Shown: piece by piece, positions 1-64,000 of the stretch
Layout: each line of letters opens with the position of its first letter
Numbering within the stretch: the stretch's first letter is position 1
Assembly: GCF_036345995.1 (NCBI RefSeq)
Contig: NZ_CP107796.1
Coordinates: 2,666,001-2,730,000 of the forward strand
Length of the DNA: 64,000 bases
DNA from: Streptomyces sp. NBC_00557
Lineage (GTDB): Bacteria > Actinomycetota > Actinomycetes > Streptomycetales > Streptomycetaceae
Direction: 5' to 3'
Notes under the pieces: model-generated
What the model was told of the DNA's origin: nothing
Databases searched by the model: none
Seen by the model: the letters and a program-made list of their open reading frames with translations, nothing else
Made by a program: the position numbers and the translations under genes

Positions 1-112
1 ACCGCAACTCCCCTGCCGCCTGGAGGGCTTGCCGCCCCAGTACTGCATGCACCTCCCCCGGGTGGAGCGGCAAGCAAGCGGCTCACGGCATCCGCCGCAG
101 CGGGGCCGCCCG

Positions 113-505
113 TCAGCAGTCCCGAAGCTCCGGCGACTGGTTGAGCAACTGACTGCGCACCGAGGTGAAGCGGGCCAGCGTCTCGTCCACCGCGGCGTCC
201 AGCGGGAACACCGCCACCCGGTGGCAGTTCTGGAATGCCAGCCGCACGCCGAAGTGCCGCTGCAGGGCGCCGCGGATGGCGTCACTCGCGAGCGCACGCA
301 GCAGCTGACCGCGTGCCTGCTCGTCCGGCGGGGGCGTCTGGTTGTCGGCGAACGGTCCGCCGTCGACCTTCAGCTGGGCCACCAGGGAGCTGATCATCTC
401 CCATGCGTAGGGCAGGGAGGTCCGGACGCAGTCGACGAATGCTGTTTCGTCGACCTCGCCTCGCTCGGCCTGTTCGAGTAGGGCCGGTGAGACGTCGAGC
501 GACAT
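113..505 (-). CDS. conserved small protein of unknown function
   Basis: A 130-residue protein that I do not recognise as a named family. It is soluble and mildly acidic, with no signal peptide or membrane segment. The N-terminal half is predicted helical and acidic, and the C-terminal half carries the more conserved-looking stretch around FGVRLAFQNCHRVAVFPLD. The start is supported by a strong ribosome site (GAGAGGAG) seven bases or so ahead of the ATG. It is divergent from nucS with about 280 bases between the two starts, so both promoters should lie there. The place next to nucS matches the order I remember from Streptomyces chromosomes. Function is not inferred. Confidence 0.75.
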   Translation of the reverse strand: MSLDVSPALLEQAERGEVDETAFVDCVRTSLPYAWEMISSLVAQLKVDGGPFADNQTPPPDEQARGQLLRALASDAIRGALQRHFGVRLAFQNCHRVAVFPLDAAVDETLARFTSVRSQLLNQSPELRDC

Positions 506-781
506 GGGTTCTCCTCTCGCACCCCCGAAGAGCAGGGGTTGCCGGACGGGTAAGGGAGTTCGCGATATCGAACACGCTCAGTACCTATGCGGCGACCTCC
601 CGTTCACTACCGTAGGCAACGGTCGGTGACCACACCAGCAGAATGCGTATATGGAACGATCCCTTTACGGGCACAATCGGCCAGGGATGAACAAGAGTTT
701 CCAGGGACAATTGGGGCGATCGCTCGGGAGCGGGGCGGGCGGATCGCGCGCACCTCAGGGCGTCGAGTAGCGTTGCCGACC

Positions 782-1453
782 ATGCGTCTCGTCATTGCCC
801 GATGCTCGGTCGACTACGCCGGCCGGCTCACCGCCCACCTGCCCTCGGCGCCCCGCCTGATCCTGGTCAAGGCGGACGGCAGCGTCTCCATCCACGCCGA
901 CGACCGGGCCTACAAGCCCCTCAACTGGATGTCGCCGCCCTGCACGCTCAAGGAGGGCACCGGCGAGGAAGAGGGCGTGTGGACCGTCGTCAACAAAGCG
1001 GGCGAGAAACTGATCATCACGATGGAGGAGATCCTCCACGACTCCTCGCACGAACTCGGCGTGGACCCGGGTCTGATCAAGGACGGCGTGGAAGCGCACC
1101 TGCAGGAGCTGCTGGCCGACCGCATCGAGACGCTCGGCGAGGGATACACGCTGATCCGGCGCGAGTACATGACGGCCATCGGCCCGGTGGACATCCTGTG
1201 CCGGGACGCGGAGGGGCGGACGGTCGCGGTCGAGATCAAGCGCCGGGGCGAGATCGACGGCGTCGAGCAACTCACGCGCTACCTGGAGCTGTTGAACCGC
1301 GATCCCCATCTCGCCCCGGTCCGCGGCATCTTCGCCGCGCAGGAGATCAAGCCCCAGGCCCGCGTCCTCGCCACCGACCGCGGCATCAACTGCCACATCC
1401 TCGACTACGACGCCCTGCGCGGCATCGAGGACGACAAGCTCCGCCTGTTCTGA
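782..1453 (+). CDS. nucS: mismatch-specific endonuclease NucS/EndoMS
   Basis: A 223-residue protein of the NucS/EndoMS family, the enzyme that cuts both strands at mismatches and supplies the non-canonical mismatch repair of actinobacteria that lack MutS/MutL. The N-terminal dimerisation/DNA-binding half covers about residues 1-115. The C-terminal half is a RecB-like nuclease with the expected acidic and basic residues: D137 (GPVDILC), E151 and K153 (VAVEIKRR) and Q163 (VEQLTRYLE). The C-terminus ends in a short DDKLRLF tail of the type that binds the beta clamp in this family. The frame is open further upstream, but ATG at 782 gives the family length and N-terminus ([10 protein letters not shown]). 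Family and role are established; clamp binding is inferred from the tail. Confidence 0.93.
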
Positions 1454-1489
1454 CCCGGCCGCTCCGACGAGGGCGTGTCTGCCGGGTCA
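1451..1489. terminator. inverted repeat between convergent genes
   Basis: Perfect 9-bp arms (TGACCCGGC at 1451-1459 and its complement at 1481-1489) with a 21-base loop. The left arm contains the nucS stop codon and the structure fills the 44-base gap before the convergent gene. There is no T-run, so it is at best a weak, factor-assisted terminator. Confidence 0.35.
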
Positions 1490-1497
1490 GGCTCGCG

Positions 1498-3933
1498 TCA
1501 CATCACCGCGCCCGGGCCGGTCGGTGTTTCCGTGCCCGTGCTCTCGGACGCGCTCGCCGGGCTGCTGGACGCCGGGCCGCTCGCCGTGTCCGTCGTGGAC
1601 GGGCTCGACGACTGGCTCGACGTGGGCGTCGGGGTGGGTGACTTGGACGGTGACGGCGAGGTCGGCGTGCCCGAGGGCGTGGACTTCGTCGGCGTCGGCG
1701 AACCCGGCTCGGTCGTACGGGACTTCGACGGCGTCGGAGTCGTGCCCCCGCCGCCCGTGCCCTTGGTGTGGCTCGGGCCGGCCGAGGGGGACGTGGTCGG
1801 CCGGGCCGGGGTCGGGTCGTCCGTCGTGCCGTACGTGCCGTCGGGGCCCGGGTCCGTGGGACGGGTCACCGGGGCGGCCGAGCCGGTGCCGGCCCGCGGG
1901 GTCTGGTTGGGGTCGGCGCCCAGCGAGCCGTCGGCCGGGTCCTGGCTCGCCGAGGGGTTGACGTCGACCTTGCCGGCCGGGTTCTTGCCGGCGTTGTCGT
2001 TGGACGTCATGCCGAGCGTGACGACCGTGCCGAGCACGGCGGCGAGCAGGGCCCCGGAGCCGGCCGCGACGAGGTTGCGCCGGGCCAGCCGGCGGAAGCC
2101 GCCGCCGGCCGGCGCGGCGGCCGGGAGCCGGCGGGTGACCAGGGGATCGCCGAGGGGCACGTACGGCGGCGGCGCCGACTCCTCGTGCCGTGTCTCCGCC
2201 TGCTCCTCCCCCGCCGTCGCCGCGATCCCCGGCACCTCGCCCGAGAGGTCGGCGACGAGGGCCAGGGCGCGCCGGCCGGCGACCGTGCCGCGCTTGTCCG
2301 CGAGCGCCCCGCGCAGCCCGATGGACGCCTCCAGCTCGGCGCGCGCCCGGTCGAGCTGGCCGCCGCACAGCGCGAGGACACCCAGCTCGTGGTGGAAGTA
2401 GGCCTGTTCGGACACCTCACCGGCGAGCCGGGAGGCCTCGGCGCCGGAGCGCAGGGCGCGTTCCCAGGCGCTCCAGTGCAGCCCGGCGGCGAACGCGGGC
2501 GCGGCCGTGCGGGCCAGCCGTACCGCGCAGCTCTGCTGCCCTTCGGCGGGCGGGACCGTGTGCGGCACGATCGCGGCGAGCGCGGCCAGCACCGCGTCGG
2601 CCTCCGCGCAGACCCGCTCGGGGGTGACCGACGGATGCCCGGCCCACCAGGCGTAGTGCTCGGCGGCGGCCAGCGCCTGGGCCTGGGCGTCGTCGGTGTA
2701 TCCGGCGGCCTCCAGCTGGGTCAGCACGCCCGCCGCGAGCCGGTAGCGGGCGCCGACCGGGGAGACCAGTCCGCAGGCGGCCAGCTCGCCGAGGGCGGCG
2801 TCGGCGTGGGTGTCGCCGATCAGCGCCGGCAGATGCGCCTGGTGCGGCACCTCGCCGCCGAGGGCGACGGCGAAGCGCAGGGTGGCGCGGGCGGAGGGGC
2901 TGAGCCGGGAGGCGAGCAGCGGAGCGGGCGCGGCGGCCTCGCCGAGGGAGGGCAGCGGGACGTCGTCGGCCGCCTCCACGGGCAGTTCGGCCGGGGGGCG
3001 TACGTCCTCGAAGACGCCGTACTCGTCCACCGCCCCGGCGCCGGCCCGCAGCTGGTCGCGCTGCCGGAGCAGCGCGCCGGCCTGGACGAACCGCAGCGGC
3101 AGGCCCTCGGACTCGAACCACAGGTCGCCGGCCCAGTTGGCCTCCTCCTCGGTGAGGACGCGGCCCGCGGTCCGCTCCAGGACCTCCTCGCCGCCGGCCC
3201 GGTCGAGGCCGCTGAGGAAGACCTCCTCGACCTCCGACTCGGGGGACGGCGGGGGCACGTCGGGGGTGGCGCCGATCAGGAACGCGCACTCGGGGGTGGC
3301 GTCGAGCAGTTCGTCGAGGGCGGCGCCGCCGAACTCGATGTCGTCCAGGACGACGACCGCGCCGATCTCCCGCACGAGCGCGCGCAGCTCGTCCGGTTCC
3401 GGGCGGTGGCGCGGGCTGTCGTAGACGGCGTGGAAGAGGTCGTACAGGAGGTCCTGCGCGGTGCGGTGGAAGCCGTTCAGGCGCACCACGCCGTCGGGGG
3501 CGAGGTCCTGGCAGTCCTCGCCGACGAGGTCGAGCAGGGCGGTGCGGCCGGAGCCGCCGGGGCCGGTGAGCCGGACGGAGCGGCCGCGGGCCAGCAGCCG
3601 GACCAGGCGCTCGCGTTCGTCCTGGCGTTCCACCAGGGAGACCGCCGGCTGGGCGGGGCCCGGCGGCACGGGCGGCCGGGCGGCGCGCTCGGTCTCGGCG
3701 CGCTCGGCGGCGGTGCGCCTGCGGGGGCGCTCCGGGCGCTCGACGGGCGGGCAGGGTTCTATCTCGCTGCCGTCGACGGGGTTCACCGTCAGCAGCAGGT
3801 CGCCGGAGACGACGTGCGCCGTGCGGGCGAGCGACGGCGTGCTCTGGCCGAAGTCGGAGGTCAGGGATTCCCGGGGCGGGCGGCGGCTGTGCGCCTGGCC
3901 GTGCTCCTCGGGTCCCGGGTTGATCGGGTCCAT
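1498..3933 (-). CDS. membrane-anchored ATP-binding protein, STAND/AfsR-like, with Ser/Thr/Pro tail
   Basis: An 811-residue protein. After a disordered Arg/Pro-rich N-terminus come an NTPase core with a P-loop (GPGGSGRT, 124-131) and Walker B-like VVVLDDIE (193-200), then a helical, winged-helix/TPR-like region to about residue 600 that resembles AfsR/STAND regulators. One membrane segment follows at about 620-640, then some 170 residues almost entirely of S, T, P, G and A. The P-loop lysine is arginine, so ATP hydrolysis is doubtful. No DNA-binding domain is apparent. The ATG at 3933 is chosen over an upstream start because a GGGGGG purine tract precedes it and the added upstream residues look untranslated. 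The tail should lie outside the cell, suggesting a signalling or envelope role; this is inference. Confidence 0.8.
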   Translation of the reverse strand: MDPINPGPEEHGQAHSRRPPRESLTSDFGQSTPSLARTAHVVSGDLLLTVNPVDGSEIEPCPPVERPERPRRRTAAERAETERAARPPVPPGPAQPAVSLVERQDERERLVRLLARGRSVRLTGPGGSGRTALLDLVGEDCQDLAPDGVVRLNGFHRTAQDLLYDLFHAVYDSPRHRPEPDELRALVREIGAVVVLDDIEFGGAALDELLDATPECAFLIGATPDVPPPSPESEVEEVFLSGLDRAGGEEVLERTAGRVLTEEEANWAGDLWFESEGLPLRFVQAGALLRQRDQLRAGAGAVDEYGVFEDVRPPAELPVEAADDVPLPSLGEAAAPAPLLASRLSPSARATLRFAVALGGEVPHQAHLPALIGDTHADAALGELAACGLVSPVGARYRLAAGVLTQLEAAGYTDDAQAQALAAAEHYAWWAGHPSVTPERVCAEADAVLAALAAIVPHTVPPAEGQQSCAVRLARTAAPAFAAGLHWSAWERALRSGAEASRLAGEVSEQAYFHHELGVLALCGGQLDRARAELEASIGLRGALADKRGTVAGRRALALVADLSGEVPGIAATAGEEQAETRHEESAPPPYVPLGDPLVTRRLPAAAPAGGGFRRLARRNLVAAGSGALLAAVLGTVVTLGMTSNDNAGKNPAGKVDVNPSASQDPADGSLGADPNQTPRAGTGSAAPVTRPTDPGPDGTYGTTDDPTPARPTTSPSAGPSHTKGTGGGGTTPTPSKSRTTEPGSPTPTKSTPSGTPTSPSPSKSPTPTPTSSQSSSPSTTDTASGPASSSPASASESTGTETPTGPGAVM

Positions 3934-4320
3934 AGGTTCAAGCCCCCCAAAAGCGTCGTGTGCCCGTGATGTCCGGCCCCTCCCGGCCTTGTCGCACACC
4001 GCGCTGTCGCTTCTGGTCCGGGCCCGCTCGATCGAGGGTTGCGAGACGGCGGGCGACCGAACCCTAAACCTTCGCACAGTATCTCCGACAGGGCGGGGTG
4101 CCGTGCGGTCCGAGACGTCACAGTCCGGTGAGGATTGCCCGCGACGTGCGCTTCGGCGGCTGCGCCCGGGTCTCCCCCGTCGCCCGTTTCACACCCGCTC
4201 GCACGGTTGCGCCGCGGTCCCGCGGGCCCGAGCCGGCGCCGTGCGGCACCCGAGCCGTCCGTCCGCCCCGCCGGCCGCACCCGTCCGGCGGGTCCCCGCG
4301 GGACCGGCCGCCCCACGGGG
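3934..4320. other. intergenic region without a gene
   Basis: Lies between the STAS gene and the ATP-binding gene, both on the minus strand. I see no open frame with coding character and no RNA gene. It should hold the promoter of the ATP-binding protein gene and the 3' end of the STAS transcript. No convincing terminator is visible. Confidence 0.5.
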
Positions 4321-4644
4321 TCACACCCGGGGCAGCGACTCCACTCCGATGCCGCCCTCGATGGCGAGGATGCGGTGCAGGCGGGTGGCGACCAGCAGGC
4401 GCTGCATCTGCGGCGGGACACCGCGCAGCACCAGACGGCGCCCGCAGCGGCCGGCCCGCCGATGGGCACCCATGATCACGCCGAGTCCGGTGGCGTCCCA
4501 GGAGTCCAGTTCGGACAGGTCGAGCACCAGGTCGCCGACGCCGCCGTCGACGGCCGAGTGCAGGGCCGTACGGGCGTCCGCCGCGCTGCGGACGTCGAGG
4601 CGGCCCCCGACGACCAGCTCGGCGTGGTCGCCCCTGATGTGCAT
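4321..4644 (-). CDS. STAS-domain protein, anti-sigma factor antagonist-like
   Basis: A 107-residue single STAS domain, the fold of SpoIIAA/RsbV proteins that bind anti-sigma kinases. The conserved core is LVLDLSELDSWDATGLGVI (about 39-57). In SpoIIAA the equivalent stretch is DSSGLGVI and its first serine is the phosphorylation site; here the two positions are A51 and T52, so the usual switch residue is missing and only the threonine could stand in. The start at 4644 has a good GGGAG ribosome site; a slightly longer reading frame exists upstream but lacks one. No kinase partner is adjacent. Confidence 0.85.
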   Translation of the reverse strand: MHIRGDHAELVVGGRLDVRSAADARTALHSAVDGGVGDLVLDLSELDSWDATGLGVIMGAHRRAGRCGRRLVLRGVPPQMQRLLVATRLHRILAIEGGIGVESLPRV

Positions 4645-4795
4645 ATGCGCTCCCCGTTGAGTGCGGTTGGCTACTCCGTGACGTTGCACCGTCTGACTGT
4701 GTCAGTGGTGGTGCGGTTGCTGCTTGTAAGCGAACCGATACCGAATTCACCCCGGGGGGTGATGTTCCCGGGGTGAATGTCGGTGACGGGACGCC

Positions 4796-5644
4796 TCAGT
4801 ACTTGTAGAAGCCCTGCCCGCTCTTGCGGCCGATGTCACCGGCGTCCACCATCCGGCGCATCAGCTCCGGCGGGGCGAACTTCTCGTCCTGGGACTCGGT
4901 GTAGATGTTGCTGGTGGCGTGGAGCAGGATGTCGACGCCGGTGAGGTCGGCGGTGGCGAGGGGGCCCATGGCGTGCCCGAAGCCCAGCTTGCAGGCGAGG
5001 TCGATGTCCTCGGCGGTGGCGACGCCCGACTCGTACAGCTTGGTCGCCTCCACGACGAGGGCCGAGATGAGCCGGGTGGTGACGAAGCCGGCCACGTCAC
5101 GGTTGACGACGATGCAGGTCTTGCCGACGGACTCGGCGAACTCCCGCGCGGTGGCGAGGGTTTCGTCGCTCGTCTTGTAGCCGCGGACCAGCTCGACGAG
5201 CTGCATCATCGGCACCGGCGAGAAGAAGTGGACGCCGACGACCCGCTCGGGGCGCTCGGTGGCCGCCGCGATCTTGGTGATCGGGATGGCGGAGGTGTTG
5301 GAGGCGAGCACGGTGTCCTCGCGCACCAGCTTGTCGAGCGCCCGGAAGATCTCGTGCTTCACTTCGAGCTTCTCGAAGACGGCCTCGACCACGACGTCGG
5401 CGTCGGCCGCCGCGTCCAGGTCGGTCGTCGGCGTGATGCGGGCGAGGGCGGCCCCGGCGTCGTCCGCGGCCAGCTTGCCCTTGCTCACGAACTTGTCGTA
5501 CGAGGCCTTGATGCCGTCGGTGCCGCGCTTGAGCGCCTCGTCGGTGACGTCGCGCAGGACGACGTCCCAGCCCGCCTGCGCGGCGACCTGAGCGATCCCG
5601 GACCCCATGAGACCGGCCCCGATGACGGCGAGCTTCCGTGCCAC
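4796..5644 (-). CDS. 3-hydroxybutyryl-CoA / 3-hydroxyacyl-CoA dehydrogenase
   Basis: A 282-residue NAD(P)-dependent dehydrogenase of the FadB/HbdA family that interconverts 3-hydroxyacyl-CoA and acetoacetyl-CoA-type 3-ketoacyl-CoA. The Rossmann motif is at the extreme N-terminus (VIGAGLMGSGIAQ, from residue 7), followed by the conserved ASNTSAIPIT stretch, the catalytic histidine in VGVHFFSPVPMM, and the C-terminal helical domain with GPLATADLTGVD and GRKSGQGFY. Length is normal for the short single-domain enzymes. It stands alone on the minus strand, with no thiolase or crotonase nearby. Likely roles are butyryl-CoA formation for polyketide extender units or PHB-type metabolism; the exact substrate cannot be told from sequence. 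Confidence 0.93.
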   Translation of the reverse strand: MARKLAVIGAGLMGSGIAQVAAQAGWDVVLRDVTDEALKRGTDGIKASYDKFVSKGKLAADDAGAALARITPTTDLDAAADADVVVEAVFEKLEVKHEIFRALDKLVREDTVLASNTSAIPITKIAAATERPERVVGVHFFSPVPMMQLVELVRGYKTSDETLATAREFAESVGKTCIVVNRDVAGFVTTRLISALVVEATKLYESGVATAEDIDLACKLGFGHAMGPLATADLTGVDILLHATSNIYTESQDEKFAPPELMRRMVDAGDIGRKSGQGFYKY

Positions 5645-5876
5645 TCCGACTCCCTCGAACGCGCTCCAAGTCTGCTTCTCCGGCGGACCCTAGCGCTCCG
5701 ACGCCGCTGTGTGAGCGGTTAGTAACGCGTGTCACGGTCTCAGAGGGTGAGACGCCGGTCACGTCCGACACGACGGGCTCGGCGGGCCTGCGGCCGGCGG
5801 ATCCGGCGGGGTGCGCGCCAGGGTCGCGGAGGTGCCAATTCCCAGAAACCGGGGTTCGGTTGGCGGCACGAAAAGC

Positions 5877-6518
5877 TCAGGAAGCCGCCCGTACGGCGTA
5901 GTTCAGGACCTTTTCACTCAAGAGGTCCTCGATGTCGTCCAGAAGAACCAGTACCTCTCGGGACACTTCGACCGGTGTGCGGCCGGCGAGGAGGCGGCGG
6001 CCGATGGTGGTGAAGACCGTCTGGTGGATCCAGCAGATCTGACCGGCGACCAGGCCGGGCAGCGGGTCGGCGCCGGCGGCGCCGGTCTCCTCGCGCAGGG
6101 CCGCCTCCAGGGCGTCGTGGATCTCCTGCTGGAGGCTCCACAGCCGGGAGCGCAGCGGCGGGGCGTCGTGGATGACCCGCATGAAGCGGTCGTAGCCCTC
6201 CATGAGGCCGACCCGCGGGGAGACGGCCTCGACCTCCTCGCGCAGTTCGCGCAGTACGGCGCGGGCGGCCGACTCCCCCGGGTCCCGGCCGCGCACCCAC
6301 CGGGCGAGCCGGTCGACCACGCCTGCGGAGCGGTCGAAGAAGAGGTCCTCCTTGGCGGGGAAGTAGTTGTAGACGGTGTTCACGGAGACGTCCGCCGCCT
6401 CCGCCACGTCCGCCATGGTCACCGCCATGAAGCCGCGCTCGATGAACAGCCCCGTGGCGATGTCCGAGATGCGCTGCCTGGTCTCGCGCTTCTTCCGCTC
6501 CCTGAGCCCCTCTGCCAT
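5877..6518 (-). CDS. TetR-family transcriptional repressor
   Basis: A 213-residue TetR regulator. The N-terminal helix-turn-helix spans about residues 10-57 with the typical TMADVAEAADVSVNTVYNYFPAKEDLF stretch; the rest is the variable ligand-binding helical domain. The ATG at 6518 is chosen because the longer frame upstream runs into the divergent promoter region and adds non-family residues. It is divergent from a DrrAB-like ABC exporter with 89 bases between the starts, the standard arrangement for local control of an efflux pump. A candidate operator in that gap is listed separately. The inducer is unknown. Confidence 0.92.
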   Translation of the reverse strand: MAEGLRERKKRETRQRISDIATGLFIERGFMAVTMADVAEAADVSVNTVYNYFPAKEDLFFDRSAGVVDRLARWVRGRDPGESAARAVLRELREEVEAVSPRVGLMEGYDRFMRVIHDAPPLRSRLWSLQQEIHDALEAALREETGAAGADPLPGLVAGQICWIHQTVFTTIGRRLLAGRTPVEVSREVLVLLDDIEDLLSEKVLNYAVRAAS

Positions 6519-6570
6519 GGCGCCATCGTAGATCGGCGGCACTTTTTTGGGGCTCCTGAAAACTTGGTGG

Positions 6571-6588
6571 CATTGCAATTTTTCAATG
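6571..6588. promoter_or_regulatory. candidate TetR operator in the divergent promoter
   Basis: An AT-rich inverted repeat, CATTG-N8-CAATG, inside the 89-base gap between the TetR gene and the ABC exporter, 20 bases before the exporter start. Position and symmetry suit a TetR operator; the short arms make this tentative. Confidence 0.4.
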
Positions 6589-6607
6589 GCTCTGTTTTTC
6601 TGGGGGC

Positions 6608-7393
6608 ATGGCAGCAGTCATCAGCGCGGCGGGACTCGCCCGCACCTTCCAGACCAAGGCCGGCCCCGTGGAGGCGGTGCGCGGTATCGACCTCACCGTC
6701 CGGGAGGGCGAGATCCTCGGCTTCCTCGGACCCAACGGCGCCGGCAAGACGACCACCCTGCGGATGCTCACCACCCTGCTGAAGCCGACCGGCGGCGCGG
6801 CCACGGTCGCCGGGCACGATCTGGCGACGGATCCGGCGGGGGTGCGCGCCGCGATCGGGTACGTCGCCCAGTCCGGCGGGGTCGACCCGCAGATCACCGT
6901 GCGGGAGGAACTGGTCACCCAGGGGCGGATGTACCGCCTGTCGAAGGCCGACGCCGCCCTGCGCGCTCAGGACCTGGCGCGGGAGCTGGACCTCACCGGG
7001 TTCCTCGACCGGAAGGCCGGCGCCCTCTCCGGCGGGCAGCGGCGGCGGCTGGACATCGCCATGGCGCTCACCCACCGGCCGAAGGTGCTGTTCCTGGACG
7101 AGCCGACCACCGGACTCGACCCGGGCAGCCGCGCCGACCTGTGGGACCTGGTCCGCCGGCTGCGCGACGAGCACGGCACGACCGTCTTCCTGACCACCCA
7201 CTACCTGGACGAGGCCGACACCCTCGCCGACCGCCTGGTGGTCGTGGACCGGGGCGCGGTCGCCGCCGAGGGCACGCCGTCCGCGCTCAGGCTCCAGTAC
7301 GGCGGCTCGATCGACGCAACCCTCCAGGACACGTTCCTCGCCATCACCGGACGCGGGCCGGTCCCGGCCGACTCCGTCCCCGTAGCCGTCTAG
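6608..7393 (+). CDS. ABC exporter ATP-binding subunit, DrrA-like
   Basis: A 261-residue nucleotide-binding subunit. Walker A GPNGAGKT (41-48), signature LSGGQRR (140-146), Walker B VLFLDEP (160-166) and the H-loop histidine H198 (LTTHYLDEAD) are all intact. The family (DrrA/NodI/ABC-2) powers export of drugs or lipids with a separate membrane subunit. The gene is followed nine bases later by its permease, and the two are presumably cotranscribed. Divergent TetR control suggests induction by the exported compound. The substrate cannot be predicted. Confidence 0.94.
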   Translation: MAAVISAAGLARTFQTKAGPVEAVRGIDLTVREGEILGFLGPNGAGKTTTLRMLTTLLKPTGGAATVAGHDLATDPAGVRAAIGYVAQSGGVDPQITVREELVTQGRMYRLSKADAALRAQDLARELDLTGFLDRKAGALSGGQRRRLDIAMALTHRPKVLFLDEPTTGLDPGSRADLWDLVRRLRDEHGTTVFLTTHYLDEADTLADRLVVVDRGAVAAEGTPSALRLQYGGSIDATLQDTFLAITGRGPVPADSVPVAV

Positions 7394-7402
7394 GAATCCC
7401 CG

Positions 7403-8152
7403 ATGCTTCTGCACGACACGGCCCTCGTCTACGGCCGCTATCTGCGCCAGTCGCTGCGCTCCCGGTTCGCCCTGCTCTTCGGGGTGCTCACGCCGCTGCT
7501 CTACCTGGTCTTCTTCGGTCCGCTGCTCACCCGGCTGCCGCTCGGCGGCACGGGCAGCTCCTGGCAGGTGCTCGTGCCCGGCCTGCTGCTCCAACTCGGC
7601 CTGTTCGGCGCCCTGTTCGCCGGGTTCACGGTCATCGTCGAGAAGGGGCAGGGGGTGGTCGAGCGGATGCGGGTGACCCCGGTCAGCCGGCTCGCGCTGC
7701 TCCTCGGCCGCGTGCTGCGCGACGCGACGGTGTTCGTCTTCCAGGCGGTGCTGCTGGTGCTCGCCGCGCTGGTGATGGGCCTGCGGGCGCCGCTCGGCGG
7801 CGTCCTGATCGGCTTCGCCTTCGTCGCCCTGCTCACCGTGTCGCTGGCCTCGCTGTCGTACGCGCTCGGCATGAAGGTCCGCACCCCGCAGGAGTTCGGC
7901 CCGCTGATCAACATGGTGTCGATGCCGTCGATGCTGCTGTCCGGGCTGATGCTCCCGATGACCCTGGCGCCCGCCTGGCTGGACGTGCTGTCGCACTTCG
8001 TGCCGTTCCGCTATCTGGTGGACGCGGTGCGCGACGCGTACGTCGGGCGGTACACGAGCGCGCACATGCTCCACGGCGTCCTCGTCGCCGTCGCCTTCGC
8101 GGCGCTGGCGGTGACCGTGGGCACACGGGTGTTCCGGACGGCCGGGGCGTAA
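7403..8152 (+). CDS. ABC-2 type exporter permease, DrrB-like
   Basis: A 249-residue integral membrane protein with about six hydrophobic helices, of the ABC-2 membrane family. Recognisable features are the N-terminal cytoplasmic helix (YGRYLRQSLRSRF), the conserved loop VVERMRVTPVSRLALLLGR, and the C-terminal LINMVSMPSMLLSGLMLP and HFVPFRYLVDAVR stretches. It partners the ATPase encoded just upstream to form an efflux transporter. It stops 13 bases before the cobalamin adenosyltransferase gene, so that gene may be partly cotranscribed, though it has no obvious functional link. Confidence 0.93.
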   Translation: MLLHDTALVYGRYLRQSLRSRFALLFGVLTPLLYLVFFGPLLTRLPLGGTGSSWQVLVPGLLLQLGLFGALFAGFTVIVEKGQGVVERMRVTPVSRLALLLGRVLRDATVFVFQAVLLVLAALVMGLRAPLGGVLIGFAFVALLTVSLASLSYALGMKVRTPQEFGPLINMVSMPSMLLSGLMLPMTLAPAWLDVLSHFVPFRYLVDAVRDAYVGRYTSAHMLHGVLVAVAFAALAVTVGTRVFRTAGA

Positions 8153-8165
8153 CTACGCTGGTCGC

Positions 8166-8741
8166 ATGGTCAATCTGACGCGCATCTACACCAGGACCGG
8201 CGACAAGGGCACCACGGCGCTCGGCGACATGAGCCGGGTCGCCAAGACCGACCTGCGGATCTCCGCCTACGCCGACGCCAACGAGGCCAACGCGGTGATC
8301 GGCACCGCGATCGCGCTGGGCGGCCTGGACGCGGAGATCGTCAAGGTGCTCACGCGCGTCCAGAACGACCTGTTCGACGTGGGCGCGGACCTGTCGACGC
8401 CGGTGGTGGAGAACCCGCAGTTCCCGCCGCTGAGGGTGGAGCAGTTCTACATCGACCGGCTGGAGGCGGACTGCGACCGCTTCAACGAGCAGCTCGACAA
8501 GCTCCGCTCCTTCATCCTGCCCGGCGGCACCCCGGGCGCGGCCCTGCTGCACCAGGCCTGCACGGTCGTACGCCGTGCCGAGCGCTCCACCTGGGCTGCT
8601 CTCGAGGTGCACGGCGACACGATGAACCCGCTCACGGCGACCTACCTCAACCGGCTGTCCGACCTGCTGTTCATCCTGGCCCGCGTGGCGAACAAGGAGA
8701 CCGGGGACGTGCTGTGGGTGCCGGGCGGGGAACGCGGCTGA
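8166..8741 (+). CDS. ATP:cob(I)alamin adenosyltransferase, PduO type
   Basis: A 191-residue enzyme of the PduO/MMAB family, which transfers the adenosyl group of ATP to cob(I)alamin to make coenzyme B12. The N-terminal ATP-binding motif IYTRTGDKGTTALGD, the RVAKTDLRISAYADANEAN stretch, and the C-terminal VVRRAERSTWAAL and YLNRLSDLLFILAR signatures are present at normal spacing. A product of this enzyme is needed by methylmalonyl-CoA mutase and ribonucleotide reductase. Start ATG is 13 bases after the exporter permease stop. Confidence 0.94.
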   Translation: MVNLTRIYTRTGDKGTTALGDMSRVAKTDLRISAYADANEANAVIGTAIALGGLDAEIVKVLTRVQNDLFDVGADLSTPVVENPQFPPLRVEQFYIDRLEADCDRFNEQLDKLRSFILPGGTPGAALLHQACTVVRRAERSTWAALEVHGDTMNPLTATYLNRLSDLLFILARVANKETGDVLWVPGGERG

Positions 8742-8761
8742 ACCGGCCCTCCGGTGCCGTG

Positions 8762-8800
8762 GGCCCCGGTGCGGGGTGCTGAGCCCTCCCCACCGGGGCC
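8762..8800. terminator. hairpin terminator between convergent genes
   Basis: Perfect 10-bp arms (GGCCCCGGTG at 8762-8771 and its complement at 8791-8800) in the 66-base gap between the adenosyltransferase gene and the convergent lipoprotein gene. High-GC stem without T-run, as is common for Streptomyces terminators; it could serve both strands. Confidence 0.6.
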
Positions 8801-8807
8801 GTCCGGG

Positions 8808-9032
8808 TCAGCGGTCGGTGCCGCTCGCGGCGTCCCGGTCGGCCGCCGCGGCCGCCGACTCGGCCGCGTCCACCTTCTTCTGCATCTCCGCGTAGCCGGA
8901 GGGCGTACCGGCGGACGCGCCGGACGACGGCGGCGTCTTCGGGGACGCGGCGTCGTGGTGGGCGCAGCCCGCGGTGAGCGCCGCCAGCAGGGCCACCGCC
9001 GGCAGGGCGGCCGCCGCCCGCCGCGCCCGCAT
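8808..9032 (-). CDS. small putative lipoprotein
   Basis: A 74-residue protein with an N-terminal Arg-rich signal peptide and a lipobox LTAGC near residue 23, so a lipoprotein of about 50 mature residues. The mature part is Ala/Ser/Pro-rich and ends in a short charged helix (YAEMQKKVDAAESAAAAADRD). The start at 9032 overlaps the stop of the preceding secreted-protein gene as TGATG, indicating translational coupling. No family is recognised. It lies downstream of chiS and could be part of the same transcript. Confidence 0.7.
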   Translation of the reverse strand: MRARRAAAALPAVALLAALTAGCAHHDAASPKTPPSSGASAGTPSGYAEMQKKVDAAESAAAAADRDAASGTDR

Positions 9033-9436
9033 CAGCTCGCCGCCTTGCCGCCGTTGGCCTGGCACCAGGTGCGCACGTCGCCCAGGTCCTTCTGGCGCTG
9101 CTTCAGGTTGGTCACCAGCGACTTACGGAACTCCAGCCGGTCCTTGAGGAAGGTGGCGACCGCGGTGTGGCCCGCCTTCTCGGCGTTGTCCACCCGCTGC
9201 TGCAGCCGGGCGATCGAGCCACGGGTGCCGGGCCCGGCGTCCAGCCGCTTCAGGGCCCGCGCGATCCGGCGGTCGATCCTGGGCACCCGCTTGCACAGCT
9301 TCTGCGCTCCGTCGCCGGTCGGGGCCGGTTTCGGCGTGCTGTCGGCCGACGCGGCCCCGGCGGTGCCCGCCACCGCCAGTACGGCCGCCATCGCGCCGCC
9401 CGCGAGCAGCGTGCGCGTACGTCGTCGTGCGTTCAT
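9032..9436 (-). CDS. secreted protein of unknown function
   Basis: A 134-residue protein with a clear Sec signal peptide (twin Arg/Lys N-terminus, hydrophobic core, cleavage after AASA near residue 30). The mature protein is basic and helical, with two cysteines (KLCKRVP and RTWCQANGG) that could form one disulfide. The central segment IARLQQRVDNAEKAGHTAVATFLKDRLEFRK has coiled-coil character; only its pattern, not its function, is informative. It follows chiS by 88 bases and is coupled to the lipoprotein gene. No catalytic motif is seen. Confidence 0.75.
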   Translation of the reverse strand: MNARRRTRTLLAGGAMAAVLAVAGTAGAASADSTPKPAPTGDGAQKLCKRVPRIDRRIARALKRLDAGPGTRGSIARLQQRVDNAEKAGHTAVATFLKDRLEFRKSLVTNLKQRQKDLGDVRTWCQANGGKAAS

Positions 9437-9524
9437 CCTTCTCTCCGTTTCCCTCCCGGACCGGCCCGGTCGCCGGTCCGGCCGCTTTCCGGCCGGGCGG
9501 GTCGCCGTCCGTACGGGACGGAGG

Positions 9525-11042
9525 CTAGGGACGGTCTTTGGGGAAACTCTGTGACCGGTTTGCCCCGGCTGTGCCGATCGGCCAGTCCCGGTCCGCCCCG
9601 GCTGTGCCGATCAGCCAGTCCCGTCGGCCCGGCAGTCCCCCGCCGTCCCCGGACAGGCCGCCGCCGTCCGCGGGCAGCCGTACCGTGAAGCGGGCGCCGG
9701 TCCCGTCCGGGCCGTCCGTGACGGTGACGCTCCCCCGGTGCAGGGCCGCCTGCTGGGCGACGAGGGTGAGGCCGAGCCCGGAGCCCGCGCTGTCCGGGCC
9801 CCGCTGGAACCGTTCGAAGATCCGGGCGCGGGCGTCGGGCGGCACGCCGGGGCCCTGGTCGTCGACCGCGACGAGGAGCCCGCCTTCGGCTCGGCTCACG
9901 CCGACCCGTACCCGTGCCCGGCCCTGTGCATCGCGGCCGTGGGCGAGGGCGTTGCCGAGCAGGTTGTCCAGCAGCAGCCTGAGGCCCGGTTCCCAGCCGT
10001 GCACGGTGAGCCCGGGTGCGGCGTCGAGGGTGATGTCCGCATCCGGGGCGCGGCGGCGGGCCTCGGCGACGGCCGTGTCGGCGAGGTCGGAGAGATCGAC
10101 GGGCCGGAACGCGTCGGCCTCCACCAGATCCGCCCGGCCCAGGTCCCGCAGCATCACCAGCAGGCCGAGCAGCCGGGCGTGTTCGCGGTGCAGGTCGGCC
10201 AGCACCTCGGCGCGCTCCGCCGCCGGCAGATCGGGGTGGCCGGCGAGGATGTCGAGGTTGGTGCCCATGCTCATCAGCGGGGTGCGCAGTTCGTGCGCGG
10301 CGGCCGAGGAGAAGGAGCGGGCGGTGTCCAGGGCCTGGCCGGTGCGGGCGGCCTGTTCGTCGTAGCGGGCGAGGACGGTCCTGAGGGTAGCGGCGAGTTC
10401 GTCGACCTCCCGCACACCGGTGTGTTCTTCCGGCAGCCGGGCGGTGCTGGTGCGCGGGTCGAGTCCGGCGGTGCGGCGGGTGAGGCGGGCGAGGGGCGCG
10501 CTCGCCCCGGCGGCCAGGCCCCAGGCGAGCAGTCCGGACAGGGGCGCGGCGAGCACGGCGGTGAGCAGCACCCGGTTGCGGACGAGCCGGACCTGGGCGC
10601 GGTCGGCGGTGTCGGGTGCGAACAGCCACAGGGTGCCGGCGGCGGCGGGGGTGCGGACCTGCCGCACGAGGGCCCGCCAACTGCGCCCGGCGGAGCGGAC
10701 GGTGACGAAACCGGCGGACGCGTCGGGCAGGGGCACGGACGGGTCCGGCTGGGGGCCGCCCCGGAAGGTGGCGTCCGGTCCGACCAGCCGTACGCCGACG
10801 TCGAGGGCCGTGCTGAACAGCCGACGCTCGCGGGTGTCGGCGGCCTTGGGGCGGCCGTTCGCCGAGGCGCGCAGCAGGGCGCGGGCCTCGGGGGCCAGGG
10901 CCACGGCGCGCTGCTGCAGGTGCCGGTCCTCGGCCCGGTGCAGGTCCCGGGCGACGAGGCCGAGCAGCAGCCAGCCGGCGGCGAGGACCAGCAGCGGGAC
11001 GGTGCAGCCGACGGCGAGGGCGATCCGGGTGGAGAGCCTCAT
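9525..11042 (-). CDS. chiS: sensor histidine kinase, ChiS-like
   Basis: A 505-residue membrane histidine kinase. Segments: TM1 at about 10-30, an extracytoplasmic sensor region of some 120 residues, TM2 at about 157-177, HAMP linker, the phosphoacceptor box SSAAAHELRTPL with H250, N box (NLLGNALAHG), G1 (DDQGPGVPPDA) and G2 (GSGLGLTLV). It overlaps the response-regulator stop by four bases (ATGA), so the two are coupled. Place and orientation beside a divergent family-18 chitinase match the ChiS/ChiR pair that controls chitinase in Streptomyces. The C-terminus after the ATPase domain ends in a Gly-rich tail and a duplicated 11-residue unit not expected in the family. Confidence 0.88.
   Translation of the reverse strand: MRLSTRIALAVGCTVPLLVLAAGWLLLGLVARDLHRAEDRHLQQRAVALAPEARALLRASANGRPKAADTRERRLFSTALDVGVRLVGPDATFRGGPQPDPSVPLPDASAGFVTVRSAGRSWRALVRQVRTPAAAGTLWLFAPDTADRAQVRLVRNRVLLTAVLAAPLSGLLAWGLAAGASAPLARLTRRTAGLDPRTSTARLPEEHTGVREVDELAATLRTVLARYDEQAARTGQALDTARSFSSAAAHELRTPLMSMGTNLDILAGHPDLPAAERAEVLADLHREHARLLGLLVMLRDLGRADLVEADAFRPVDLSDLADTAVAEARRRAPDADITLDAAPGLTVHGWEPGLRLLLDNLLGNALAHGRDAQGRARVRVGVSRAEGGLLVAVDDQGPGVPPDARARIFERFQRGPDSAGSGLGLTLVAQQAALHRGSVTVTDGPDGTGARFTVRLPADGGGLSGDGGGLPGRRDWLIGTAGADRDWPIGTAGANRSQSFPKDRP
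9562..9623. repeat. 33-bp-period direct repeat in the chiS 3' end
   Basis: Two 29-base copies (9562-9590 and 9595-9623) differ at one position and are spaced 33 bases apart, so they stay in the chiS frame and encode DWLIGTAGADR and DWPIGTAGANR at the very C-terminus of the kinase. A simple in-frame duplication. Confidence 0.85.
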
Positions 11043-11734
11043 GGCCGTTCCCTCAGCACGAAGCCGACGCCGCGCACGGTGTGGATCAGCCGGGGCCGCC
11101 CCTCGGCCTCCAGTTTGCGCCGCAGATAGCTGACGAAGGTGTCGACGGCGTCGGTGCGCACGTCGAAGTCGTAGCCCCACACCCGTTCCAGGAGCTGGTC
11201 GCGGGTGAGGACGAGCCCGGCGTTGCGGGCGAGCACCTCCAGCAGCTCGAACTCGCGCCGGGTGAGGTCCAGCGGGCTGCCGTCCCGCTCGGCGGTGCGG
11301 GCGGCGGGGTCGACGACCAGGTCCGCCACCCTGAGCTGCTCCCGGCCCGCGGGCGGGCGGCGGCGCAGCAGGGCGCGCAGCCGGAGCACCAGTTCCTGCA
11401 GGGCGAAGGGCTTGACCAGGTAGTCGTCGCCGCCCGCCTGGAGGCCGGCGATCCGGTCGGCGGTCTCGTCGAGCGCGGAGAGCATCAGCACCGGCAGGTC
11501 CCGGCCCTCGTCGCGCAGCCGGGTGCACACCTCGATGCCGCTCATGCCGGGCATCGACACGTCGAGCACCAGCACGTCGGGCGGCAGGTCCCGGATCGCG
11601 GCCAGCGCCCGCGACCCGTCGGCGGCGGTGCGCACCGCGAACCCGCTCAGTCTCAGGCCGCGCTCCAGCGAGCGCCGGATGGCCGCGTCGTCGTCGACGA
11701 CCAGCACCGTGCCCTGGCCCGCCGCGTCCGTCAT
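11039..11734 (-). CDS. chiR: OmpR-family response regulator, ChiR-like
   Basis: A 231-residue response regulator. The receiver domain has the acidic pocket (VVDDD, 13-15), phosphoacceptor D58 (VLVLDVSMPGMSG) and the K in YLVKPF. The C-terminal half is an OmpR/PhoB winged helix with LTRREFELLEVLARN and VDTFVSYLRRKLE. It is the first gene of the chiR-chiS pair and is divergent from chiC across about 250 bases that hold two 12-bp repeats. By analogy with the Streptomyces chitinase regulators it should activate chiC; that is inference from context. Confidence 0.9.
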   Translation of the reverse strand: MTDAAGQGTVLVVDDDAAIRRSLERGLRLSGFAVRTAADGSRALAAIRDLPPDVLVLDVSMPGMSGIEVCTRLRDEGRDLPVLMLSALDETADRIAGLQAGGDDYLVKPFALQELVLRLRALLRRRPPAGREQLRVADLVVDPAARTAERDGSPLDLTRREFELLEVLARNAGLVLTRDQLLERVWGYDFDVRTDAVDTFVSYLRRKLEAEGRPRLIHTVRGVGFVLRERP

Positions 11735-11870
11735 GTACCCCTCCTCGTCGCCGGGTCAGCGTACGACCCCGCGCCGGGCGCGCGGCAGGCCAGGTGGGCG
11801 ATCCGGTACGGCGCGCGCAAGCGGCCGCAGCGGCACGGGAGTTGGCGATCAAGCGGGCCATAGAGACAAG

Positions 11871-11903
11871 TGGTCCAGACCTATTGACCCATGGTCCAGA
11901 CCT
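11871..11903. promoter_or_regulatory. paired 12-bp chitinase operator (direct repeats, dre-like)
   Basis: Two perfect copies of TGGTCCAGACCT (11871-11882 and 11892-11903), 21 bases apart start to start, so on the same helix face. Direct repeats of this kind in Streptomyces chitinase promoters are known to mediate chitin induction and glucose repression, and each copy matches 10 of 12 positions of the DasR half-palindrome TGGTCTAGACCA. They lie 82-114 bases before the chiC start. Confidence 0.85.
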
Positions 11904-11984
11904 TCCTACTCTCGCAGCACCGTGGGCGTGAAGGCTCAGTCATGCACACGGCATCCCCGACTCCCCCTAGTGAGGAGGCGCAGC

Positions 11985-13805
<1,821 letters not shown>

Positions 13806-13813
13806 GAGAGCCC

Positions 13814-14260
13814 TCAAGCAACGTTGACGCGCTGTCCGGGCGGGGCTGCTTCCAGCCACGCGAGGAATCCGGTCAGCGCGTCTTCGCTCATGGCGAGTTC
13901 GAGGCGCGTGCCCCGATGGGTACAGGCGAGGACCACCGCGTCGGAGAGCAGCGCCAGTTCCTCCTCGCCCTCGGGCAGCCGGCGGCCGGCCACCTCGATC
14001 TGCGCGCGCTCCAGGGTGCGGCGCGGGCGGAAGGCGTAGGAGAACACCCGGTACCACTCGATGCGGTCGCCGTTGTAGCGGGCGACGCCGTAGGACCAGC
14101 CCTTGCCGCCCGCGTCCGGTTTCTCGGCCACGTCCCAGCGCAGGGAACAGTCGAAGGTCCCGCCGGAGCGCTGGATCAGCCGGCGCCGCAGCCCGAACAG
14201 GAACAGCCCCACCACCACGAGCGCGACCACGATCCCGCACACAGTCAGAGCGAGGACCAT
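13814..14260 (-). CDS. DUF2550-type membrane protein
   Basis: A 148-residue protein with one N-terminal membrane helix (VLALTVCGIVVALVVVGL, about 2-20) followed by a soluble domain facing the cytoplasm. The stretches GGTFDCSLRW, GWSYGVARYNGD and IEWYRVFSYAFRPRRT resemble the DUF2550 family, which is found next to the ATP synthase operon in many actinobacteria. The start at 14260 is set by an AGGAGGT site; a longer reading frame upstream has none. It runs in the same direction as atpC, 156 bases downstream, and may read through from the operon. Function is unknown. Confidence 0.85.
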   Translation of the reverse strand: MVLALTVCGIVVALVVVGLFLFGLRRRLIQRSGGTFDCSLRWDVAEKPDAGGKGWSYGVARYNGDRIEWYRVFSYAFRPRRTLERAQIEVAGRRLPEGEEELALLSDAVVLACTHRGTRLELAMSEDALTGFLAWLEAAPPGQRVNVA

Positions 14261-14416
14261 CGGCACCGACCTCCTCGTCTCCTCGGTAGGGGAACTGCTT
14301 CTGTGCTTGAGTAATGAAACGGAAAAAACACCCACATCTGCCTCAGCCGCGACCGGCACCGGATTGCTCCGGGCCGGCCGCGGCTGAGTGACGTCATACG
14401 GCGGACGAGCGTGGGC

Positions 14417-14791
14417 TCAGCTCGCCGCCGCCGCACGCAGGCGGACATCCGCGCGGCGCTCGGCGGCGGCGTCGCCCTCCGCCTTCGCGCGCTCCAGCTC
14501 CCGCTCCGTGCGCTGGACATCGATCTCGTCCGACAGCTCGGCGATCTCGGCCAGCAGGGACAGCTTGTTGTCCGCGAACGAGATGAAACCGCCGTGCACC
14601 GCGGCGACGACCGTTCCACCTTCACTCGTACGGATGGTCACCGGGCCCGACTCCAGCACACCGAGCAGCGGCTGGTGACCGGGCATGACGCCGATGTCGC
14701 CGGACGTGGTGCGCGCGACGACCAGGGTGGCCTCGCCGGACCAGACCTGGCGGTCGGCGGCGACCAGCTCGACGTGCAGCTCAGCAGCCAA
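14417..14791 (-). CDS. atpC: F1 ATP synthase epsilon subunit
   Basis: A 124-residue epsilon subunit, part of the central stalk that couples rotor movement to catalysis and inhibits ATP hydrolysis. The N-terminal beta sandwich has the family stretches ARTTSGDIGVMPGHQPLLGVL and GGFISFADNKLSLLAE; the C-terminal helical hairpin is short and Ala/Arg-rich. It is the last gene of atpIBEFHAGDC, 123 bases after atpD. Confidence 0.96.
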   Translation of the reverse strand: MAAELHVELVAADRQVWSGEATLVVARTTSGDIGVMPGHQPLLGVLESGPVTIRTSEGGTVVAAVHGGFISFADNKLSLLAEIAELSDEIDVQRTERELERAKAEGDAAAERRADVRLRAAAAS

Positions 14792-14914
14792 GGGTGGCTC
14801 CTCGGGTCACCACCCGGCGGGGGTGCCGGGTGTTGGGGTCAATTCTAGGGGGCGTGCAGGAGGGGGCGGGACGGACCCGCCCCCTCACACGAGCACGGGG
14901 CTCGGAGCCGAGGC

Positions 14915-16351
<1,437 letters not shown>

Positions 16352-17269
16352 TTATCGGTCACTCCCCGCGGTCGCGTCGGCCAGGGCGCTGGCGCCACCG
16401 ACGATCTCGCTGATTTCCTGGGTGATTTCGGCCTGGCGGGCCTGGTTGGCAAGCCGGGTGAGCGTCTCGATGAGCTCTCCGGCGTTGTCCGTGGCCGACT
16501 TCATCGCGCGCCGCGTGGCGGCGTGCTTCGAAGCGGCCGACTGGAGCAGCGCGTTGTAGATGCGGCTCTCCACGTACCGCGGCAGCAGGGCGTCGAGGAC
16601 GTCCTCCGCCGAGGGCTCGAACTCGTACAGCGGGAGGATCTCGCCCTTCGGGTGAGCCTCCTCCGCGACCTCCTCGAGGCGCAGCGGCAGCAGCCGGGCG
16701 TCCAGCGCCGTCTGCGTCATCATCGAGACGAACTCGGTGTAGACGATGTGGAGTTCGTCCACGCCGCCGTCCGCCGTCTCCTTCTCGATGGCCTCGATCA
16801 GGGGCGCCGCGACCTTCTTGGCGTCCGCGTACGTCGGCTCGTCGGTGAAGCCCGTCCACGACTCCGCGACCTTGCGCTCACGGAAGTTGTAGTGGGCGAC
16901 ACCGCGCCGGCCGACGATGTACGTGTCGACCTGCTTGCCGTCGCGCTCCAGGCGCTCGGTCAGCTGCTCCGCCGTCTTGATGGCGTTGGAGTTGAAGGCG
17001 CCGGCCAGACCGCGGTCGCTCGTGAGGAGCAGGACCGCGGCACGGGTCGGGTTCTCCGCCTCCGTGGTGAGCGGGTGCTTGGTGTTCGAGCCGGTGCCGA
17101 CCGCCGTGACCGCACGCGTCAGCTCGTTCGCGTACGGCGTGGAGGCCGCCACCTTGCGCTGCGCCTTGACGACGCGCGAGGCGGCGATCATCTCCATCGC
17201 CTTCGTGATCTTCTTGGTCGCGCTGACGGATCGGATGCGACGCTTGTAGACCCGGAGCTGGGCTCCCAT
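16352..17269 (-). CDS. atpG: F1 ATP synthase gamma subunit
   Basis: A 305-residue gamma subunit, the central rotor shaft. Both ends carry the family coiled coil: N-terminal [27 protein letters not shown] and C-terminal [31 protein letters not shown]. The middle is the Rossmann-like domain with [14 protein letters not shown]. Its stop touches the atpD start; atpA ends 21 bases upstream of its ATG. Confidence 0.97.
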
Positions 17270-17290
17270 GAGTCAGGTCCCTTCCTTACG

Positions 17291-18883
17291 TCACTTGGCG
17301 GCAGCGGCAGGAACGTCCTCGCCGAGCAGCTTGCCGTCGCTCGTCTCGAACTGCTTCTTGAACTCCGCGATCGCGTCGGCGACGGCCGTGAGGGTGTCGT
17401 CCGACATCTTGCCGCCCTCCTTGATGGAGGTCATGAGCGGCTGGTGCTTGCGGTGCAGGAACTCCAGCAGCTCCTTCTCGAAGCGGCGGATGTCGGCGAC
17501 CGGGACGTCGTCCATCTTGCCGGTGGTGCCGGCCCACACGGAGACGACCTGGTCCTCGGTGGACATCGGCTGGTACTGGTCCTGCTTCAGCAGCTCGACC
17601 ATGCGCTGACCGCGCTCCAGCTGCGCCTTCGACGCAGCGTCCAGGTCGGAACCGAAGGCAGCGAAGGCCTCCAGCTCACGGAACTGGGCGAGGTCCACGC
17701 GCAGACGGCCGGAGACCTGCTTCATCGCCTTGTGCTGGGCGGAACCGCCGACTCGGGAGACGGAGATACCGACGTTCAGCGCGGGGCGCTGACCGGCGTT
17801 GAACAGGTCCGACTCCAGGAAGCACTGGCCGTCGGTGATGGAGATGACGTTGGTCGGGATGAACGCCGAGACGTCGTTGGCCTTGGTCTCGACGATCGGC
17901 AGACCGGTCATCGAGCCGGCGCCCATGTCGTCGGAGAGCTTGGCGCAGCGCTCCAGCAGCCGGGAGTGCAGGTAGAAGACGTCACCCGGGTAGGCCTCAC
18001 GGCCCGGCGGGCGGCGCAGCAGCAGGGACACGGCGCGGTAGGCGTCGGCCTGCTTCGACAGGTCGTCGAAGATGATCAGGACGTGCTTGCCCTGGTACAT
18101 CCAGTGCTGGCCGATGGCCGAACCGGTGTACGGCGCCAGGTACTTGAAGCCGGCCGGGTCGGACGCCGGGGCGGCGACGATGGTCGTGTACTCCAGGGCG
18201 CCGTTCTCCTCCAGCGCGCGGCGCACGCCGGCGATGGTGGAGCCCTTCTGGCCGATGGCGACGTAGATGCAGCGGACCTGCTTCTTCGGGTCGCCCGAGC
18301 GCCAGTTGTCGCGCTGGTTGATGATCGTGTCGACGGCCAGGGCGGTCTTGCCCGTCTGGCGGTCACCGATGATCAGCTGACGCTGACCGCGGCCGATCGG
18401 GGTCATCGCGTCGACGGCCTTGTAGCCGGTCTCCATCGGCTCGTGCACCGACTTGCGCTGCATGACCGTGGGGGCCTGCAGTTCCAGCGCGCGCCGGCTG
18501 TCGGTCTCGATCTCGCCGAGGCCGTCGATCGGGTTGCCGAGCGGGTCGACGACGCGGCCGAGGTAGCCCTCGCCCACCGCGACGGAGAGGACCTCGCCGG
18601 TGCGGGTGACCGGCTGACCCTCCTCGATGCCGCTGAACTCGCCGAGGACGATGGCACCGATCTCGCGCTCCTCGAGGTTGAGGGCGAGGCCGAGGGTGCC
18701 GTCCTCGAACTTCAGCAGTTCGTTGGCCATGGCCGAGGGAAGACCCTCGATCTTCGCGATGCCGTCGCCGGCAAGGGTGACCGTACCGACCTCCTCGCGC
18801 GAGGCCGCGTCCGGCTTGTACGACTGGACGAAGGTCTCCAGTGCGTCCCGGATCTCCTCCGGCCGGATCGTGAGCTCCGCCAT
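17291..18883 (-). CDS. atpA: F1 ATP synthase alpha subunit
   Basis: A 530-residue alpha subunit with the regulatory nucleotide site: P-loop [11 protein letters not shown], signature [17 protein letters not shown], and the N-terminal beta-barrel. It alternates with beta in F1. The frame is open far upstream; ATG at 18883 ([11 protein letters not shown]) is chosen because it gives the family N-terminus and has an AAGGAG site. The 127 bases between atpH and atpA contain a strong hairpin described separately. Confidence 0.98.
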
Positions 18884-18922
18884 CTGGGTTCCCTGCTCTC
18901 CTTGTTGGGCCCGAAGTTTCAC

Positions 18923-18948
18923 TTGGGGGGTATGGGGACACCCCCCAA
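18923..18948 (-). other. hairpin in the atpH-atpA intergenic region
   Basis: Perfect 8-bp arms (TTGGGGGG at 18923-18930, CCCCCCAA at 18941-18948) around a 10-base loop, in the only sizeable gap among the F1 genes. On the transcript it lies about 40 bases before the atpA start, just ahead of the ribosome site. It could be an RNA-processing or attenuation element that sets subunit ratios; nothing beyond the structure is seen. Confidence 0.5.
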
Positions 18949-19010
18949 TAGGAGGTGAATCCTCTGCACGGCCCAACCAGGGCCGTAAGTACGTACTGAC
19001 TCTTGAGTTG

Positions 19011-19826
19011 CTAACTCGCCATGCGACGGGCGGCGTCGTCCAGCCGGTCCGCGAGGGAGCCGTTGATGACCTCGTCACCGACCTGCACCCGGATACCGCC
19101 GATCACCTCGGGGTCCACGTCCAGGTTGAGGTGCATCCGACGGCCGTAGAGCTTGGCGAGGGCGGCGCCGAGGCGCTGCTTCTGGCCGTCGCTCAGCGGC
19201 ACCGCCGAGGTGACGACGGCCACCACGCGGTCCCGTCGCTCGGCGGCCAGCTTGGACAGGGACTCCAGTCCCGCTTCCAGGCTACGTCCCCGCGGCGCGG
19301 TCACAAGGCGCGTCACCAGACGCTCGGTGATCGGGTTGGCCCGTCCGCCGAGCAGCCGGTGCAGCAGCTCGGTCTTGGCCTCGCCGGCGGCGGCACGGTC
19401 GGTCAGCGCGGCGCGCAGGTCGGTGCTGGAGGAGACGATCCGGCCGAACCGGAACAGCTCGTCCTCCACCTCGTCGAGGTTGCCCCGCTTCTCCGCGGCC
19501 GTGAGGTCGGCGACGTCCGCGAGCTGCTCCAGCGCGTCCACCAGGTCGCGCGGCTGCGACCAGCGGGAACGCACCATCCCGGCGACCAGGTCGGCGGCGG
19601 GCCCGCTGACCTGGCTGCCGAGCAGACGCTGGACGAGGCCGGCCTTGGCCTCCGCGGACTTCGCCGGGTCGGTGAGGACCCGGCGCAGCCCGGCCTCGCG
19701 GTCGAGCAGCGCGGTGACGGCCGCCAGCTCGTCGGCGAGCGCGGTGGCGTCGACGGACGTGGAGTCCGTCAGCGCGTCGAGACGCTCACGTGCGGCTGCC
19801 AGGGCCTCGCGGCTCGCTCCGTTCAT
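19011..19826 (-). CDS. atpH: F1 ATP synthase delta subunit
   Basis: A 271-residue delta (OSCP) subunit, which ties F1 to the peripheral stalk. The length, about 90 residues above the E. coli form, is the usual actinobacterial version. The C-terminal family motif is present as [27 protein letters not shown]. The start overlaps the atpF stop by four bases (ATGA), giving coupling between the two stalk subunits. Confidence 0.95.
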
Positions 19827-20374
19827 CGCGCGGCCTCGGCCTTCTCCTCGAGCTCGTCGAGGAAGCGGTCGATCACACGGCTCTGGCGGGCGTGGTCCTC
19901 GAGGGACTCGCCGACGAGCTTGCCGGCCAGTTCGGTGGCGAGCCGGCCGACGTCCTGCCGGAGCGTGGCAGCGGCGACCTTGCGGTCGGCCTCGATCTGG
20001 GCGTGGCCGGCGGCGATGATCTCCTCACGCTGCCGCTGGCCCTCGGCCCGCATCTCGGCGATGAGCGCGGCACCCTGCTCCTGCGCCTCCTGGCGCAGGC
20101 GCGCGGCCTCGTGCCGGGCCTCGGCGAGCTGGGCCTTGTACTGCTCAAGGACGCTCTGGGCCTCGACCTTCATGGCGTCGGCCTCTTCGATACCGCCTTC
20201 GATCGCCGCGCGGCGCTCCTCCAGAACCTTGTTGATGTTCGGAAGCAGCTTCTTCCAGAAGAAGAAGAACACGATGGCGAAGGCGATGGTGCCGACGAGC
20301 AGCTCGGGACCCGGGGGAACGAGCGGGTTCTGCTCGGTCTCCTCGGCCGCCAGCTGTACCAGGTTGGCGATCAC
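19823..20374 (-). CDS. atpF: Fo ATP synthase b subunit
   Basis: A 183-residue b subunit with one N-terminal membrane helix (PELLVGTIAFAIVFFFFWKKLLP, about 23-45) followed by a long, charged, Ala/Glu/Arg/Gln-rich helix that dimerises as the peripheral stalk. Located 39 bases after atpE and overlapping atpH. Confidence 0.96.
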   Translation of the reverse strand: MIANLVQLAAEETEQNPLVPPGPELLVGTIAFAIVFFFFWKKLLPNINKVLEERRAAIEGGIEEADAMKVEAQSVLEQYKAQLAEARHEAARLRQEAQEQGAALIAEMRAEGQRQREEIIAAGHAQIEADRKVAAATLRQDVGRLATELAGKLVGESLEDHARQSRVIDRFLDELEEKAEAAR

Positions 20375-20413
20375 ATCAGTGCCTTTCGTCGATTCGTGTC
20401 AGGTAAGGGGTGA

Positions 20414-20680
<267 letters not shown>

Positions 20681-20739
20681 TTACTGGACCGGTGGGGGTT
20701 GGCCACCGGACGTCTGGGGGTTGGCGGAGGTGGTACGAC

Positions 20740-21558
20740 TCAGTGGTGCTCGGCGAGAGCGCCCTGAATGTAGGAGCAGGCCAGCAGCACGAAGACGTAC
20801 GCCTGGACGGCCTGGACGAAGAGCTCGAAGCAGATCATGGCCATCGTCATCACGAAGGAGACGCCGGCGCCCACGACCAGCCAGCTGTTCAGCAGGTACC
20901 AGGAGGCCACGGTGAACATGACCAGCATCAGGTGACCGGCGAACATGTTGGCGAAGAGTCGCACCGCGTGCGTGAACGGGCGGACCAGCAGGTTCGAGAA
21001 GAACTCGATGACCATGACGAGGGGCAGCACGGCGCCGAGCGACTTGTCATAGCCCGTGACGTTCTTGAAGAAGCCGACGAATCCGTGCTTCTTGAAGGTG
21101 AGCGAGACCCAGGTGATGTAGACGACCGCGGCGAGCACCGCCGGGTAGGCGATGACCGAGGACACCGGGAACTGGGCCAGCGGGATCACGGACCAGACGT
21201 TCATGATCCAGATGAAGAAGAACAGCGAGACCATGAACGGGACGTACTTCTCGCCCTCGCGCTTGCCGAGGGTCTCGTAGACGATGCCGCGGCGCACGAA
21301 GTCGTAGCCGGCCTCGCCGATCATCTGCAGCTTGCCCGGGACGACCTTGGCCTTGCCGAAAGCGGCCCAGAAGAAGGCGACGATCAGCACGGTGGTGACG
21401 AGCGCGAGCAGCATCACCTTGTTGAACTCGAAGCCCCCGACCGTGGCGAGCGGCTTGAACAGGAAGGACTGCAGGCCCGGGGCCGGGAAGCCGCATCCGT
21501 TGTCGGACAGGACCCGACAACTCCAGTCGAAGGCGAGCTGGGTCTGGTCAGCACTCAC
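20740..21558 (-). CDS. atpB: Fo ATP synthase a subunit
   Basis: A 272-residue a subunit, the stator membrane protein that carries the proton half-channels. Family stretches include NKYVP-like GEKYVPFMVSLFFFIW, the essential arginine region in NLLVRPFTHAVRLFANMFAGH, and the C-terminal FELFVQAVQAYVFVLLACSYI. Start: GTG at 21558 is preferred because an AAGGAG site lies eight bases ahead and the product begins MSADQTQ, as I remember for Streptomyces AtpB; an upstream ATG in frame would use that site as coding sequence. Confidence 0.96.
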   Translation of the reverse strand: MSADQTQLAFDWSCRVLSDNGCGFPAPGLQSFLFKPLATVGGFEFNKVMLLALVTTVLIVAFFWAAFGKAKVVPGKLQMIGEAGYDFVRRGIVYETLGKREGEKYVPFMVSLFFFIWIMNVWSVIPLAQFPVSSVIAYPAVLAAVVYITWVSLTFKKHGFVGFFKNVTGYDKSLGAVLPLVMVIEFFSNLLVRPFTHAVRLFANMFAGHLMLVMFTVASWYLLNSWLVVGAGVSFVMTMAMICFELFVQAVQAYVFVLLACSYIQGALAEHH

Positions 21559-21783
21559 CGCGGGCTCCTTCGGCATGACGCATGGGTACGGCAACCTCGT
21601 TGTGTCGGCGCGGCGCGCGGCCGCGGATCGGCACCGGACTGGTGTTACGGATGTGGGGGCGGCTGGGGGGCATCGAGCCTCGCGATCGAGCAGGCGTCAG
21701 CTCAGATGCCCGCGCCCGCGATGCCGCAGTTGGCACCGGACGATAGCAGGAGATCTCACAAGCCTTTATCCCGCCCCTACTCC

Positions 21784-22221
21784 TCACGACGACGGCCCTG
21801 TCTTCTCGGGCTTCTCGCTCTTCTGGGAGTCCGGGTCGACGTAGAAGATCTTGGCCTTCATGTGGGCGCGCGCCTGCGCGGCCATCCACACGACGGTCGC
21901 GACGACGAGCGACACGGCGAACGTCTTCGCGTTGAAGAGAGAGGTGTCCTTGAAAACAGCGACGAAGATCAGGAGAAGCAGCAGCTGCGCGACATAGAGC
22001 AACAGGCCCATCATCTGGAACAGCTGCGGGAGCGTTTTCGCCGTCCACTGGAGCACGTACAGGCCGATTCCCATGAACAGGACCGCCAGCAGCGTGCCGA
22101 CGACCGCGCCGAGCGCGCCCTTGCCCCCCGCGACCGCGGCGCTCACGGCGACGGCGATCACGCCGGCAGCCGCTGCGGGCACAGCGATCTGCGCAAGGTT
22201 CCGGACGTCATTGGACGGCAT
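21784..22221 (-). CDS. atpI: ATP synthase operon protein AtpI
   Basis: A 145-residue membrane protein with four hydrophobic segments, the first gene of the operon. In other bacteria AtpI helps assemble the c ring or transports magnesium. The C-terminus is polar and charged (DPDSQKSEKPEKTGPSS). The start MPSNDVRN is chosen at 22221; the frame is open further upstream into the promoter region. A 225-base gap separates it from atpB. Confidence 0.85.
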   Translation of the reverse strand: MPSNDVRNLAQIAVPAAAAGVIAVAVSAAVAGGKGALGAVVGTLLAVLFMGIGLYVLQWTAKTLPQLFQMMGLLLYVAQLLLLLIFVAVFKDTSLFNAKTFAVSLVVATVVWMAAQARAHMKAKIFYVDPDSQKSEKPEKTGPSS

Positions 22222-22523
22222 GGCGGCAACTCCGCTTTCACAAGGGGGCAGGGTGTCGTCATGGACGAGCGTAGTCCCGGGCTGAGTGAACGAACTCCTC
22301 AGGCCGAGGGGCCCACGCACTTGGGTCCTTCGACTCTCTCCGGGTTCTCGTGAACCGTATCACAAACTATTTGATGAGGTCTTTACCCGTGACGTGTGCT
22401 TACTCTCACACATGAGAGTGACCGTGCGCGTCTGTGCAGGAACCGAGCCCGCTTGTCTGGTAATGGGGGCTTTGTTCCCCCACGACTTGGCAATGCTCTC
22501 GTCAGATTCTTACCTTGAGTGTC
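22222..22523. promoter_or_regulatory. atp operon upstream region with an inverted repeat
   Basis: No gene. This 302-base, relatively AT-rich region separates the WecA-like gene from atpI, both on the minus strand, and must carry the atp operon promoter. It contains a perfect inverted repeat ACTCTCA-N4-TGAGAGT at 22402-22419, which could be an operator or a weak terminator for another transcript. Exact -35/-10 boxes could not be fixed by eye. Confidence 0.5.
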
Positions 22524-23855
22524 TCAGTCACGGTCAACAAAACGCGAACGGGCGCCCAGCGCCGTCGCTCCGTTGACGCCCGAGACCCCGGCCGTGACCG
22601 GAGCCCGGCGAGCGGTCTCCTGCGTCTGCTGCTGCTCGCCGGACTCCATGGCCACAGCCGCCCCGGCCGCCCGGCGCCGCGGCCGGTAGCGCGGCGGCAC
22701 GAACCGCTGCGCCCACACCGGCACCCGCGGCGTGAAGCGCGGAAGCAGCAGCAGGACCAGACCGATAGCGCTGAGGAAGACCACGCCGAGCACGATCCAC
22801 ATCGAGGCGGAGTTGACCGAGTACGCCAGCGCGCCGAAGGCGATCAGCGCCGACCAGAAGTACATGATCAGCACGGCCCGGCTGTGCGAGTGGCCGATCT
22901 CCAGCAGCCGGTGGTGCAGATGCCCGCGGTCGGCCGCGAACGGCGACTGGCCGCGCCAGGTGCGCCGGACGATCGCCAGCACGAGGTCGGCGGCGGGCAC
23001 GGCGATGATCGTCAGCGGCAGCAGCAGCGGGATGTAGACCGGGACCGTCGCGTGCACAGCGGCCCTCTCGGAACCCACGTACAGGCCCAGCGCGTCCGGG
23101 TCCAGCTGACCCGTGATCGAGATCGCGCCCGCCGCCAGCACCAGGCCGATCAGCATCGAACCCGAGTCGCCCATGAAGATCCGCGCGGGATGCATGTTGT
23201 GCGGCAGGAAGCCCAGGCACATGCCCATCAGGATCGCCGCGAACAGGGTGGCCGGGGCGGCGGCCTCGATGCCGTACGAGTACCAGATCCGGTAGGCGTA
23301 CAGGAAGAACGCGCCGGCCGCGATGCACACCATGCCCGCTGCCAGGCCGTCCAGGCCGTCCACGAAGTTCACCGCGTTGATCGTGATGACGACGAGCGCC
23401 ACGGTCAGCAGCGTGCCCTGCCACTGGGTCAGCGCCACGTTGCCGACACCGGGGATGGGCAGCCACAGGATCGTCAGACCCTGGACCACCATCACGCCCG
23501 CGGCGATCATCTGGCCGCCCAGCTTGATCAGCGCGTCGATCTCGAACTTGTCGTCCAGGACGCCGATCAGCCAGATCAGGGCCGCGCCGGAGAGCAGGGC
23601 GCGCGGCTCGTTCGACTTCGCGAAGACCTCGTTGAGGTTGGTGAGGTGGTCCGCGACCAGCAGGCCCGCGCACAGGCCGAAGAACATGGCGATACCGCCG
23701 AGCCGCGGAGTGGGTTCCCGGTGCACGTCACGGGCCCGGATCTCCGGCATCGCCCCGGCCACGATCGCGAACTTGCGTACCGGCCCGGTCAGCAGGTACG
23801 TCACCGCGGCCGTGATGCAGAGCGTCAGCAGGTATTCACGCACAGGCTTCCCCAC
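22524..23855 (-). CDS. WecA/TagO-like undecaprenyl-phosphate sugar-1-phosphate transferase
   Basis: A 443-residue polytopic membrane protein of the MraY/WecA family, which moves a phospho-N-acetylsugar from UDP onto undecaprenyl phosphate to begin a wall glycopolymer or teichoic acid. Visible motifs: the DXX-rich stretch GVLDDKFEID, NAVNFVDGLDGLAAG, the IFMGDSGSM loop, and GHSHSRAV with the RGHLHHRLLEIGHS histidine motif typical of WecA/TagO. About 11 membrane helices. The cytosolic C-terminus of about 60 residues is basic and Gln/Ala-rich. The start is a GTG; a second in-frame GTG 12 bases on (giving MREYLL) is equally possible. Confidence 0.93.
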   Translation of the reverse strand: MGKPVREYLLTLCITAAVTYLLTGPVRKFAIVAGAMPEIRARDVHREPTPRLGGIAMFFGLCAGLLVADHLTNLNEVFAKSNEPRALLSGAALIWLIGVLDDKFEIDALIKLGGQMIAAGVMVVQGLTILWLPIPGVGNVALTQWQGTLLTVALVVITINAVNFVDGLDGLAAGMVCIAAGAFFLYAYRIWYSYGIEAAAPATLFAAILMGMCLGFLPHNMHPARIFMGDSGSMLIGLVLAAGAISITGQLDPDALGLYVGSERAAVHATVPVYIPLLLPLTIIAVPAADLVLAIVRRTWRGQSPFAADRGHLHHRLLEIGHSHSRAVLIMYFWSALIAFGALAYSVNSASMWIVLGVVFLSAIGLVLLLLPRFTPRVPVWAQRFVPPRYRPRRRAAGAAVAMESGEQQQTQETARRAPVTAGVSGVNGATALGARSRFVDRD

Positions 23856-23994
23856 GGGTCTCGCTGGCCATCACAGCCCCACACCCTAGCGAGGGACGTA
23901 TACGGGTGGGGACTTCCGGGTAGCCACGATGGTTGCACGGGTGGCTGTGGACCTCGTCGCACACCGGGGTGTACGGGAGAGCGCCTACCCCCGT

Positions 23995-25236
23995 TCAGGC
24001 CGGATACGGCGGAAAAGCGGCGGTGAGACCGCGCACCTCCTCCCGGGCCGCGGCCGGCTCGGTCTCCCCGCGCAGCACGGCCGCCGTCAGCGCGGCGATC
24101 CGCACCATCTCCGGCTCCCCCATGCCCTGCGTGGTCACCGCCGCCGTGCCGAGCCTGAGGCCCCGGCCGTCGCCGTGCGGCAGCGCGCAGCAGTCCATGA
24201 CCAGTCCGGCCGCCAGGAGCCGGCCGCGGGCGGTGCGGCCCTCCACGCCGAGCGGGGCCGGATCGGCGACGATCAGGTGGGTGTCGGTGCCGCCGGTGAC
24301 CACGGTGAGGCCCTCCGCGGCCAGGTGACCGGCCAGCACGCGCGCGTTGGCGATCACCTGACGGGCGTACGCGGCGAAGGCCGGTGTCGCCGCCTCGCCG
24401 AACGCGACGGCCTTCGCGGCGATCGTGTGCATCTGCGCACCGCCCTGGGTGAACGGGAACACCGCCCGGTCGACGCGCTCGGCCAGTTCGGGGGAACCGC
24501 ACAGGATCATCCCGCCGCGCGGGCCGCGCAGCACCTTGTGGGTGGTCGCGCACACGAGGTCGGCGTACGGCACCGGGTTCGGCGCCGCGCCGCCCGCGAC
24601 CAGCCCGATGGGGTGGGCGGCGTCGGCGATCAGATAGGCCCCGACCTCGTCGGCGACCTCGCGGAAGAAGGCGTAGTCGATGTGCCGGGGATAGGCGATC
24701 GAACCGCACACGATCGCCTTCGGCCGGTGGTTCCGGGCCAGGTGACGCACCTGGTCGTGATCGATGAGCCCGGTCTCCGCGTCCACGCCGTAGCCGACGA
24801 AGTCGAACCAGCGGCCGGAGAAGTTCGCGGGCGAGCCGTGGGTGAGGTGGCCGCCGTAGTGCAGGCCGAGGGCGAGGACGGTGTCGCCGGGGCGCAGCAG
24901 GGCGGCGTAGGCGGCCAGGACGGCCGAGGAGCCCGAGTGGGGCTGGACGTTGGCGTGGTCGGCGCCGAACAGTTCCTTGGCGCGGTCGACGGCGGCGCGC
25001 TCGGCGACGTCGGCGAGTTCGCAGCCACCGTGGTGGCGGGCGCCGGGATAGCCCTCGGCGTACTTGTTGGCGAGCGGCGAGCCGAGGGCGGCGAGGACGG
25101 CCGGCGAGCAGAAGTTCTCGGCGGCGATCAGCTGCAGGGTGGTCGACTGCCGGTGCAGCTCGGCCAGGAGGATCTCGGCCATCGCCGGGTCCTGTTTCCG
25201 CAGGACGTCGGTCTCGAGGGTGGGGGTGACCGACAT
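23995..25236 (-). CDS. glyA: serine hydroxymethyltransferase (second-type GlyA)
   Basis: A 413-residue PLP enzyme that interconverts serine and glycine with tetrahydrofolate. Conserved stretches include LQLIAAENFCSPAVLAALGSPLANKYAEGYPG, the HSGSSA loop, and the PLP lysine in TTHKVLRGPRGG. The sequence departs from the housekeeping form at several places (for example LIADAAHPIGLVAGG), in keeping with it being the paralogue that Streptomyces carry at this locus. It is one of a long run of minus-strand genes and follows the phosphatase-like gene by 84 bases. Confidence 0.93.
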   Translation of the reverse strand: MSVTPTLETDVLRKQDPAMAEILLAELHRQSTTLQLIAAENFCSPAVLAALGSPLANKYAEGYPGARHHGGCELADVAERAAVDRAKELFGADHANVQPHSGSSAVLAAYAALLRPGDTVLALGLHYGGHLTHGSPANFSGRWFDFVGYGVDAETGLIDHDQVRHLARNHRPKAIVCGSIAYPRHIDYAFFREVADEVGAYLIADAAHPIGLVAGGAAPNPVPYADLVCATTHKVLRGPRGGMILCGSPELAERVDRAVFPFTQGGAQMHTIAAKAVAFGEAATPAFAAYARQVIANARVLAGHLAAEGLTVVTGGTDTHLIVADPAPLGVEGRTARGRLLAAGLVMDCCALPHGDGRGLRLGTAAVTTQGMGEPEMVRIAALTAAVLRGETEPAAAREEVRGLTAAFPPYPA

Positions 25237-25320
25237 GGCGAGCTCCCGGGCGGTCGGTGGTGACGTAGGTCCAATGTAGGCCCGTGATGTGCCCAGTGCC
25301 CGGTATCTGCCTCTTCCGGC

Positions 25321-25998
25321 CTACGTCCGCGCCGGTACCCCCGTCAGGGCCGTCACCACCGGGTCCAGCGCCTCGCGTATCTCGTCGCCGATGGACCGGA
25401 AGAAGGGCAGCGGCGCCCCGTACGGGTCGTGCACCTCGTCCGCCTCGGCCGTCGGGGCCAGGAGCCACCCGCGTAGAGCGGCGGCCGCGCGGACCAGGGC
25501 CCGTGCGCGCATGACCACGCCGTCCTCCAGCGGCGGGAGCGTGGCGGGGTCTATGGCGCGGACCAGCCGGGTGAACTCCTTCAGGGTGAAGGTGCGCAGG
25601 CCCGCCGAGTGCCCCATGGAGATGACCTGGGCGCGGTGGTCGCGGGTGGCCGTCAGCACCAGGTCGGCCTTGATCACGTGCTCGTCCAGCAGCTCCCGGC
25701 CGAAGAACCCGGAGGCGTCCGCGCCGAACTCGGCCAGCACGGTCTCCGCGTTCGCCTCCATCGGAGCGCCCTCGTGGCCCCAGGTGCCCGCGCTCTCCAC
25801 GATCAGCCCGCCGCCGAGCACGCCGAGCCGCTCCGCGACGAAATGGCGGGTCAGCCGCTCGGTGATGGGCGAGCGGCACACGTTGCCGGTGCTGACGTGG
25901 AGGATGCGGAAGGTGTCGCGCGGAAAGCCGAACGTCGTCGTCTGTTCCGCCGCGCTCTCCCCGGTGCCTATGCCACGCCCCGCCTCAGGGGCCGTCAA
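25321..25998 (-). CDS. low-molecular-weight phosphotyrosine phosphatase fold, catalytic Cys replaced by Ser
   Basis: A 225-residue protein of the LMW-PTP/ArsC-like fold. The phosphate loop is at residues 36-43 as STGNVCRS; in active enzymes this reads C-x-G-N-x-C-R-S, and the first Cys is the nucleophile. Here that codon is AGC (serine). The arginine R42 and the general-acid DP (VHDPYG) remain. It is therefore probably a phosphate-binding pseudo-phosphatase. Start: TTG at 25998 overlaps the upstream stop as TTGA and has a GAGGTGG site; no ATG or GTG exists between it and the P-loop. Coupling to the t6A synthase gene is conserved-looking. The long C-terminal part (about 75 residues beyond the fold) is unexplained. 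Confidence 0.85.
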   Translation of the reverse strand: MTAPEAGRGIGTGESAAEQTTTFGFPRDTFRILHVSTGNVCRSPITERLTRHFVAERLGVLGGGLIVESAGTWGHEGAPMEANAETVLAEFGADASGFFGRELLDEHVIKADLVLTATRDHRAQVISMGHSAGLRTFTLKEFTRLVRAIDPATLPPLEDGVVMRARALVRAAAALRGWLLAPTAEADEVHDPYGAPLPFFRSIGDEIREALDPVVTALTGVPART

Positions 25999-26642
25999 TT
26001 CGCCACCTCGAGGTCGGGTACGACCTTGCGCAGCTCCTCCGGCGAGATCGCGCCCTCGCGCAGCAGCAGCGGCACCTCGCGGGAGACGTCCACGATGGAG
26101 GAGGGCACGTTGCCCGGGATCGGGCCGCCGTCGAGGTAGACGGAGACGGAGTCGCCGAGCATCTCCTGGGCGGCGTCGCAGTCCTCCGGCGCCGGGTGGC
26201 CGGTGAGGTTGGCGGAGGAGACGGCCATCGGGCCGACCTCGGTGAGCAGTTCGATGGCGACCGGGTGCAGCGGCATGCGGACGGCCACCGTGCCCCGGGT
26301 GTCGCCCAGGTCCCACTGCAGGGACGGCTGGTGCCTGGCGACGAGCGTGAGGGCGCCCGGCCAGAACGCGTCGACCAGTTCCCAGGCCTGCTCGGAGAAG
26401 TCCGTGACGAGGCCGTGCAGCGTGTTCGGGGAGCCGATGAGGACGGGGGTGGGCATGGTGCGGCCCCGGCCCTTGGCGGCGAGCAGGTCGGCGACCGCCT
26501 CCGAGGAGAACGCGTCGGCGCCGATGCCGTACACCGTGTCGGTCGGCAGCACCACCAGCTCGCCCCGGCGGACGGCGGACGCGGCCTCGCGCAGACCCGT
26601 CGCGCGGTCGGTCGCGTCGTTGGTGTCGTATCGCCGTGCCAT
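25995..26642 (-). CDS. L-threonylcarbamoyladenylate synthase (Sua5/YwlC/TsaC)
   Basis: A 215-residue YrdC-domain protein that makes threonylcarbamoyl-AMP from threonine, bicarbonate and ATP, the first step of tRNA t6A37 modification. Conserved parts: VVLPTDTVYGIGADAF, the KGR motif (AAKGRGRTMPTPVLI), FWPGALTLVA and MAVSSANLTGHPAP. It lacks the extra Sua5 C-terminal domain, so is TsaC-like in length. It sits just after prmC and overlaps the pseudo-phosphatase gene by four bases, in the common actinobacterial prfA-prmC-sua5 order. Confidence 0.94.
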   Translation of the reverse strand: MARRYDTNDATDRATGLREAASAVRRGELVVLPTDTVYGIGADAFSSEAVADLLAAKGRGRTMPTPVLIGSPNTLHGLVTDFSEQAWELVDAFWPGALTLVARHQPSLQWDLGDTRGTVAVRMPLHPVAIELLTEVGPMAVSSANLTGHPAPEDCDAAQEMLGDSVSVYLDGGPIPGNVPSSIVDVSREVPLLLREGAISPEELRKVVPDLEVAN

Positions 26643-26691
26643 CTTCAGCGGGCCTCCTCGTACGCGTACTGCGGGAAATGTGTCTGCGGGG

Positions 26692-27537
26692 TCACGGCAG
26701 GGCCTTGCGGGCGGTGGCGAAGCGCGGCCGGTTGTTGAGGTCGGGGTGGTCGGCCGCGTCGGCCCAGCCCCGCTCCTCGGCGAAGATCCACGGCACCTGG
26801 CCGCCCTGGGTGTCGGCGTGCTCGATCACGACGACGCCGCCGGGGCGCAGTAGACGGTGCGCGGTGCGTTCGATGCCCCGGATGAGGTCCAGGCCGTCCT
26901 CGCCGGAGAACAGGGCCATCTCCGGGTCGTAGTCGCGGGCCTCGGGAGCCACGTACTCCCACTCGGTGAGCGGGATGTACGGCGGGTTGGAGATGACCAG
27001 GTCGACCTGCCCGTCGAGGTCGGGGAAGGCCGTCAGGCAGTCGCCCTGCCGCAGGTCGACCCTGGACCCGGCGACGTTCTTCCGGGTCCACACCAGGGCG
27101 TCCTCGGACAGCTCCACAGCGTGCACGCGGGAGCGCGGCACCTCCTGGGCGAGGGCGAGCGCGATCGCGCCGGAGCCGGTGCACAGGTCGACGATGCACG
27201 GCTCGACGACGTCCATGGCGCGCACCGCGTCTATGGCCCAGCCGACCACGGACTCGGTCTCGGGCCGGGGCACGAAGACGCCCGGCCCGACCTGGAGCTC
27301 CAGGTACCGGAAGTAGGCCCGCCCGGTGATGTGCTGCAGCGGCTCGCGCTGCTCGCGCCGGGCGATGACCTCCCAGTACCGGGCGTCGAAGTCCGAGTCC
27401 TTCACGGAGTGCAGTTGGCTGCGCTTCACCCCGTGCACGAACGCGGCGAGCTCCTCCGCGTCGGTGCGCGGCGAGGGCACGCCGGCGTCGGCCAGCCGCT
27501 GGGTGGCCTGGGCCACCTCGGCGAGCAGCAGGTTCAC
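26692..27537 (-). CDS. prmC: release factor glutamine methyltransferase
   Basis: A 281-residue SAM-dependent enzyme that methylates the GGQ glutamine of release factors. An N-terminal helical domain (about 1-75) precedes the Rossmann methyltransferase with SAM motif [15 protein letters not shown] and the catalytic NPPY in [15 protein letters not shown]. It lies 43 bases after prfA, which encodes its substrate, in the usual order. Start ATG is a good match to the family N-terminus ([15 protein letters not shown]). Confidence 0.96.
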
Positions 27538-27580
27538 GCGAGTCCTCCGTGTCGTGCTCGTACTGGTGCGGGTACGCGTC

Positions 27581-28648
<1,068 letters not shown>

Positions 28649-28756
28649 CTTGGGCTCCTGTACTGCGGTGAAGAGGGAAGGGCGGGCGACCAAAAACGCC
28701 GGTCCCGGCGCACGCCTCGGTGGGCGTACGGCCGTGGACCGGCGAAATGGGGCTCG

Positions 28757-28981
28757 CTACTTCTTGGAGCCGGCGGCAGCCTTGCCGAAGCGGGCCTCGA
28801 AGCGGGCCACACGGCCACCGGTGTCGAGGATCTTCTGCTTGCCCGTGTAGAACGGGTGGCACTCGGAGCAGACCTCGGCCCGGATGGTGCCGGACTCGAT
28901 GGTGCTGCGGGTGGTGAACGACGCGCCGCAGGTGCAGCTGACCTGCGTCTCGACGTACGCGGGGTGGATGTCGCGCTTCAA
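28757..28981 (-). CDS. rpmE: 50S ribosomal protein L31, zinc-binding type
   Basis: A 74-residue L31. All four zinc ligands of the C+ form are present (C16, C18, C37, C40: CTC and CSEC), so this is the zinc-replete paralogue. Start: TTG at 28981 gives the family N-terminus [18 protein letters not shown] and has an AGGAG site five bases or so ahead; the frame is open upstream but without family residues. It lies just upstream of prfA in the minus-strand cluster. Confidence 0.95.
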
Positions 28982-29107
28982 GGTGTCTCCTAGGTTTCGG
29001 GAGGGCGCCGGGTCGCCGCCGCGGGGTGCGGGGGCGTGAACCGGAGCCGACGTACCAGTCTGCCAGGACTGGCGCCATCCCCCAAAACCGGGGGCCACGG
29101 TTCTTTA

Positions 29108-29195
29108 TTCCGGGCACACCTGCGGAGCGTTCCGGGCACACCTGCGGAGCGTTCCGGGCACCCCTGTGGGGCGTTCCGGGGACCCCTACGGGGCG
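29108..29195. repeat. four 22-bp tandem repeats at the LCP gene 3' end
   Basis: Contiguous 22-base units beginning TTCCGGG at 29108, 29130, 29152 and 29174. Units 1 and 2 are identical; 3 and 4 drift. The last unit contains the stop codon and final codons of the LCP-family gene. The array fills the gap towards rpmE and could form alternative hairpins acting as a terminator. Confidence 0.9.
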
Positions 29196-30322
29196 TTCAC
29201 GACGCCCTTCGCCTCACCGGTGGCCGTTCCCGCCGTCGCCCTCTTCGGTATGGGCCGGTCGTTCTTCAGGGCGTCCCACACCAGCTGGGCCTTGGACTGC
29301 TGCATGATCACGCGGTTCGGGTTGGAGGGGTCGTACCGGACCGGCATGGTGATCATGGTCATGTGCCGGGGGCCGATGCCCTTGAGGCCGTCGGCGAAGT
29401 CGATCAGGGAGTTGACCGAGCCGAGGTCGGAGTCGGTGGTGACGGCCTTGGTGGCGGTGTCGGCGAGGTCGTAGAGCTTCTTCGGGTCGCTGAAGACTCC
29501 GACGTGCTTGACCTGGGTCATCAGTGCCTTGACGAAGGCCTGCTGGAGCTGGATGCGGCCCAGGTCGGAGCCGTCGCCGACGCCGTGCCGGGTACGGACC
29601 AGGCCGAGGGCCTGCCGCCCGTCGAGGGTGTGGGTGCCGGCCTTGAGGTTCAGGTGGCTCTGCGGGTCGTCGATGGCCTTGGCCGTGGTGACCGGGACGC
29701 CGCCGAGGTCGTCGATGAGCTTCTGGAAGCCGGCGAAGTCGACCTCGAGGTAGTGGTCCATGCGGAGGCCGGTCAGGGACTCCACGGTCTTCACGGCGCA
29801 GGCCGCGCCACCGGTGGAGTAGGCCTCGTTGAACATCACGCCGGTCACGGCCGGGTGCGTGGCGCCCTTGGTGTCGGTGCAGGCCGGCCGGTCGATCAGG
29901 GTGTCCCGGGGGACGGAGACGACGGCGGCCTTCTTGTGGCCCCGGTAGACGTGGACGATCATCGCCGTGTCGGAGCGGGCGCTGCCGTCGTCGGTGCCGC
30001 CGCCGAGCTTCCTGTTGCCGCCGGAGCGGGTGTCCGAGCCGAGGACCAGGATGTTCTCGGAGCCGTCCGCGGCCTTCGAGGGCCGGTCGTTGCCGAGGGC
30101 CTGGTTGATGTCGACGCTGCGGATGTTGCCGTTGAGCTTGAAGTACAGGTATCCGGCGCCCGTACCGCCCAGCACGACCACACCGGCGGCCGTCCACGCC
30201 GCGGCGTGCAGGGCCCGGCGGCCCCTGCCGGTGGCCCTGCGGCGGCGGCCCTTGCCCGGCTTGCGGGGGCCGGTGCCGCCCGGCTCGGATATCGCGGGCT
30301 CCGGCGTGCTCTCGGCGGTCAC
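29186..30322 (-). CDS. LytR-CpsA-Psr (LCP) family glycopolymer transferase
   Basis: A 378-residue LCP protein, which attaches phosphate-linked glycopolymers (teichoic acid, arabinogalactan-like) to peptidoglycan. A basic cytoplasmic N-terminus (PGKGRRRRATGRGRR) leads to one membrane helix (about 42-62), then the extracellular LCP domain with NILVLGSDTRSG, the arginine/aspartate stretch SARSDTAMIVHVYRGHKKAAVVSVPRD (described by its parts), and DGRQALGLVRTRHGVGDGSDLGRIQLQQ-type catalytic residues. Start: GTG at 30322 with AGGAG at ideal spacing, in place of an upstream ATG with none. Its partner for glycopolymer synthesis could be the WecA-like enzyme at 22.5-23.9 kb. Confidence 0.92.
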   Translation of the reverse strand: MTAESTPEPAISEPGGTGPRKPGKGRRRRATGRGRRALHAAAWTAAGVVVLGGTGAGYLYFKLNGNIRSVDINQALGNDRPSKAADGSENILVLGSDTRSGGNRKLGGGTDDGSARSDTAMIVHVYRGHKKAAVVSVPRDTLIDRPACTDTKGATHPAVTGVMFNEAYSTGGAACAVKTVESLTGLRMDHYLEVDFAGFQKLIDDLGGVPVTTAKAIDDPQSHLNLKAGTHTLDGRQALGLVRTRHGVGDGSDLGRIQLQQAFVKALMTQVKHVGVFSDPKKLYDLADTATKAVTTDSDLGSVNSLIDFADGLKGIGPRHMTMITMPVRYDPSNPNRVIMQQSKAQLVWDALKNDRPIPKRATAGTATGEAKGVVNAP

Positions 30323-30518
30323 ATCGCTCCTAGGTCTCGTCGGTCGGTTACCCCCTGCTTTCAGGGTCAGGCGCGGTCGGTACCGCTCCATCGTCGCTCC
30401 GTAGGGTCAGACGGAGAAACCGGGGACAGAGTTGCACAACGCAGAGTGCCCACCGCGTGGGGCGATGGGCACTGTGCGTAACGGGGTCACGCGTGATGAG
30501 CCTTGCTCACCTGGGGTT

Positions 30519-32381
30519 TCAGCCCCAGATGTCGTACGCCTGGAATCCGGTGCCGACCGAGATCCTTGTGGCAAAGATCTCGCTGGTCGCCTTGCCGGTG
30601 CCCGGGTACAGGTAGAGCGTGCCGCCGGAGGTGCGGGCCAGGAAGTCGGCCTTGCCGTCGCCGGTCACGTCGCCGACGGCGTCGAAGGCGTTGTAGCCGG
30701 TCCAGCCGCTGCGCACCTTGATCCGGGAGGCGAAGGCGCCCGTGCCGGACGTGCCCGTGCCCCGGTACAGGTACACGTCGCTGGTGCCGCTCTGGCGGGC
30801 GATCAGGTCGGCCTTGCCGTCGCCGGTGAAGTCGCCGTGGGCGCGCAGGGAGTTGTACTGGCCCCAGCCGGAGCCGACCTCGACGCGGGCCGAGAAGGAG
30901 CCGTCGCCCTTGCCGGGGTAGATCCACAGGATCCCGGAGGAGTCGACGGAGAGCAGGTCGGGCAGGTAGTCGCCGGTGACGTCACCGGGGGCGACGGTGA
31001 ACTTCCGGGTGGACCAGTTGCTGAAGATCTCCTTCTTGCTCCAGCTCTGCGTGGCCGGGACGTAGTGCAGCCAGAAGACCGCCCCGTCGCTGCTGCGGCG
31101 CAGCACGAAGTCCTGGTAGCCGTCCCGGTCCAGGTCCGTCTGCAGGATCGTGTCGTAGCCCGAGAAGCTGCCCCAGGAGACCCGGGACGCGAACGAGGTG
31201 CCCTTGGAGTCCTTCTCGTAGCCGGTGCTCGTGGAGTGTTCGCGCACGAACAGGTCGGCCCTGTGGTCGCCGCTGAGGTTGGTGTCGTCGATGCGCGGGT
31301 AGGCGGCGCCGACGTAGGTGCTGACCTTGGTGAAGACGGCGTAGGCGCCCTTCGCGACGCAGTTCGTGACACCCCAGGAGACCACGCCCGCGATCCGGTT
31401 GTTCACGATCAGCGGGCCACCGGAGTCACCGTTGCACGTGGTGGTGGTGCCGCTGTCGCTGCCGGTGGCGGGGTTGCCGGCGCACACCATGTGGCCCGCG
31501 ACGAACACGGAGCTGCCGTAGGCGCTCGTGCAGGTGCTGTCGGACTGGATCGGCAGCGTGGCCGTCTTCAGCGTCTGCGAGATGTCGTTGCTGGTGGAGC
31601 TGGTACGGCCCCAGCCGTAGACCCTGGCGCTGGTGCCGGCCTTGTACGAGGCCGTGTCGGCGGACGTCGTCATGCGGATCGGCGTGGCCTTGACCGGCGC
31701 CGGCAGGGTCAGCACGGCGATGTCGTTGTCGGCGGGCGGCCTGTCGTTCGTCGTCGCCGCCGTGTACGACGGGTGGTTCCACTGCCGCCAGATGCCGGAG
31801 ACGGTGCCGCCGTGCAGGTCGGTGGCGCCGGAGGAGTCGGTGGTGGGCAGCTGGTCGGTGCCGGTCACGATGGCGCCGTTGGCGTGCCAGTCGTAGCCCT
31901 TGACGCAGTGCGCGGCGGTGAGGATCTTCGTCGGCGCCACCACGGCACCGCCGCAGAAGAAGCCGAGGTCGTCGCCGGTGTCGCTGGTGCCCTTGTCGTC
32001 GTAGTACCAGAGCTGGGCCATCCACGGGGCCGAGGTGATGCTCGTGGTGGTGCCGCCGATGATCATCGGGCTGACGGTCCCGGTGCCGGACGCCGTGGCG
32101 GAGGAGGACGGCGACGCCGTCGTCCCGCTCTTGGTGTCCTTGGTCTTCGAGGCGTTCTTGAAGTCCTTGTCGGCGGCGAGCGCGCCCGCGACGCGGTCCG
32201 TCAGCGCGGAGAGCGACGCGGAGCCGGTGGCGGGCCTGACGGTCGGCGAGGCGGAGGCCGTCGTGGCGCCGGCGGACGTCATCGTCAGCGCGGCGGTGAC
32301 GGCGGCCGCGACAGCGGCGGCGCCGAGGGGCAGACCGACGCGTATGCGGCGTCTGTGCCGCCCGGACAGGGGATTGGGCAA
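30519..32381 (-). CDS. secreted trypsin-like serine protease with C-terminal VCBS/FG-GAP repeats
   Basis: A 620-residue exported protein. The signal peptide (about 1-45) has an Arg-rich start. A chymotrypsin-fold protease covers about 115-345 with the catalytic triad in KILTAAHC, NDIAVLTLPAP and CNGDSGGPLI, and cysteines placed for disulfides. The remaining 250 residues are FG-GAP/VCBS repeats (GDHRADLFVRE, DRDGYQDFVLRR, TGDYLPDLLSVD, TGDGKADLIARQ, TGDGKADFLART), a beta-propeller module used for substrate or surface binding in secreted Streptomyces enzymes. It is transcribed alone between rho's terminator and the LCP gene. Confidence 0.94.
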   Translation of the reverse strand: MPNPLSGRHRRRIRVGLPLGAAAVAAAVTAALTMTSAGATTASASPTVRPATGSASLSALTDRVAGALAADKDFKNASKTKDTKSGTTASPSSSATASGTGTVSPMIIGGTTTSITSAPWMAQLWYYDDKGTSDTGDDLGFFCGGAVVAPTKILTAAHCVKGYDWHANGAIVTGTDQLPTTDSSGATDLHGGTVSGIWRQWNHPSYTAATTNDRPPADNDIAVLTLPAPVKATPIRMTTSADTASYKAGTSARVYGWGRTSSTSNDISQTLKTATLPIQSDSTCTSAYGSSVFVAGHMVCAGNPATGSDSGTTTTCNGDSGGPLIVNNRIAGVVSWGVTNCVAKGAYAVFTKVSTYVGAAYPRIDDTNLSGDHRADLFVREHSTSTGYEKDSKGTSFASRVSWGSFSGYDTILQTDLDRDGYQDFVLRRSSDGAVFWLHYVPATQSWSKKEIFSNWSTRKFTVAPGDVTGDYLPDLLSVDSSGILWIYPGKGDGSFSARVEVGSGWGQYNSLRAHGDFTGDGKADLIARQSGTSDVYLYRGTGTSGTGAFASRIKVRSGWTGYNAFDAVGDVTGDGKADFLARTSGGTLYLYPGTGKATSEIFATRISVGTGFQAYDIWG

Positions 32382-32447
32382 GGGAGTTCCCCCCAGGGAG
32401 AGATGAGAAGGAGGTGGCGCGTGGTGCGTCCCACTCCCCTCAGCGCC

Positions 32448-32490
32448 AAAACGCCGCCCCTCGTCACAGACGGACGAGGGGCGGCGTTTT
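32448..32490 (-). terminator. rho transcript terminator
   Basis: A perfect 17-bp stem (32448-32464 with 32474-32490) and 9-base loop, flanked by four A and four T, so it works as an intrinsic terminator on either strand. It lies 30 bases past the rho stop and 66 bases before the protease start, ending the rho message. Confidence 0.92.
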
Positions 32491-32520
32491 CGATTCCCAG
32501 GGGGCGATTGCTCGCTTCGA

Positions 32521-34482
32521 CTAGTCGCCGTTGCCGGGCGTCGGCGTCGTCTTCTGGATCTGCATCAGGAACTCGACGTTCGACTTGGTCTGCTTCATCT
32601 TGTCGAGAAGCAGCTCGATCGCCTGCTGCTGGTCCAGCGCGTGCAGGACGCGGCGGAGCTTCCAGACGATGCCCAGCTCCTCGGCGCCCAGCAGGATCTC
32701 CTCCTTACGGGTGCCGGAGGCGTCCACGTCCACGGCCGGGAAGATCCGCTTGTCCGCGAGCTTGCGGTCGAGCTTCAGCTCCATGTTGCCGGTGCCCTTG
32801 AACTCCTCGAAGATCACCTCGTCCATGCGGGACCCGGTGTCCACGAGCGCCGTGGCGAGGATGGTCAGCGAACCGCCGTCCTCGATGTTGCGCGCCGCGC
32901 CGAAGAACCGCTTCGGCGGGTACAGCGCGGTGGAGTCGACACCACCGGAGAGGATGCGGCCGGACGCCGGCGCCGCCAGGTTGTAGGCGCGGCCCAGACG
33001 CGTGATGGAGTCGAGCAGGACGACCACGTCGTGACCCAGCTCCACCAGGCGCTTCGCCCGCTCGATGGCCAGCTCGGCGACCGTGGTGTGGTCCTCGGCC
33101 GGGCGGTCGAAGGTCGAGGAGATGACCTCGCCCTTGACCGACCGCTGCATGTCGGTGACCTCTTCCGGACGCTCGTCGACGAGGACGACCATCAGGTGGC
33201 ACTCGGGGTTGTTGTGCGTGATCGCGTTGGCGATCGCCTGCATGATCATGGTCTTGCCGGTCTTCGGCGGGGCCACGATCAGACCGCGCTGGCCCTTACC
33301 GATCGGCGACACCAGGTCGATGATGCGGGTGGTGAGCACGCCCGGGTCCGTCTCCAGGCGGAGGCGGTCCTGCGGGTAGAGCGGGGTCAGCTTGTTGAAC
33401 TCCGGGCGGCCGCGGCCGTGTTCGGGCGCCATGCCGTTGACGGAGTCGAGGCGGACCAGCGCGTTGAACTTCTCGCGGCGCTCGCCCTCCTTCGGCTGGC
33501 GGACCGCGCCGGTGATGTGGTCGCCCTTGCGCAGGCCGTTCTTGCGGACCTGGGCGAGGGAGACGTACACGTCGTTCGGGCCGGGCAGGTAGCCGGAGGT
33601 CCGGATGAAGGCGTAGTTGTCGAGGATGTCCAGGATGCCCGCGACGGGGATCAGGACGTCGTCCTCGGCGACCTGCGGCTCGGCGATGTCGTCGCGGCCG
33701 CGACGGCCCCGGCGGTCGCGGTAGCGGCCGCGACGGCCGCGGCGGCCGCCCTCGAAGTCGTCGTCGTCCTGCCGGCCGTCCTGACGCCCCTGCTGCTGGC
33801 CCTGCTGCTGACGCTGCTGGCCGCCGCCCTGCTGGTCGTCGCCCTTGTTGCGGCGGTCACGGTCGCGGCCGCGCTCGCGGCGGTCACGGCGGCCACGGCC
33901 CTCGCCGTCACCGGCGTCGCCCTTCGCCTCGCCCTGCTGCTGCGGCTGCTGGGCGGGCGTCTCGGCCTTGGGCTCGGCCTTGGCCTCGGCGGAGACGGTC
34001 TCGGCGCCGCTCGGCGCGGGGCTGCCGGCCTCGGCGGTGGCACGACGACGACGGCGCTCGGCCGGCTCGTCGGAGGCCGGCTGGCCGGGAATCTCGATCT
34101 GCTGCTGGGCCACGGCCTTCTCGGCGGGGGCCTCGGCCTTCTTCTCGCCGTCGACGGCGGCCTCACCCGTACGGGCCTTGGAGGTGGCGCGGCGCTTGGG
34201 CTTGGTCTCGGCGGAGGTGGCGGTCTCGGCCTTGGGGGCCGTGCCCCCCGCGGCCTGCGCCTCCTTGATGACCTCGATCAGCTGGCTCTTGCGCATCCGC
34301 GCGGTGCCCCTGATGCCGAGGCCCGAGGCGACCTGCTGCAGCTCGGCCAGCACCATGCCCTCGAGGCCGGTACCGCGGCGCCGCCGGGAGCCGGCACCGG
34401 TGGCAGGCGCGGAGGCGTCCGTGGCGGGCGCGGCAGCGGTCTCCTCGACACGTGCGCCCATCAGATCGGTGGTGTCGCTCAC
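32521..34482 (-). CDS. rho: transcription termination factor Rho, long actinobacterial form
   Basis: A 653-residue Rho. The N-terminal domain (about 35-80) is split from the RNA-binding domain by some 200 residues of low-complexity insert, rich in A/E/K and then in R, G, Q and D (many RGR and QQ runs at about 185-260), which is typical for high-GC actinobacteria and adds RNA-binding capacity. The ATPase core carries the P-loop APPKTGKT, the Q/R loops and [11 protein letters not shown]. It acts as a hexameric RNA translocase that ends transcription. A 404-base leader region separates it from thrB; long leaders are usual for autoregulated rho. Confidence 0.97.
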
Positions 34483-34886
34483 GAAGGGTCCTTCCCTGGA
34501 GCGGACGTCGGCCTGTCTGGCTCGGCGACCGGTTGTGCTGTCCGGCTACGGTTCTTGCTTTCCGCGAACCGTGCCGGGGCGGTGGTCCGCCAAAGCGGCG
34601 GAGGAAATGTGCGGTGATGGCGCTTCCGCGGGTCGTGGCACCCAGTGTCACGTGGCGTGGTAGCACCGATTCCGGAGCGTGCCCGGCGATCCGCTCAGTG
34701 CCCGCATACGACGTACTGCCCAGGTACGGCGTACGGAACACGGAGTGGCGTGGGAGACTCCCGGAAGAATGTCTGTCCCGGACTGGGACACGAGGCACCT
34801 CGCCATGGTGGGGTCGGGTGCAGACTTGAGGTTAACACTACCGGATCCAACAAACATTCCCCCTCTCCAAATCCGGCAACCGTGTG
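34483..34886. promoter_or_regulatory. rho upstream region / thrB 3' region
   Basis: No gene in these 404 bases. As both neighbours are on the minus strand, the region should hold the end of the thr operon and the promoter and long leader of rho. On the minus strand a TAGTGT hexamer (complement of 34835-34840) is a possible -10 box, which would give a leader of about 340 bases. No clear terminator for thrB is seen. Confidence 0.45.
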
Positions 34887-35804
34887 TCAGGTCGCAAGCG
34901 GCAGCACGCTCGCTCCCTGGACGTCGAGGTCCAGCCGGTTCGCGGCCCAGCCCTCACCCGCGAGGTGGGCGACCTTGTCGGCGCTGCCGGCGTCGGCCAG
35001 CGCCATGACGGTGGGACCGGCGCCGGAGATCACGGCGGGGATGCCGTCGGCCCGCAGCCGCTCCACCAGCGCGGCGCTCTCCGGCATGGCCGGGGCGCGG
35101 TACTCCTGGTGGAGGCGGTCCTCGGTGGCGGGCAGCAGCAGCTCGGGGCGCCGGGTGAGGGCCTCGACGAGCAGGGCGGCACGGCCCGCGTTGACGGCGG
35201 CGTCGACGTGCGGCACGGTGCGCGGCAGCAGGCCGCGGGCGGTTTCGGTCAGGACCGGCTTTCCGGGCACGAAAACCACCGGAACGATGGAATCGGCCGG
35301 CTCCAGCCTGATCGCGCGGGCGGCGCCGGCCTCCATCCAGGCGATGGTGAAACCGCCGAGCAGACACGGGGCCACGTTGTCGGGGTGGCCCTCGATCTCG
35401 GTGGCCAGGGCCAGCAGGGCCGCGTCGTCCAGACGGGCCTCGCCGCCTATGGTCACGGCGCGGGCGGCGACGATGCCGGCGCAGATCGCGGCGGAGGAGG
35501 AGCCGAGGCCGCGGCCGTGCGGGATGCGGTTGGCGCAGACGATCTCCAGGCCGCGGGGCTGTCCGCCCAGCAGGTCGAAGGCGGTGCGCAGGGAGCGGAC
35601 GAGAAGGTGGGACTCGTCACGCGGGAGGGTCTCGCTGCCCTCTCCCGCGATGTCGATGTGCAGCCCGGAGTCGGCCACCCGGACGACGACGTCGTCGTAG
35701 AGCCCCAGCGCGAGGCCGAGGGCGTCGAAGCCCGGGCCGAGATTGGCGCTGGTGGCGGGAACGCGCACCCGGACGGCGGCGGCGCGGAACGCTGGACCGG
35801 CCAT
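34887..35804 (-). CDS. thrB: homoserine kinase
   Basis: A 305-residue GHMP kinase that phosphorylates homoserine for threonine synthesis. Motifs: N-terminal RVRVPATSANLGPGFDALGLAL, the ATP-binding GRGLGSSSAAICAG and the C-terminal PAVISGAGPTVMAL. The start MAGPAFRAAAV at 35804 has a GGAG site 12 bases ahead; a 14-codon longer frame exists. It is the last gene of the hom-thrC-thrB group, but lies 401 bases beyond thrC. Confidence 0.96.
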   Translation of the reverse strand: MAGPAFRAAAVRVRVPATSANLGPGFDALGLALGLYDDVVVRVADSGLHIDIAGEGSETLPRDESHLLVRSLRTAFDLLGGQPRGLEIVCANRIPHGRGLGSSSAAICAGIVAARAVTIGGEARLDDAALLALATEIEGHPDNVAPCLLGGFTIAWMEAGAARAIRLEPADSIVPVVFVPGKPVLTETARGLLPRTVPHVDAAVNAGRAALLVEALTRRPELLLPATEDRLHQEYRAPAMPESAALVERLRADGIPAVISGAGPTVMALADAGSADKVAHLAGEGWAANRLDLDVQGASVLPLAT

Positions 35805-36205
35805 CGCTCGTTGACTCTCCTTGAGCTGCGTGACTGTCGAAGACATTCGATGACGTACGGGAGACCCTCGGGCCGCGCAGACGGCGCGGCGCTGCCCCGA
35901 TGCGAGGGCATATGCAACGGGCGGGTTCGGTACAGCCTATCGAAGGAAGGTTCTGTGGCGACATAGGGCGCACAGGAGGCGCACGATGCGTGTCGCAAGC
36001 CCCTTGTGCCCCCTGTCAGGGAAAACCCCGGCCGGGGCCGTGCGGGAAGCGGCGCGGACCGCACGGGCGACGCCCGGCGGGGGCCGGGGCGCCGCTCGGG
36101 CGATGCTCAGCCGGAGCCGGTGCACCACCCGAGCGATCCGCAGCCGTGGCCGGGGCGCCACCCAAGCAATCCTCAGCCGTGCCCGGGGCGCGGCTCGGGC
36201 GATGC
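35805..36205. other. thrC-thrB intergenic region
   Basis: No gene. This 401-base gap interrupts what is otherwise a tight hom-thrC-thrB order. Its thrC-proximal third is filled by imperfect 33-bp repeats (listed separately). The rest shows no coding frame. It may carry a separate thrB promoter. Confidence 0.5.
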
Positions 36206-36213
36206 TCAGCCGA
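36083..36213. repeat. four imperfect ~33-bp tandem repeats at the thrC 3' end
   Basis: Units begin GCCGGGG or GCCCGGGG at about 36083, 36116, 36149 and 36181 and each ends in a CAGCCG block. The last copy contains the thrC stop (36206-36208). Copies 1 and 4 are nearly identical (GCTCGGGCGATGCTCAGCCG in both); copies 2 and 3 have diverged. Confidence 0.8.
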
Positions 36214-37264
36214 GTCCCAGGCGCTCGGCCGCGGCCGCCGCGTCGACGGGGACGGTGACCGGCTGCGGGGCGCCGGCGACGGCCCAGTCGGGGTCCTTCA
36301 GACCGTTGCCGGTGACCGTGCACACGATCGTCTGGCCCGGGTCGACCTTGCCCTGCTCGGCGGCCTTCAGCAGACCGGCCACCGAGGCGGCGGAGGCGGG
36401 CTCCACGAACACGCCCTCCTGCGCGGCCAACAGGCGGTAGGCGCGCAGGATTTCACGGTCCGTCACCTCGTCGATGGCGCCGCCCGACTCGTCGCGCGCG
36501 GCGAGGGCGAACTGCCAGGAGGCGGGGTTGCCGATGCGGATCGCGGTGGCGATGGTCGAGGGGTCCTTGACCACCTCGCCGCGGACGATCGGCGCGCTGC
36601 CGGAGGCCTGGAAGCCCCACATGCGCGGGGTCTTCGTGGCGATGCCGTCGGCGGCGTACTCCCGGTAGCCCTTCCAGTAGGCGGTGATGTTGCCCGCGTT
36701 GCCCACCGGCAGGACGTGGATGTCGGGCGCGTCGCCGAGCATGTCCACGATCTCGAACGAAGCCGTCTTCTGGCCCTCGATACGCACCGGGTTGACCGAA
36801 TTGACCAGCGCCACCGGGTAGTTCTCGCTCAGCGAGCGGGCGAGCGTGAGGCAGTCGTCGAAGTTGCCGTCGACCTGGAGGATCTTCGCGCCGTGCACGA
36901 GGGCCTGGCCCATCTTGCCGAGCGCGATCTTGCCCTGCGGCACGAGCACGGCCGAGACCATGCCGGCGCGCACGGCGTACGCGGCGGCCGAGGCGGAGGT
37001 GTTGCCGGTGGAGGCGCAGATGACGGCCTTCGCGCCCTCCTCCTTGGCCTTGGAGATCGCCATGGTCATGCCCCGGTCCTTGAAGGAGCCGGTGGGGTTG
37101 GCGCCCTCCACCTTCAGGTGGACCTCGCAGCCCGTGCGCTCGGAGAGCACCTGCGCGGGCACGAGGGGCGTGCCGCCCTCGCGGAGCGTCACGACCGGCG
37201 TGGTGTCGGAGACCGGCAGCCGGTCCCGGTACTCCTCGATGATTCCGCGCCACTGGTGGGTCAT
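36206..37264 (-). CDS. thrC: threonine synthase
   Basis: A 352-residue PLP enzyme that converts O-phosphohomoserine to threonine. The PLP lysine lies in [11 protein letters not shown]; the phosphate-binding loop follows as [14 protein letters not shown], and GNAGNI and [13 protein letters not shown] fit the family. This is the shorter (about 350-residue) class. It begins six bases after hom ends, so the two are cotranscribed and probably coupled. Confidence 0.96.
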
Positions 37265-37270
37265 TGCTGG

Positions 37271-38563
37271 TTACTCTCCTTCAACCCGCATGATGCTGGC
37301 GACACCCCGCACGGTGTCGAGCTTGCGCAGCGCCTCGACGGTCCCGCTCAGGGAGGCGTCCGAGGCCCGGTGGGTGACGACGACGAGGGAGGCCTCACCG
37401 TCCTTGCCCTGCTGGCGCACCGTATCGATCGACACCCCGTGCTCCGCGAACACGGTCGCGACCTGGGCGAGAACACCCGGTTTGTCCGCGACGTCGAGGC
37501 TGATGTGGTAGCGCGTGACGACCTCGCCCATCGGCGAGACGGTCAGGGCGGCGTACGCCGACTCACCGGGCCCCGTTGCGCCGTTGAGCCGGTTGCGGCA
37601 GACGGCGACCAGGTCGCCGAGCACGGCGGAGGCGGTCGGGGAACCCCCGGCGCCGGGGCCGTAGAACATCAGCTGACCGGCGGCGTCGCTCTCCACGAAG
37701 ACGGCGTTGTACGCGCCGCGCACGGAGGCGAGCGGATGGGTCAGCGGAATCATCGCGGGATGCACGCGCGCGGTGACGGACGCCCCGTCTTTGGAGCGCT
37801 CGCAGATGGCGAGCAGCTTGATGGTGCAGCCCATCTCCTTCGCCGAGCGGAAGTCGGCGGCGGTGACCTCGGTCATGCCCTCGCGGTAGACGTCGTCCAG
37901 GCGCACGCGCGTGTGGAAGGCGATCCCGGCGAGGATGGCGGCCTTGGCGGCGGCGTCGAACCCCTCTACGTCGGCGGTCGGGTCGGCCTCGGCGTACCCC
38001 AGGGCGGTGGCCTCGTCGAGCGCCTCCTGGTATCCGGCGCCGGTGGAGTCCATCTTGTCGAGGATGAAGTTGGTCGTGCCGTTGACGATGCCCATCACCC
38101 GGTTGATCTTGTCGCCGGCGAGGGACTCGCGCAGCGGGCGGATCAGCGGGATGGCGCCGGCGACGGCGGCCTCGTAGTAGAGGTCCCTGCCGTGCTCCTC
38201 GGCCGCCGCGTGCAGGGCGGCACCGTCCTGGGCGAGCAGGGCCTTGTTGGCGGAGACGACGGACGCGCCGTACTCGAAGGCGGTGGTGATGAGGGTCCGC
38301 GCGGGCTCGATGCCGCCGATCACCTCGACCACCACGTCGATGTCGCCGCGTTTGACGAGGGCGGTGGCATCGGTGGTGACGAGGGCCGGGTCGATGCCCT
38401 CACGGACCTTGGACGGCCGCCGTACCGCGACCCCCGCGAGCTCCACGGGGGCCCCGATCCTGGCCGTGAGGTCGTCGGCGTGCGTCGTCATGATGCGCGC
38501 CACCTCTGAGCCGACAACCCCACAGCCCAGCAGCGCCACCTTCAGCGGACGCGTACGCATCAT
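37271..38563 (-). CDS. hom: homoserine dehydrogenase with C-terminal ACT domain
   Basis: A 430-residue enzyme that reduces aspartate semialdehyde to homoserine. The N-terminal NAD(P) site is VALLGCGVVGSEVARIM; the catalytic region has GIVNGTTNFILDKM and YAEADPTADVEGFDAAAKAAILA. A C-terminal ACT domain (about 350-430) senses threonine for feedback inhibition. Start: the ATG-ATG pair at 38563/38560 follows GAGGTCGG and gives MMRTRPLKVALLG; a longer frame upstream is not supported. Confidence 0.96.
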   Translation of the reverse strand: MMRTRPLKVALLGCGVVGSEVARIMTTHADDLTARIGAPVELAGVAVRRPSKVREGIDPALVTTDATALVKRGDIDVVVEVIGGIEPARTLITTAFEYGASVVSANKALLAQDGAALHAAAEEHGRDLYYEAAVAGAIPLIRPLRESLAGDKINRVMGIVNGTTNFILDKMDSTGAGYQEALDEATALGYAEADPTADVEGFDAAAKAAILAGIAFHTRVRLDDVYREGMTEVTAADFRSAKEMGCTIKLLAICERSKDGASVTARVHPAMIPLTHPLASVRGAYNAVFVESDAAGQLMFYGPGAGGSPTASAVLGDLVAVCRNRLNGATGPGESAYAALTVSPMGEVVTRYHISLDVADKPGVLAQVATVFAEHGVSIDTVRQQGKDGEASLVVVTHRASDASLSGTVEALRKLDTVRGVASIMRVEGE

Positions 38564-38747
38564 CCGACCTCGTTTCCTCATACCGTCTACGGTTGGACCA
38601 GTCTCACTCACCGGACGGAAGTTTCTCCCCTTCGTCCGGATCCTGAGACTCGTATTTCACTTGTGCGGGCCCGGCAGACCGAAGATCTTCCAGCCCCCTT
38701 CGCCCGACGTCAGCGGCTGTTTCCCGCCGCCGGCGTCCGGACCGTCC

Positions 38748-40139
38748 TCAGCCGACGTCGAGACGCAGGAGGTCCTCCTCCGTCTCACGCCGGACGATCT
38801 CCCGGGACTCGCCGTCCTTCACGGCGACGACCGGCGGCCGCAGCACATGGTTGTAGTTGCTGGCCATGGACCGGCAGTACGCGCCCGTCGCCGGTACGGC
38901 GATCAGGTCGCCCGGCGCCAGGTCCGCCGGCAGGAACGCGTCCCGGACCACGATGTCCCCGCTCTCGCAGTGCTTGCCGACCACACGGGCCAGCATCGGC
39001 TCGGCGCTGGAGGAGCGGGAGACGAGGGCGACGCTGTACTCGGCGTCGTACAGCGCCGTCCGGATGTTGTCGGACATGCCGCCGTCGACGGACACGTACG
39101 TCCGCAGCCCCTCCAGCGGCTTGACGGTGCCGACCTCGTAGAGCGTGAAGGCGGTCGGCCCGACGATGGCGCGCCCCGGCTCGACGGAGATGCGCGGCGT
39201 GCGCAGCCGGGCGGCGTCGCACTCGCGGCTGACGATCTCGGTCAGCGCCTTGGCGATCTCGTGCGGCTCACGCGGATCGTCGTCGCTGGTGTAGGCGATG
39301 CCGAGCCCGCCGCCGAGGTCGATCTCGGGCAGCTCGACCCCGTGCTCGTCGCGGATGTCCTTCAGCAGCCCGACGACCCGGTGCGCGGCGACCTCGAACC
39401 CGGACATGTCGAAGATCTGCGACCCGATGTGGCTGTGGATGCCGATGAGCTCCAGCCCGTCGAGCTGCAGCGCCCGCCGCACCGCCTCCGCGGCCTGCCC
39501 CCCGGCCAGCGGAATCCCGAACTTCTGGTCCTCATGGGCGGTGGCGATGAACTCGTGCGTGTGCGCCTCCACGCCGACCGTGATCCGGATCTGGACCTTC
39601 TGCCGCTTGCCCAGGGACTGCGCGATGTGGGCGACGCGCACGATCTCCTGGAAGGAGTCGAGCACGATCCGCCCGACACCGGCCTCGACGGCGCGCCGGA
39701 TCTCCTCCGAGGACTTGTTGTTGCCGTGGAACGCGATCCGCTCGGCCGGCATGCCCGCGGACAGGGCGGTGGCCAGCTCGCCCCCCGAGCACACGTCGAG
39801 GTTGAGCCCCTCCTCGTGGAGCCACCGCACGACGGCACGGGACAGGAACGCCTTCCCGGCGTAGAACACGTCGGCCTCGGCCCCGAACGCCGTACGCCAC
39901 GCACGCGCGCGTGCCCGGAAGTCGGCCTCGTCGAGGATGTACGCCGGCGTGCCGTGGCGCTCGGCGAGGGTCTTCACGTCGACACCGCCGACGGTGACGA
40001 CTCCGTCGGCGCCGCGCCCCACGGTCTGGGCCCAGACCTTGTGGTCGAGGACGTTGAGATCGGCCGGCGGCGCGGTGTAGTGCCCCTCGGGCAGCACGTC
40101 GGCGTGGCGGGGCCCGGCGGGGTGGGCGGAACGGCTCAT
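38748..40139 (-). CDS. lysA: diaminopimelate decarboxylase
   Basis: A 463-residue fold-III PLP decarboxylase that makes lysine from meso-diaminopimelate. The PLP lysine is in [47 protein letters not shown], and the C-terminal GEhCESGD-like [12 protein letters not shown] and [15 protein letters not shown] fit the family. The frame is open far upstream into the next gene but ATG at 40139 gives the normal length. It precedes hom by 184 bases and follows the ArgRS-like gene by 55, forming one aspartate-family cluster. Confidence 0.96.
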
Positions 40140-40194
40140 GACGGTGGCTCTCAGACTCTCTGTCTCTCTCCGGGGCGCATCTGCTCTCGGGCCC

Positions 40195-41319
40195 TCAGAG
40201 ATGTTCGGGTGCGTCGATGCCGAGCAGGGACAGGCCGCCGGCCAGCACCGTCCCGGCCGCTTCGGCAAGCGCGAGCCGGGCACGGTGGGCGGCCGAGGGT
40301 TTCTCCTCGCCACGGGGAAGCACACAGGGCAGGAAGGGCAACACGGCATCGGCGACGGTGACGAGATGCCGCGCAAGCCGGTCCGGGGCACGGTGGGCGG
40401 CGGCCGCGGCGAGGATGCGGGGGTGGGTGGTGAGGGGGGTGAGGAGGGGGTGGGCGGTGGGGAGGCTGGTGCCAGGGGTGGCGGGGCGTGCGCAGCTGAC
40501 GGCGTCGACCGGGCTGCCGTCGACCGGGGCGGCCGGGATGGGGCCGGAGCCGGGAGGGGCGGCGAGGGACGGATCGGCGCGGAACGGGCTGCCGTCGACC
40601 GGCTCGGCGTCGAGGGGGCCGGGCTCGGCGGTGAAGCCCAGGCGGGCGGCGTTACGGCTGAGCGACCGGATGCGGGCATGGGCGTACCGCACCCGGAACA
40701 GTGGATTGCTCTCCCGCTGCACGAGGTGGTCGGCGGTGATCCGGGGCCGGTCGTGCGGGGCGGGATGGAGCAGGGCCCACCGGGAGGCGTCGGGGCCGAG
40801 CGGGGCGGGGTCCTCCGGCGCGGGCACGGGCCGCAGATTGACGGGTTCGCCGTGCTCGACGACGGCTCGCCCGCCCTGTGTGGCGACGATCCGTACGACG
40901 GCGTCGGCGACGACTTCCGCCCGGACCTCGTACGGCACGCGGAGCACGACGACCTGCCCGGCGAGGGCGTCGCCGTGCCCGTACGCGGCACCCCGCTCCC
41001 GGATCTCGCGCACAAGCCCGGTGACGAGATCGGCCGCGGACTCGACGCTGATGTTGAGGAACCCGGGCCCGGTCACGACGACGTCGCGGATGCCGTCGGC
41101 GCCGGCCAGCCGGGACCGCAGAATCCCGGCAACGCGCAAAGGCGGCTGCCCCGCCGGCCGAGCGAGCTGCAGAGCGACGTTCGTGGCGAAGTCCCCGCAC
41201 CCCCCGGGCCCGGGCTCGGTCACCACGACCCGCTCGGGCACGGTCACATTCAGCTCCCCGTCCTCGACAGCACGACGCACCGCGTGCAGCACGGTGCGGG
41301 ACAGCTCGACGGGGGTCAC
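40195..41319 (-). CDS. arginyl-tRNA synthetase-like protein without the catalytic core
   Basis: A 374-residue protein with the two tRNA-binding ends of ArgRS but not its middle. The N-terminal part (about 1-115) resembles the ArgRS additional domain ([22 protein letters not shown]); the C-terminal part (about 200-374) resembles the DALR anticodon-binding domain ([20 protein letters not shown] ... [25 protein letters not shown]). The HIGH and KMSKS motifs of a class I synthetase are absent, so it cannot charge tRNA. The segment between has Pro/Ala-rich filler, including repeated PVDGSP. It lies upstream of lysA, and a tRNA-Arg gene is 1.2 kb away. Possible roles: tRNA-Arg binding, transfer or regulation; unproven. 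Confidence 0.85.
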
Positions 41320-41769
41320 GGGACAAGCGTAGGGGAGGGAGGGGGTGGGCAGGCGAGGCGGTTCTCACTGTGGGACGGCGGTGGTGCCGACGGGTGAGTA
41401 GGGAGCCGACGGGGAGTAGGGAGCCGACGGGGAGTGGGGAAACCGACACCCGGGACCGATGCACCACGGCCGACCGGCCCCAGCGGGACCAGCGGGACCA
41501 GCGGGACGAGCGGGACCAGCGGGACCAGCGGGACCAGCGGGACGAGCGGGACCAGCGGGACCAGCGGGACCAGCGGGACAACGAGAACAGCGGGACCAGC
41601 GGGACAACGAGAACAGCGGGACCAGCGGGACAACGAGAACAGCGGACCACGGGACCAGAGGGACAAGCGGGACGAGCGGACCAGGGAACGAATGACACCC
41701 TGCAGCGAATGGCACCCCGGAGCGAATGGGACCGACCCACCCGAATGGGACCGACCCCACCCACGGACC
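41320..41769. other. 450-base intergenic region made largely of tandem repeats
   Basis: Lies between the ArgRS-like gene and a response-regulator gene, both on the minus strand. No gene is supported. The ArgRS-proximal part (about 41384-41450) has three copies of an 18-base GGGAGCCGACGGGGAGTA-like unit; then follows the 9-bp array listed separately; then degenerate GCGAATGG(G/C)ACC units to 41765. Apparent open frames here (GPAG, GTSG or VPL repeats) only reflect the repeat. Confidence 0.7.
41484..41690. repeat. 9-bp tandem array with 36-bp and 26-bp higher-order units
   Basis: Ten contiguous 9-mers CGGGACCAG from 41484 to 41573, with units 3 and 7 carrying the variant CGGGACGAG, so a 36-base higher order is visible. 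From about 41577 a 26-base unit starting GACAACGAGAACAG repeats at 41577, 41603 and 41629, then decays to about 41690. The period shift from 9 to 26 shows that the tract is not kept in a reading frame. Confidence 0.92.
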
Positions 41770-42306
41770 TCACCCGCCGGAGGAAATACCTCCCGGAACC
41801 CGGTGGTCACCCCCTACGCCGCCCTTTCCCCCTTCTCCATCCCCACCCCCACCCGCATCACCATCTCCCTCCCCACCGCCACGATGCCCTCCCTCTCCCC
41901 CGTCCCCGTCACCACCGGGTCCGTCACCGCCCCCACGCTCGATGAGCTGCTTGACGAGCCGGACGAGCTCGGCGGGTTCGAAGGGCTTGGCAAGGAAGGC
42001 GTCCACGCCGACGTCGAGACCGGTGTCGACTTCGTACTGCGTGCACGCGCTGATGATGGCGAGGGGCAGATGATGCGTACGGGGATCAGCACGGAGCCGG
42101 GCTGCGGTCCGCAGGCCGTCCAGCCGGGGCATGACGACATCGAGCGTCACGACGTCGGGCTGCACCTGGTGCACCACATCCAGACACTCGGCACCGTCGG
42201 CGGCGGTCACGACCTCGAGACCTTCCAGCTCGAGGTTGACCCTGATCAGCTGCCGGATGACCTTGTTGTCGTCCACAACAAGCACCCGGCCCGAAGCGCC
42301 TGGCAC
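41770..42306 (-). CDS. single-domain response regulator (CheY-like)
   Basis: A 178-residue protein. Residues about 7-122 are a receiver domain with acidic VVDDN, phosphoacceptor D56 (DVVTLDVVMPRLDG), the switch region IISACT and the K in FLAKPF. There is no DNA-binding or enzyme output domain. The last 55 residues are a Gly/Asp/Glu/Arg low-complexity tail of unknown use that may be repeat expansion. The GTG at 42306 gives the natural N-terminus MPGASGRVLVVDDN, though its ribosome site is poor; a longer frame upstream reaches the tRNA promoter. No kinase gene is adjacent. Confidence 0.85.
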   Translation of the reverse strand: MPGASGRVLVVDDNKVIRQLIRVNLELEGLEVVTAADGAECLDVVHQVQPDVVTLDVVMPRLDGLRTAARLRADPRTHHLPLAIISACTQYEVDTGLDVGVDAFLAKPFEPAELVRLVKQLIERGGGDGPGGDGDGGEGGHRGGGEGDGDAGGGGDGEGGKGGVGGDHRVPGGISSGG

Positions 42307-42424
42307 ACGTCGAGAGTAGGTCCGGACCGGCCACCGCGTCCGGGTTTTCCCCACTTCCACCCCGTACAGGGGACCCACTCCGGCACAGAGTGGACCCGCC
42401 CCACCCGGCACCCCGGGAAACGGA

Positions 42425-42455
42425 TTCCTGATCACCCCGCCGGACCTGCTAGTGT
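42425..42455 (+). promoter_or_regulatory. candidate tRNA-Arg promoter
   Basis: TTCCTG (42425-42430) and TAGTGT (42450-42455), spaced by 19 bases, about 40 bases before the tRNA. It approximates the Streptomyces housekeeping consensus and points at the tRNA gene. Confidence 0.45.
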
Positions 42456-42495
42456 TCTACCCGTCGCCGCGAGCGAGAAGCTCCGCAGCCGACAC

Positions 42496-42567
42496 GCCCC
42501 CGTAGCTCAGGGGATAGAGCAACGGCCTCCGGAGCCGTGTGCGCAGGTTCGAATCCTGCCGGGGGCA
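42496..42567 (+). tRNA. tRNA-Arg (anticodon CCG)
   Basis: A 72-base tRNA. The acceptor stem pairs GCCCCCG (42496-42502) with CGGGGGC (42560-42566), discriminator A at 42567. D arm GTAGCTCAGGGGATAGAGC, anticodon stem ACGGC/GCCGT around the loop CTCCGGA with anticodon CCG (reads CGG), and T arm GCAGGTTCGAATCCTGC are all regular. CCA is not encoded. The 3' half is duplicated at 47568-47634 and 58447-58491, marking it as an integration site. Confidence 0.97.
42527..42567 (+). other. attachment site, tRNA-borne copy (att1)
   Basis: The 41-base 3' part of tRNA-Arg, from CTCCGG to the last base, is the segment that recurs at the two other att copies. Integration by a tyrosine recombinase at the tRNA 3' end would restore the gene, as is usual for actinomycete integrative elements. 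Confidence 0.85.
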
Positions 42568-42575
42568 CTCCGGTT

Positions 42576-42615
42576 AAGCTCCTGACCAGCAGAAATGCTG
42601 GTCAGGAGCTTTTTT
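42576..42615 (+). terminator. intrinsic terminator after tRNA-Arg
   Basis: A perfect 16-bp stem (42576-42591 with 42596-42611), a GAAA tetraloop, and a run of T's to 42615. A textbook terminator eight bases past the tRNA. Confidence 0.96.
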
Positions 42616-42965
42616 GCAGGCCGAAGGTGCAGGCCCTTTCCGCGTTTGATGGCAGCCATCGGGTCGTCTCTGACCTGGTCCTTTGTGACCACTGGCGACC
42701 GCAGCCTTCTTGGAGCTCTGTAGAGGACCATTTCTCGCGGAACATACGCGGGACCGCGAGACTCCTTCGCGGGGGGCCTCACCGCATCAGCCTGCCTGCC
42801 CGCGGTCCAGGACTGCCATCAGCACACGGAGCAGCAAGCCGTTGCACTTTGCCCGACGCCGCCGTCGGCAGAGCAGCGCCCCTCGCGCTCTCACACCAGC
42901 CGTTGCTGGCTCTCTACGGCGCGTCGGCCGAGGCCACGGTCTTCACTAACCCTGATTCCGTTCTG

Positions 42966-43290
42966 GTGCAGGCGGGCCAATGCGGGAGGTCCTCGCCGAG
43001 GAACTGATCGCCCGGATGGGTGTCGAGGGCGAGCGTCAGAGGCAGGGCTCGCGCCGAGGCCGAGCACCTGATCGCCGGCGCGGATGCCAACAAGCGCAGA
43101 CTGCTCGCTCGTGGCAAAACGACCGATGCGCGGGCCGGCGTACTGAATGAGCACCGGCTCGCAGTGTGGTGGGAGGCAGAGCCCTTCGCCTTCCGTTACG
43201 CGACGACCGGCGCGGAGACGTACTTCGTCAACCGGCTCGACCCCGACGCCCGCTCCCGCGAGGTCATTTCCTTCCACCGCCCCGAGAGCG
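42966..43290 (+). pseudogene. frameshifted remnant of an unknown coding sequence
   Basis: Two stretches with coding character lie in different frames: one reads MREVLAEELIARMGVEGER from about 42980, the other AEAEHLIAGADANKRR ... HRLAVWWEAEPFAFRYATTG ... ETYFVNRLDPDARSREV from about 43045 to 43270. Together they look like the start of one protein broken by a frameshift near 43035 and cut off where the convergent helicase gene begins. I do not recognise the family. The rest of 42616-43345 shows no gene. Confidence 0.45.
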
Positions 43291-43345
43291 GTCGCGGGCT
43301 GGGTGCGGCGCGCGGCCCAGTCCCCCGCCGCGCCGGCCTTCGAGC

Positions 43346-46300
43346 TCAGCGACGACGCTCCGACCCGAAGCGCACCGGCGCTTCCCACGCCCGGGAGCCC
43401 TGCCGTGCCGGGCACGCCCGGTTGAAACACCTCCAGTACCAGGAGCCGTCGCCTCGACGCCGCAGGTCCACGTCGTCTCCCTTGCACGCACCGCACCGCG
43501 GCGGTTTCGCGAAGTCCTCCGCGTGTTCGTGGGTGAGGATCTTGCGGGCGAAGTGGCCGCCCTTGATGGTCAGCATCACCTCGCGGGAGCGGCTCTGCGA
43601 GAGGGTGTTGAGGCTGCCCAGCAGAACCGTGTGCTCGTCAATGACGACGATCTTCTGGTGCATGACGTTGACGGAGACGACGGTGGGAACCACGGCCCGC
43701 AGCTGCTTGACCAGCTGGGCCTGCTTCTTCTGGCCCGTGTCGTAGGGGTCGCGGACGAAGACCGTCACGCGCACTCCACGGCGTACCGCGTCCTCCAGCA
43801 CCGGGAGCAGGCTGAGCAGGCGTTTCGCGGTCCAGGGGGACCAGATCCACAGGGATGTGCGGGCCTCGGCCAAGCGGTCGGCGAACGTTTCGTAGAAGGA
43901 GATCTCGTCGTGGACGTCGGTGACTTCCACGTGGCGCGAGAGTACGTCCGCGAGGCGGGTGCTGAACGGGCCGAGAGGGATGTCGGGCTGTCCGCCGGGG
44001 GCGACGAGCTGGGTCGCCGGGACCCACTTGGCACGCCGGTCGCGGATGAGTGCGGCGAGCTTGCCCATGGCCGTCTGTTCGCCCGCGGCGAGGATGCGGG
44101 TGCGGCTTCCGAGGACGTACAGCCTGGTCTGTACCCGAGTGACGGCGACGTTGAAGAGCCGTACGCCGTTGCGGGCCCAGGTCGTCGCCCCGGGGGCCCG
44201 TGTTGCCTGGGACATCCAGAGGCCGTCGCCGTAGTCGTCCTCCACGGTGTCGAAGACGACCACCGGGAACTCACGACCCTGGAAGCGGTGTGCCGTGCCG
44301 ACTTCGGCGACCTGGCCGTCAGTCGACTCGTGGTCGCGGAGTGCCTCCAGGGTGGCTTCCGCCTGTACCGAGTAGGGCGTGACGACTCCGGCCGTCTCGC
44401 CGTCCTCGAGGTGCAGGTCGATCAATGCGCGCGCCAGCAGGGCGCCGGCCGGCCACCATCCCTTGCGGCGGCCCGTGCGGTGGGCCTGGGCGAGGCTCTG
44501 GAGTCCGTCGGTATCGATGATCACGATTTCAGCGTCGTCGGGTGCGCGGCGCGCCGCGCGTTGTTCGACGCCGGGGCCGGGTTTCAGCACGCCGTCGTAC
44601 GCGAGGGCGTTCGCAAGGCTCATGACGTCGTGGCCGAAGCGGTGCTGGACGTCCAGGACGACACAGCCGGGGTGGTTGACGGCAGCGGCCGGTGACTCGA
44701 TGCCGAAGTGTTCGTAGACCTCACGCAAGATCCAGCGGGCGACATCCGGCCGTTTCCTGGCGTCGAGTTTCGGCAGGACAGGCCCGAGTTGCATGAAGTC
44801 TCCGAGCAGCACGGCCGTGGTCTTCCCCTTGCCCACCGCGAGGAGGACTTCGGGCAGGGTCGCGGCTCCGGCCTCATCGACCAGGACGACGTCGTACTCG
44901 CCCTCGAACACCGCTCTGGTGGTGCGGAAGCGGGCGAGCGTGGTGGCGACGAGCTTCGCACCCCGGATGATCTCGCCCTGGGCGTCACGGGCGAGTTTGT
45001 CGTACTCCTCCTGGAGTTCGCGGTGGCGGCGTTCCAGGGCCGGACGGCTCTCCTGGTCCGCGACGACTTGAGGCTTGAGGGCGGTCGCCAGAGCGTGACG
45101 CCTGGGATGGCCGAGTCGGTCGGCCGCCGCGACGCGGTCCTCTGCCATTTGCGAGAGGCCGAGTTCCCTGACGAGGGGATCCAGACGGGCGGCGGTGGTC
45201 CTGTGGGTTCTCCGGGCCTGTTCCAGGTCGTTCTCCACCCTGCGCAGGGTCGTCTGCCGGAGCGTGATCTCCTGCTTGCTGAAGGGGATCCGCGCGCGGA
45301 TCTCCGCCAGTCGTCCTGTGATGCCTGCCTCCTGGCGCGCGAGGACGGAACGGGCGTCCGCCGCTTTCTTCTCGGCTTCCCGGGCCGCGGTTCGTGCCGT
45401 CTCCAGACTGGCCCGCGCCGTTTCCCTGTCCCGCCTAGTCCGGCGCTTCGCGAAGCCTTTCAGCTGCTCAAGTCCGTCCAGAAGCTCCTGAGCCGCAGCC
45501 CGCTCGCTGTCAGCCAGAAAGGCCTTCGCCTCCAGATCGGTGACCACCGACCGCAGTCGGGCGAGGTGTGCCTGGTGCTCGTCGTGGGACTTCCAGTCGG
45601 CTTGGGCCTGTTCCGTCGCCTTCACTGCTTCGACCGCGGCCTGGTACGCCTCTTCCAACTGCGTGACCGTCTCTCTTGCTGCCTGGGAGTCGCGGTGCGC
45701 CTCGACGCGAGCTCTCTTCAGGGCCTCAGGTGTACGCGCGGGATCGTCGAGCCTCGTGCGGTCCGCCGCGTACGCCACTGGATCGAAGTCGGTCAGGCTG
45801 CGCTCCAGCTCTTCCAACTGACGTGCTCGCTCCCGGGCTTCGACCAATTGAGCGGCGACCGCGCGACGCCGGGCATCGGCTTCGGCCAGCCGTTCACGCA
45901 CCATCAGGGTGAGACAGACGCTCGCGTCCTCCGCAACCTCCCGTAGGTGGGGCGGCCCCACTCGGACGATCTCCCCGTCTGCGTGCCGCCGCTCCTTCAC
46001 CACGCCCCACAGGGCGTTGTCCACGGCGATATTGGTGGCCGAGACCAGCAGAACCCGCTTGCCCCGCGCGATCAGGTCACCGATGGCCCGCTTGAGGACC
46101 GTGGTCTTGCCGGTGCCCGGCGGGCCCCAGACCAGCCACAGGCCCTCACCCGTGCAAGCGCGGTACGCCTGCTCCTGGCCCGACAGGAGCAGGCCCTGCG
46201 GCGGCCCGGTCGGTGCGAGCCGACCCGTGCCCGCCTCGCCGCGGGCCATGAGGTGAGCCAGAGGGGCGTCGGTGAGCGCGGCCATGCCCTCCCATAACGC

Positions 46301-46642
46301 CTTGACGAGGAAGCCAGTGGGCTGCGGTTTCATCCACAGATGGGGATCAATCGGGTCCGCGAACTCGGGAACGCGCACCCGCAAGGCGGTACCGTCCTTG
46401 AACACGTCGAGGACGGAGTGGCCGGCATCGACACCGCTCTCGTCGGGCCCGGCCAGTCTCAGGCTGTCGCCCTGAAGCTGATCCGTCCCGAAGTCGGAGC
46501 CACGCACGTCGACGACGTACTCGCCGGGCTTTCGGCCCCGTACCGCCCGCCCCAGGGGGCGCCACCGTGGCTCGCGCGCTGGTACGCCCTCGTGGGCCAC
46601 CCAGGCATCCAACGCCGAGACGACTTCTTCCTGCCAGCCCAC
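43346..46642 (-). CDS. SF1 (Upf1/Dna2-like) helicase fused to a phospholipase D nuclease; Mokosh type II-like defence protein
   Basis: A 1098-residue protein. An N-terminal domain (1-150) leads to a superfamily 1B helicase: Q-motif region, P-loop GPPGTGKTT (173-181), a coiled-coil insertion (about 250-490), motif II VLVDEAGAA (587-595), motif III LLGDFMQLGPV, VQHRFG, and motif V/VI AHRFQGRE (785-792) and NVAVTRVQTRLYV. The C-terminal part (about 905-1045) is a PLD-type nuclease with one HxK motif (HQKIVVIDEHTVLLGSLN, H995 and K997), followed by a Cys4 zinc ribbon (C1050, C1053, C1072, C1077). A single chain with COG1112-type helicase plus PLD nuclease is the architecture of MkoC, Mokosh type II antiphage. 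Start is GTG. The match is by architecture only. Confidence 0.82.
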   Translation of the reverse strand: MGWQEEVVSALDAWVAHEGVPAREPRWRPLGRAVRGRKPGEYVVDVRGSDFGTDQLQGDSLRLAGPDESGVDAGHSVLDVFKDGTALRVRVPEFADPIDPHLWMKPQPTGFLVKALWEGMAALTDAPLAHLMARGEAGTGRLAPTGPPQGLLLSGQEQAYRACTGEGLWLVWGPPGTGKTTVLKRAIGDLIARGKRVLLVSATNIAVDNALWGVVKERRHADGEIVRVGPPHLREVAEDASVCLTLMVRERLAEADARRRAVAAQLVEARERARQLEELERSLTDFDPVAYAADRTRLDDPARTPEALKRARVEAHRDSQAARETVTQLEEAYQAAVEAVKATEQAQADWKSHDEHQAHLARLRSVVTDLEAKAFLADSERAAAQELLDGLEQLKGFAKRRTRRDRETARASLETARTAAREAEKKAADARSVLARQEAGITGRLAEIRARIPFSKQEITLRQTTLRRVENDLEQARRTHRTTAARLDPLVRELGLSQMAEDRVAAADRLGHPRRHALATALKPQVVADQESRPALERRHRELQEEYDKLARDAQGEIIRGAKLVATTLARFRTTRAVFEGEYDVVLVDEAGAATLPEVLLAVGKGKTTAVLLGDFMQLGPVLPKLDARKRPDVARWILREVYEHFGIESPAAAVNHPGCVVLDVQHRFGHDVMSLANALAYDGVLKPGPGVEQRAARRAPDDAEIVIIDTDGLQSLAQAHRTGRRKGWWPAGALLARALIDLHLEDGETAGVVTPYSVQAEATLEALRDHESTDGQVAEVGTAHRFQGREFPVVVFDTVEDDYGDGLWMSQATRAPGATTWARNGVRLFNVAVTRVQTRLYVLGSRTRILAAGEQTAMGKLAALIRDRRAKWVPATQLVAPGGQPDIPLGPFSTRLADVLSRHVEVTDVHDEISFYETFADRLAEARTSLWIWSPWTAKRLLSLLPVLEDAVRRGVRVTVFVRDPYDTGQKKQAQLVKQLRAVVPTVVSVNVMHQKIVVIDEHTVLLGSLNTLSQSRSREVMLTIKGGHFARKILTHEHAEDFAKPPRCGACKGDDVDLRRRGDGSWYWRCFNRACPARQGSRAWEAPVRFGSERRR

Positions 46643-46781
46643 GTTCCCCCGCTACGACCGCGCCGCCTGGATCTTGATCCGTAGTACCAGGGCAGCCCAG
46701 CGCTGACCACCACCAATCTGGCCAAGGTGACCGGCGGACGACTCGTTACACAGCGGTAGCATCCGCAGTAGCATGAAGAGC

Positions 46782-47045
46782 ATGAGCGAGCCTACCCAGA
46801 AGTACTCGATCACGATGCCCCGGGACATCGCCGAAGCCGCCCGCGCCCGTAGTGGCCCCTCCGGCCTGTCCGCCTACGTCGCCGCCGCCGTCGCCCGCCA
46901 GATCGAGCGCGACAACCTCAACGAACTCATCCAGGTCGCCGAGGCACAGCACGGCCCCATCACCGATGATGAGGTGCAGGCCCTGCGCGACCAGCTCCAC
47001 CAGGCACGCGCACAGCAGACCGGCGATGCGGCGAGCGCGGCGTGA
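46782..47045 (+). CDS. antitoxin, ribbon-helix-helix-like
   Basis: An 87-residue protein. The N-terminal half (KYSITMPRDIAEAARARSGPSGLSAYVAAAVARQIERD) has the beta strand plus two helices of a ribbon-helix-helix DNA-binding antitoxin; the C-terminal half is acidic/Gln-rich and would wrap the toxin. It is followed by a PIN-domain gene with a GTGA overlap, as in VapBC-type modules. Start at the second ATG (MSEPTQK) is chosen; ATG nine bases earlier is an alternative. Such operons are usually autoregulated at the promoter. Confidence 0.85.
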   Translation: MSEPTQKYSITMPRDIAEAARARSGPSGLSAYVAAAVARQIERDNLNELIQVAEAQHGPITDDEVQALRDQLHQARAQQTGDAASAA

Positions 47046-47455
47046 CACGGTCCCCTGCCGCCCCGGGCGGCACACTGGTACTCGACAGCGAGGGGCTGGC
47101 CAAGGCCGTGCTGCGCGACCGCACAGTCACCGCCTGGCTCGCCCTGGCGCGCGCCGATGACCTGCGTGTGATCACGTCAGCGGCCACTCTGGTGGAAGTC
47201 GTCCACCCACGCATCAACCGCCCGGCCCTGGAGTGGACGCTCTCCCGCCTCATCGTGGAGCCGGTCACCGACGCAGTCGCACGCCACGCCGCCGCCCTGC
47301 TCACCGATGCCAGCCTGCACGGCCACAAGTACGCCATCGACGCCATGCTCAGCGCAACCGCCCTTGCCGCCCCTGGGCCCGTCACCGTGCTCACCTCCGA
47401 CCCGGAAGATCTCACGGCCCTATGCGGAACCCGCGCCACCGTCATCAAGGTCTGA
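47042..47455 (+). CDS. PIN-domain toxin (VapC-like ribonuclease)
   Basis: A 137-residue PIN domain. The metal-binding acidic residues are in place: LVLDSEGL, TLVEVVH, KYAIDAML and SDPEDL. The family cleaves tRNA or rRNA loops when freed from the antitoxin. The GTG start overlaps the antitoxin stop (GTGA). The module ends 113 bases before the second att copy, so it is the last cargo of the first island segment and may help keep it in the chromosome. Confidence 0.88.
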   Translation: MTRSPAAPGGTLVLDSEGLAKAVLRDRTVTAWLALARADDLRVITSAATLVEVVHPRINRPALEWTLSRLIVEPVTDAVARHAAALLTDASLHGHKYAIDAMLSATALAAPGPVTVLTSDPEDLTALCGTRATVIKV

Positions 47456-47567
47456 CGCCCAAAATTGGAATGAACCGAATATTTCGCCATCGGGGGACAT
47501 ACGCGGGATCGCTCTCCTGACGCTGATCAGACAACACTCTGACCTTCGAGAACAACCGGGACTGGTT

Positions 47568-47634
47568 CGGCCTCCGGAGCCGTGTATGCAGGTTCGAGGA
47601 GCCGTGTATGCAGGTTCGAATCCTGCCGGGGGCA
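47568..47634 (+). other. second attachment-site copy with a 22-bp internal duplication (att2)
   Basis: Repeats the tRNA-Arg 3' half from CGGCCTCCGG to the last base. It contains two substitutions against the tRNA (GTGTATG for GTGTGCG region) and a perfect tandem duplication of GGAGCCGTGTATGCAGGTTCGA (47576-47597 and 47598-47619). No 5' half of a tRNA is present, so this is not a tRNA gene. Confidence 0.9.
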
Positions 47635-47800
47635 CCCAGCATGAGGTGCCCAAAGACCCCGTCACCAGCGGAAACGCTGAGGCCGGGGTCTTCGCGTATG
47701 TGCAGGCGTATGCCGCGGCGAGCGGCCCTAGGACGGGGCCTGTGGACTGTTCGTGGACAGGATCTTGGGGCATCCTCCCTGGTCAGTCCCGGCAAACGGA
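47635..47800. repeat. tRNA-distal flank, copy A
   Basis: Follows att2 and matches the sequence after att3: CCCAGCATGAGGTGC, then a folded segment (outer stem 47653-47661/47684-47692, inner CAGCG-GAAA-CGCTG), then GCGTATGTGCAGGCGTATGCCGC. From 47734 to 47771 it also matches copy B at 52058-52095. The stem-loop could act as a terminator. No gene is seen in 47456-47871. Confidence 0.85.
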
Positions 47801-47871
47801 AAGGCCCCTGGGCAGTTCCAGGGCCGGAGAGACCGACTGCCGGCCCAGTTGGCCATGGCGACTGTTGAGAC

Positions 47872-49905
47872 TCAGCCCGTCGCCGTCTTTTCCTTGGTGG
47901 GGGCTCGGCGGGGTGTCACACGATCCAAATGGACCACCACGCCGGCGTAGAAGCGGTGCACCGCTTCGTCGACGCTCCGGATAAAGCCGGACTCGGCGTT
48001 GCCCCGGCCGCTTCCCATCCCCTTGAACAATGACAAGCGGAAGCCCGTGATGTGGGTGCTGCTGTCCTTCGGAAGCAGGTCCGCCGGCTCAGGACGGAGC
48101 CGCTCCAGGGTGCCCCGGGGGCCACCAGTGCCCCCTTCGACCAGGGTCTCGATGTGGAGGTCCGCCGGCGCTTCGGCCAAGGTCCGGACGAGTCGTTTGG
48201 CCCAGGACAACGGGTAGCCCTGCTCCGGTGCCGAGATCTCAATGGAGGTGCGCAGTTTGCCGGTGCGGAGGTCAGCGGTGACCGCCAGAACGCCGGGCGT
48301 TCCCTCGATGCGCAGTTCCGCCTGCAGCAGCCCGTCGAGGCAAAGCTGATCGGCGAGACCGCTCCGGCGTGCTGCCGGATCCGTTCCCCTCTTGGCTCGC
48401 TGGACGGGCAGTACTTTCTGTCCCAGTTCACCACCCAACCCGAGACATACCTGGCGGATCAGCCGCTCCCAGCTCTCGACAACCTCCAGTGCGCGTGTAT
48501 CTCCCTGGCACAGGGTCTCGTCGTCGATTCCGTTGCGTACAGGCACCCAGGCCGGGCCCATGTTCTGGAAGCCATGGCAGCCGGAGTTCTCGTGCTGCAG
48601 GTAGTGGAGCAGTTCCTGGAGGAGCCACGCGTGCGCCCCGCTGCTGACACCCTCGTGCCGGATCAGCATCTGCGCCTGGTGCGCGACTTCCGCCCACGAA
48701 AGGTGCCGGAGCGCCACTTTGTGCTTGCGCCGTCCGTCGATCTTGACGTCGACGAGCGGGCTGCCCTCCAACGCGACATCGTTCGACAGCGTGATCACGG
48801 CCTCGTAGCCACGGCGCGCGGCGATGTCCATGTACGCCTGTACTTGATCGGGCTTGAGGGCGTTGCCGTTGGTCTTCGTCTCGACCAGCGCCGTCCACAG
48901 CTTGCCGGCCCGCTCGACGCGGATCACCCCGTCAGGGCGTCGCGGCGTATCACCGTGCGGCAGGGTGACTTCGGTGTAGGTCTCCATGCGGCCTGCCGGC
49001 GCCCCGAAGCCGGCGGTGAGTCGCCTGCCGAATTCAGGAACCTGTGCCATCACCGACAGCAGCACGGAGGTCGCCCGCATTTCACGATCCCGGTCACTCT
49101 TGAGCGCAGACACCGGGAACAGCCGGGCCACCCTCCAAGATTCATTCTCAGCCAGGGTCTTTTTGACCGCCTTGGGAAGAGTGACCTTCTTCTTCGCCGT
49201 ACGCGGTCGAGCAGCCGGCTTCTGCGGCTCGTCGCCGTCTTCGGGTCGACGAGGAGATGGAACGACTCCCAGCGATCCTTGTGATATCGGCTCGTCGGCC
49301 GAGGCTGCCGGACCCGTCATGTCCGCCTGATCGCCGCTCGCGCCGGCCTGCGCTTCCACTGCCGTCGCATCGTCATCGATGTCGACGCCGAAGTCCGTTG
49401 CCAGACCGGCGAGACCAGTGTCGTAGCCCTGGCCCACAGCGCGAAATTTCCACTCTTGTCCGCGCCGATACAGCTCACCAAAGATGATCGCACTCACCGA
49501 GTCGACGTCATTGATGGCAAAGCGAAGAAGATCATCACCGGCCCCATCAGCCAACGAGAGCCTGACGTCCTCAAGTTCCCCGAAGCGCGCTCCGTCGTAA
49601 CGGCTGGCAGCCACGACTATCCGGTCGACGTCAGCCGATACCGCAGTCAAGTCGAAGCTGATCCGGTCCTCGTTCCCGTCCTCCGTCGGCGTCTTGCCCA
49701 GAAGCTGCACGCTTCCGTCGGCCGCGACTGGGTTGTTGTAGAAGTAGAAGTCGGTGTCACTGCGGACCTTGCCGTTCACGTCCAGCAACAGGACGGAGAC
49801 GTCCGCGTCACCCTCGCCAGTCGAGCTCCCCCAGCCCAAACTGACGATCACAGACCCAACGTTCTCACTCAGGGCTGCCAGAGCCACATTCGAGCCTTTG
49901 CTCAT
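47872..49905 (-). CDS. TerD-domain protein fused to a PD-(D/E)XK nuclease-like domain
   Basis: A 677-residue protein. Residues 1-175 are a TerD stress domain, starting MSKGSNVALAAL with VSLGWGSS, DADVSVLLLDVNGKVRSD, FYNNP and FAINDVDSVSAIIFGELYRR; this family binds calcium. A disordered linker (about 176-250, with basic RPRTAKKK) joins it to a region that has the layout of a restriction-endonuclease fold: D325 (RRPDGVIRV), E342 and K344 (TALVETKTNG) and Q354 (KPDQVQAY). The remaining 300 residues are unassigned. Start: ATG at 49905 gives the TerD N-terminus; a frame extends 97 codons upstream without family residues. TerD genes normally sit in ter operons; this one stands alone in a defence-rich island. 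Confidence 0.85.
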   Translation of the reverse strand: MSKGSNVALAALSENVGSVIVSLGWGSSTGEGDADVSVLLLDVNGKVRSDTDFYFYNNPVAADGSVQLLGKTPTEDGNEDRISFDLTAVSADVDRIVVAASRYDGARFGELEDVRLSLADGAGDDLLRFAINDVDSVSAIIFGELYRRGQEWKFRAVGQGYDTGLAGLATDFGVDIDDDATAVEAQAGASGDQADMTGPAASADEPISQGSLGVVPSPRRPEDGDEPQKPAARPRTAKKKVTLPKAVKKTLAENESWRVARLFPVSALKSDRDREMRATSVLLSVMAQVPEFGRRLTAGFGAPAGRMETYTEVTLPHGDTPRRPDGVIRVERAGKLWTALVETKTNGNALKPDQVQAYMDIAARRGYEAVITLSNDVALEGSPLVDVKIDGRRKHKVALRHLSWAEVAHQAQMLIRHEGVSSGAHAWLLQELLHYLQHENSGCHGFQNMGPAWVPVRNGIDDETLCQGDTRALEVVESWERLIRQVCLGLGGELGQKVLPVQRAKRGTDPAARRSGLADQLCLDGLLQAELRIEGTPGVLAVTADLRTGKLRTSIEISAPEQGYPLSWAKRLVRTLAEAPADLHIETLVEGGTGGPRGTLERLRPEPADLLPKDSSTHITGFRLSLFKGMGSGRGNAESGFIRSVDEAVHRFYAGVVVHLDRVTPRRAPTKEKTATG

Positions 49906-50540
49906 TTCATGCACAGCGCCCCCCAATTGGCACAAGTCGGGCATAAAGCCTGCCCTGACTGCCTGACATACGACGCAGTGTGACGCGCCGCACACGGGTA
50001 ACTGTAGTGCCCACAGAACTGACCGCGGGGACAAGCCAGGATTTCGGGCGCCATCCCCCGCACCCGGCTGAAGCGCGGGCCCCCGGCTACCCGAAGGCCC
50101 GAGCCTGCCCTCGCTCGCGATCACTCGTACTCGCGCAAGAGCTCTTCGATCTTGCGTTCGGCGATCTCCCGTCGTCCATCGATGCTCCAGCAGCACCCGA
50201 TCCCGCTCAAGCGTCGCCCCCTCTCCGGCGGTCAGACCGTGATGTATCTCACGAAGCGGTCAGATCAGACCTATCTCATAAAACCGGTATGCCGAACATC
50301 GGACCGGTCGCGACTGCGCGGGAGACAGCCCGACACGCGAAGGCCTCGCTGCCACCTGGACTGAAGCCGTGCGACAGCCAGGTCGACATGCGCGCCCTCG
50401 ACGGGCCGCCAAGGCCGCGCGGGACCCACTCGTCATGGACATAGGGCGTCGAATCGCCCGAAGCAGTGACAAGCCACACAGAGGCAATCCCTTGCCTCAC
50501 GGGCGGCCTCGAGGTGGGATCGGCAGTCAACGGCCGAGCC
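49906..50540. other. region without an intact gene
   Basis: Apart from the integrase fossil at 50121-50186, I see no supported coding region between the TerD-fusion gene and the protease. The TerD-fusion promoter should lie near 49910-50000. Confidence 0.5.
50121..50186 (-). pseudogene. fossil of an integrase C-terminus
   Basis: Read on the minus strand, 21 codons and a TGA give SIDGRREIAERKIEEL then LREYE. This matches the C-terminus of the integrase relic at 52963-53691 (CIDGRQDIANRKIEEL then LREYE) in frame at 17 of 21 positions. Nothing upstream of it continues as an integrase. It is a remnant of a second integrase gene. Confidence 0.88.
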
Positions 50541-50552
50541 TGGTCTAGTCCA
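50541..50552. promoter_or_regulatory. dre-like (DasR) site before the S53 protease
   Basis: TGGTCTAGTCCA differs from the DasR core TGGTCTAGACCA at one base. It ends 15 bases before the protease start codon, overlapping its leader. A DasR site here would tie the protease to aminosugar supply. Confidence 0.5.
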
Positions 50553-50567
50553 CTACGAGGAGCATCT

Positions 50568-51941
50568 ATGCGCAGGATTCATGCGCGGCGGCGCACTGCG
50601 GTCGCCGCAGCCTGGATCACCAGTCTCACCAGTTTCGCAGCGATAGCAGGGCTTTTGTCTGGTTCCGCCGCCGTCGCCGCACCCGTGCGACCGGCGCAAG
50701 AAGTCAAGCCCGTGCCGGCGGCCGGACAGCAGTCGAAGATCGCGCCCGGCAGCCTGATGACCACTGCGCAGTGCCGGGCGGTGTGGGGGTTCGACTGCTA
50801 CAACGCGCTCCAGTACCGCCAGGCGTACAACCTGAACCCGCTGTACAAGGCAGGAGTGACCGGCAAGGGGCGCACGATCGTGATCGTGGATCCGTTCGGC
50901 TCGCCGACCATCCAGAAGGACCTGGACGTCTACAGCGCCCGGTTCGGCATGAAGAGCACCCATGTCGACGTGGTCAAGTGGGGCAACGTCCCGCGCTTCA
51001 ACCCCAGCGACCCCGACCAGCTCGGCTGGGCCGGGGAGACCACCCTCGACGTGGAGATGGCGCATGCCGTCGCCCCGGACGCGCACATCGTCCTGGCGGA
51101 GACCGGGGTCGGCCGGATCGGGGACGGCACCACCGGCCTGAAAGAGGTCATGGACGCCGAGAAGTCGCTCATCGACCGCGGCGTGGGCGATGTGATCAGC
51201 CAGAGCTGGGGCGTGGCGGAGAACAACTTCCCCGGCTTCAGCAAGGGTGACTTCTCCAGCATCCAGAACCTGCGCTACGCCTACAAGGACGCGGCCAAGC
51301 ACGGTGTGACCGTCACCGACGCTTCCGGCGACAGCGGACCCACCGACACCACGTCGAACGGCCAGACCACCTATCCGTACAGGGTCAACGCCTGGCCGAC
51401 CGACGACCCCCTGGTGGTCTCGGTCGGCGGCACCCAGCTGCACCTGGACGCCAACGGCAACCGCACCGCGCCGGACAGCGTCTACAACGACCACGGCGCC
51501 AGCGGCGGCGGCGAGTCCCACGTCTTCGCCCGTCCCTCATACCAGAACGGGGTGGCCGGCAATCACCGCAGCACCCCGGACGTCTCCATGTCCGCCGCGC
51601 TGAAGGGCGGCGGATGGGTGTACTCCAGCTACGACCCGAAGAAGGTCGGGTGGGAGGTCTACGTCGGCACCAGCGAGGCCAGCCCGCTCTTCGCAGGAAT
51701 CGTGGCCCTGGCCGACCAGGTCGCCGGGCACCGGCTGGGAGACATCCACAAGGCGCTGTACTCGCTGTACGCGAAGTCCTCGTCGACCCCGTCCACCGGG
51801 ATCGTGGACGTGAAGGACGGCACGAACAACAGCTACGCGGGCGTCACCGGCTACACCGCGGTGAAGGGCTACGACATGGCGACCGGTGTCGGAACGATCG
51901 ACGCGGCCCGCTTCGTCCCGGCCCTCGCCAAGGCGGGCTGA
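50568..51941 (+). CDS. secreted S53 (sedolisin/kumamolisin-like) serine-carboxyl protease
   Basis: A 457-residue exported protease. An Arg-rich signal peptide (about 1-38) precedes a short 45-residue spacer and the subtilisin-fold domain. Catalytic residues: E157 and D161 in GETTLDVEMAHAVAPDA, the oxyanion aspartate D255 (TDASGDSG), and S369 in YVGTSEASP. The C-terminus has the calcium-site pattern (DVKDGTNNSY, GYDMATGVGTID). It lacks the 180-residue propeptide of most kumamolisins, so activation must differ. The start ATG has a GAGGAG site. It is more GC-rich and core-like than its island neighbours. Confidence 0.93.
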   Translation: MRRIHARRRTAVAAAWITSLTSFAAIAGLLSGSAAVAAPVRPAQEVKPVPAAGQQSKIAPGSLMTTAQCRAVWGFDCYNALQYRQAYNLNPLYKAGVTGKGRTIVIVDPFGSPTIQKDLDVYSARFGMKSTHVDVVKWGNVPRFNPSDPDQLGWAGETTLDVEMAHAVAPDAHIVLAETGVGRIGDGTTGLKEVMDAEKSLIDRGVGDVISQSWGVAENNFPGFSKGDFSSIQNLRYAYKDAAKHGVTVTDASGDSGPTDTTSNGQTTYPYRVNAWPTDDPLVVSVGGTQLHLDANGNRTAPDSVYNDHGASGGGESHVFARPSYQNGVAGNHRSTPDVSMSAALKGGGWVYSSYDPKKVGWEVYVGTSEASPLFAGIVALADQVAGHRLGDIHKALYSLYAKSSSTPSTGIVDVKDGTNNSYAGVTGYTAVKGYDMATGVGTIDAARFVPALAKAG

Positions 51942-52296
51942 CCGCAACCTGTCTCCGAGGCGCGGGCGCCCGGCGTACCACTGCCGGGCCCCGCGCCGAG
52001 ACGGCGGAGACGGCGGCTCGTATACGCAGACGTACGCCGCCGGAAGTGGCCGTGCGACGGGGCCTGTGGACTGTTCATGGACAGGATCTTGGGGCGTCTG
52101 CCCAGGTCAGACCCAACGAACGAGAGTACCTCTGGACACCGAGGAGTCGGGCAGCAGGCATCACGGCGAGAGAGCGGCCGACCGCACCATGTAGGTAGCG
52201 GCTCCCATCAGCAATAGCCGCGATCGGACCGAACCATGCAGCTCCGTTAGCTACTGTCTGCACATCGGGGAGCTCAGTGAGTGCCAGGGGGTGGGG
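51942..52296. repeat. tRNA-distal flank, copy B, and surroundings
   Basis: No gene. Positions about 52021-52110 match copy A closely: TATACGCAGACGTACGCCGC then CGGGGCCTGTGGACTGTTC at 52058 and GGACAGGATCTTGGGGC to 52095. The tRNA core itself and the stem-loop are missing, so this is a truncated right junction of an element. The remainder shows nothing. Confidence 0.8.
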
Positions 52297-52905
52297 ATGT
52301 CCGGTGCGACACTTTCTTTGATCGTTGCAATCGTTGGCGTTGGTGGCACGCTGGCCTCAGCAGTGATCACTCAAGTTCTTGCTCAGCGAGCTGAGTCGCA
52401 GAGGCTGGAGCGGGAGGAGCGGGTTCGTCTCGCGGAGCAGCGAGCTTCTGAAGATCAGCGCAAGGTCGATCAGCTCCGGGATTGCTACGTCCAGTTGAAC
52501 GCCCGTGATCGTCACTATCGAGACGCAATGCTGGCGTACGCCTACGCGCTCAAATCGGGATCCGCCGAGGCGGAGGCAACGGAAGTAAGTAGCGCGCGGC
52601 GTGCTCAAAGGGACGCTCGTGCTGAAGCTCAGCTGATTGCCAGCGACGCAGTGCTCGAGATCGAAAGTCGGGTCAATGCCCAGCTTACGATCGCCTACAG
52701 ACGCCTGATGGAAGTAGCGGGCGAGCCGGACTCATCCACTCGTGAGGCCAGGCTCAACCAGGTCATTGACCTTTTGGACTCCATCATTTCGCAGCAGGGG
52801 CATGTGCGAGCGCTCATGCGCCTTGAGGTGCGCGCCACTGAAGAGCTTCCGGACTGGTACAACCCGGAGATCGGGCTGCCACAGCACCAGTTGGCCGACC
52901 ACTGA
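52297..52905 (+). CDS. membrane-anchored coiled-coil protein of unknown function
   Basis: A 202-residue protein with a single N-terminal membrane helix (LSLIVAIVGVGGTLASAVITQVLA, about 6-29) and then a long charged helix, rich in R, E, Q and A (about 30-75), and further helices. The soluble part resembles the cytoplasmic helical proteins often found next to integrases in Streptomyces islands, but no named family is recognised. ATG at 52297 follows an AGGGGGTGGGG tract; a GTG six bases upstream is possible. The gene lies just before the convergent integrase relic. Confidence 0.75.
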   Translation: MSGATLSLIVAIVGVGGTLASAVITQVLAQRAESQRLEREERVRLAEQRASEDQRKVDQLRDCYVQLNARDRHYRDAMLAYAYALKSGSAEAEATEVSSARRAQRDARAEAQLIASDAVLEIESRVNAQLTIAYRRLMEVAGEPDSSTREARLNQVIDLLDSIISQQGHVRALMRLEVRATEELPDWYNPEIGLPQHQLADH

Positions 52906-52962
52906 TCGCTGAAGGGGCAAGCCTCCAGATGGCGCGGGAACTTGCCCCTGGTAGATCGGCGA

Positions 52963-53691
52963 TCACTCGTACTCACGCAACAGCTCCTCGATCTTCCGGT
53001 TGGCGATGTCCTGTCGTCCGTCGATGCACTTGGCGTAGCGGCTCAGCAGGACCTCAACACTGTTGCCCGCGCGTTCGGCCACCTCGGTGGGATCCACCCC
53101 GGAGTTGAGCCAGGTTGACGGGGCCGAGTGCCGGAGATCGTACGGCCGGGCGGCGAGCGGCGAGCCGACCGCGGTCGGCGGGAGAGCCAGCGCACGGGCT
53201 TCCTGCCAGAGCGGTAGTACGTTTGAGGAGCCGACCACTCCCCCGCGCTCGTTGGTGAACAACCGCCCGTCCTCGGCGGTGCCGAAGGTGTCGAGGTGCT
53301 GCCGGAGGATGGCGACGAGCTGAGGCGGGATCGGTACGAGCCGGACCTCCTCCGCCGGCCGGTTCTTCAGGCCCCGGTCGTCGTGGGTCTCACCGGAGTC
53401 CGTCCCCTGCTTGCCGACTCTCGGGCGCGTCCGGTTCAGCAGTGCCGTCCCCCAGCCGACCTCGGGCAGCTTCAGGTCTGCACTGGTGAGGCCGACGGCC
53501 TCAGCCGGGCGTAGGGCGCCGTAGTACATACATGCGAACAGGCCGACGAGACGGCGACCACGCGCGCGGCCATACCCGCCGACGTACGAATCCTCAGAGG
53601 GTAACCCGTCCAGGTAGGCCCCAGCCGCGATTCGCTCACGCAACGCCTGAGAGATCACCTGATAGGTCCCGCGTGGGCTGGGGCCCGGCAC
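52963..53691 (-). pseudogene. chimeric open frame: GntR-regulator start joined to a truncated tyrosine integrase
   Basis: A 242-residue frame. GTG at 53691 with a near-perfect AAGGAGG site begins MPGPSPRGTYQVISQALRER and continues IAAGAYLDGLPSE, which is the start of a GntR winged helix of the KorSA type used by actinomycete integrative elements. At about residue 34 it switches to an integrase catalytic domain (SYVGG ... LFACMYYGALRPAEA with R61, RPYDLRHS with R187, SRYAKCIDG with Y219). The arm and core-binding domains are missing, and the usual AGHS is AGNS (N210). A deletion between two genes best explains it; it should not recombine DNA. Confidence 0.85.
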
Positions 53692-54269
53692 GCATTCCTC
53701 CTTCGGACACCGTCGCGTCCAAGCTTCCCGCGCGCACCCGTGTTGCTGGGCGTGTCCTTGCTGTCCGACTGTCCGGTTACGCCTCTCACCTGCGCAAACG
53801 GCCGGACAGCCCAAAGGCCCGCTGTCCGGGGTGTCCGGTCACAGATGGCTGTAACAGCCGGGCGCTCCGGGTGTTACAGCCCGTGGCGAAGCCGACCTCT
53901 CAATGGGCGGAGGAGCCGGAGGCGACTTCTGATCTGATCTGCCTCGCGAGGGAGTGACAGAAGGGCGTCGAACATCCCTGCCTGCTCAAGGTCGGTGCAC
54001 GGTACGGGGCTGCCGGTACGGGCCTGCCGGCGGTGCGAGCTGGACACTCAGCCGAGCACAGTGGAACGCCCTCGTACGCAGCTCAGCGCCCTGTCGACAG
54101 AGTCCGTCCTCGCGGTTACGTACAGGTAGAAGCAAGGGGGGCGCACGCGTCTTCCATCGTGCTTCACCTTCCACTCACGAAGTGCAACACGATCTCTTGT
54201 CGCCGATCACAATCGGCCATATGGTGACGGGCCATCAACGAGTTCCACATGCAAGTAGTTGGGGGGCCG
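53692..54269. promoter_or_regulatory. regulatory-type region with repeated TGTCCGG motifs and a long palindrome
   Basis: No gene in 578 bases. TGTCCG(G/A) occurs at 53762, 53770, 53823 and 53832 with an inverted copy CCGGACA at 53802. A perfect inverted repeat GGCTGTAACA-N15-TGTTACAGCC spans 53847-53881. The cluster lies 70-190 bases before the GntR-type start, where a KorSA-like repressor or replication-type protein of the lost element would bind. Confidence 0.6.
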
Positions 54270-57200
54270 ATGTCCAGCATGGGGAGCTTCGAGTCTATTA
54301 TTCGCGAAGCGATAGGTGTTTTCGGGGAAGAATTAAAACCTAAACTCAAGGCTTCAACCGGCACGGAAGATCAGCTTCGAGGGCCATTTGAACGCCTCAT
54401 CACAAGTGCTGTCGGAGGGCTCGGGCTGAAATCGGTCCTGATCGGTGAAGTCCCTCTCGTTGACATCGGCGCCCGCCCAGACTACGCCGTGCATGTCGCC
54501 GACGCACTAGTTGGCCACGTCGAATTAAAGCGACCGGGCGTCGGTGCGGACCCGGACTCATTCACTGGCCGGAACGCGAGCCAATGGCAGAAACTCAAGC
54601 TTTTGCCGAACGTGCTCTACACCGATGGCAACGAATGGGGTCTTTATCGCAACGGCCACCGTGTCGGTGAAATTGCCCGGATGAACCTGTCGGTCAAGAC
54701 CGCGGGAAGCAAACTGGCACCAGCCGACGACGGCGTTTCCCGGGTGCTATTCGACTTCCTGACCTGGAAGCCGCAGCCGCCACGAACCATCACGCAGTTG
54801 GTTCGAGCGGTGGCTGGCCTCTGCAGGCTGCTCTGTTCTGAAGTCCGGGAAGCATTGCGCCTAGAAAAGTCCGGGAAGCGTCTCGAGACACTTACAGTCC
54901 TCAAGGAGGACTGGGGCAAGCTCCTTTTCCCGGAACAAACCGACGAAGAGTTCGCTGATCAGTACGCACAGACCGTCGTCTTCGCTCTGCTACTTGCCCG
55001 TGTGGAGGGCATTGTCTTCGAACACGACACCATGCACGGGATCGCCACAAAGCTAGGCAAGAAGCATTCCCTCATGGGCAAGGCTTTGGATGTGTTGACG
55101 GACGACTCCCTCACTGGCCTTTCGACGACCCTCGACACACTGATACGCGTTATCGGTACGGTTGATTGGGAACGCCTCGACGACGGCTCCGGCGATGCAT
55201 ATCTGCGCCTGTACGAGGACTTTCTTCAGGTTTACGACCCAAAACTGCGCGAACGCACCGGGTCGTACTACACCCCAAACGGGGTCGTCGCGGCAATGGT
55301 CAGGTTCACTGAGGATGTGATACGGCAGCGCCTCGGAATAGCCAATGGCTTTGCGTCACCGCAGGTTGTAGTCGTCGACCCGGCGATGGGAACAGGAACA
55401 TTCCTTCTCAACATCTTGGACCGCGCCGCCAAATCGATCCATGAAGACGAGGGGCCGGGTGCCGTGGGACCACGCCTTCGCGAGATGACGGGCCAGAGGC
55501 TTATTGGCTTCGAGATGCAGACTGGCCCTTATGCAGTCGCCGAATTGCGCATGCATGCCAGACTCAGGGACCTGAAGTCTTCCGCTCCAGCGCACGGCCT
55601 GCGGTTGTACGTAACCAACACTCTCGACAACCCAAAAGACGAATTCAATTGGCTTCCCGGTACGTTCAAGGCAATCGCAGAGTCGCGAAAGCAAGCCAAC
55701 AAGGTTAAGCGCGACGAGAGGGTCATGGTCGTTCTGGGTAACCCACCCTACGACGCTGTGAAGCACGGGGCAGGAAAATGGATCGAGCTCGGCGACCCCG
55801 ATTTGGGAGTTCGGGCCCCTCTCGCGAATTTCCGACTCCCAGGCAACGGCAAGTACGAGTCAAAGATGTCGAACTTGTACGTCTACTTCTGGAACTGGGC
55901 CACATGGAAGGTCTTTGAATGCCACGATGATTCTCCATTCGGCGTCATCACCTTCATCACCCCGCGCGCGTGGATCAAGGGCGCAGGATTCGCCGGTATG
56001 CGCAAGTACCTACGATCGGCAGCAGACGAAGGCTGGATCATCGATCTGTCGCCTGAGGGCCAACGGCCAGACGGAGCTACGAGGATCTTCCCTGAGGTCG
56101 CTCAGGAACTATGCATCGCAGTCTTTGTGCGGTGGAGCCGCCCCGAAGATCAACCGAAGTCCGTGAAGCCACCTGCAGTTGTGAGGCACATCTCCCTCGC
56201 CGGCCACCGCCTTCAGAAAATACAGGCGTTGACGGACCTCAGCCTCGGCGATAGCCGGTGGAGAACCTGCGCTTCCGGTGAAACCGCTCCGTTCCTTCCT
56301 CCAGGCAGCGATCTGTGGGAATCAAGTCCCCGACTTAGCGATCTCATGCCATGGTCATCCAGAGGGGTGACGCCAGGTCGTGTGTGGGTGTATGCGCCGG
56401 ACCGGGCGACTTTGGAGCGCCGCTGGGAGCTTTTCGTCGCGGCTGACGAAGCCGACAAGAGAGAGATGTTCGGAGAAGCTCGCGACCGCAATCTACATAC
56501 TACGGTGGGCTCGCTTCCGGGCATCCAAGACCGAGGGGCCGTGCCCCTCGCTCAAGAACGCCGAGGCATGTTGGATCCCGTGCGTGTTGGCTACCGAGCC
56601 TTCGACCGGCAGTGGCTGATCCCAGACAATCGCTTGATGGTCGTGCCCCGGCCCGACCTGTGGCGCGTACGTGGCGCATCACAACTCTTCGTTGTGGAGC
56701 AAAATGCTCACGCGATCACAAACGGACCCGGCCTTGTCTTTAGTGCCTTCATCCCAGACATGCACTACTTTAATGGGCGCAGCGGGGCGGTCCGGCCTCT
56801 CTATCGGGACGCAGCCGGGCAAACTGCCAATGTCACCCCCGAACTGCTTCCGGTCGTATCTCAGCGCCTTGGCGTGTCAGTAAGCGCGCAAGAACTCATC
56901 GCCTATATAGCAGCCGTGACCTCACACCCCGCCTACACCGAGCAATTCGTGGAGGACTTGGAAATGCCCGGCGCGCGCATACCATTTACGGCTGCCCCGG
57001 AGCTCTGGGACCGGGCCGTTGAAATTGGGCGGCGGGTGCTGTGGCTGCATACTTTCGGTGAGCGTTTTGCCGATGCCAGCGCCGGGAGGCATGGGGCGCC
57101 TCCGAGCCCCCGCCTCCCGGCCGAACGGCGCCCGGTCAGTCTGGTGGCAATCCCCGACACTACAGATGGCATGCCGACGTCCATGCGGTATGACGAGGCC

Positions 57201-57488
57201 TCGAAGCAGCTATGGATAGGAGCTGGCTGCGTTGGACCAGTAGAGCCAGAAGTGCGCCGGTACTCGGTGTCGGGCATGAATGTGCTGGACAAGTGGTTCG
57301 GCTACCGCCGTAAGGAGCCTGCAGGCAAGCGCCTGCGCTCGCTTGACCACGAGTGCTCGCCTACCTGGCTCCCTGACTGGACTTCTGAGCTGCTCGAACT
57401 CCTCAACGTGTTGGCCTGTTGGTGGAACTTGAGCCAGAGCAGCGCCAACTGCTGGACGAAGTCTGCCAGGGACCGCGCATTACGGTGA
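54270..57488 (+). CDS. type IIG/ISP-like restriction enzyme: nuclease plus N6-adenine methyltransferase, frameshifted 3' end
   Basis: A 1072-residue protein. The N-terminal nuclease has a PD-(D/E)XK core (D71 in RPDYAVHV, E85 and K87 in HVELKRPG). The methyltransferase has motif I DPAMGTGTF (370-378) and motif IV NPPY (491-494); FTPRAWIKG-like and DLSPEGQRPDG parts follow, then a putative recognition region to about 1060. There is no helicase, unlike true type ISP. GC is lower than the core and two TTA codons lie at 54333 and 54525. The last 24 codons are out of register: shifting the frame at about 57412 gives LLVELEPEQRQLLDEVCQG and a plausible end at 57574. Start ATG has a GGGGGG site. Confidence 0.85.
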   Translation: MSSMGSFESIIREAIGVFGEELKPKLKASTGTEDQLRGPFERLITSAVGGLGLKSVLIGEVPLVDIGARPDYAVHVADALVGHVELKRPGVGADPDSFTGRNASQWQKLKLLPNVLYTDGNEWGLYRNGHRVGEIARMNLSVKTAGSKLAPADDGVSRVLFDFLTWKPQPPRTITQLVRAVAGLCRLLCSEVREALRLEKSGKRLETLTVLKEDWGKLLFPEQTDEEFADQYAQTVVFALLLARVEGIVFEHDTMHGIATKLGKKHSLMGKALDVLTDDSLTGLSTTLDTLIRVIGTVDWERLDDGSGDAYLRLYEDFLQVYDPKLRERTGSYYTPNGVVAAMVRFTEDVIRQRLGIANGFASPQVVVVDPAMGTGTFLLNILDRAAKSIHEDEGPGAVGPRLREMTGQRLIGFEMQTGPYAVAELRMHARLRDLKSSAPAHGLRLYVTNTLDNPKDEFNWLPGTFKAIAESRKQANKVKRDERVMVVLGNPPYDAVKHGAGKWIELGDPDLGVRAPLANFRLPGNGKYESKMSNLYVYFWNWATWKVFECHDDSPFGVITFITPRAWIKGAGFAGMRKYLRSAADEGWIIDLSPEGQRPDGATRIFPEVAQELCIAVFVRWSRPEDQPKSVKPPAVVRHISLAGHRLQKIQALTDLSLGDSRWRTCASGETAPFLPPGSDLWESSPRLSDLMPWSSRGVTPGRVWVYAPDRATLERRWELFVAADEADKREMFGEARDRNLHTTVGSLPGIQDRGAVPLAQERRGMLDPVRVGYRAFDRQWLIPDNRLMVVPRPDLWRVRGASQLFVVEQNAHAITNGPGLVFSAFIPDMHYFNGRSGAVRPLYRDAAGQTANVTPELLPVVSQRLGVSVSAQELIAYIAAVTSHPAYTEQFVEDLEMPGARIPFTAAPELWDRAVEIGRRVLWLHTFGERFADASAGRHGAPPSPRLPAERRPVSLVAIPDTTDGMPTSMRYDEASKQLWIGAGCVGPVEPEVRRYSVSGMNVLDKWFGYRRKEPAGKRLRSLDHECSPTWLPDWTSELLELLNVLACWWNLSQSSANCWTKSARDRALR

Positions 57489-57712
57489 ACGACCTGACGG
57501 CGGCGGGCGTTTTGCCTGTCCCAGAATACGCCACACGGTTGCCCCGGGCAGGCGAGGGTGAGGCCATCTTCTGAGAAACAACAGGAAGCAAGAGGGACGG
57601 AAGCTCCGGCGCCCCCGTCCCCTTGTGATCTGGTAGTGCAACTGACCGGTTATCCGCAATCCAGACCCAGAGCACCAGAGCCCGCGCACGTACGGAGAAC
57701 GGCAGGCTTCAT

Positions 57713-58291
57713 ATGTCCAAGATCGAGCTCGGGAAGGGCATAGCTCTCACACCGCCCGAAAAGCTGCTCGCACTCCACGGGCTGACCTTCACAAAAGAAC
57801 GATCCCAAGGCTTCGCTTCCGACTGGGCACTGACCGTGGAGGATCGCCCTAGCATCACCATCCGGGACATTACCTGGGAGGTCGGAAAGCGCGACATTCG
57901 CACGATCATGCCCGAGCAACTCCCCGAACTCCCCCGAGAAATTGCCAAGTTCTACGAGCGGCGCCGCGCCGGCATCTACTACTGCGACGACGAACAGCAC
58001 ACATGGATGACCGCACGCACCGTCACCTTCGCAGCCGACGGCTGGCCGATGCACCGGCAACCGCACACGCTTGACGCCCTCGACGCTGAGTGCGGCGCAG
58101 ACCTCATCCGTGCAGCATGCCGATTGGGTATCGCTGACATCGGCCATAAGGGAGAAATCGTCACCCGCGATCGGCCAGGCAAGGGCGAGCTCTGCGCTCT
58201 GTTCGAACCGGACTGCGACGATGGGGCCCACCCCGCGTTCTATGCGGTGACCCGTGTTGTGCCCGTCCTGCGCCGCATCGGCTGGATCTAG
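57713..58291 (+). CDS. unknown protein downstream of the restriction enzyme
   Basis: A 192-residue soluble protein with no recognised family. Notable parts are an N-terminal MSKIELGKGIALTPPEKLLALHG, a central ERRRAGIYYCDDEQHTWMTARTVTF and a basic C-terminus (TRVVPVLRRIGWI). No signal peptide or membrane helix. The gene starts 139 bases after the restored end of the restriction gene and shares its lower GC, so the two probably arrived together; it could be an accessory or immunity partner. Its ribosome site is weak. Confidence 0.65.
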   Translation: MSKIELGKGIALTPPEKLLALHGLTFTKERSQGFASDWALTVEDRPSITIRDITWEVGKRDIRTIMPEQLPELPREIAKFYERRRAGIYYCDDEQHTWMTARTVTFAADGWPMHRQPHTLDALDAECGADLIRAACRLGIADIGHKGEIVTRDRPGKGELCALFEPDCDDGAHPAFYAVTRVVPVLRRIGWI

Positions 58292-58446
58292 CTTCGCAGG
58301 CGAGCAGCAGGTGAGTCAGGCACCGGTCCAAGGCCCATGCTTGGCGACGCGTTCGACACACCTCCGACACACTGCCCGTCTCCGTGGTACCCCAGGTCTC
58401 CTTTTTGCAGGTCAGTCGAGGTATGCGACGGGATCGCTACATCCAC
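58292..58446. other. intergenic, island right end
   Basis: No gene. Short region between the unknown gene and the third att copy; I see no clear terminator or promoter. Confidence 0.4.
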
Positions 58447-58491
58447 TCCGGAGCCGTCTGCGCAGGTTCGAATCCTGCCGGCCGGGGGCAC
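58447..58491 (+). other. third attachment-site copy (att3)
   Basis: Matches the tRNA-Arg 3' part from CTCCGGAGCCGT to the final GGGGGCA, with one substitution and an extra GGCC before the last G-run (GCCGGCCGGGGGCA). Followed at once by the tRNA-distal flank. Best read as the island's right end. Confidence 0.9.
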
Positions 58492-58886
58492 CCAGCATGA
58501 GGTGCGCAAAGACCCCGTCACCAGCGGAAACGCTGAGGCCGCGGTCTTGGCGTATGTGCAGGCGTATGCCGCCCGAAGCGGCCGTACGTCGGGGCCTCTT
58601 GACGGGATCTTGGAGTATGGCTGCAGGTGTGGGCCAGGGAAAGGCGAGGCCCGCACCGACGCCAAGGGTCACCACCCAGCACGGATCGCCTGGCCGCAGG
58701 GGCTGCCGACGCGCACCGGAGTTGGCCACTTTCCCGCGCCGATGCACAAGGGCAGGCTCCGTCCACCCCACAACGGGCCTGCCCTTGCTCGGGAGAGGGA
58801 GACTTTCCCGAGTGTCCGACGCGGCGCGCGGCGCCGGACCACTTGTGGTGGCGGGGCAGCGGCGACACATCGGACTCAACGGGCGA
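58492..58886. repeat. tRNA-distal flank, copy C (chromosomal right border)
   Basis: Starts CCCAGCATGAGGTGCGCAAAGACCC and keeps the folded segment of copy A (left arm 58509-58517, right arm 58540-58548 with one mismatch; inner CAGCG-GAAA-CGCTG). It parallels copy A to about 58615 and then differs. It is the presumed original sequence beyond the tRNA. No gene is seen to 58886. Confidence 0.75.
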
Positions 58887-59291
58887 CTAGCCTGAGGAAC
58901 AGAGGCCGTTGTTCGGACAGAACACAACCCCCGTGTAGTTGTAACCGGCCCGTATGGTCACGGGATTGGGGTCGGGAGGGATGTTGACGTAAGAACCCGC
59001 GTCAGCTGTAGCGCTGAAGTGGACTGTCGTCCCGACCGAGAAGGTCGCAGTGCAGGTGCCGGTCGGGCTCGGCTGCTGGTCGCCGGCGTATGGATCCCAC
59101 GCCGAAATGTGGCAGTTGATCCCGGCCGGGCTGCTGGTAATGGTTCCGCCACCCCAGCCGTCAGCAACGTACGCGCTGAGTTGGGCGGTGGACTGAGCCT
59201 GAGCCGGAGCGACGAAGCCGATCGTGGCGGTCGTGGCGAGTGCGGTGATGACTCCCATCGCGCGCCATGCAGGCTTTCTGTACTTACTCAT
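58887..59291 (-). CDS. small secreted protein of unknown function
   Basis: A 134-residue protein with a Sec signal peptide (about 1-32, ending PAQAQ). The mature part is Gly/Thr/Ser/Pro-rich with four cysteines (INCHIS, GTCTATF, VVFCPN, LCSSG), which suggests two disulfides and a small extracellular beta protein. A GGAGGGG site precedes the ATG. No family is recognised, though similar Cys-paired secreted proteins are common in Streptomyces. Confidence 0.8.
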   Translation of the reverse strand: MSKYRKPAWRAMGVITALATTATIGFVAPAQAQSTAQLSAYVADGWGGGTITSSPAGINCHISAWDPYAGDQQPSPTGTCTATFSVGTTVHFSATADAGSYVNIPPDPNPVTIRAGYNYTGVVFCPNNGLCSSG

Positions 59292-59505
59292 GGGCGGCCC
59301 CTCCGATCGAACCGACCCCCTCCGACCAGGCTATTCGCCCCCTTGGGGACTCACAACCCGGGCACGTTGGCCTTTACAGGGATGTGGTCAGGCTTGCGCT
59401 CGGATCGGCGGGATGCCTTGCACCAGCGCCTGAAGGGTCTGGCTGTCATGGGTGTTGGCTGCGGAGGTGCCCAGCGTGGCGGGCGGTGAAGACGCGTCCG
59501 GGCGA

Positions 59506-60045
59506 TCACCGGCTTGGTTCGCTGCCGGGCCGCTCCGCGCGGAGCATGGAGAAGATCACTTGATCGTGCCACCGGCCGCCGCGCCACTGTGCGGAGCGCA
59601 GCACGCCCTCCCTCACGAAGCCGGCTTTCTCCAACGCACGTTGCTCGGCGAGGTTCGCGCAGTCCGTCCAGGCCTGGAGCCGCTCGGCCCTGGTGTGGTC
59701 GAAGAGGTACTGGGCCAGCAGTCGCTGGGCCTGGGTGCCTATGCCGCGGCCGTGCGCGGCGGGCACCAGGCCGATCGCCAGGCTCCAGCAGGTGGAGGTG
59801 GCGGGCCGCCCCCAGGTGCCGGCGAACCATTCGACCCGGCCCACCGTCCGGCCCGCCTCCGCTACGGAGAGCACGCCGCCGTCGGGACTGAGCAGGCCGG
59901 TCTCCGCGAACCGCCGACGCAGGCCGGCCGGTGAACCGAAGCCGAACCACTGGAACTCGCCGGTTCCCTCCGGCCTGTTGAACTCGCGCTCGAACAGGTC
60001 CAGATCGTCAGCGGTCACCGGGCGCAGCACGATCTCATCGGACAC
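59506..60045 (-). CDS. GNAT-family N-acetyltransferase
   Basis: A 179-residue acetyltransferase of the RimJ/RimL type. It starts with EIVLRPVTADDLD, has the acetyl-CoA loop in LVPAAHGRGIGTQAQRLL and the C-terminal CANLAEQRALEKAGFVREGVLRSAQWRGG. GTG at 60045 is chosen because AGGAG lies seven bases ahead; the ATG at 60060 would contain that site. The acceptor is unknown. A very long Arg/Pro-rich frame upstream is an artefact of GC bias. Confidence 0.9.
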   Translation of the reverse strand: MSDEIVLRPVTADDLDLFEREFNRPEGTGEFQWFGFGSPAGLRRRFAETGLLSPDGGVLSVAEAGRTVGRVEWFAGTWGRPATSTCWSLAIGLVPAAHGRGIGTQAQRLLAQYLFDHTRAERLQAWTDCANLAEQRALEKAGFVREGVLRSAQWRGGRWHDQVIFSMLRAERPGSEPSR

Positions 60046-60279
60046 GGAACGGCTCCTCATCCCTTCGGCCACACGGTTTCCGCTCGCATGGCCGGCGTCG
60101 GCAACGGAGTCTGACTCTTCCACATCCGCCGCGCCCCAGGAGGATGTCTGCCTGCCCTCGGCAAGGAAAGGGCTTCCAACACTGCGTGGTCCTGGTAGGG
60201 ATCCGGCCGTCCTTCTTTGGAACGATCTCTCTGCCGCACCGTTCCGTGCATATGGCCTATGACCCAGGTGGTGGACTTC

Positions 60280-60765
60280 GTGAGACTGACCCGTGTACCC
60301 CTCGCCGTCGCCGGTGGCGCCCTCGTCCCCGTCCTGCTGCTCGCCACTCCGTCCTACGCCGCCGCGACGTCCTCGGCCGGCGCCGCGACGTCCTACTCCG
60401 GTGCCACGACCTCCTCGGGCGCCGTCAGCGCGTCGCAGACGGGGTCCCCCTACGACGACATGGACGTGGACGACCTCCGCATCGCGATACTCCGCATCCT
60501 CGCCGATCCCGACAGCGGCAGGCGCGTGACCCAGGAGGGCAACGAACTGCTCGAGAGCGGTACCGCGGAGGAGATGCGCGCCTGGCTCGAGAGCGGGTAC
60601 CGGCTCGCCCAGGCCGAGGACGACCGCGTCGCCATCTTCAGGATCCTCGCCGACCCCGCCACCAGCGACGCCCTGCGTGCGGCGGCGAGCGCGGCTCTGG
60701 ACGACGACACTCCGGAAGCGCTGCGCTACTTCCTCGAGGTCGGACAGTACGAGGTTGACGGCTAG
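60280..60765 (+). CDS. secreted ALF-repeat protein
   Basis: A 161-residue protein with a signal peptide (MRLTRVPLAVAGG ... TPSYAAA, about 1-28), a Ser/Thr/Ala-rich segment and two to three ALF repeats (LRIAILRILADPDSGRRV, EEMRAWLESGYRLA, RVAIFRILADPATSD, PEALRYFLEVGQ). The family is made of short Ala-Leu-Phe repeats in actinobacterial proteins of unknown function. The start is uncertain: GTG at 60280 gives the best signal peptide, ATG at 60259 is an alternative. Confidence 0.75.
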   Translation: MRLTRVPLAVAGGALVPVLLLATPSYAAATSSAGAATSYSGATTSSGAVSASQTGSPYDDMDVDDLRIAILRILADPDSGRRVTQEGNELLESGTAEEMRAWLESGYRLAQAEDDRVAIFRILADPATSDALRAAASAALDDDTPEALRYFLEVGQYEVDG

Positions 60766-60780
60766 TCTCTGCTCCCCGCC

Positions 60781-60885
60781 CTCCGGCTCTCCCCTCTCCG
60801 GCTCTCCCCTCTCCGGCTCTCCCCTCTCCGGCTCTCCTCTCTCCGGCTCTCCTCTCTCCGGCTCTCCCCTCTCAGGCTCCCCGCC
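60781..60885. repeat. seven 15-bp tandem repeats between ALF gene and ku
   Basis: Units CTCCGGCTCTCCCCT start at 60781, 60796, 60811, 60826, 60841 and 60856, with a decayed seventh at 60871. Copies 4 and 5 share one substitution. The array fills the gap just beyond the ku stop codon (60887). On the minus strand it is purine-rich (GGAGAG), which can form unusual structures. Confidence 0.93.
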
Positions 60886-60886
60886 C

Positions 60887-61933
60887 TCACGCCGTCCGCT
60901 TGCGGGACGCCGTCTTCTTCGCCGTCGTCTTCTTCGCCGCCGACTTTTCCGCCGCCGTCTTCTTCGCCGCCGTGCTCTTCGAAGCCGCCGTCTTCTTCGT
61001 GCCCTGGGCCGTCCTGGACGTCGACTTCCGGGCCGGTTCCGGCTTCTCGGTGGTGGTCTTCCTGGCCGTGGAGGTCGACTTCCTGCCGCCGGCCGCTTTC
61101 GGCGCCGCCCTGCTGGGCAGGGGTCTGACCTCGGCCTCCGTTGCGGTGGGGGGTTCGCCGCGGGACTCGCGGGCCGCACGGACGCTGCTCTCCAGGGCGG
61201 CCATGAGGTCCAGGACCTTGCCACCGGCGGCCGGCTCGGGGGCCTCCGGTGGGGCCTCGCCGGAGGCCTTCGCGGCGATGACCTCCTCCAGGGCCTCGCG
61301 GTACTCGTCGTGGAGGTCGTCGAGGTCGACCTCGCCGAGGGTGTCCATCAGGGCGTCCGCGAGGTCGAGTTCCTTGTCGCGGACGGTGACGTTGGCGTCG
61401 GGGGCCACGCCCTCGGGTGCGCGGACCTCGTCCGGCCACAGCAGGCCGTGCATGGCGATCGCGTCGCCGACCACGCGGAGCATGCCGAGGCGTTCGCGGC
61501 CGCGCAGGGCGTACTTGGCGATGGCGACCTTGTTGCTGCGCTTGAGGGCCTCGCGGAGCAGGACGTACGGCTTGGCGGCCGGGGCTCCGCCGGCGGCGAG
61601 GTAGTACGCCGCGTCCAGCTGGAGCGGGTCGATGCGGTCGGCCGGCACGAAGGCCACGATCTCGATGGTGCGGGCCGTCGGGATGGGGAGGTGGGAGAGG
61701 TCGTCGTCGGTGATCGGGATGATCGTGCCGTCCGCGTCCTCATAGCCCTTGCCGATCTCCGACTGGCTGACCTCGCGGTCCTCCAGTTCGCACACCTTGC
61801 GGTAGCGGATGCGGCCGTTGTCCTCGGTGTGGATCTGGCGGAAGGAGATCGAGTGGCTCTCCGTGGCGTTCACCAGCTTGATCGGGATGCTGACGAGCCC
61901 GAAGGAGATGGCGCCGTTCCAAATCGATCGCAC
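60887..61933 (-). CDS. ku: Ku-type DNA end-binding protein
   Basis: A 348-residue bacterial Ku. The Ku core covers about 1-260 (MRSIWNGAISFGLVSIP, RIRYRKVCELEDREV, GVAPDANVTVRDKELDLADALM). The C-terminal 90 residues are a lysine/alanine tail of KKTA and AAKK units that binds DNA and LigD. GTG at 61933 is preferred over GTG 61942 because AGGAAGG lies nine bases ahead and gives the family start. It is divergent from the LigD-polymerase gene, with 96 bases between them: a non-homologous end-joining locus. Confidence 0.95.
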   Translation of the reverse strand: MRSIWNGAISFGLVSIPIKLVNATESHSISFRQIHTEDNGRIRYRKVCELEDREVSQSEIGKGYEDADGTIIPITDDDLSHLPIPTARTIEIVAFVPADRIDPLQLDAAYYLAAGGAPAAKPYVLLREALKRSNKVAIAKYALRGRERLGMLRVVGDAIAMHGLLWPDEVRAPEGVAPDANVTVRDKELDLADALMDTLGEVDLDDLHDEYREALEEVIAAKASGEAPPEAPEPAAGGKVLDLMAALESSVRAARESRGEPPTATEAEVRPLPSRAAPKAAGGRKSTSTARKTTTEKPEPARKSTSRTAQGTKKTAASKSTAAKKTAAEKSAAKKTTAKKTASRKRTA

Positions 61934-62029
61934 GAGCCGCACCCTTCCTACGCCGATGGCCGATCGCAGAGATCAGGTGATCACGGCGATTTCACTGGTT
62001 TGCATGGGATTGTCTGCGATTGTCATCGT

Positions 62030-62917
62030 ATGACGCCTATCACAGAGGTGGAGGGGCGGCGGGTCGCGCTCAGCAACCTGGAGAAGGTGCTGTATCCGGA
62101 GACCGGCTTCACCAAGGCGGAGCTGGTGCACTACTACGCGACCAGCGCCGGTGCGCTGCTGCCGCATCTGCGCGACCGGGCCGTGTCCTTCCTGCGCTAC
62201 CCGGACGGCCCGGACGGGCAGCTGTTCTTCACCAAGAACGTCCCGCCGGGTACGCCCGGCTGGGTCACGACCGCCGAGGTGCCCCGGTCGTCGGCCGACA
62301 GCCCGGCGCGGATGGTCGTCGTACAGGATCTGCCGAGCCTGGTCTGGGCGGCGAATCTCGTCACCGAGTTCCACACCCACCAGTGGCTGGTGCAGTCGCC
62401 GGACCTGGCCGACCGGCTCGTCTTCGACCTCGACCCGGGTGCGCCCGCGACCGTCCTCCACTGCTGCGAGGTCGCCCTGTGGCTGCGGGACCGGCTCGCG
62501 GCGGACGGCATCGAGGCGTACCCGAAGACGGCCGGCTCCAAGGGGCTGCATCTGCTGGCCTCCGTGCGGGGGGCGTCCTCCGAGCGGACCAGCGAGTACG
62601 CGAAGGCACTGGCCGTGGAGGCCGAGCGAGCGATGCCGCGGCTGGTGGTGCACCGGATGACGAAGAGCCTGAGGCCGGGGAAGGTGTTCGTCGACTGGAG
62701 CCAGAACGCCGCCCGCAAGACCACGGCCACGCCCTACACGCTGCGCGCCCGCCGGGTTCCGCTGGTGTCCGCGCCCGTGACCTGGGAGGAGGTCGCGCAG
62801 TGCCGCAGCCCGGGGCAGCTGGAGTTCCAGGCCGGCGACATCGCGCCCCGGCTCCAGGACCTCGGGGACCTCATGGCGCCGCTGCTGGACGCGGACTCGG
62901 CCGCGCCGTTGCCCTGA
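62030..62917 (+). CDS. LigD-type polymerase domain (NHEJ primase-polymerase)
   Basis: A 295-residue archaeo-eukaryotic primase-type polymerase, the POL module of LigD, as a stand-alone protein. Visible: VALSNLEKVLYPETGFTKAELVHYY, the metal-binding DLDPG in RLVFDLDPGA, KTAGSKGLHLL and FVDWSQNAARKTT. No ligase or phosphoesterase module is attached, so ligation must come from another gene. It fills gaps and adds ribonucleotides at broken ends held by Ku. ATG at 62030 has only a weak ribosome site. Confidence 0.93.
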   Translation: MTPITEVEGRRVALSNLEKVLYPETGFTKAELVHYYATSAGALLPHLRDRAVSFLRYPDGPDGQLFFTKNVPPGTPGWVTTAEVPRSSADSPARMVVVQDLPSLVWAANLVTEFHTHQWLVQSPDLADRLVFDLDPGAPATVLHCCEVALWLRDRLAADGIEAYPKTAGSKGLHLLASVRGASSERTSEYAKALAVEAERAMPRLVVHRMTKSLRPGKVFVDWSQNAARKTTATPYTLRARRVPLVSAPVTWEEVAQCRSPGQLEFQAGDIAPRLQDLGDLMAPLLDADSAAPLP

Positions 62918-62981
62918 CCGGGGGGGGCTCGACGGCTGCGCCCACCCCCGCTGGCGCCTACCCCTCAGCCCGCCGCTCCGC

Positions 62982-63779
62982 CTACACCCTCCCCCACGTC
63001 CTCCGGTCCCGCGCCATCGCGTGCAGCGCCTCCACGTCCGCCGGCTTCAGCACCCCTCCGAGCCGGCCCAGGCCGGGCAACTCGGTGTCCTGGAGGATCC
63101 GTACCGTTCTCGGCTGGACCGTGATCGTCACGTCGGCCGGGCCGGCCAGGGCCAGCAGCGGGTGGACCTCGGCGGTCAGGGCGTAGGAGGCCCGGTCGGC
63201 GACGGCGCGCAGCCGGCGCAGCAGGGGCTCGGGCTCGCGGCGGCCCACGGTGACCATCGGGTCGGCGACCCGCACCCGCGCCTTGCGGGCGTACAGGGCG
63301 TGTACGGCGAACAGGCCGCCGGGGCCGAGAAGGAGGTGGTGGATGCGGTCGCCGCCGGGCAGGGCTATGGAGTGCAGGGTGTGCCAGCCGGCGCCCTCCA
63401 GGCCGTCCAGGGCCGTGCCGACGGTCTCCTCGGCGGTCAGGGCGCGCCGGCGCGGGTCGGGGCGCAGCCGGTGGGCGGGGTCGCGGTCGAGGGCGACGAG
63501 GAGGGCCTCGCCGGGGCGGTTGGGCGCCAGGTCGTCGTCGGGGTGGAGGGTCAGCCGGGCGAGTTCCGCGGGGGTCGGCACCGGTGGCGGGCCCACGGTG
63601 ACCGGGCCGGTCAGGAACGGTTTCAGGGCCTGCAGTACGGCGTCCCTGCTGTCCTCGCCGAGCAGGTTGACCCGGCCTGTCTCACGGTCGTACCAGGCGA
63701 CGTTGGATCCGTCCGGGCGGCAGACGTACAGCCGTTCCCGGCCGTGCCGGCTGGCCGGCACCACGCGCAGTGCGCTCAT
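62982..63779 (-). CDS. NERD-domain-like protein
   Basis: A 265-residue protein. The middle (about 110-215) resembles the nuclease-related NERD domain: VGTALDGLEGAGWHTLHSIALPGGDRIHHLLLGPGGLFAVHALY, described by its parts, keeps the E/T-xx-L start and the IDHLL-like strand but the usual aspartate is histidine (RIHHLL). The N-terminal 100 residues are unrelated (RLYVCRPDGSNVAWYDRETGRVNLLGED). No membrane helix is obvious. The role is unknown; nuclease activity is doubtful. Confidence 0.75.
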   Translation of the reverse strand: MSALRVVPASRHGRERLYVCRPDGSNVAWYDRETGRVNLLGEDSRDAVLQALKPFLTGPVTVGPPPVPTPAELARLTLHPDDDLAPNRPGEALLVALDRDPAHRLRPDPRRRALTAEETVGTALDGLEGAGWHTLHSIALPGGDRIHHLLLGPGGLFAVHALYARKARVRVADPMVTVGRREPEPLLRRLRAVADRASYALTAEVHPLLALAGPADVTITVQPRTVRILQDTELPGLGRLGGVLKPADVEALHAMARDRRTWGRV

Positions 63780-63879
63780 GCGCCATCACCCCTCGACCAT
63801 GGGAACAGGCGGGGTGCTCCCGGGGCAAGACCGGTTACCGTGGAGGGCGGCCCCGCGAGGGGGAGTTGGGGAGGCGCCG

Positions 63880-64000
63880 TTGCGGATCCGCGGAAAGCAG
63901 CCCGACGTACCGGCTCCGGAGAGCCCGTGGAACGAGATCGTGCCCGGCCTGTGGATGGGCGGGCACGAGTTCCGGGGCCGCTCGGGACGGCCGGAGCTCG
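63880..64000 (+). CDS. partial phosphatase-like protein, runs off the window
   Basis: The first 40 codons of a gene starting at TTG 63880 with GGGGAGG seven bases ahead. It reads MRIRGKQPDVPAPESPWNE then IVPGLWMGGHEFRG. The WNEIVPGLWMGGHE stretch is typical of the start of dual-specificity/tyrosine phosphatase domains, but the active site lies beyond the window. Confidence 0.5.
   Translation, partial: MRIRGKQPDVPAPESPWNEIVPGLWMGGHEFRGRSGRPEL

Follow-up and report, generated by a model that had tools for sequence, protein, structure and literature searches.

A TerD domain fused to a predicted PD-(D/E)XK-type nuclease module in a Streptomyces genomic island

Classical TerD proteins are short and usually encoded in ter operons. 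In the available portions of two papers (PMC7824862, PMC7159879), TerD is proposed to bind ligands, nucleotide-like signals of Ter systems possibly among them, and Ter-dependent stress and anti-phage systems comprising TerB, TerC, TerD, TelA, and PRTases are described. A second point of reference is provided by the CARF-nuclease proteins, ligand-gated effectors in which, according to the available part of PMC3710099, a sensor domain is joined to a nuclease, and which also occur as stand-alone genes. The gene analyzed here, from Streptomyces sp. NBC_00557, encodes a TerD domain fused to a nuclease-like module. It lies in a stretch of 64,000 nucleotides (contig NZ_CP107796.1, positions 2,666,001 to 2,730,000), hereafter called the window.

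A sequence-only reading had assigned the region 47872..49905 to a 677-residue protein with TerD as its N-terminus. Position and length proved correct, and translation placed the gene on the minus strand: the ATG start codon is at 49905, and the plus-strand reading of 47872-49905 is interrupted by stops. The protein (P0001) consists of TerD, a linker, a PD-(D/E)XK-like nuclease, and a C-terminal region. The TerD domain (residues 1-172; 49390..49905, minus strand) was borne out by a Pfam PF02342 match with an E-value of 5.8e-49 and a score of 166.5 bits (cut-off 25.3), the alignment spanning the whole TerD model, and by phmmer matches to PDB entries 3ibz (2.2e-37) and 2kxt (3.1e-34). It thus shares a full-length domain with the TerD family (PF02342; PDB 3ibz, 2kxt/2kxv). 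Its conserved acidic positions align to those of 2kxt/3ibz, and some of them are putative Ca2+ ligands. The residues D33, D35, D52, N57, and D80 were retained in 81/81 sequences (window plus 80 loci) and D50 in 80/81.

In genome_contigs, 244 relatives of the whole protein were found, and the best 80 of these 244 were retained (77 from Streptomyces and one each from Kitasatospora, Actinacidiphila, and Mangrovactinospora). Pairwise comparison of the window gene with each relative (80 pairs) gave median dN/dS values of 0.104 for TerD, 0.354 for the linker (residues 176-249; 49159..49380, minus strand), 0.061 for the predicted nuclease core (residues 250-415; 48661..49158, minus strand), and 0.114 for the C-terminal region (residues 416-677; 47875..48660, minus strand). 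Thus, TerD, core, and C-terminal region are under purifying selection, which is strongest in the core, whereas the linker is loosely constrained. The C-terminal region is kept together with the core in relatives that stand alone, and we refer to the conserved 428 residues after the linker (core plus C-terminal region) as the module. Two constrained domains separated by a fast-evolving linker make a sensor (TerD) that controls an effector a plausible reading of the sequence. The window's own genome contains 14 TerD matches. Five other long TerD proteins encoded there (L179-L183) were scanned, yielding one AIM24 match, one weak DUF2076 match, and a nuclease domain in 0/5. The AIM24 match marks a second, unlinked TerD fusion in this genome (TerD plus AIM24 domain; L183:1016-2833).

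The central part of the protein had been read as a restriction-endonuclease-like layout. Residues D325, E342, K344, and Q354 are indeed found at the positions given, in the order E312 ... P324-D325 ... E342-x-K344 ... Q354. The conservation of the D, E, and K residues among homologues, set beforehand as one test of this reading, was confirmed: E312, D325, E342, K344, Q354, Y358, and N375 were invariant in 81/81 close sequences (window plus 80 loci), and D325, E342, K344, and Q354 were invariant in 27/27 sequences of a mixed set, comprising 8 close and 19 distant relatives (32-44% identity over the module; L122 among these is interrupted by a stop). The homologues therefore carry the PD ... (D/E)-x-K site of the PD-(D/E)XK superfamily. 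In a 15-row module alignment, with identities to the window protein down to 32%, E312, P324-D325, E342, K344, and Q354 were again invariant. A crude propensity plot would roughly fit the order alpha-beta-beta-beta-alpha-beta of that superfamily.

Profile comparisons pointed in the same direction. The window protein gave a sub-threshold match to the Pfam family VRR_NUC (residues 322-370; E 0.15), with a score of 12.5-13.5 bits, below the Pfam cut-off of 23.8, which places it outside VRR-NUC (PF08774) as defined by Pfam. Scanned singly, 6/15 distant relatives matched VRR_NUC (best E 0.0025), 4/15 a phage Holliday-junction resolvase family (best E 0.0088), 3/15 Tox-REase-7 (best E 0.0016), and 1/15 each a PADLOC type II REase model (E 0.011) and NucS (E 0.14). 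The same scans also returned unrelated families, for example NIR_SIR_ferr (0.0067) and a glutamate-cysteine ligase model (0.0034). Because these match at similar E-values, the restriction-fold matches of single relatives count only jointly.

Alignment of profiles with hhalign gave 51.8% (E 1.5e-4) for the core against VRR_NUC, with PD, ExK, and Q in register, and 27.0% (E 6.7e-4) for the whole 428-residue module. The reference pair NucS-VRR_NUC reached 33.8% (E 4.3e-4), so that the core is nearer to VRR_NUC than is NucS, a known nuclease of that fold. NucS against the core gave 4.7%; in this pair, ExK and Q were in register. The VRR_NUC and NucS profiles were built from 7 proteins from genomes of the phylum and 15 rows, respectively, leaving out the misplaced rows L224 and L229 and one NucS row without E-x-K. 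Fifteen control families, run with an earlier alignment that still included the misplaced row L224 (VRR_NUC then 83.8%), gave 0.08-1.6%. The profile kinship to PD-(D/E)XK members thus exceeds that of unrelated controls. Profile searches found no nuclease among solved structures. Taken together, motif invariance and profile similarity to restriction-endonuclease-fold families support the nuclease-like domain, and assignment of the module to the PD-(D/E)XK-type nucleases is, at the level of sequence, well supported. A gene for a NucS-family endonuclease is also present elsewhere in the window (587-1453, plus strand; genome match 2667088-2667450).

The sequence-only reading had called the protein undescribed. 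This holds in so far as the window module has no Pfam match above cut-off and no NCBIfam match (E up to 10), and PADLOC (PADLOC-DB 2.0.0, E up to 0.01) returned 0 families for the protein, the best value being 0.011 in 1/15 relatives. Titles and abstract openings among the literature matches listed did not describe the fusion; the key Ter paper, Anantharaman et al. 2012, lay outside this scope. The gene itself, in contrast, is common, part of a broadly distributed though little-studied family of actinobacterial proteins, and in most of its plasmid records annotated as 'TerD family protein'. The fusion is widespread and not a local oddity: in the window's genus, 53/150 genomes matched the module, 43 of them through a single match that covers 400 or more of the 428 residues and 10 with pieces only. 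Relatives of the module that stand alone and lack TerD (~450-530 aa when counted from the first start codon) are found in further families of the class and phylum and are spread across Actinobacteriota. In one genus, the stand-alone form was present in 10/12 genomes.

Of 40 modules placed in a tree, those fused to TerD formed one clade of 15 (support 99/97), counting L186, in which Pfam detects TerD. As the fused rows form one clade, a single fusion event is likely among the sampled modules. The tree program warned that the long branch L115 joins the long branch of the Streptomyces group and that this placement may be spurious. A tree of the TerD domains neither supported nor contradicted a single clade of fused TerD. 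Twelve plasmid records matched the module (7 from Streptomyces, 5 from Rhodococcus), 11/12 covering at least 80% of it and 10/12 annotated as 'TerD family protein'. The gene is thus accessory and mobile, residing on an island here and also on plasmids elsewhere. A phage origin was considered and rejected: there was no match among 50,697 phage records, and in viral_contigs the full protein retrieved nothing, while the alignment of the distant relatives retrieved one relative.

The island spans 18 kb at an intact tRNA-Arg(CCG) gene (42496..42568, plus strand; ARAGORN), which serves as its integration site, and contains three att-like repeats. The second copy (47568..47741, plus strand) consists of the 3' end of the tRNA in two pieces (blastn, 93% and 95% to the tRNA) and a trailing repeat; its tRNA-like part covers 47568-47635, and we take an ARAGORN call at 47542-47636 to be a remnant. 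The third copy (58446..58597, plus strand) matches the tRNA over 36 bp (58446-58481) at 97% and the second copy over 149 bp at 89% (blastn). The region 42496-58597 looks like two islands in tandem, and extra partial tRNA-Arg(CCG) copies lie on the same contig in the genomes G657, G659, G660, and G662. The TerD-nuclease gene is located between the second and third copies. It shares this segment with a perhaps truncated tyrosine-recombinase (phage integrase) gene (52963..53814, minus strand; PF00589 E 4.7e-4, below the Pfam cut-off), relatives of which occur in other genomes on the island side of this tRNA (e.g., L171, L173, L174, L176), and with the gene for a type ISP / IIG restriction-modification enzyme (54249..57488, plus strand; PF18135 E 6.8e-76; PADLOC REase_MTase_IIG E 3.2e-279). 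Between the first two copies lie the genes for a 1098-aa SF1-type helicase with a C-terminal PLD-like domain (43346-46642, minus strand; Pfam, with partial PADLOC matches to MkoC/MkoA and DrmC), possibly a solitary defence protein, and for a PIN-like protein (47042-47455, plus strand; just under the Pfam cut-off). The latter overlaps a 90-aa gene, and the pair (46773-47455, plus strand) is perhaps VapBC-like. An ORF at 41434-42585 (plus strand) with a long Ser-Gly-Thr repeat and a collagen-repeat match below the Pfam cut-off may not be a gene.

In genome G663 (L178), a homologue of the right-flank gene 60887-61942 lies ~270 bp past the same tRNA, compared to 18.3 kb in the window, and a search for a TerD-nuclease match in that genome found none. 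The short distance and the missing match identify G663 as an empty site. In loci L004, L005, L006, L009, and L014, the gene likewise lies downstream of this tRNA, and the ORFs of the window's left flank are found on the opposite side; less than 300 bp separate tRNA-Arg(CCG) from the stop codon of the gene in L005. In L045, tRNA-Arg(CCG) is present and the flank genes are in a different order. Overall, a tRNA was contained in the locus sequence in 18/80 loci and tRNA-Arg(CCG) in 6/80.

The gene had been described as standing alone inside a defence-rich island. At the operon level, it does stand alone: no constant partner gene was seen in 81 loci (window plus 80), nor in 20 further, distant loci (covered up to within L138 and again from within L140), with neighbours called by a simple composition-based ORF caller. 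The search for TerD-nuclease fusions and their neighbours, which had been suggested as a check, revealed widespread fusions and neither a constant partner nor, in the part of the loci scanned for them, many defence neighbours. Two candidate partners were rejected. The commonest neighbour cluster (22/81 loci) seems to mirror one shared chromosomal site, and a PIN-domain gene is near the gene in only 6/81 loci, window included. The defence-rich setting is real in the window, where the restriction-modification, helicase-PLD, and PIN-like genes are close by. For the loci elsewhere, we scanned 120 neighbours, the first 120 of 188, all from L001-L045 (one per sequence cluster, 130-900 aa, up to three per locus). 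They contained 8 PADLOC families with one member each (E up to 1e-10; a descriptive tally), and their Pfam families were mixed among the matches listed (first 25 of 152). With so few PADLOC matches and such mixed families in this part of the loci, the setting in the window does not look typical. A ter operon (TerB/TerC/TelA or signal-making genes) was not found among the 10 neighbouring window proteins scanned, and 1 of the 120 neighbours elsewhere gave a vWA-TerF-like match (among the first 25 families listed).

Upstream regions of the relatives share a -10-like TACAGT followed by a GTG-rich operator; 43/80 align to the seed. In the window, the CRP-type operator (TGTGCGGCGCGTCACA; 49979..49994, minus strand) lies ~90 bp upstream of the start codon and closely follows the -10-like element, a position that would suit repression. 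The pattern GTG-N6-G-N-CAC, quoted in the available part of PMC10033298 as the strong consensus for Crp in S. coelicolor, occurred in 48/80 upstream regions, compared to a shuffled mean of 2.9 and to 19/650 random stretches; since related upstream regions are not independent, 48/80 overstates the weight of the operator. Without mismatch, the 16-base pattern TGTGCGRCRCGTCACA has one site in the genome, at the TerD-nuclease gene. With up to 2 mismatches, 20 sites were found versus 13 for the reversed control, so that only the exact site stands out. The regulator of the candidate operator may be a dedicated one and not Crp. In the 20 distant loci, a TGTGA-N6-TCACA site with one mismatch is confined to L131, ~140 bp before the ORF; in three others, GTG-N6-G-N-CAC lies more than 800 bp before the module. 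By eye, the operator in the rows of some relatives seems to belong to a longer inverted repeat that has TGTCGCA at its end. A DNA-damage promoter was rejected, as LexA, RecA-NDp, and SigR patterns were found in 0/80 upstream regions each.

We read the protein as a self-contained, switchable nuclease of the accessory genome, most likely serving, by DNA cutting, in protection against phages and mobile elements or in damage control under stress, and we put the probability of this reading at roughly 0.5. Defence is placed slightly ahead of stress damage control, because the gene is mobile between islands and plasmids and many genomes have only a broken copy or none. The role of defence effector, as originally proposed, is possible, and that of a stress or DNA-repair nuclease nearly as likely. 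The accessory and mobile nature of the gene fits defence, but there is no constant partner, few defence neighbours were found elsewhere, and the stand-alone relative is near-fixed in one genus (10/12 genomes), unlike a typical defence gene. The same near-fixation would fit the DNA-repair or stress-survival nuclease. In this alternative, the module would act on damaged or branched DNA and be linked through TerD to the general Ter/calcium stress response, and its mobility would be incidental. The nearest profiles, which include VRR_NUC and the Holliday-junction resolvase family, would suit such a function, and a CRP-type promoter site would suit developmental or nutritional control. The lack of LexA, RecA-NDp, and SigR-type sites in the 80 upstream regions argues against repair, as do the patchy occurrence of the gene, with pieces only in 10/150 genomes, and its location on islands and plasmids.

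Copies on 12 plasmid records, recurrence at one tRNA site, and the broken copies would also be expected of a selfish or addictive cargo nuclease that acts in plasmid or island maintenance or in the exclusion of competitors without benefit to the host. We consider this very unlikely, since no antitoxin-like constant partner was seen in 81 + 20 loci, purifying selection is strong, and ~20 loci share neighbours, which suggests a single chromosomal site kept over a long time. Least probable is that the PD-(D/E)XK-like fold serves in binding, being catalytically dead or not a nuclease at all: although the module has no known activity and profile searches found no solved relative, its canonical catalytic residues do not vary among the homologues, and no other part of the protein is as constrained as the core.

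For the switchable nuclease, we propose the following mechanism. The module would adopt the PD-(D/E)XK (restriction-endonuclease) fold, and its core would very probably cut DNA or RNA, with D325 and E342 holding a metal ion and K344 assisting. More tentatively, TerD might bind a stress cue (Ca2+ or a nucleotide-like signal of the kind suggested in Ter systems), and cue-bound TerD might thereby control the tethered nuclease; transcription might answer to a CRP-type regulator. In a bolder version, which we regard as unlikely, the module founds an unrecognised actinobacterial nuclease family in which, in one clade, TerD has become a ligand-gated switch, resulting in a one-gene immune effector under CRP control. 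If true, TerD would play the part that CARF or SAVED has elsewhere: at infection, it would detect Ca2+ or a nucleotide signal of the Ter type and free the nuclease.

What TerD domains sense and do is, in our judgement, a long-standing question. A single-gene fusion to a probable nuclease provides TerD with a readable output, which makes its ligand and effect directly testable. Moreover, the nuclease module is widespread, yet the window copy escapes the Pfam cut-offs, NCBIfam, and PADLOC. With classical TerD proteins, the protein shares the conserved acidic positions along with the domain, which is here fused to a nuclease-like module. With the Ter-dependent stress and anti-phage systems, as far as the cited portions describe them, it has the TerD domain in common, but no ter operon was seen around the gene. 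The VRR-NUC domain (PF08774) is matched by the core with PD, ExK, and Q in register, whereas the protein is longer and has a C-terminal region of its own. The CARF-nuclease effectors, as presented in the available part of their description, offer a working analogy, as here too a putative sensor domain is joined to a predicted nuclease whose relatives also occur as stand-alone genes; the sensor of the protein described here, however, would be TerD and not CARF.
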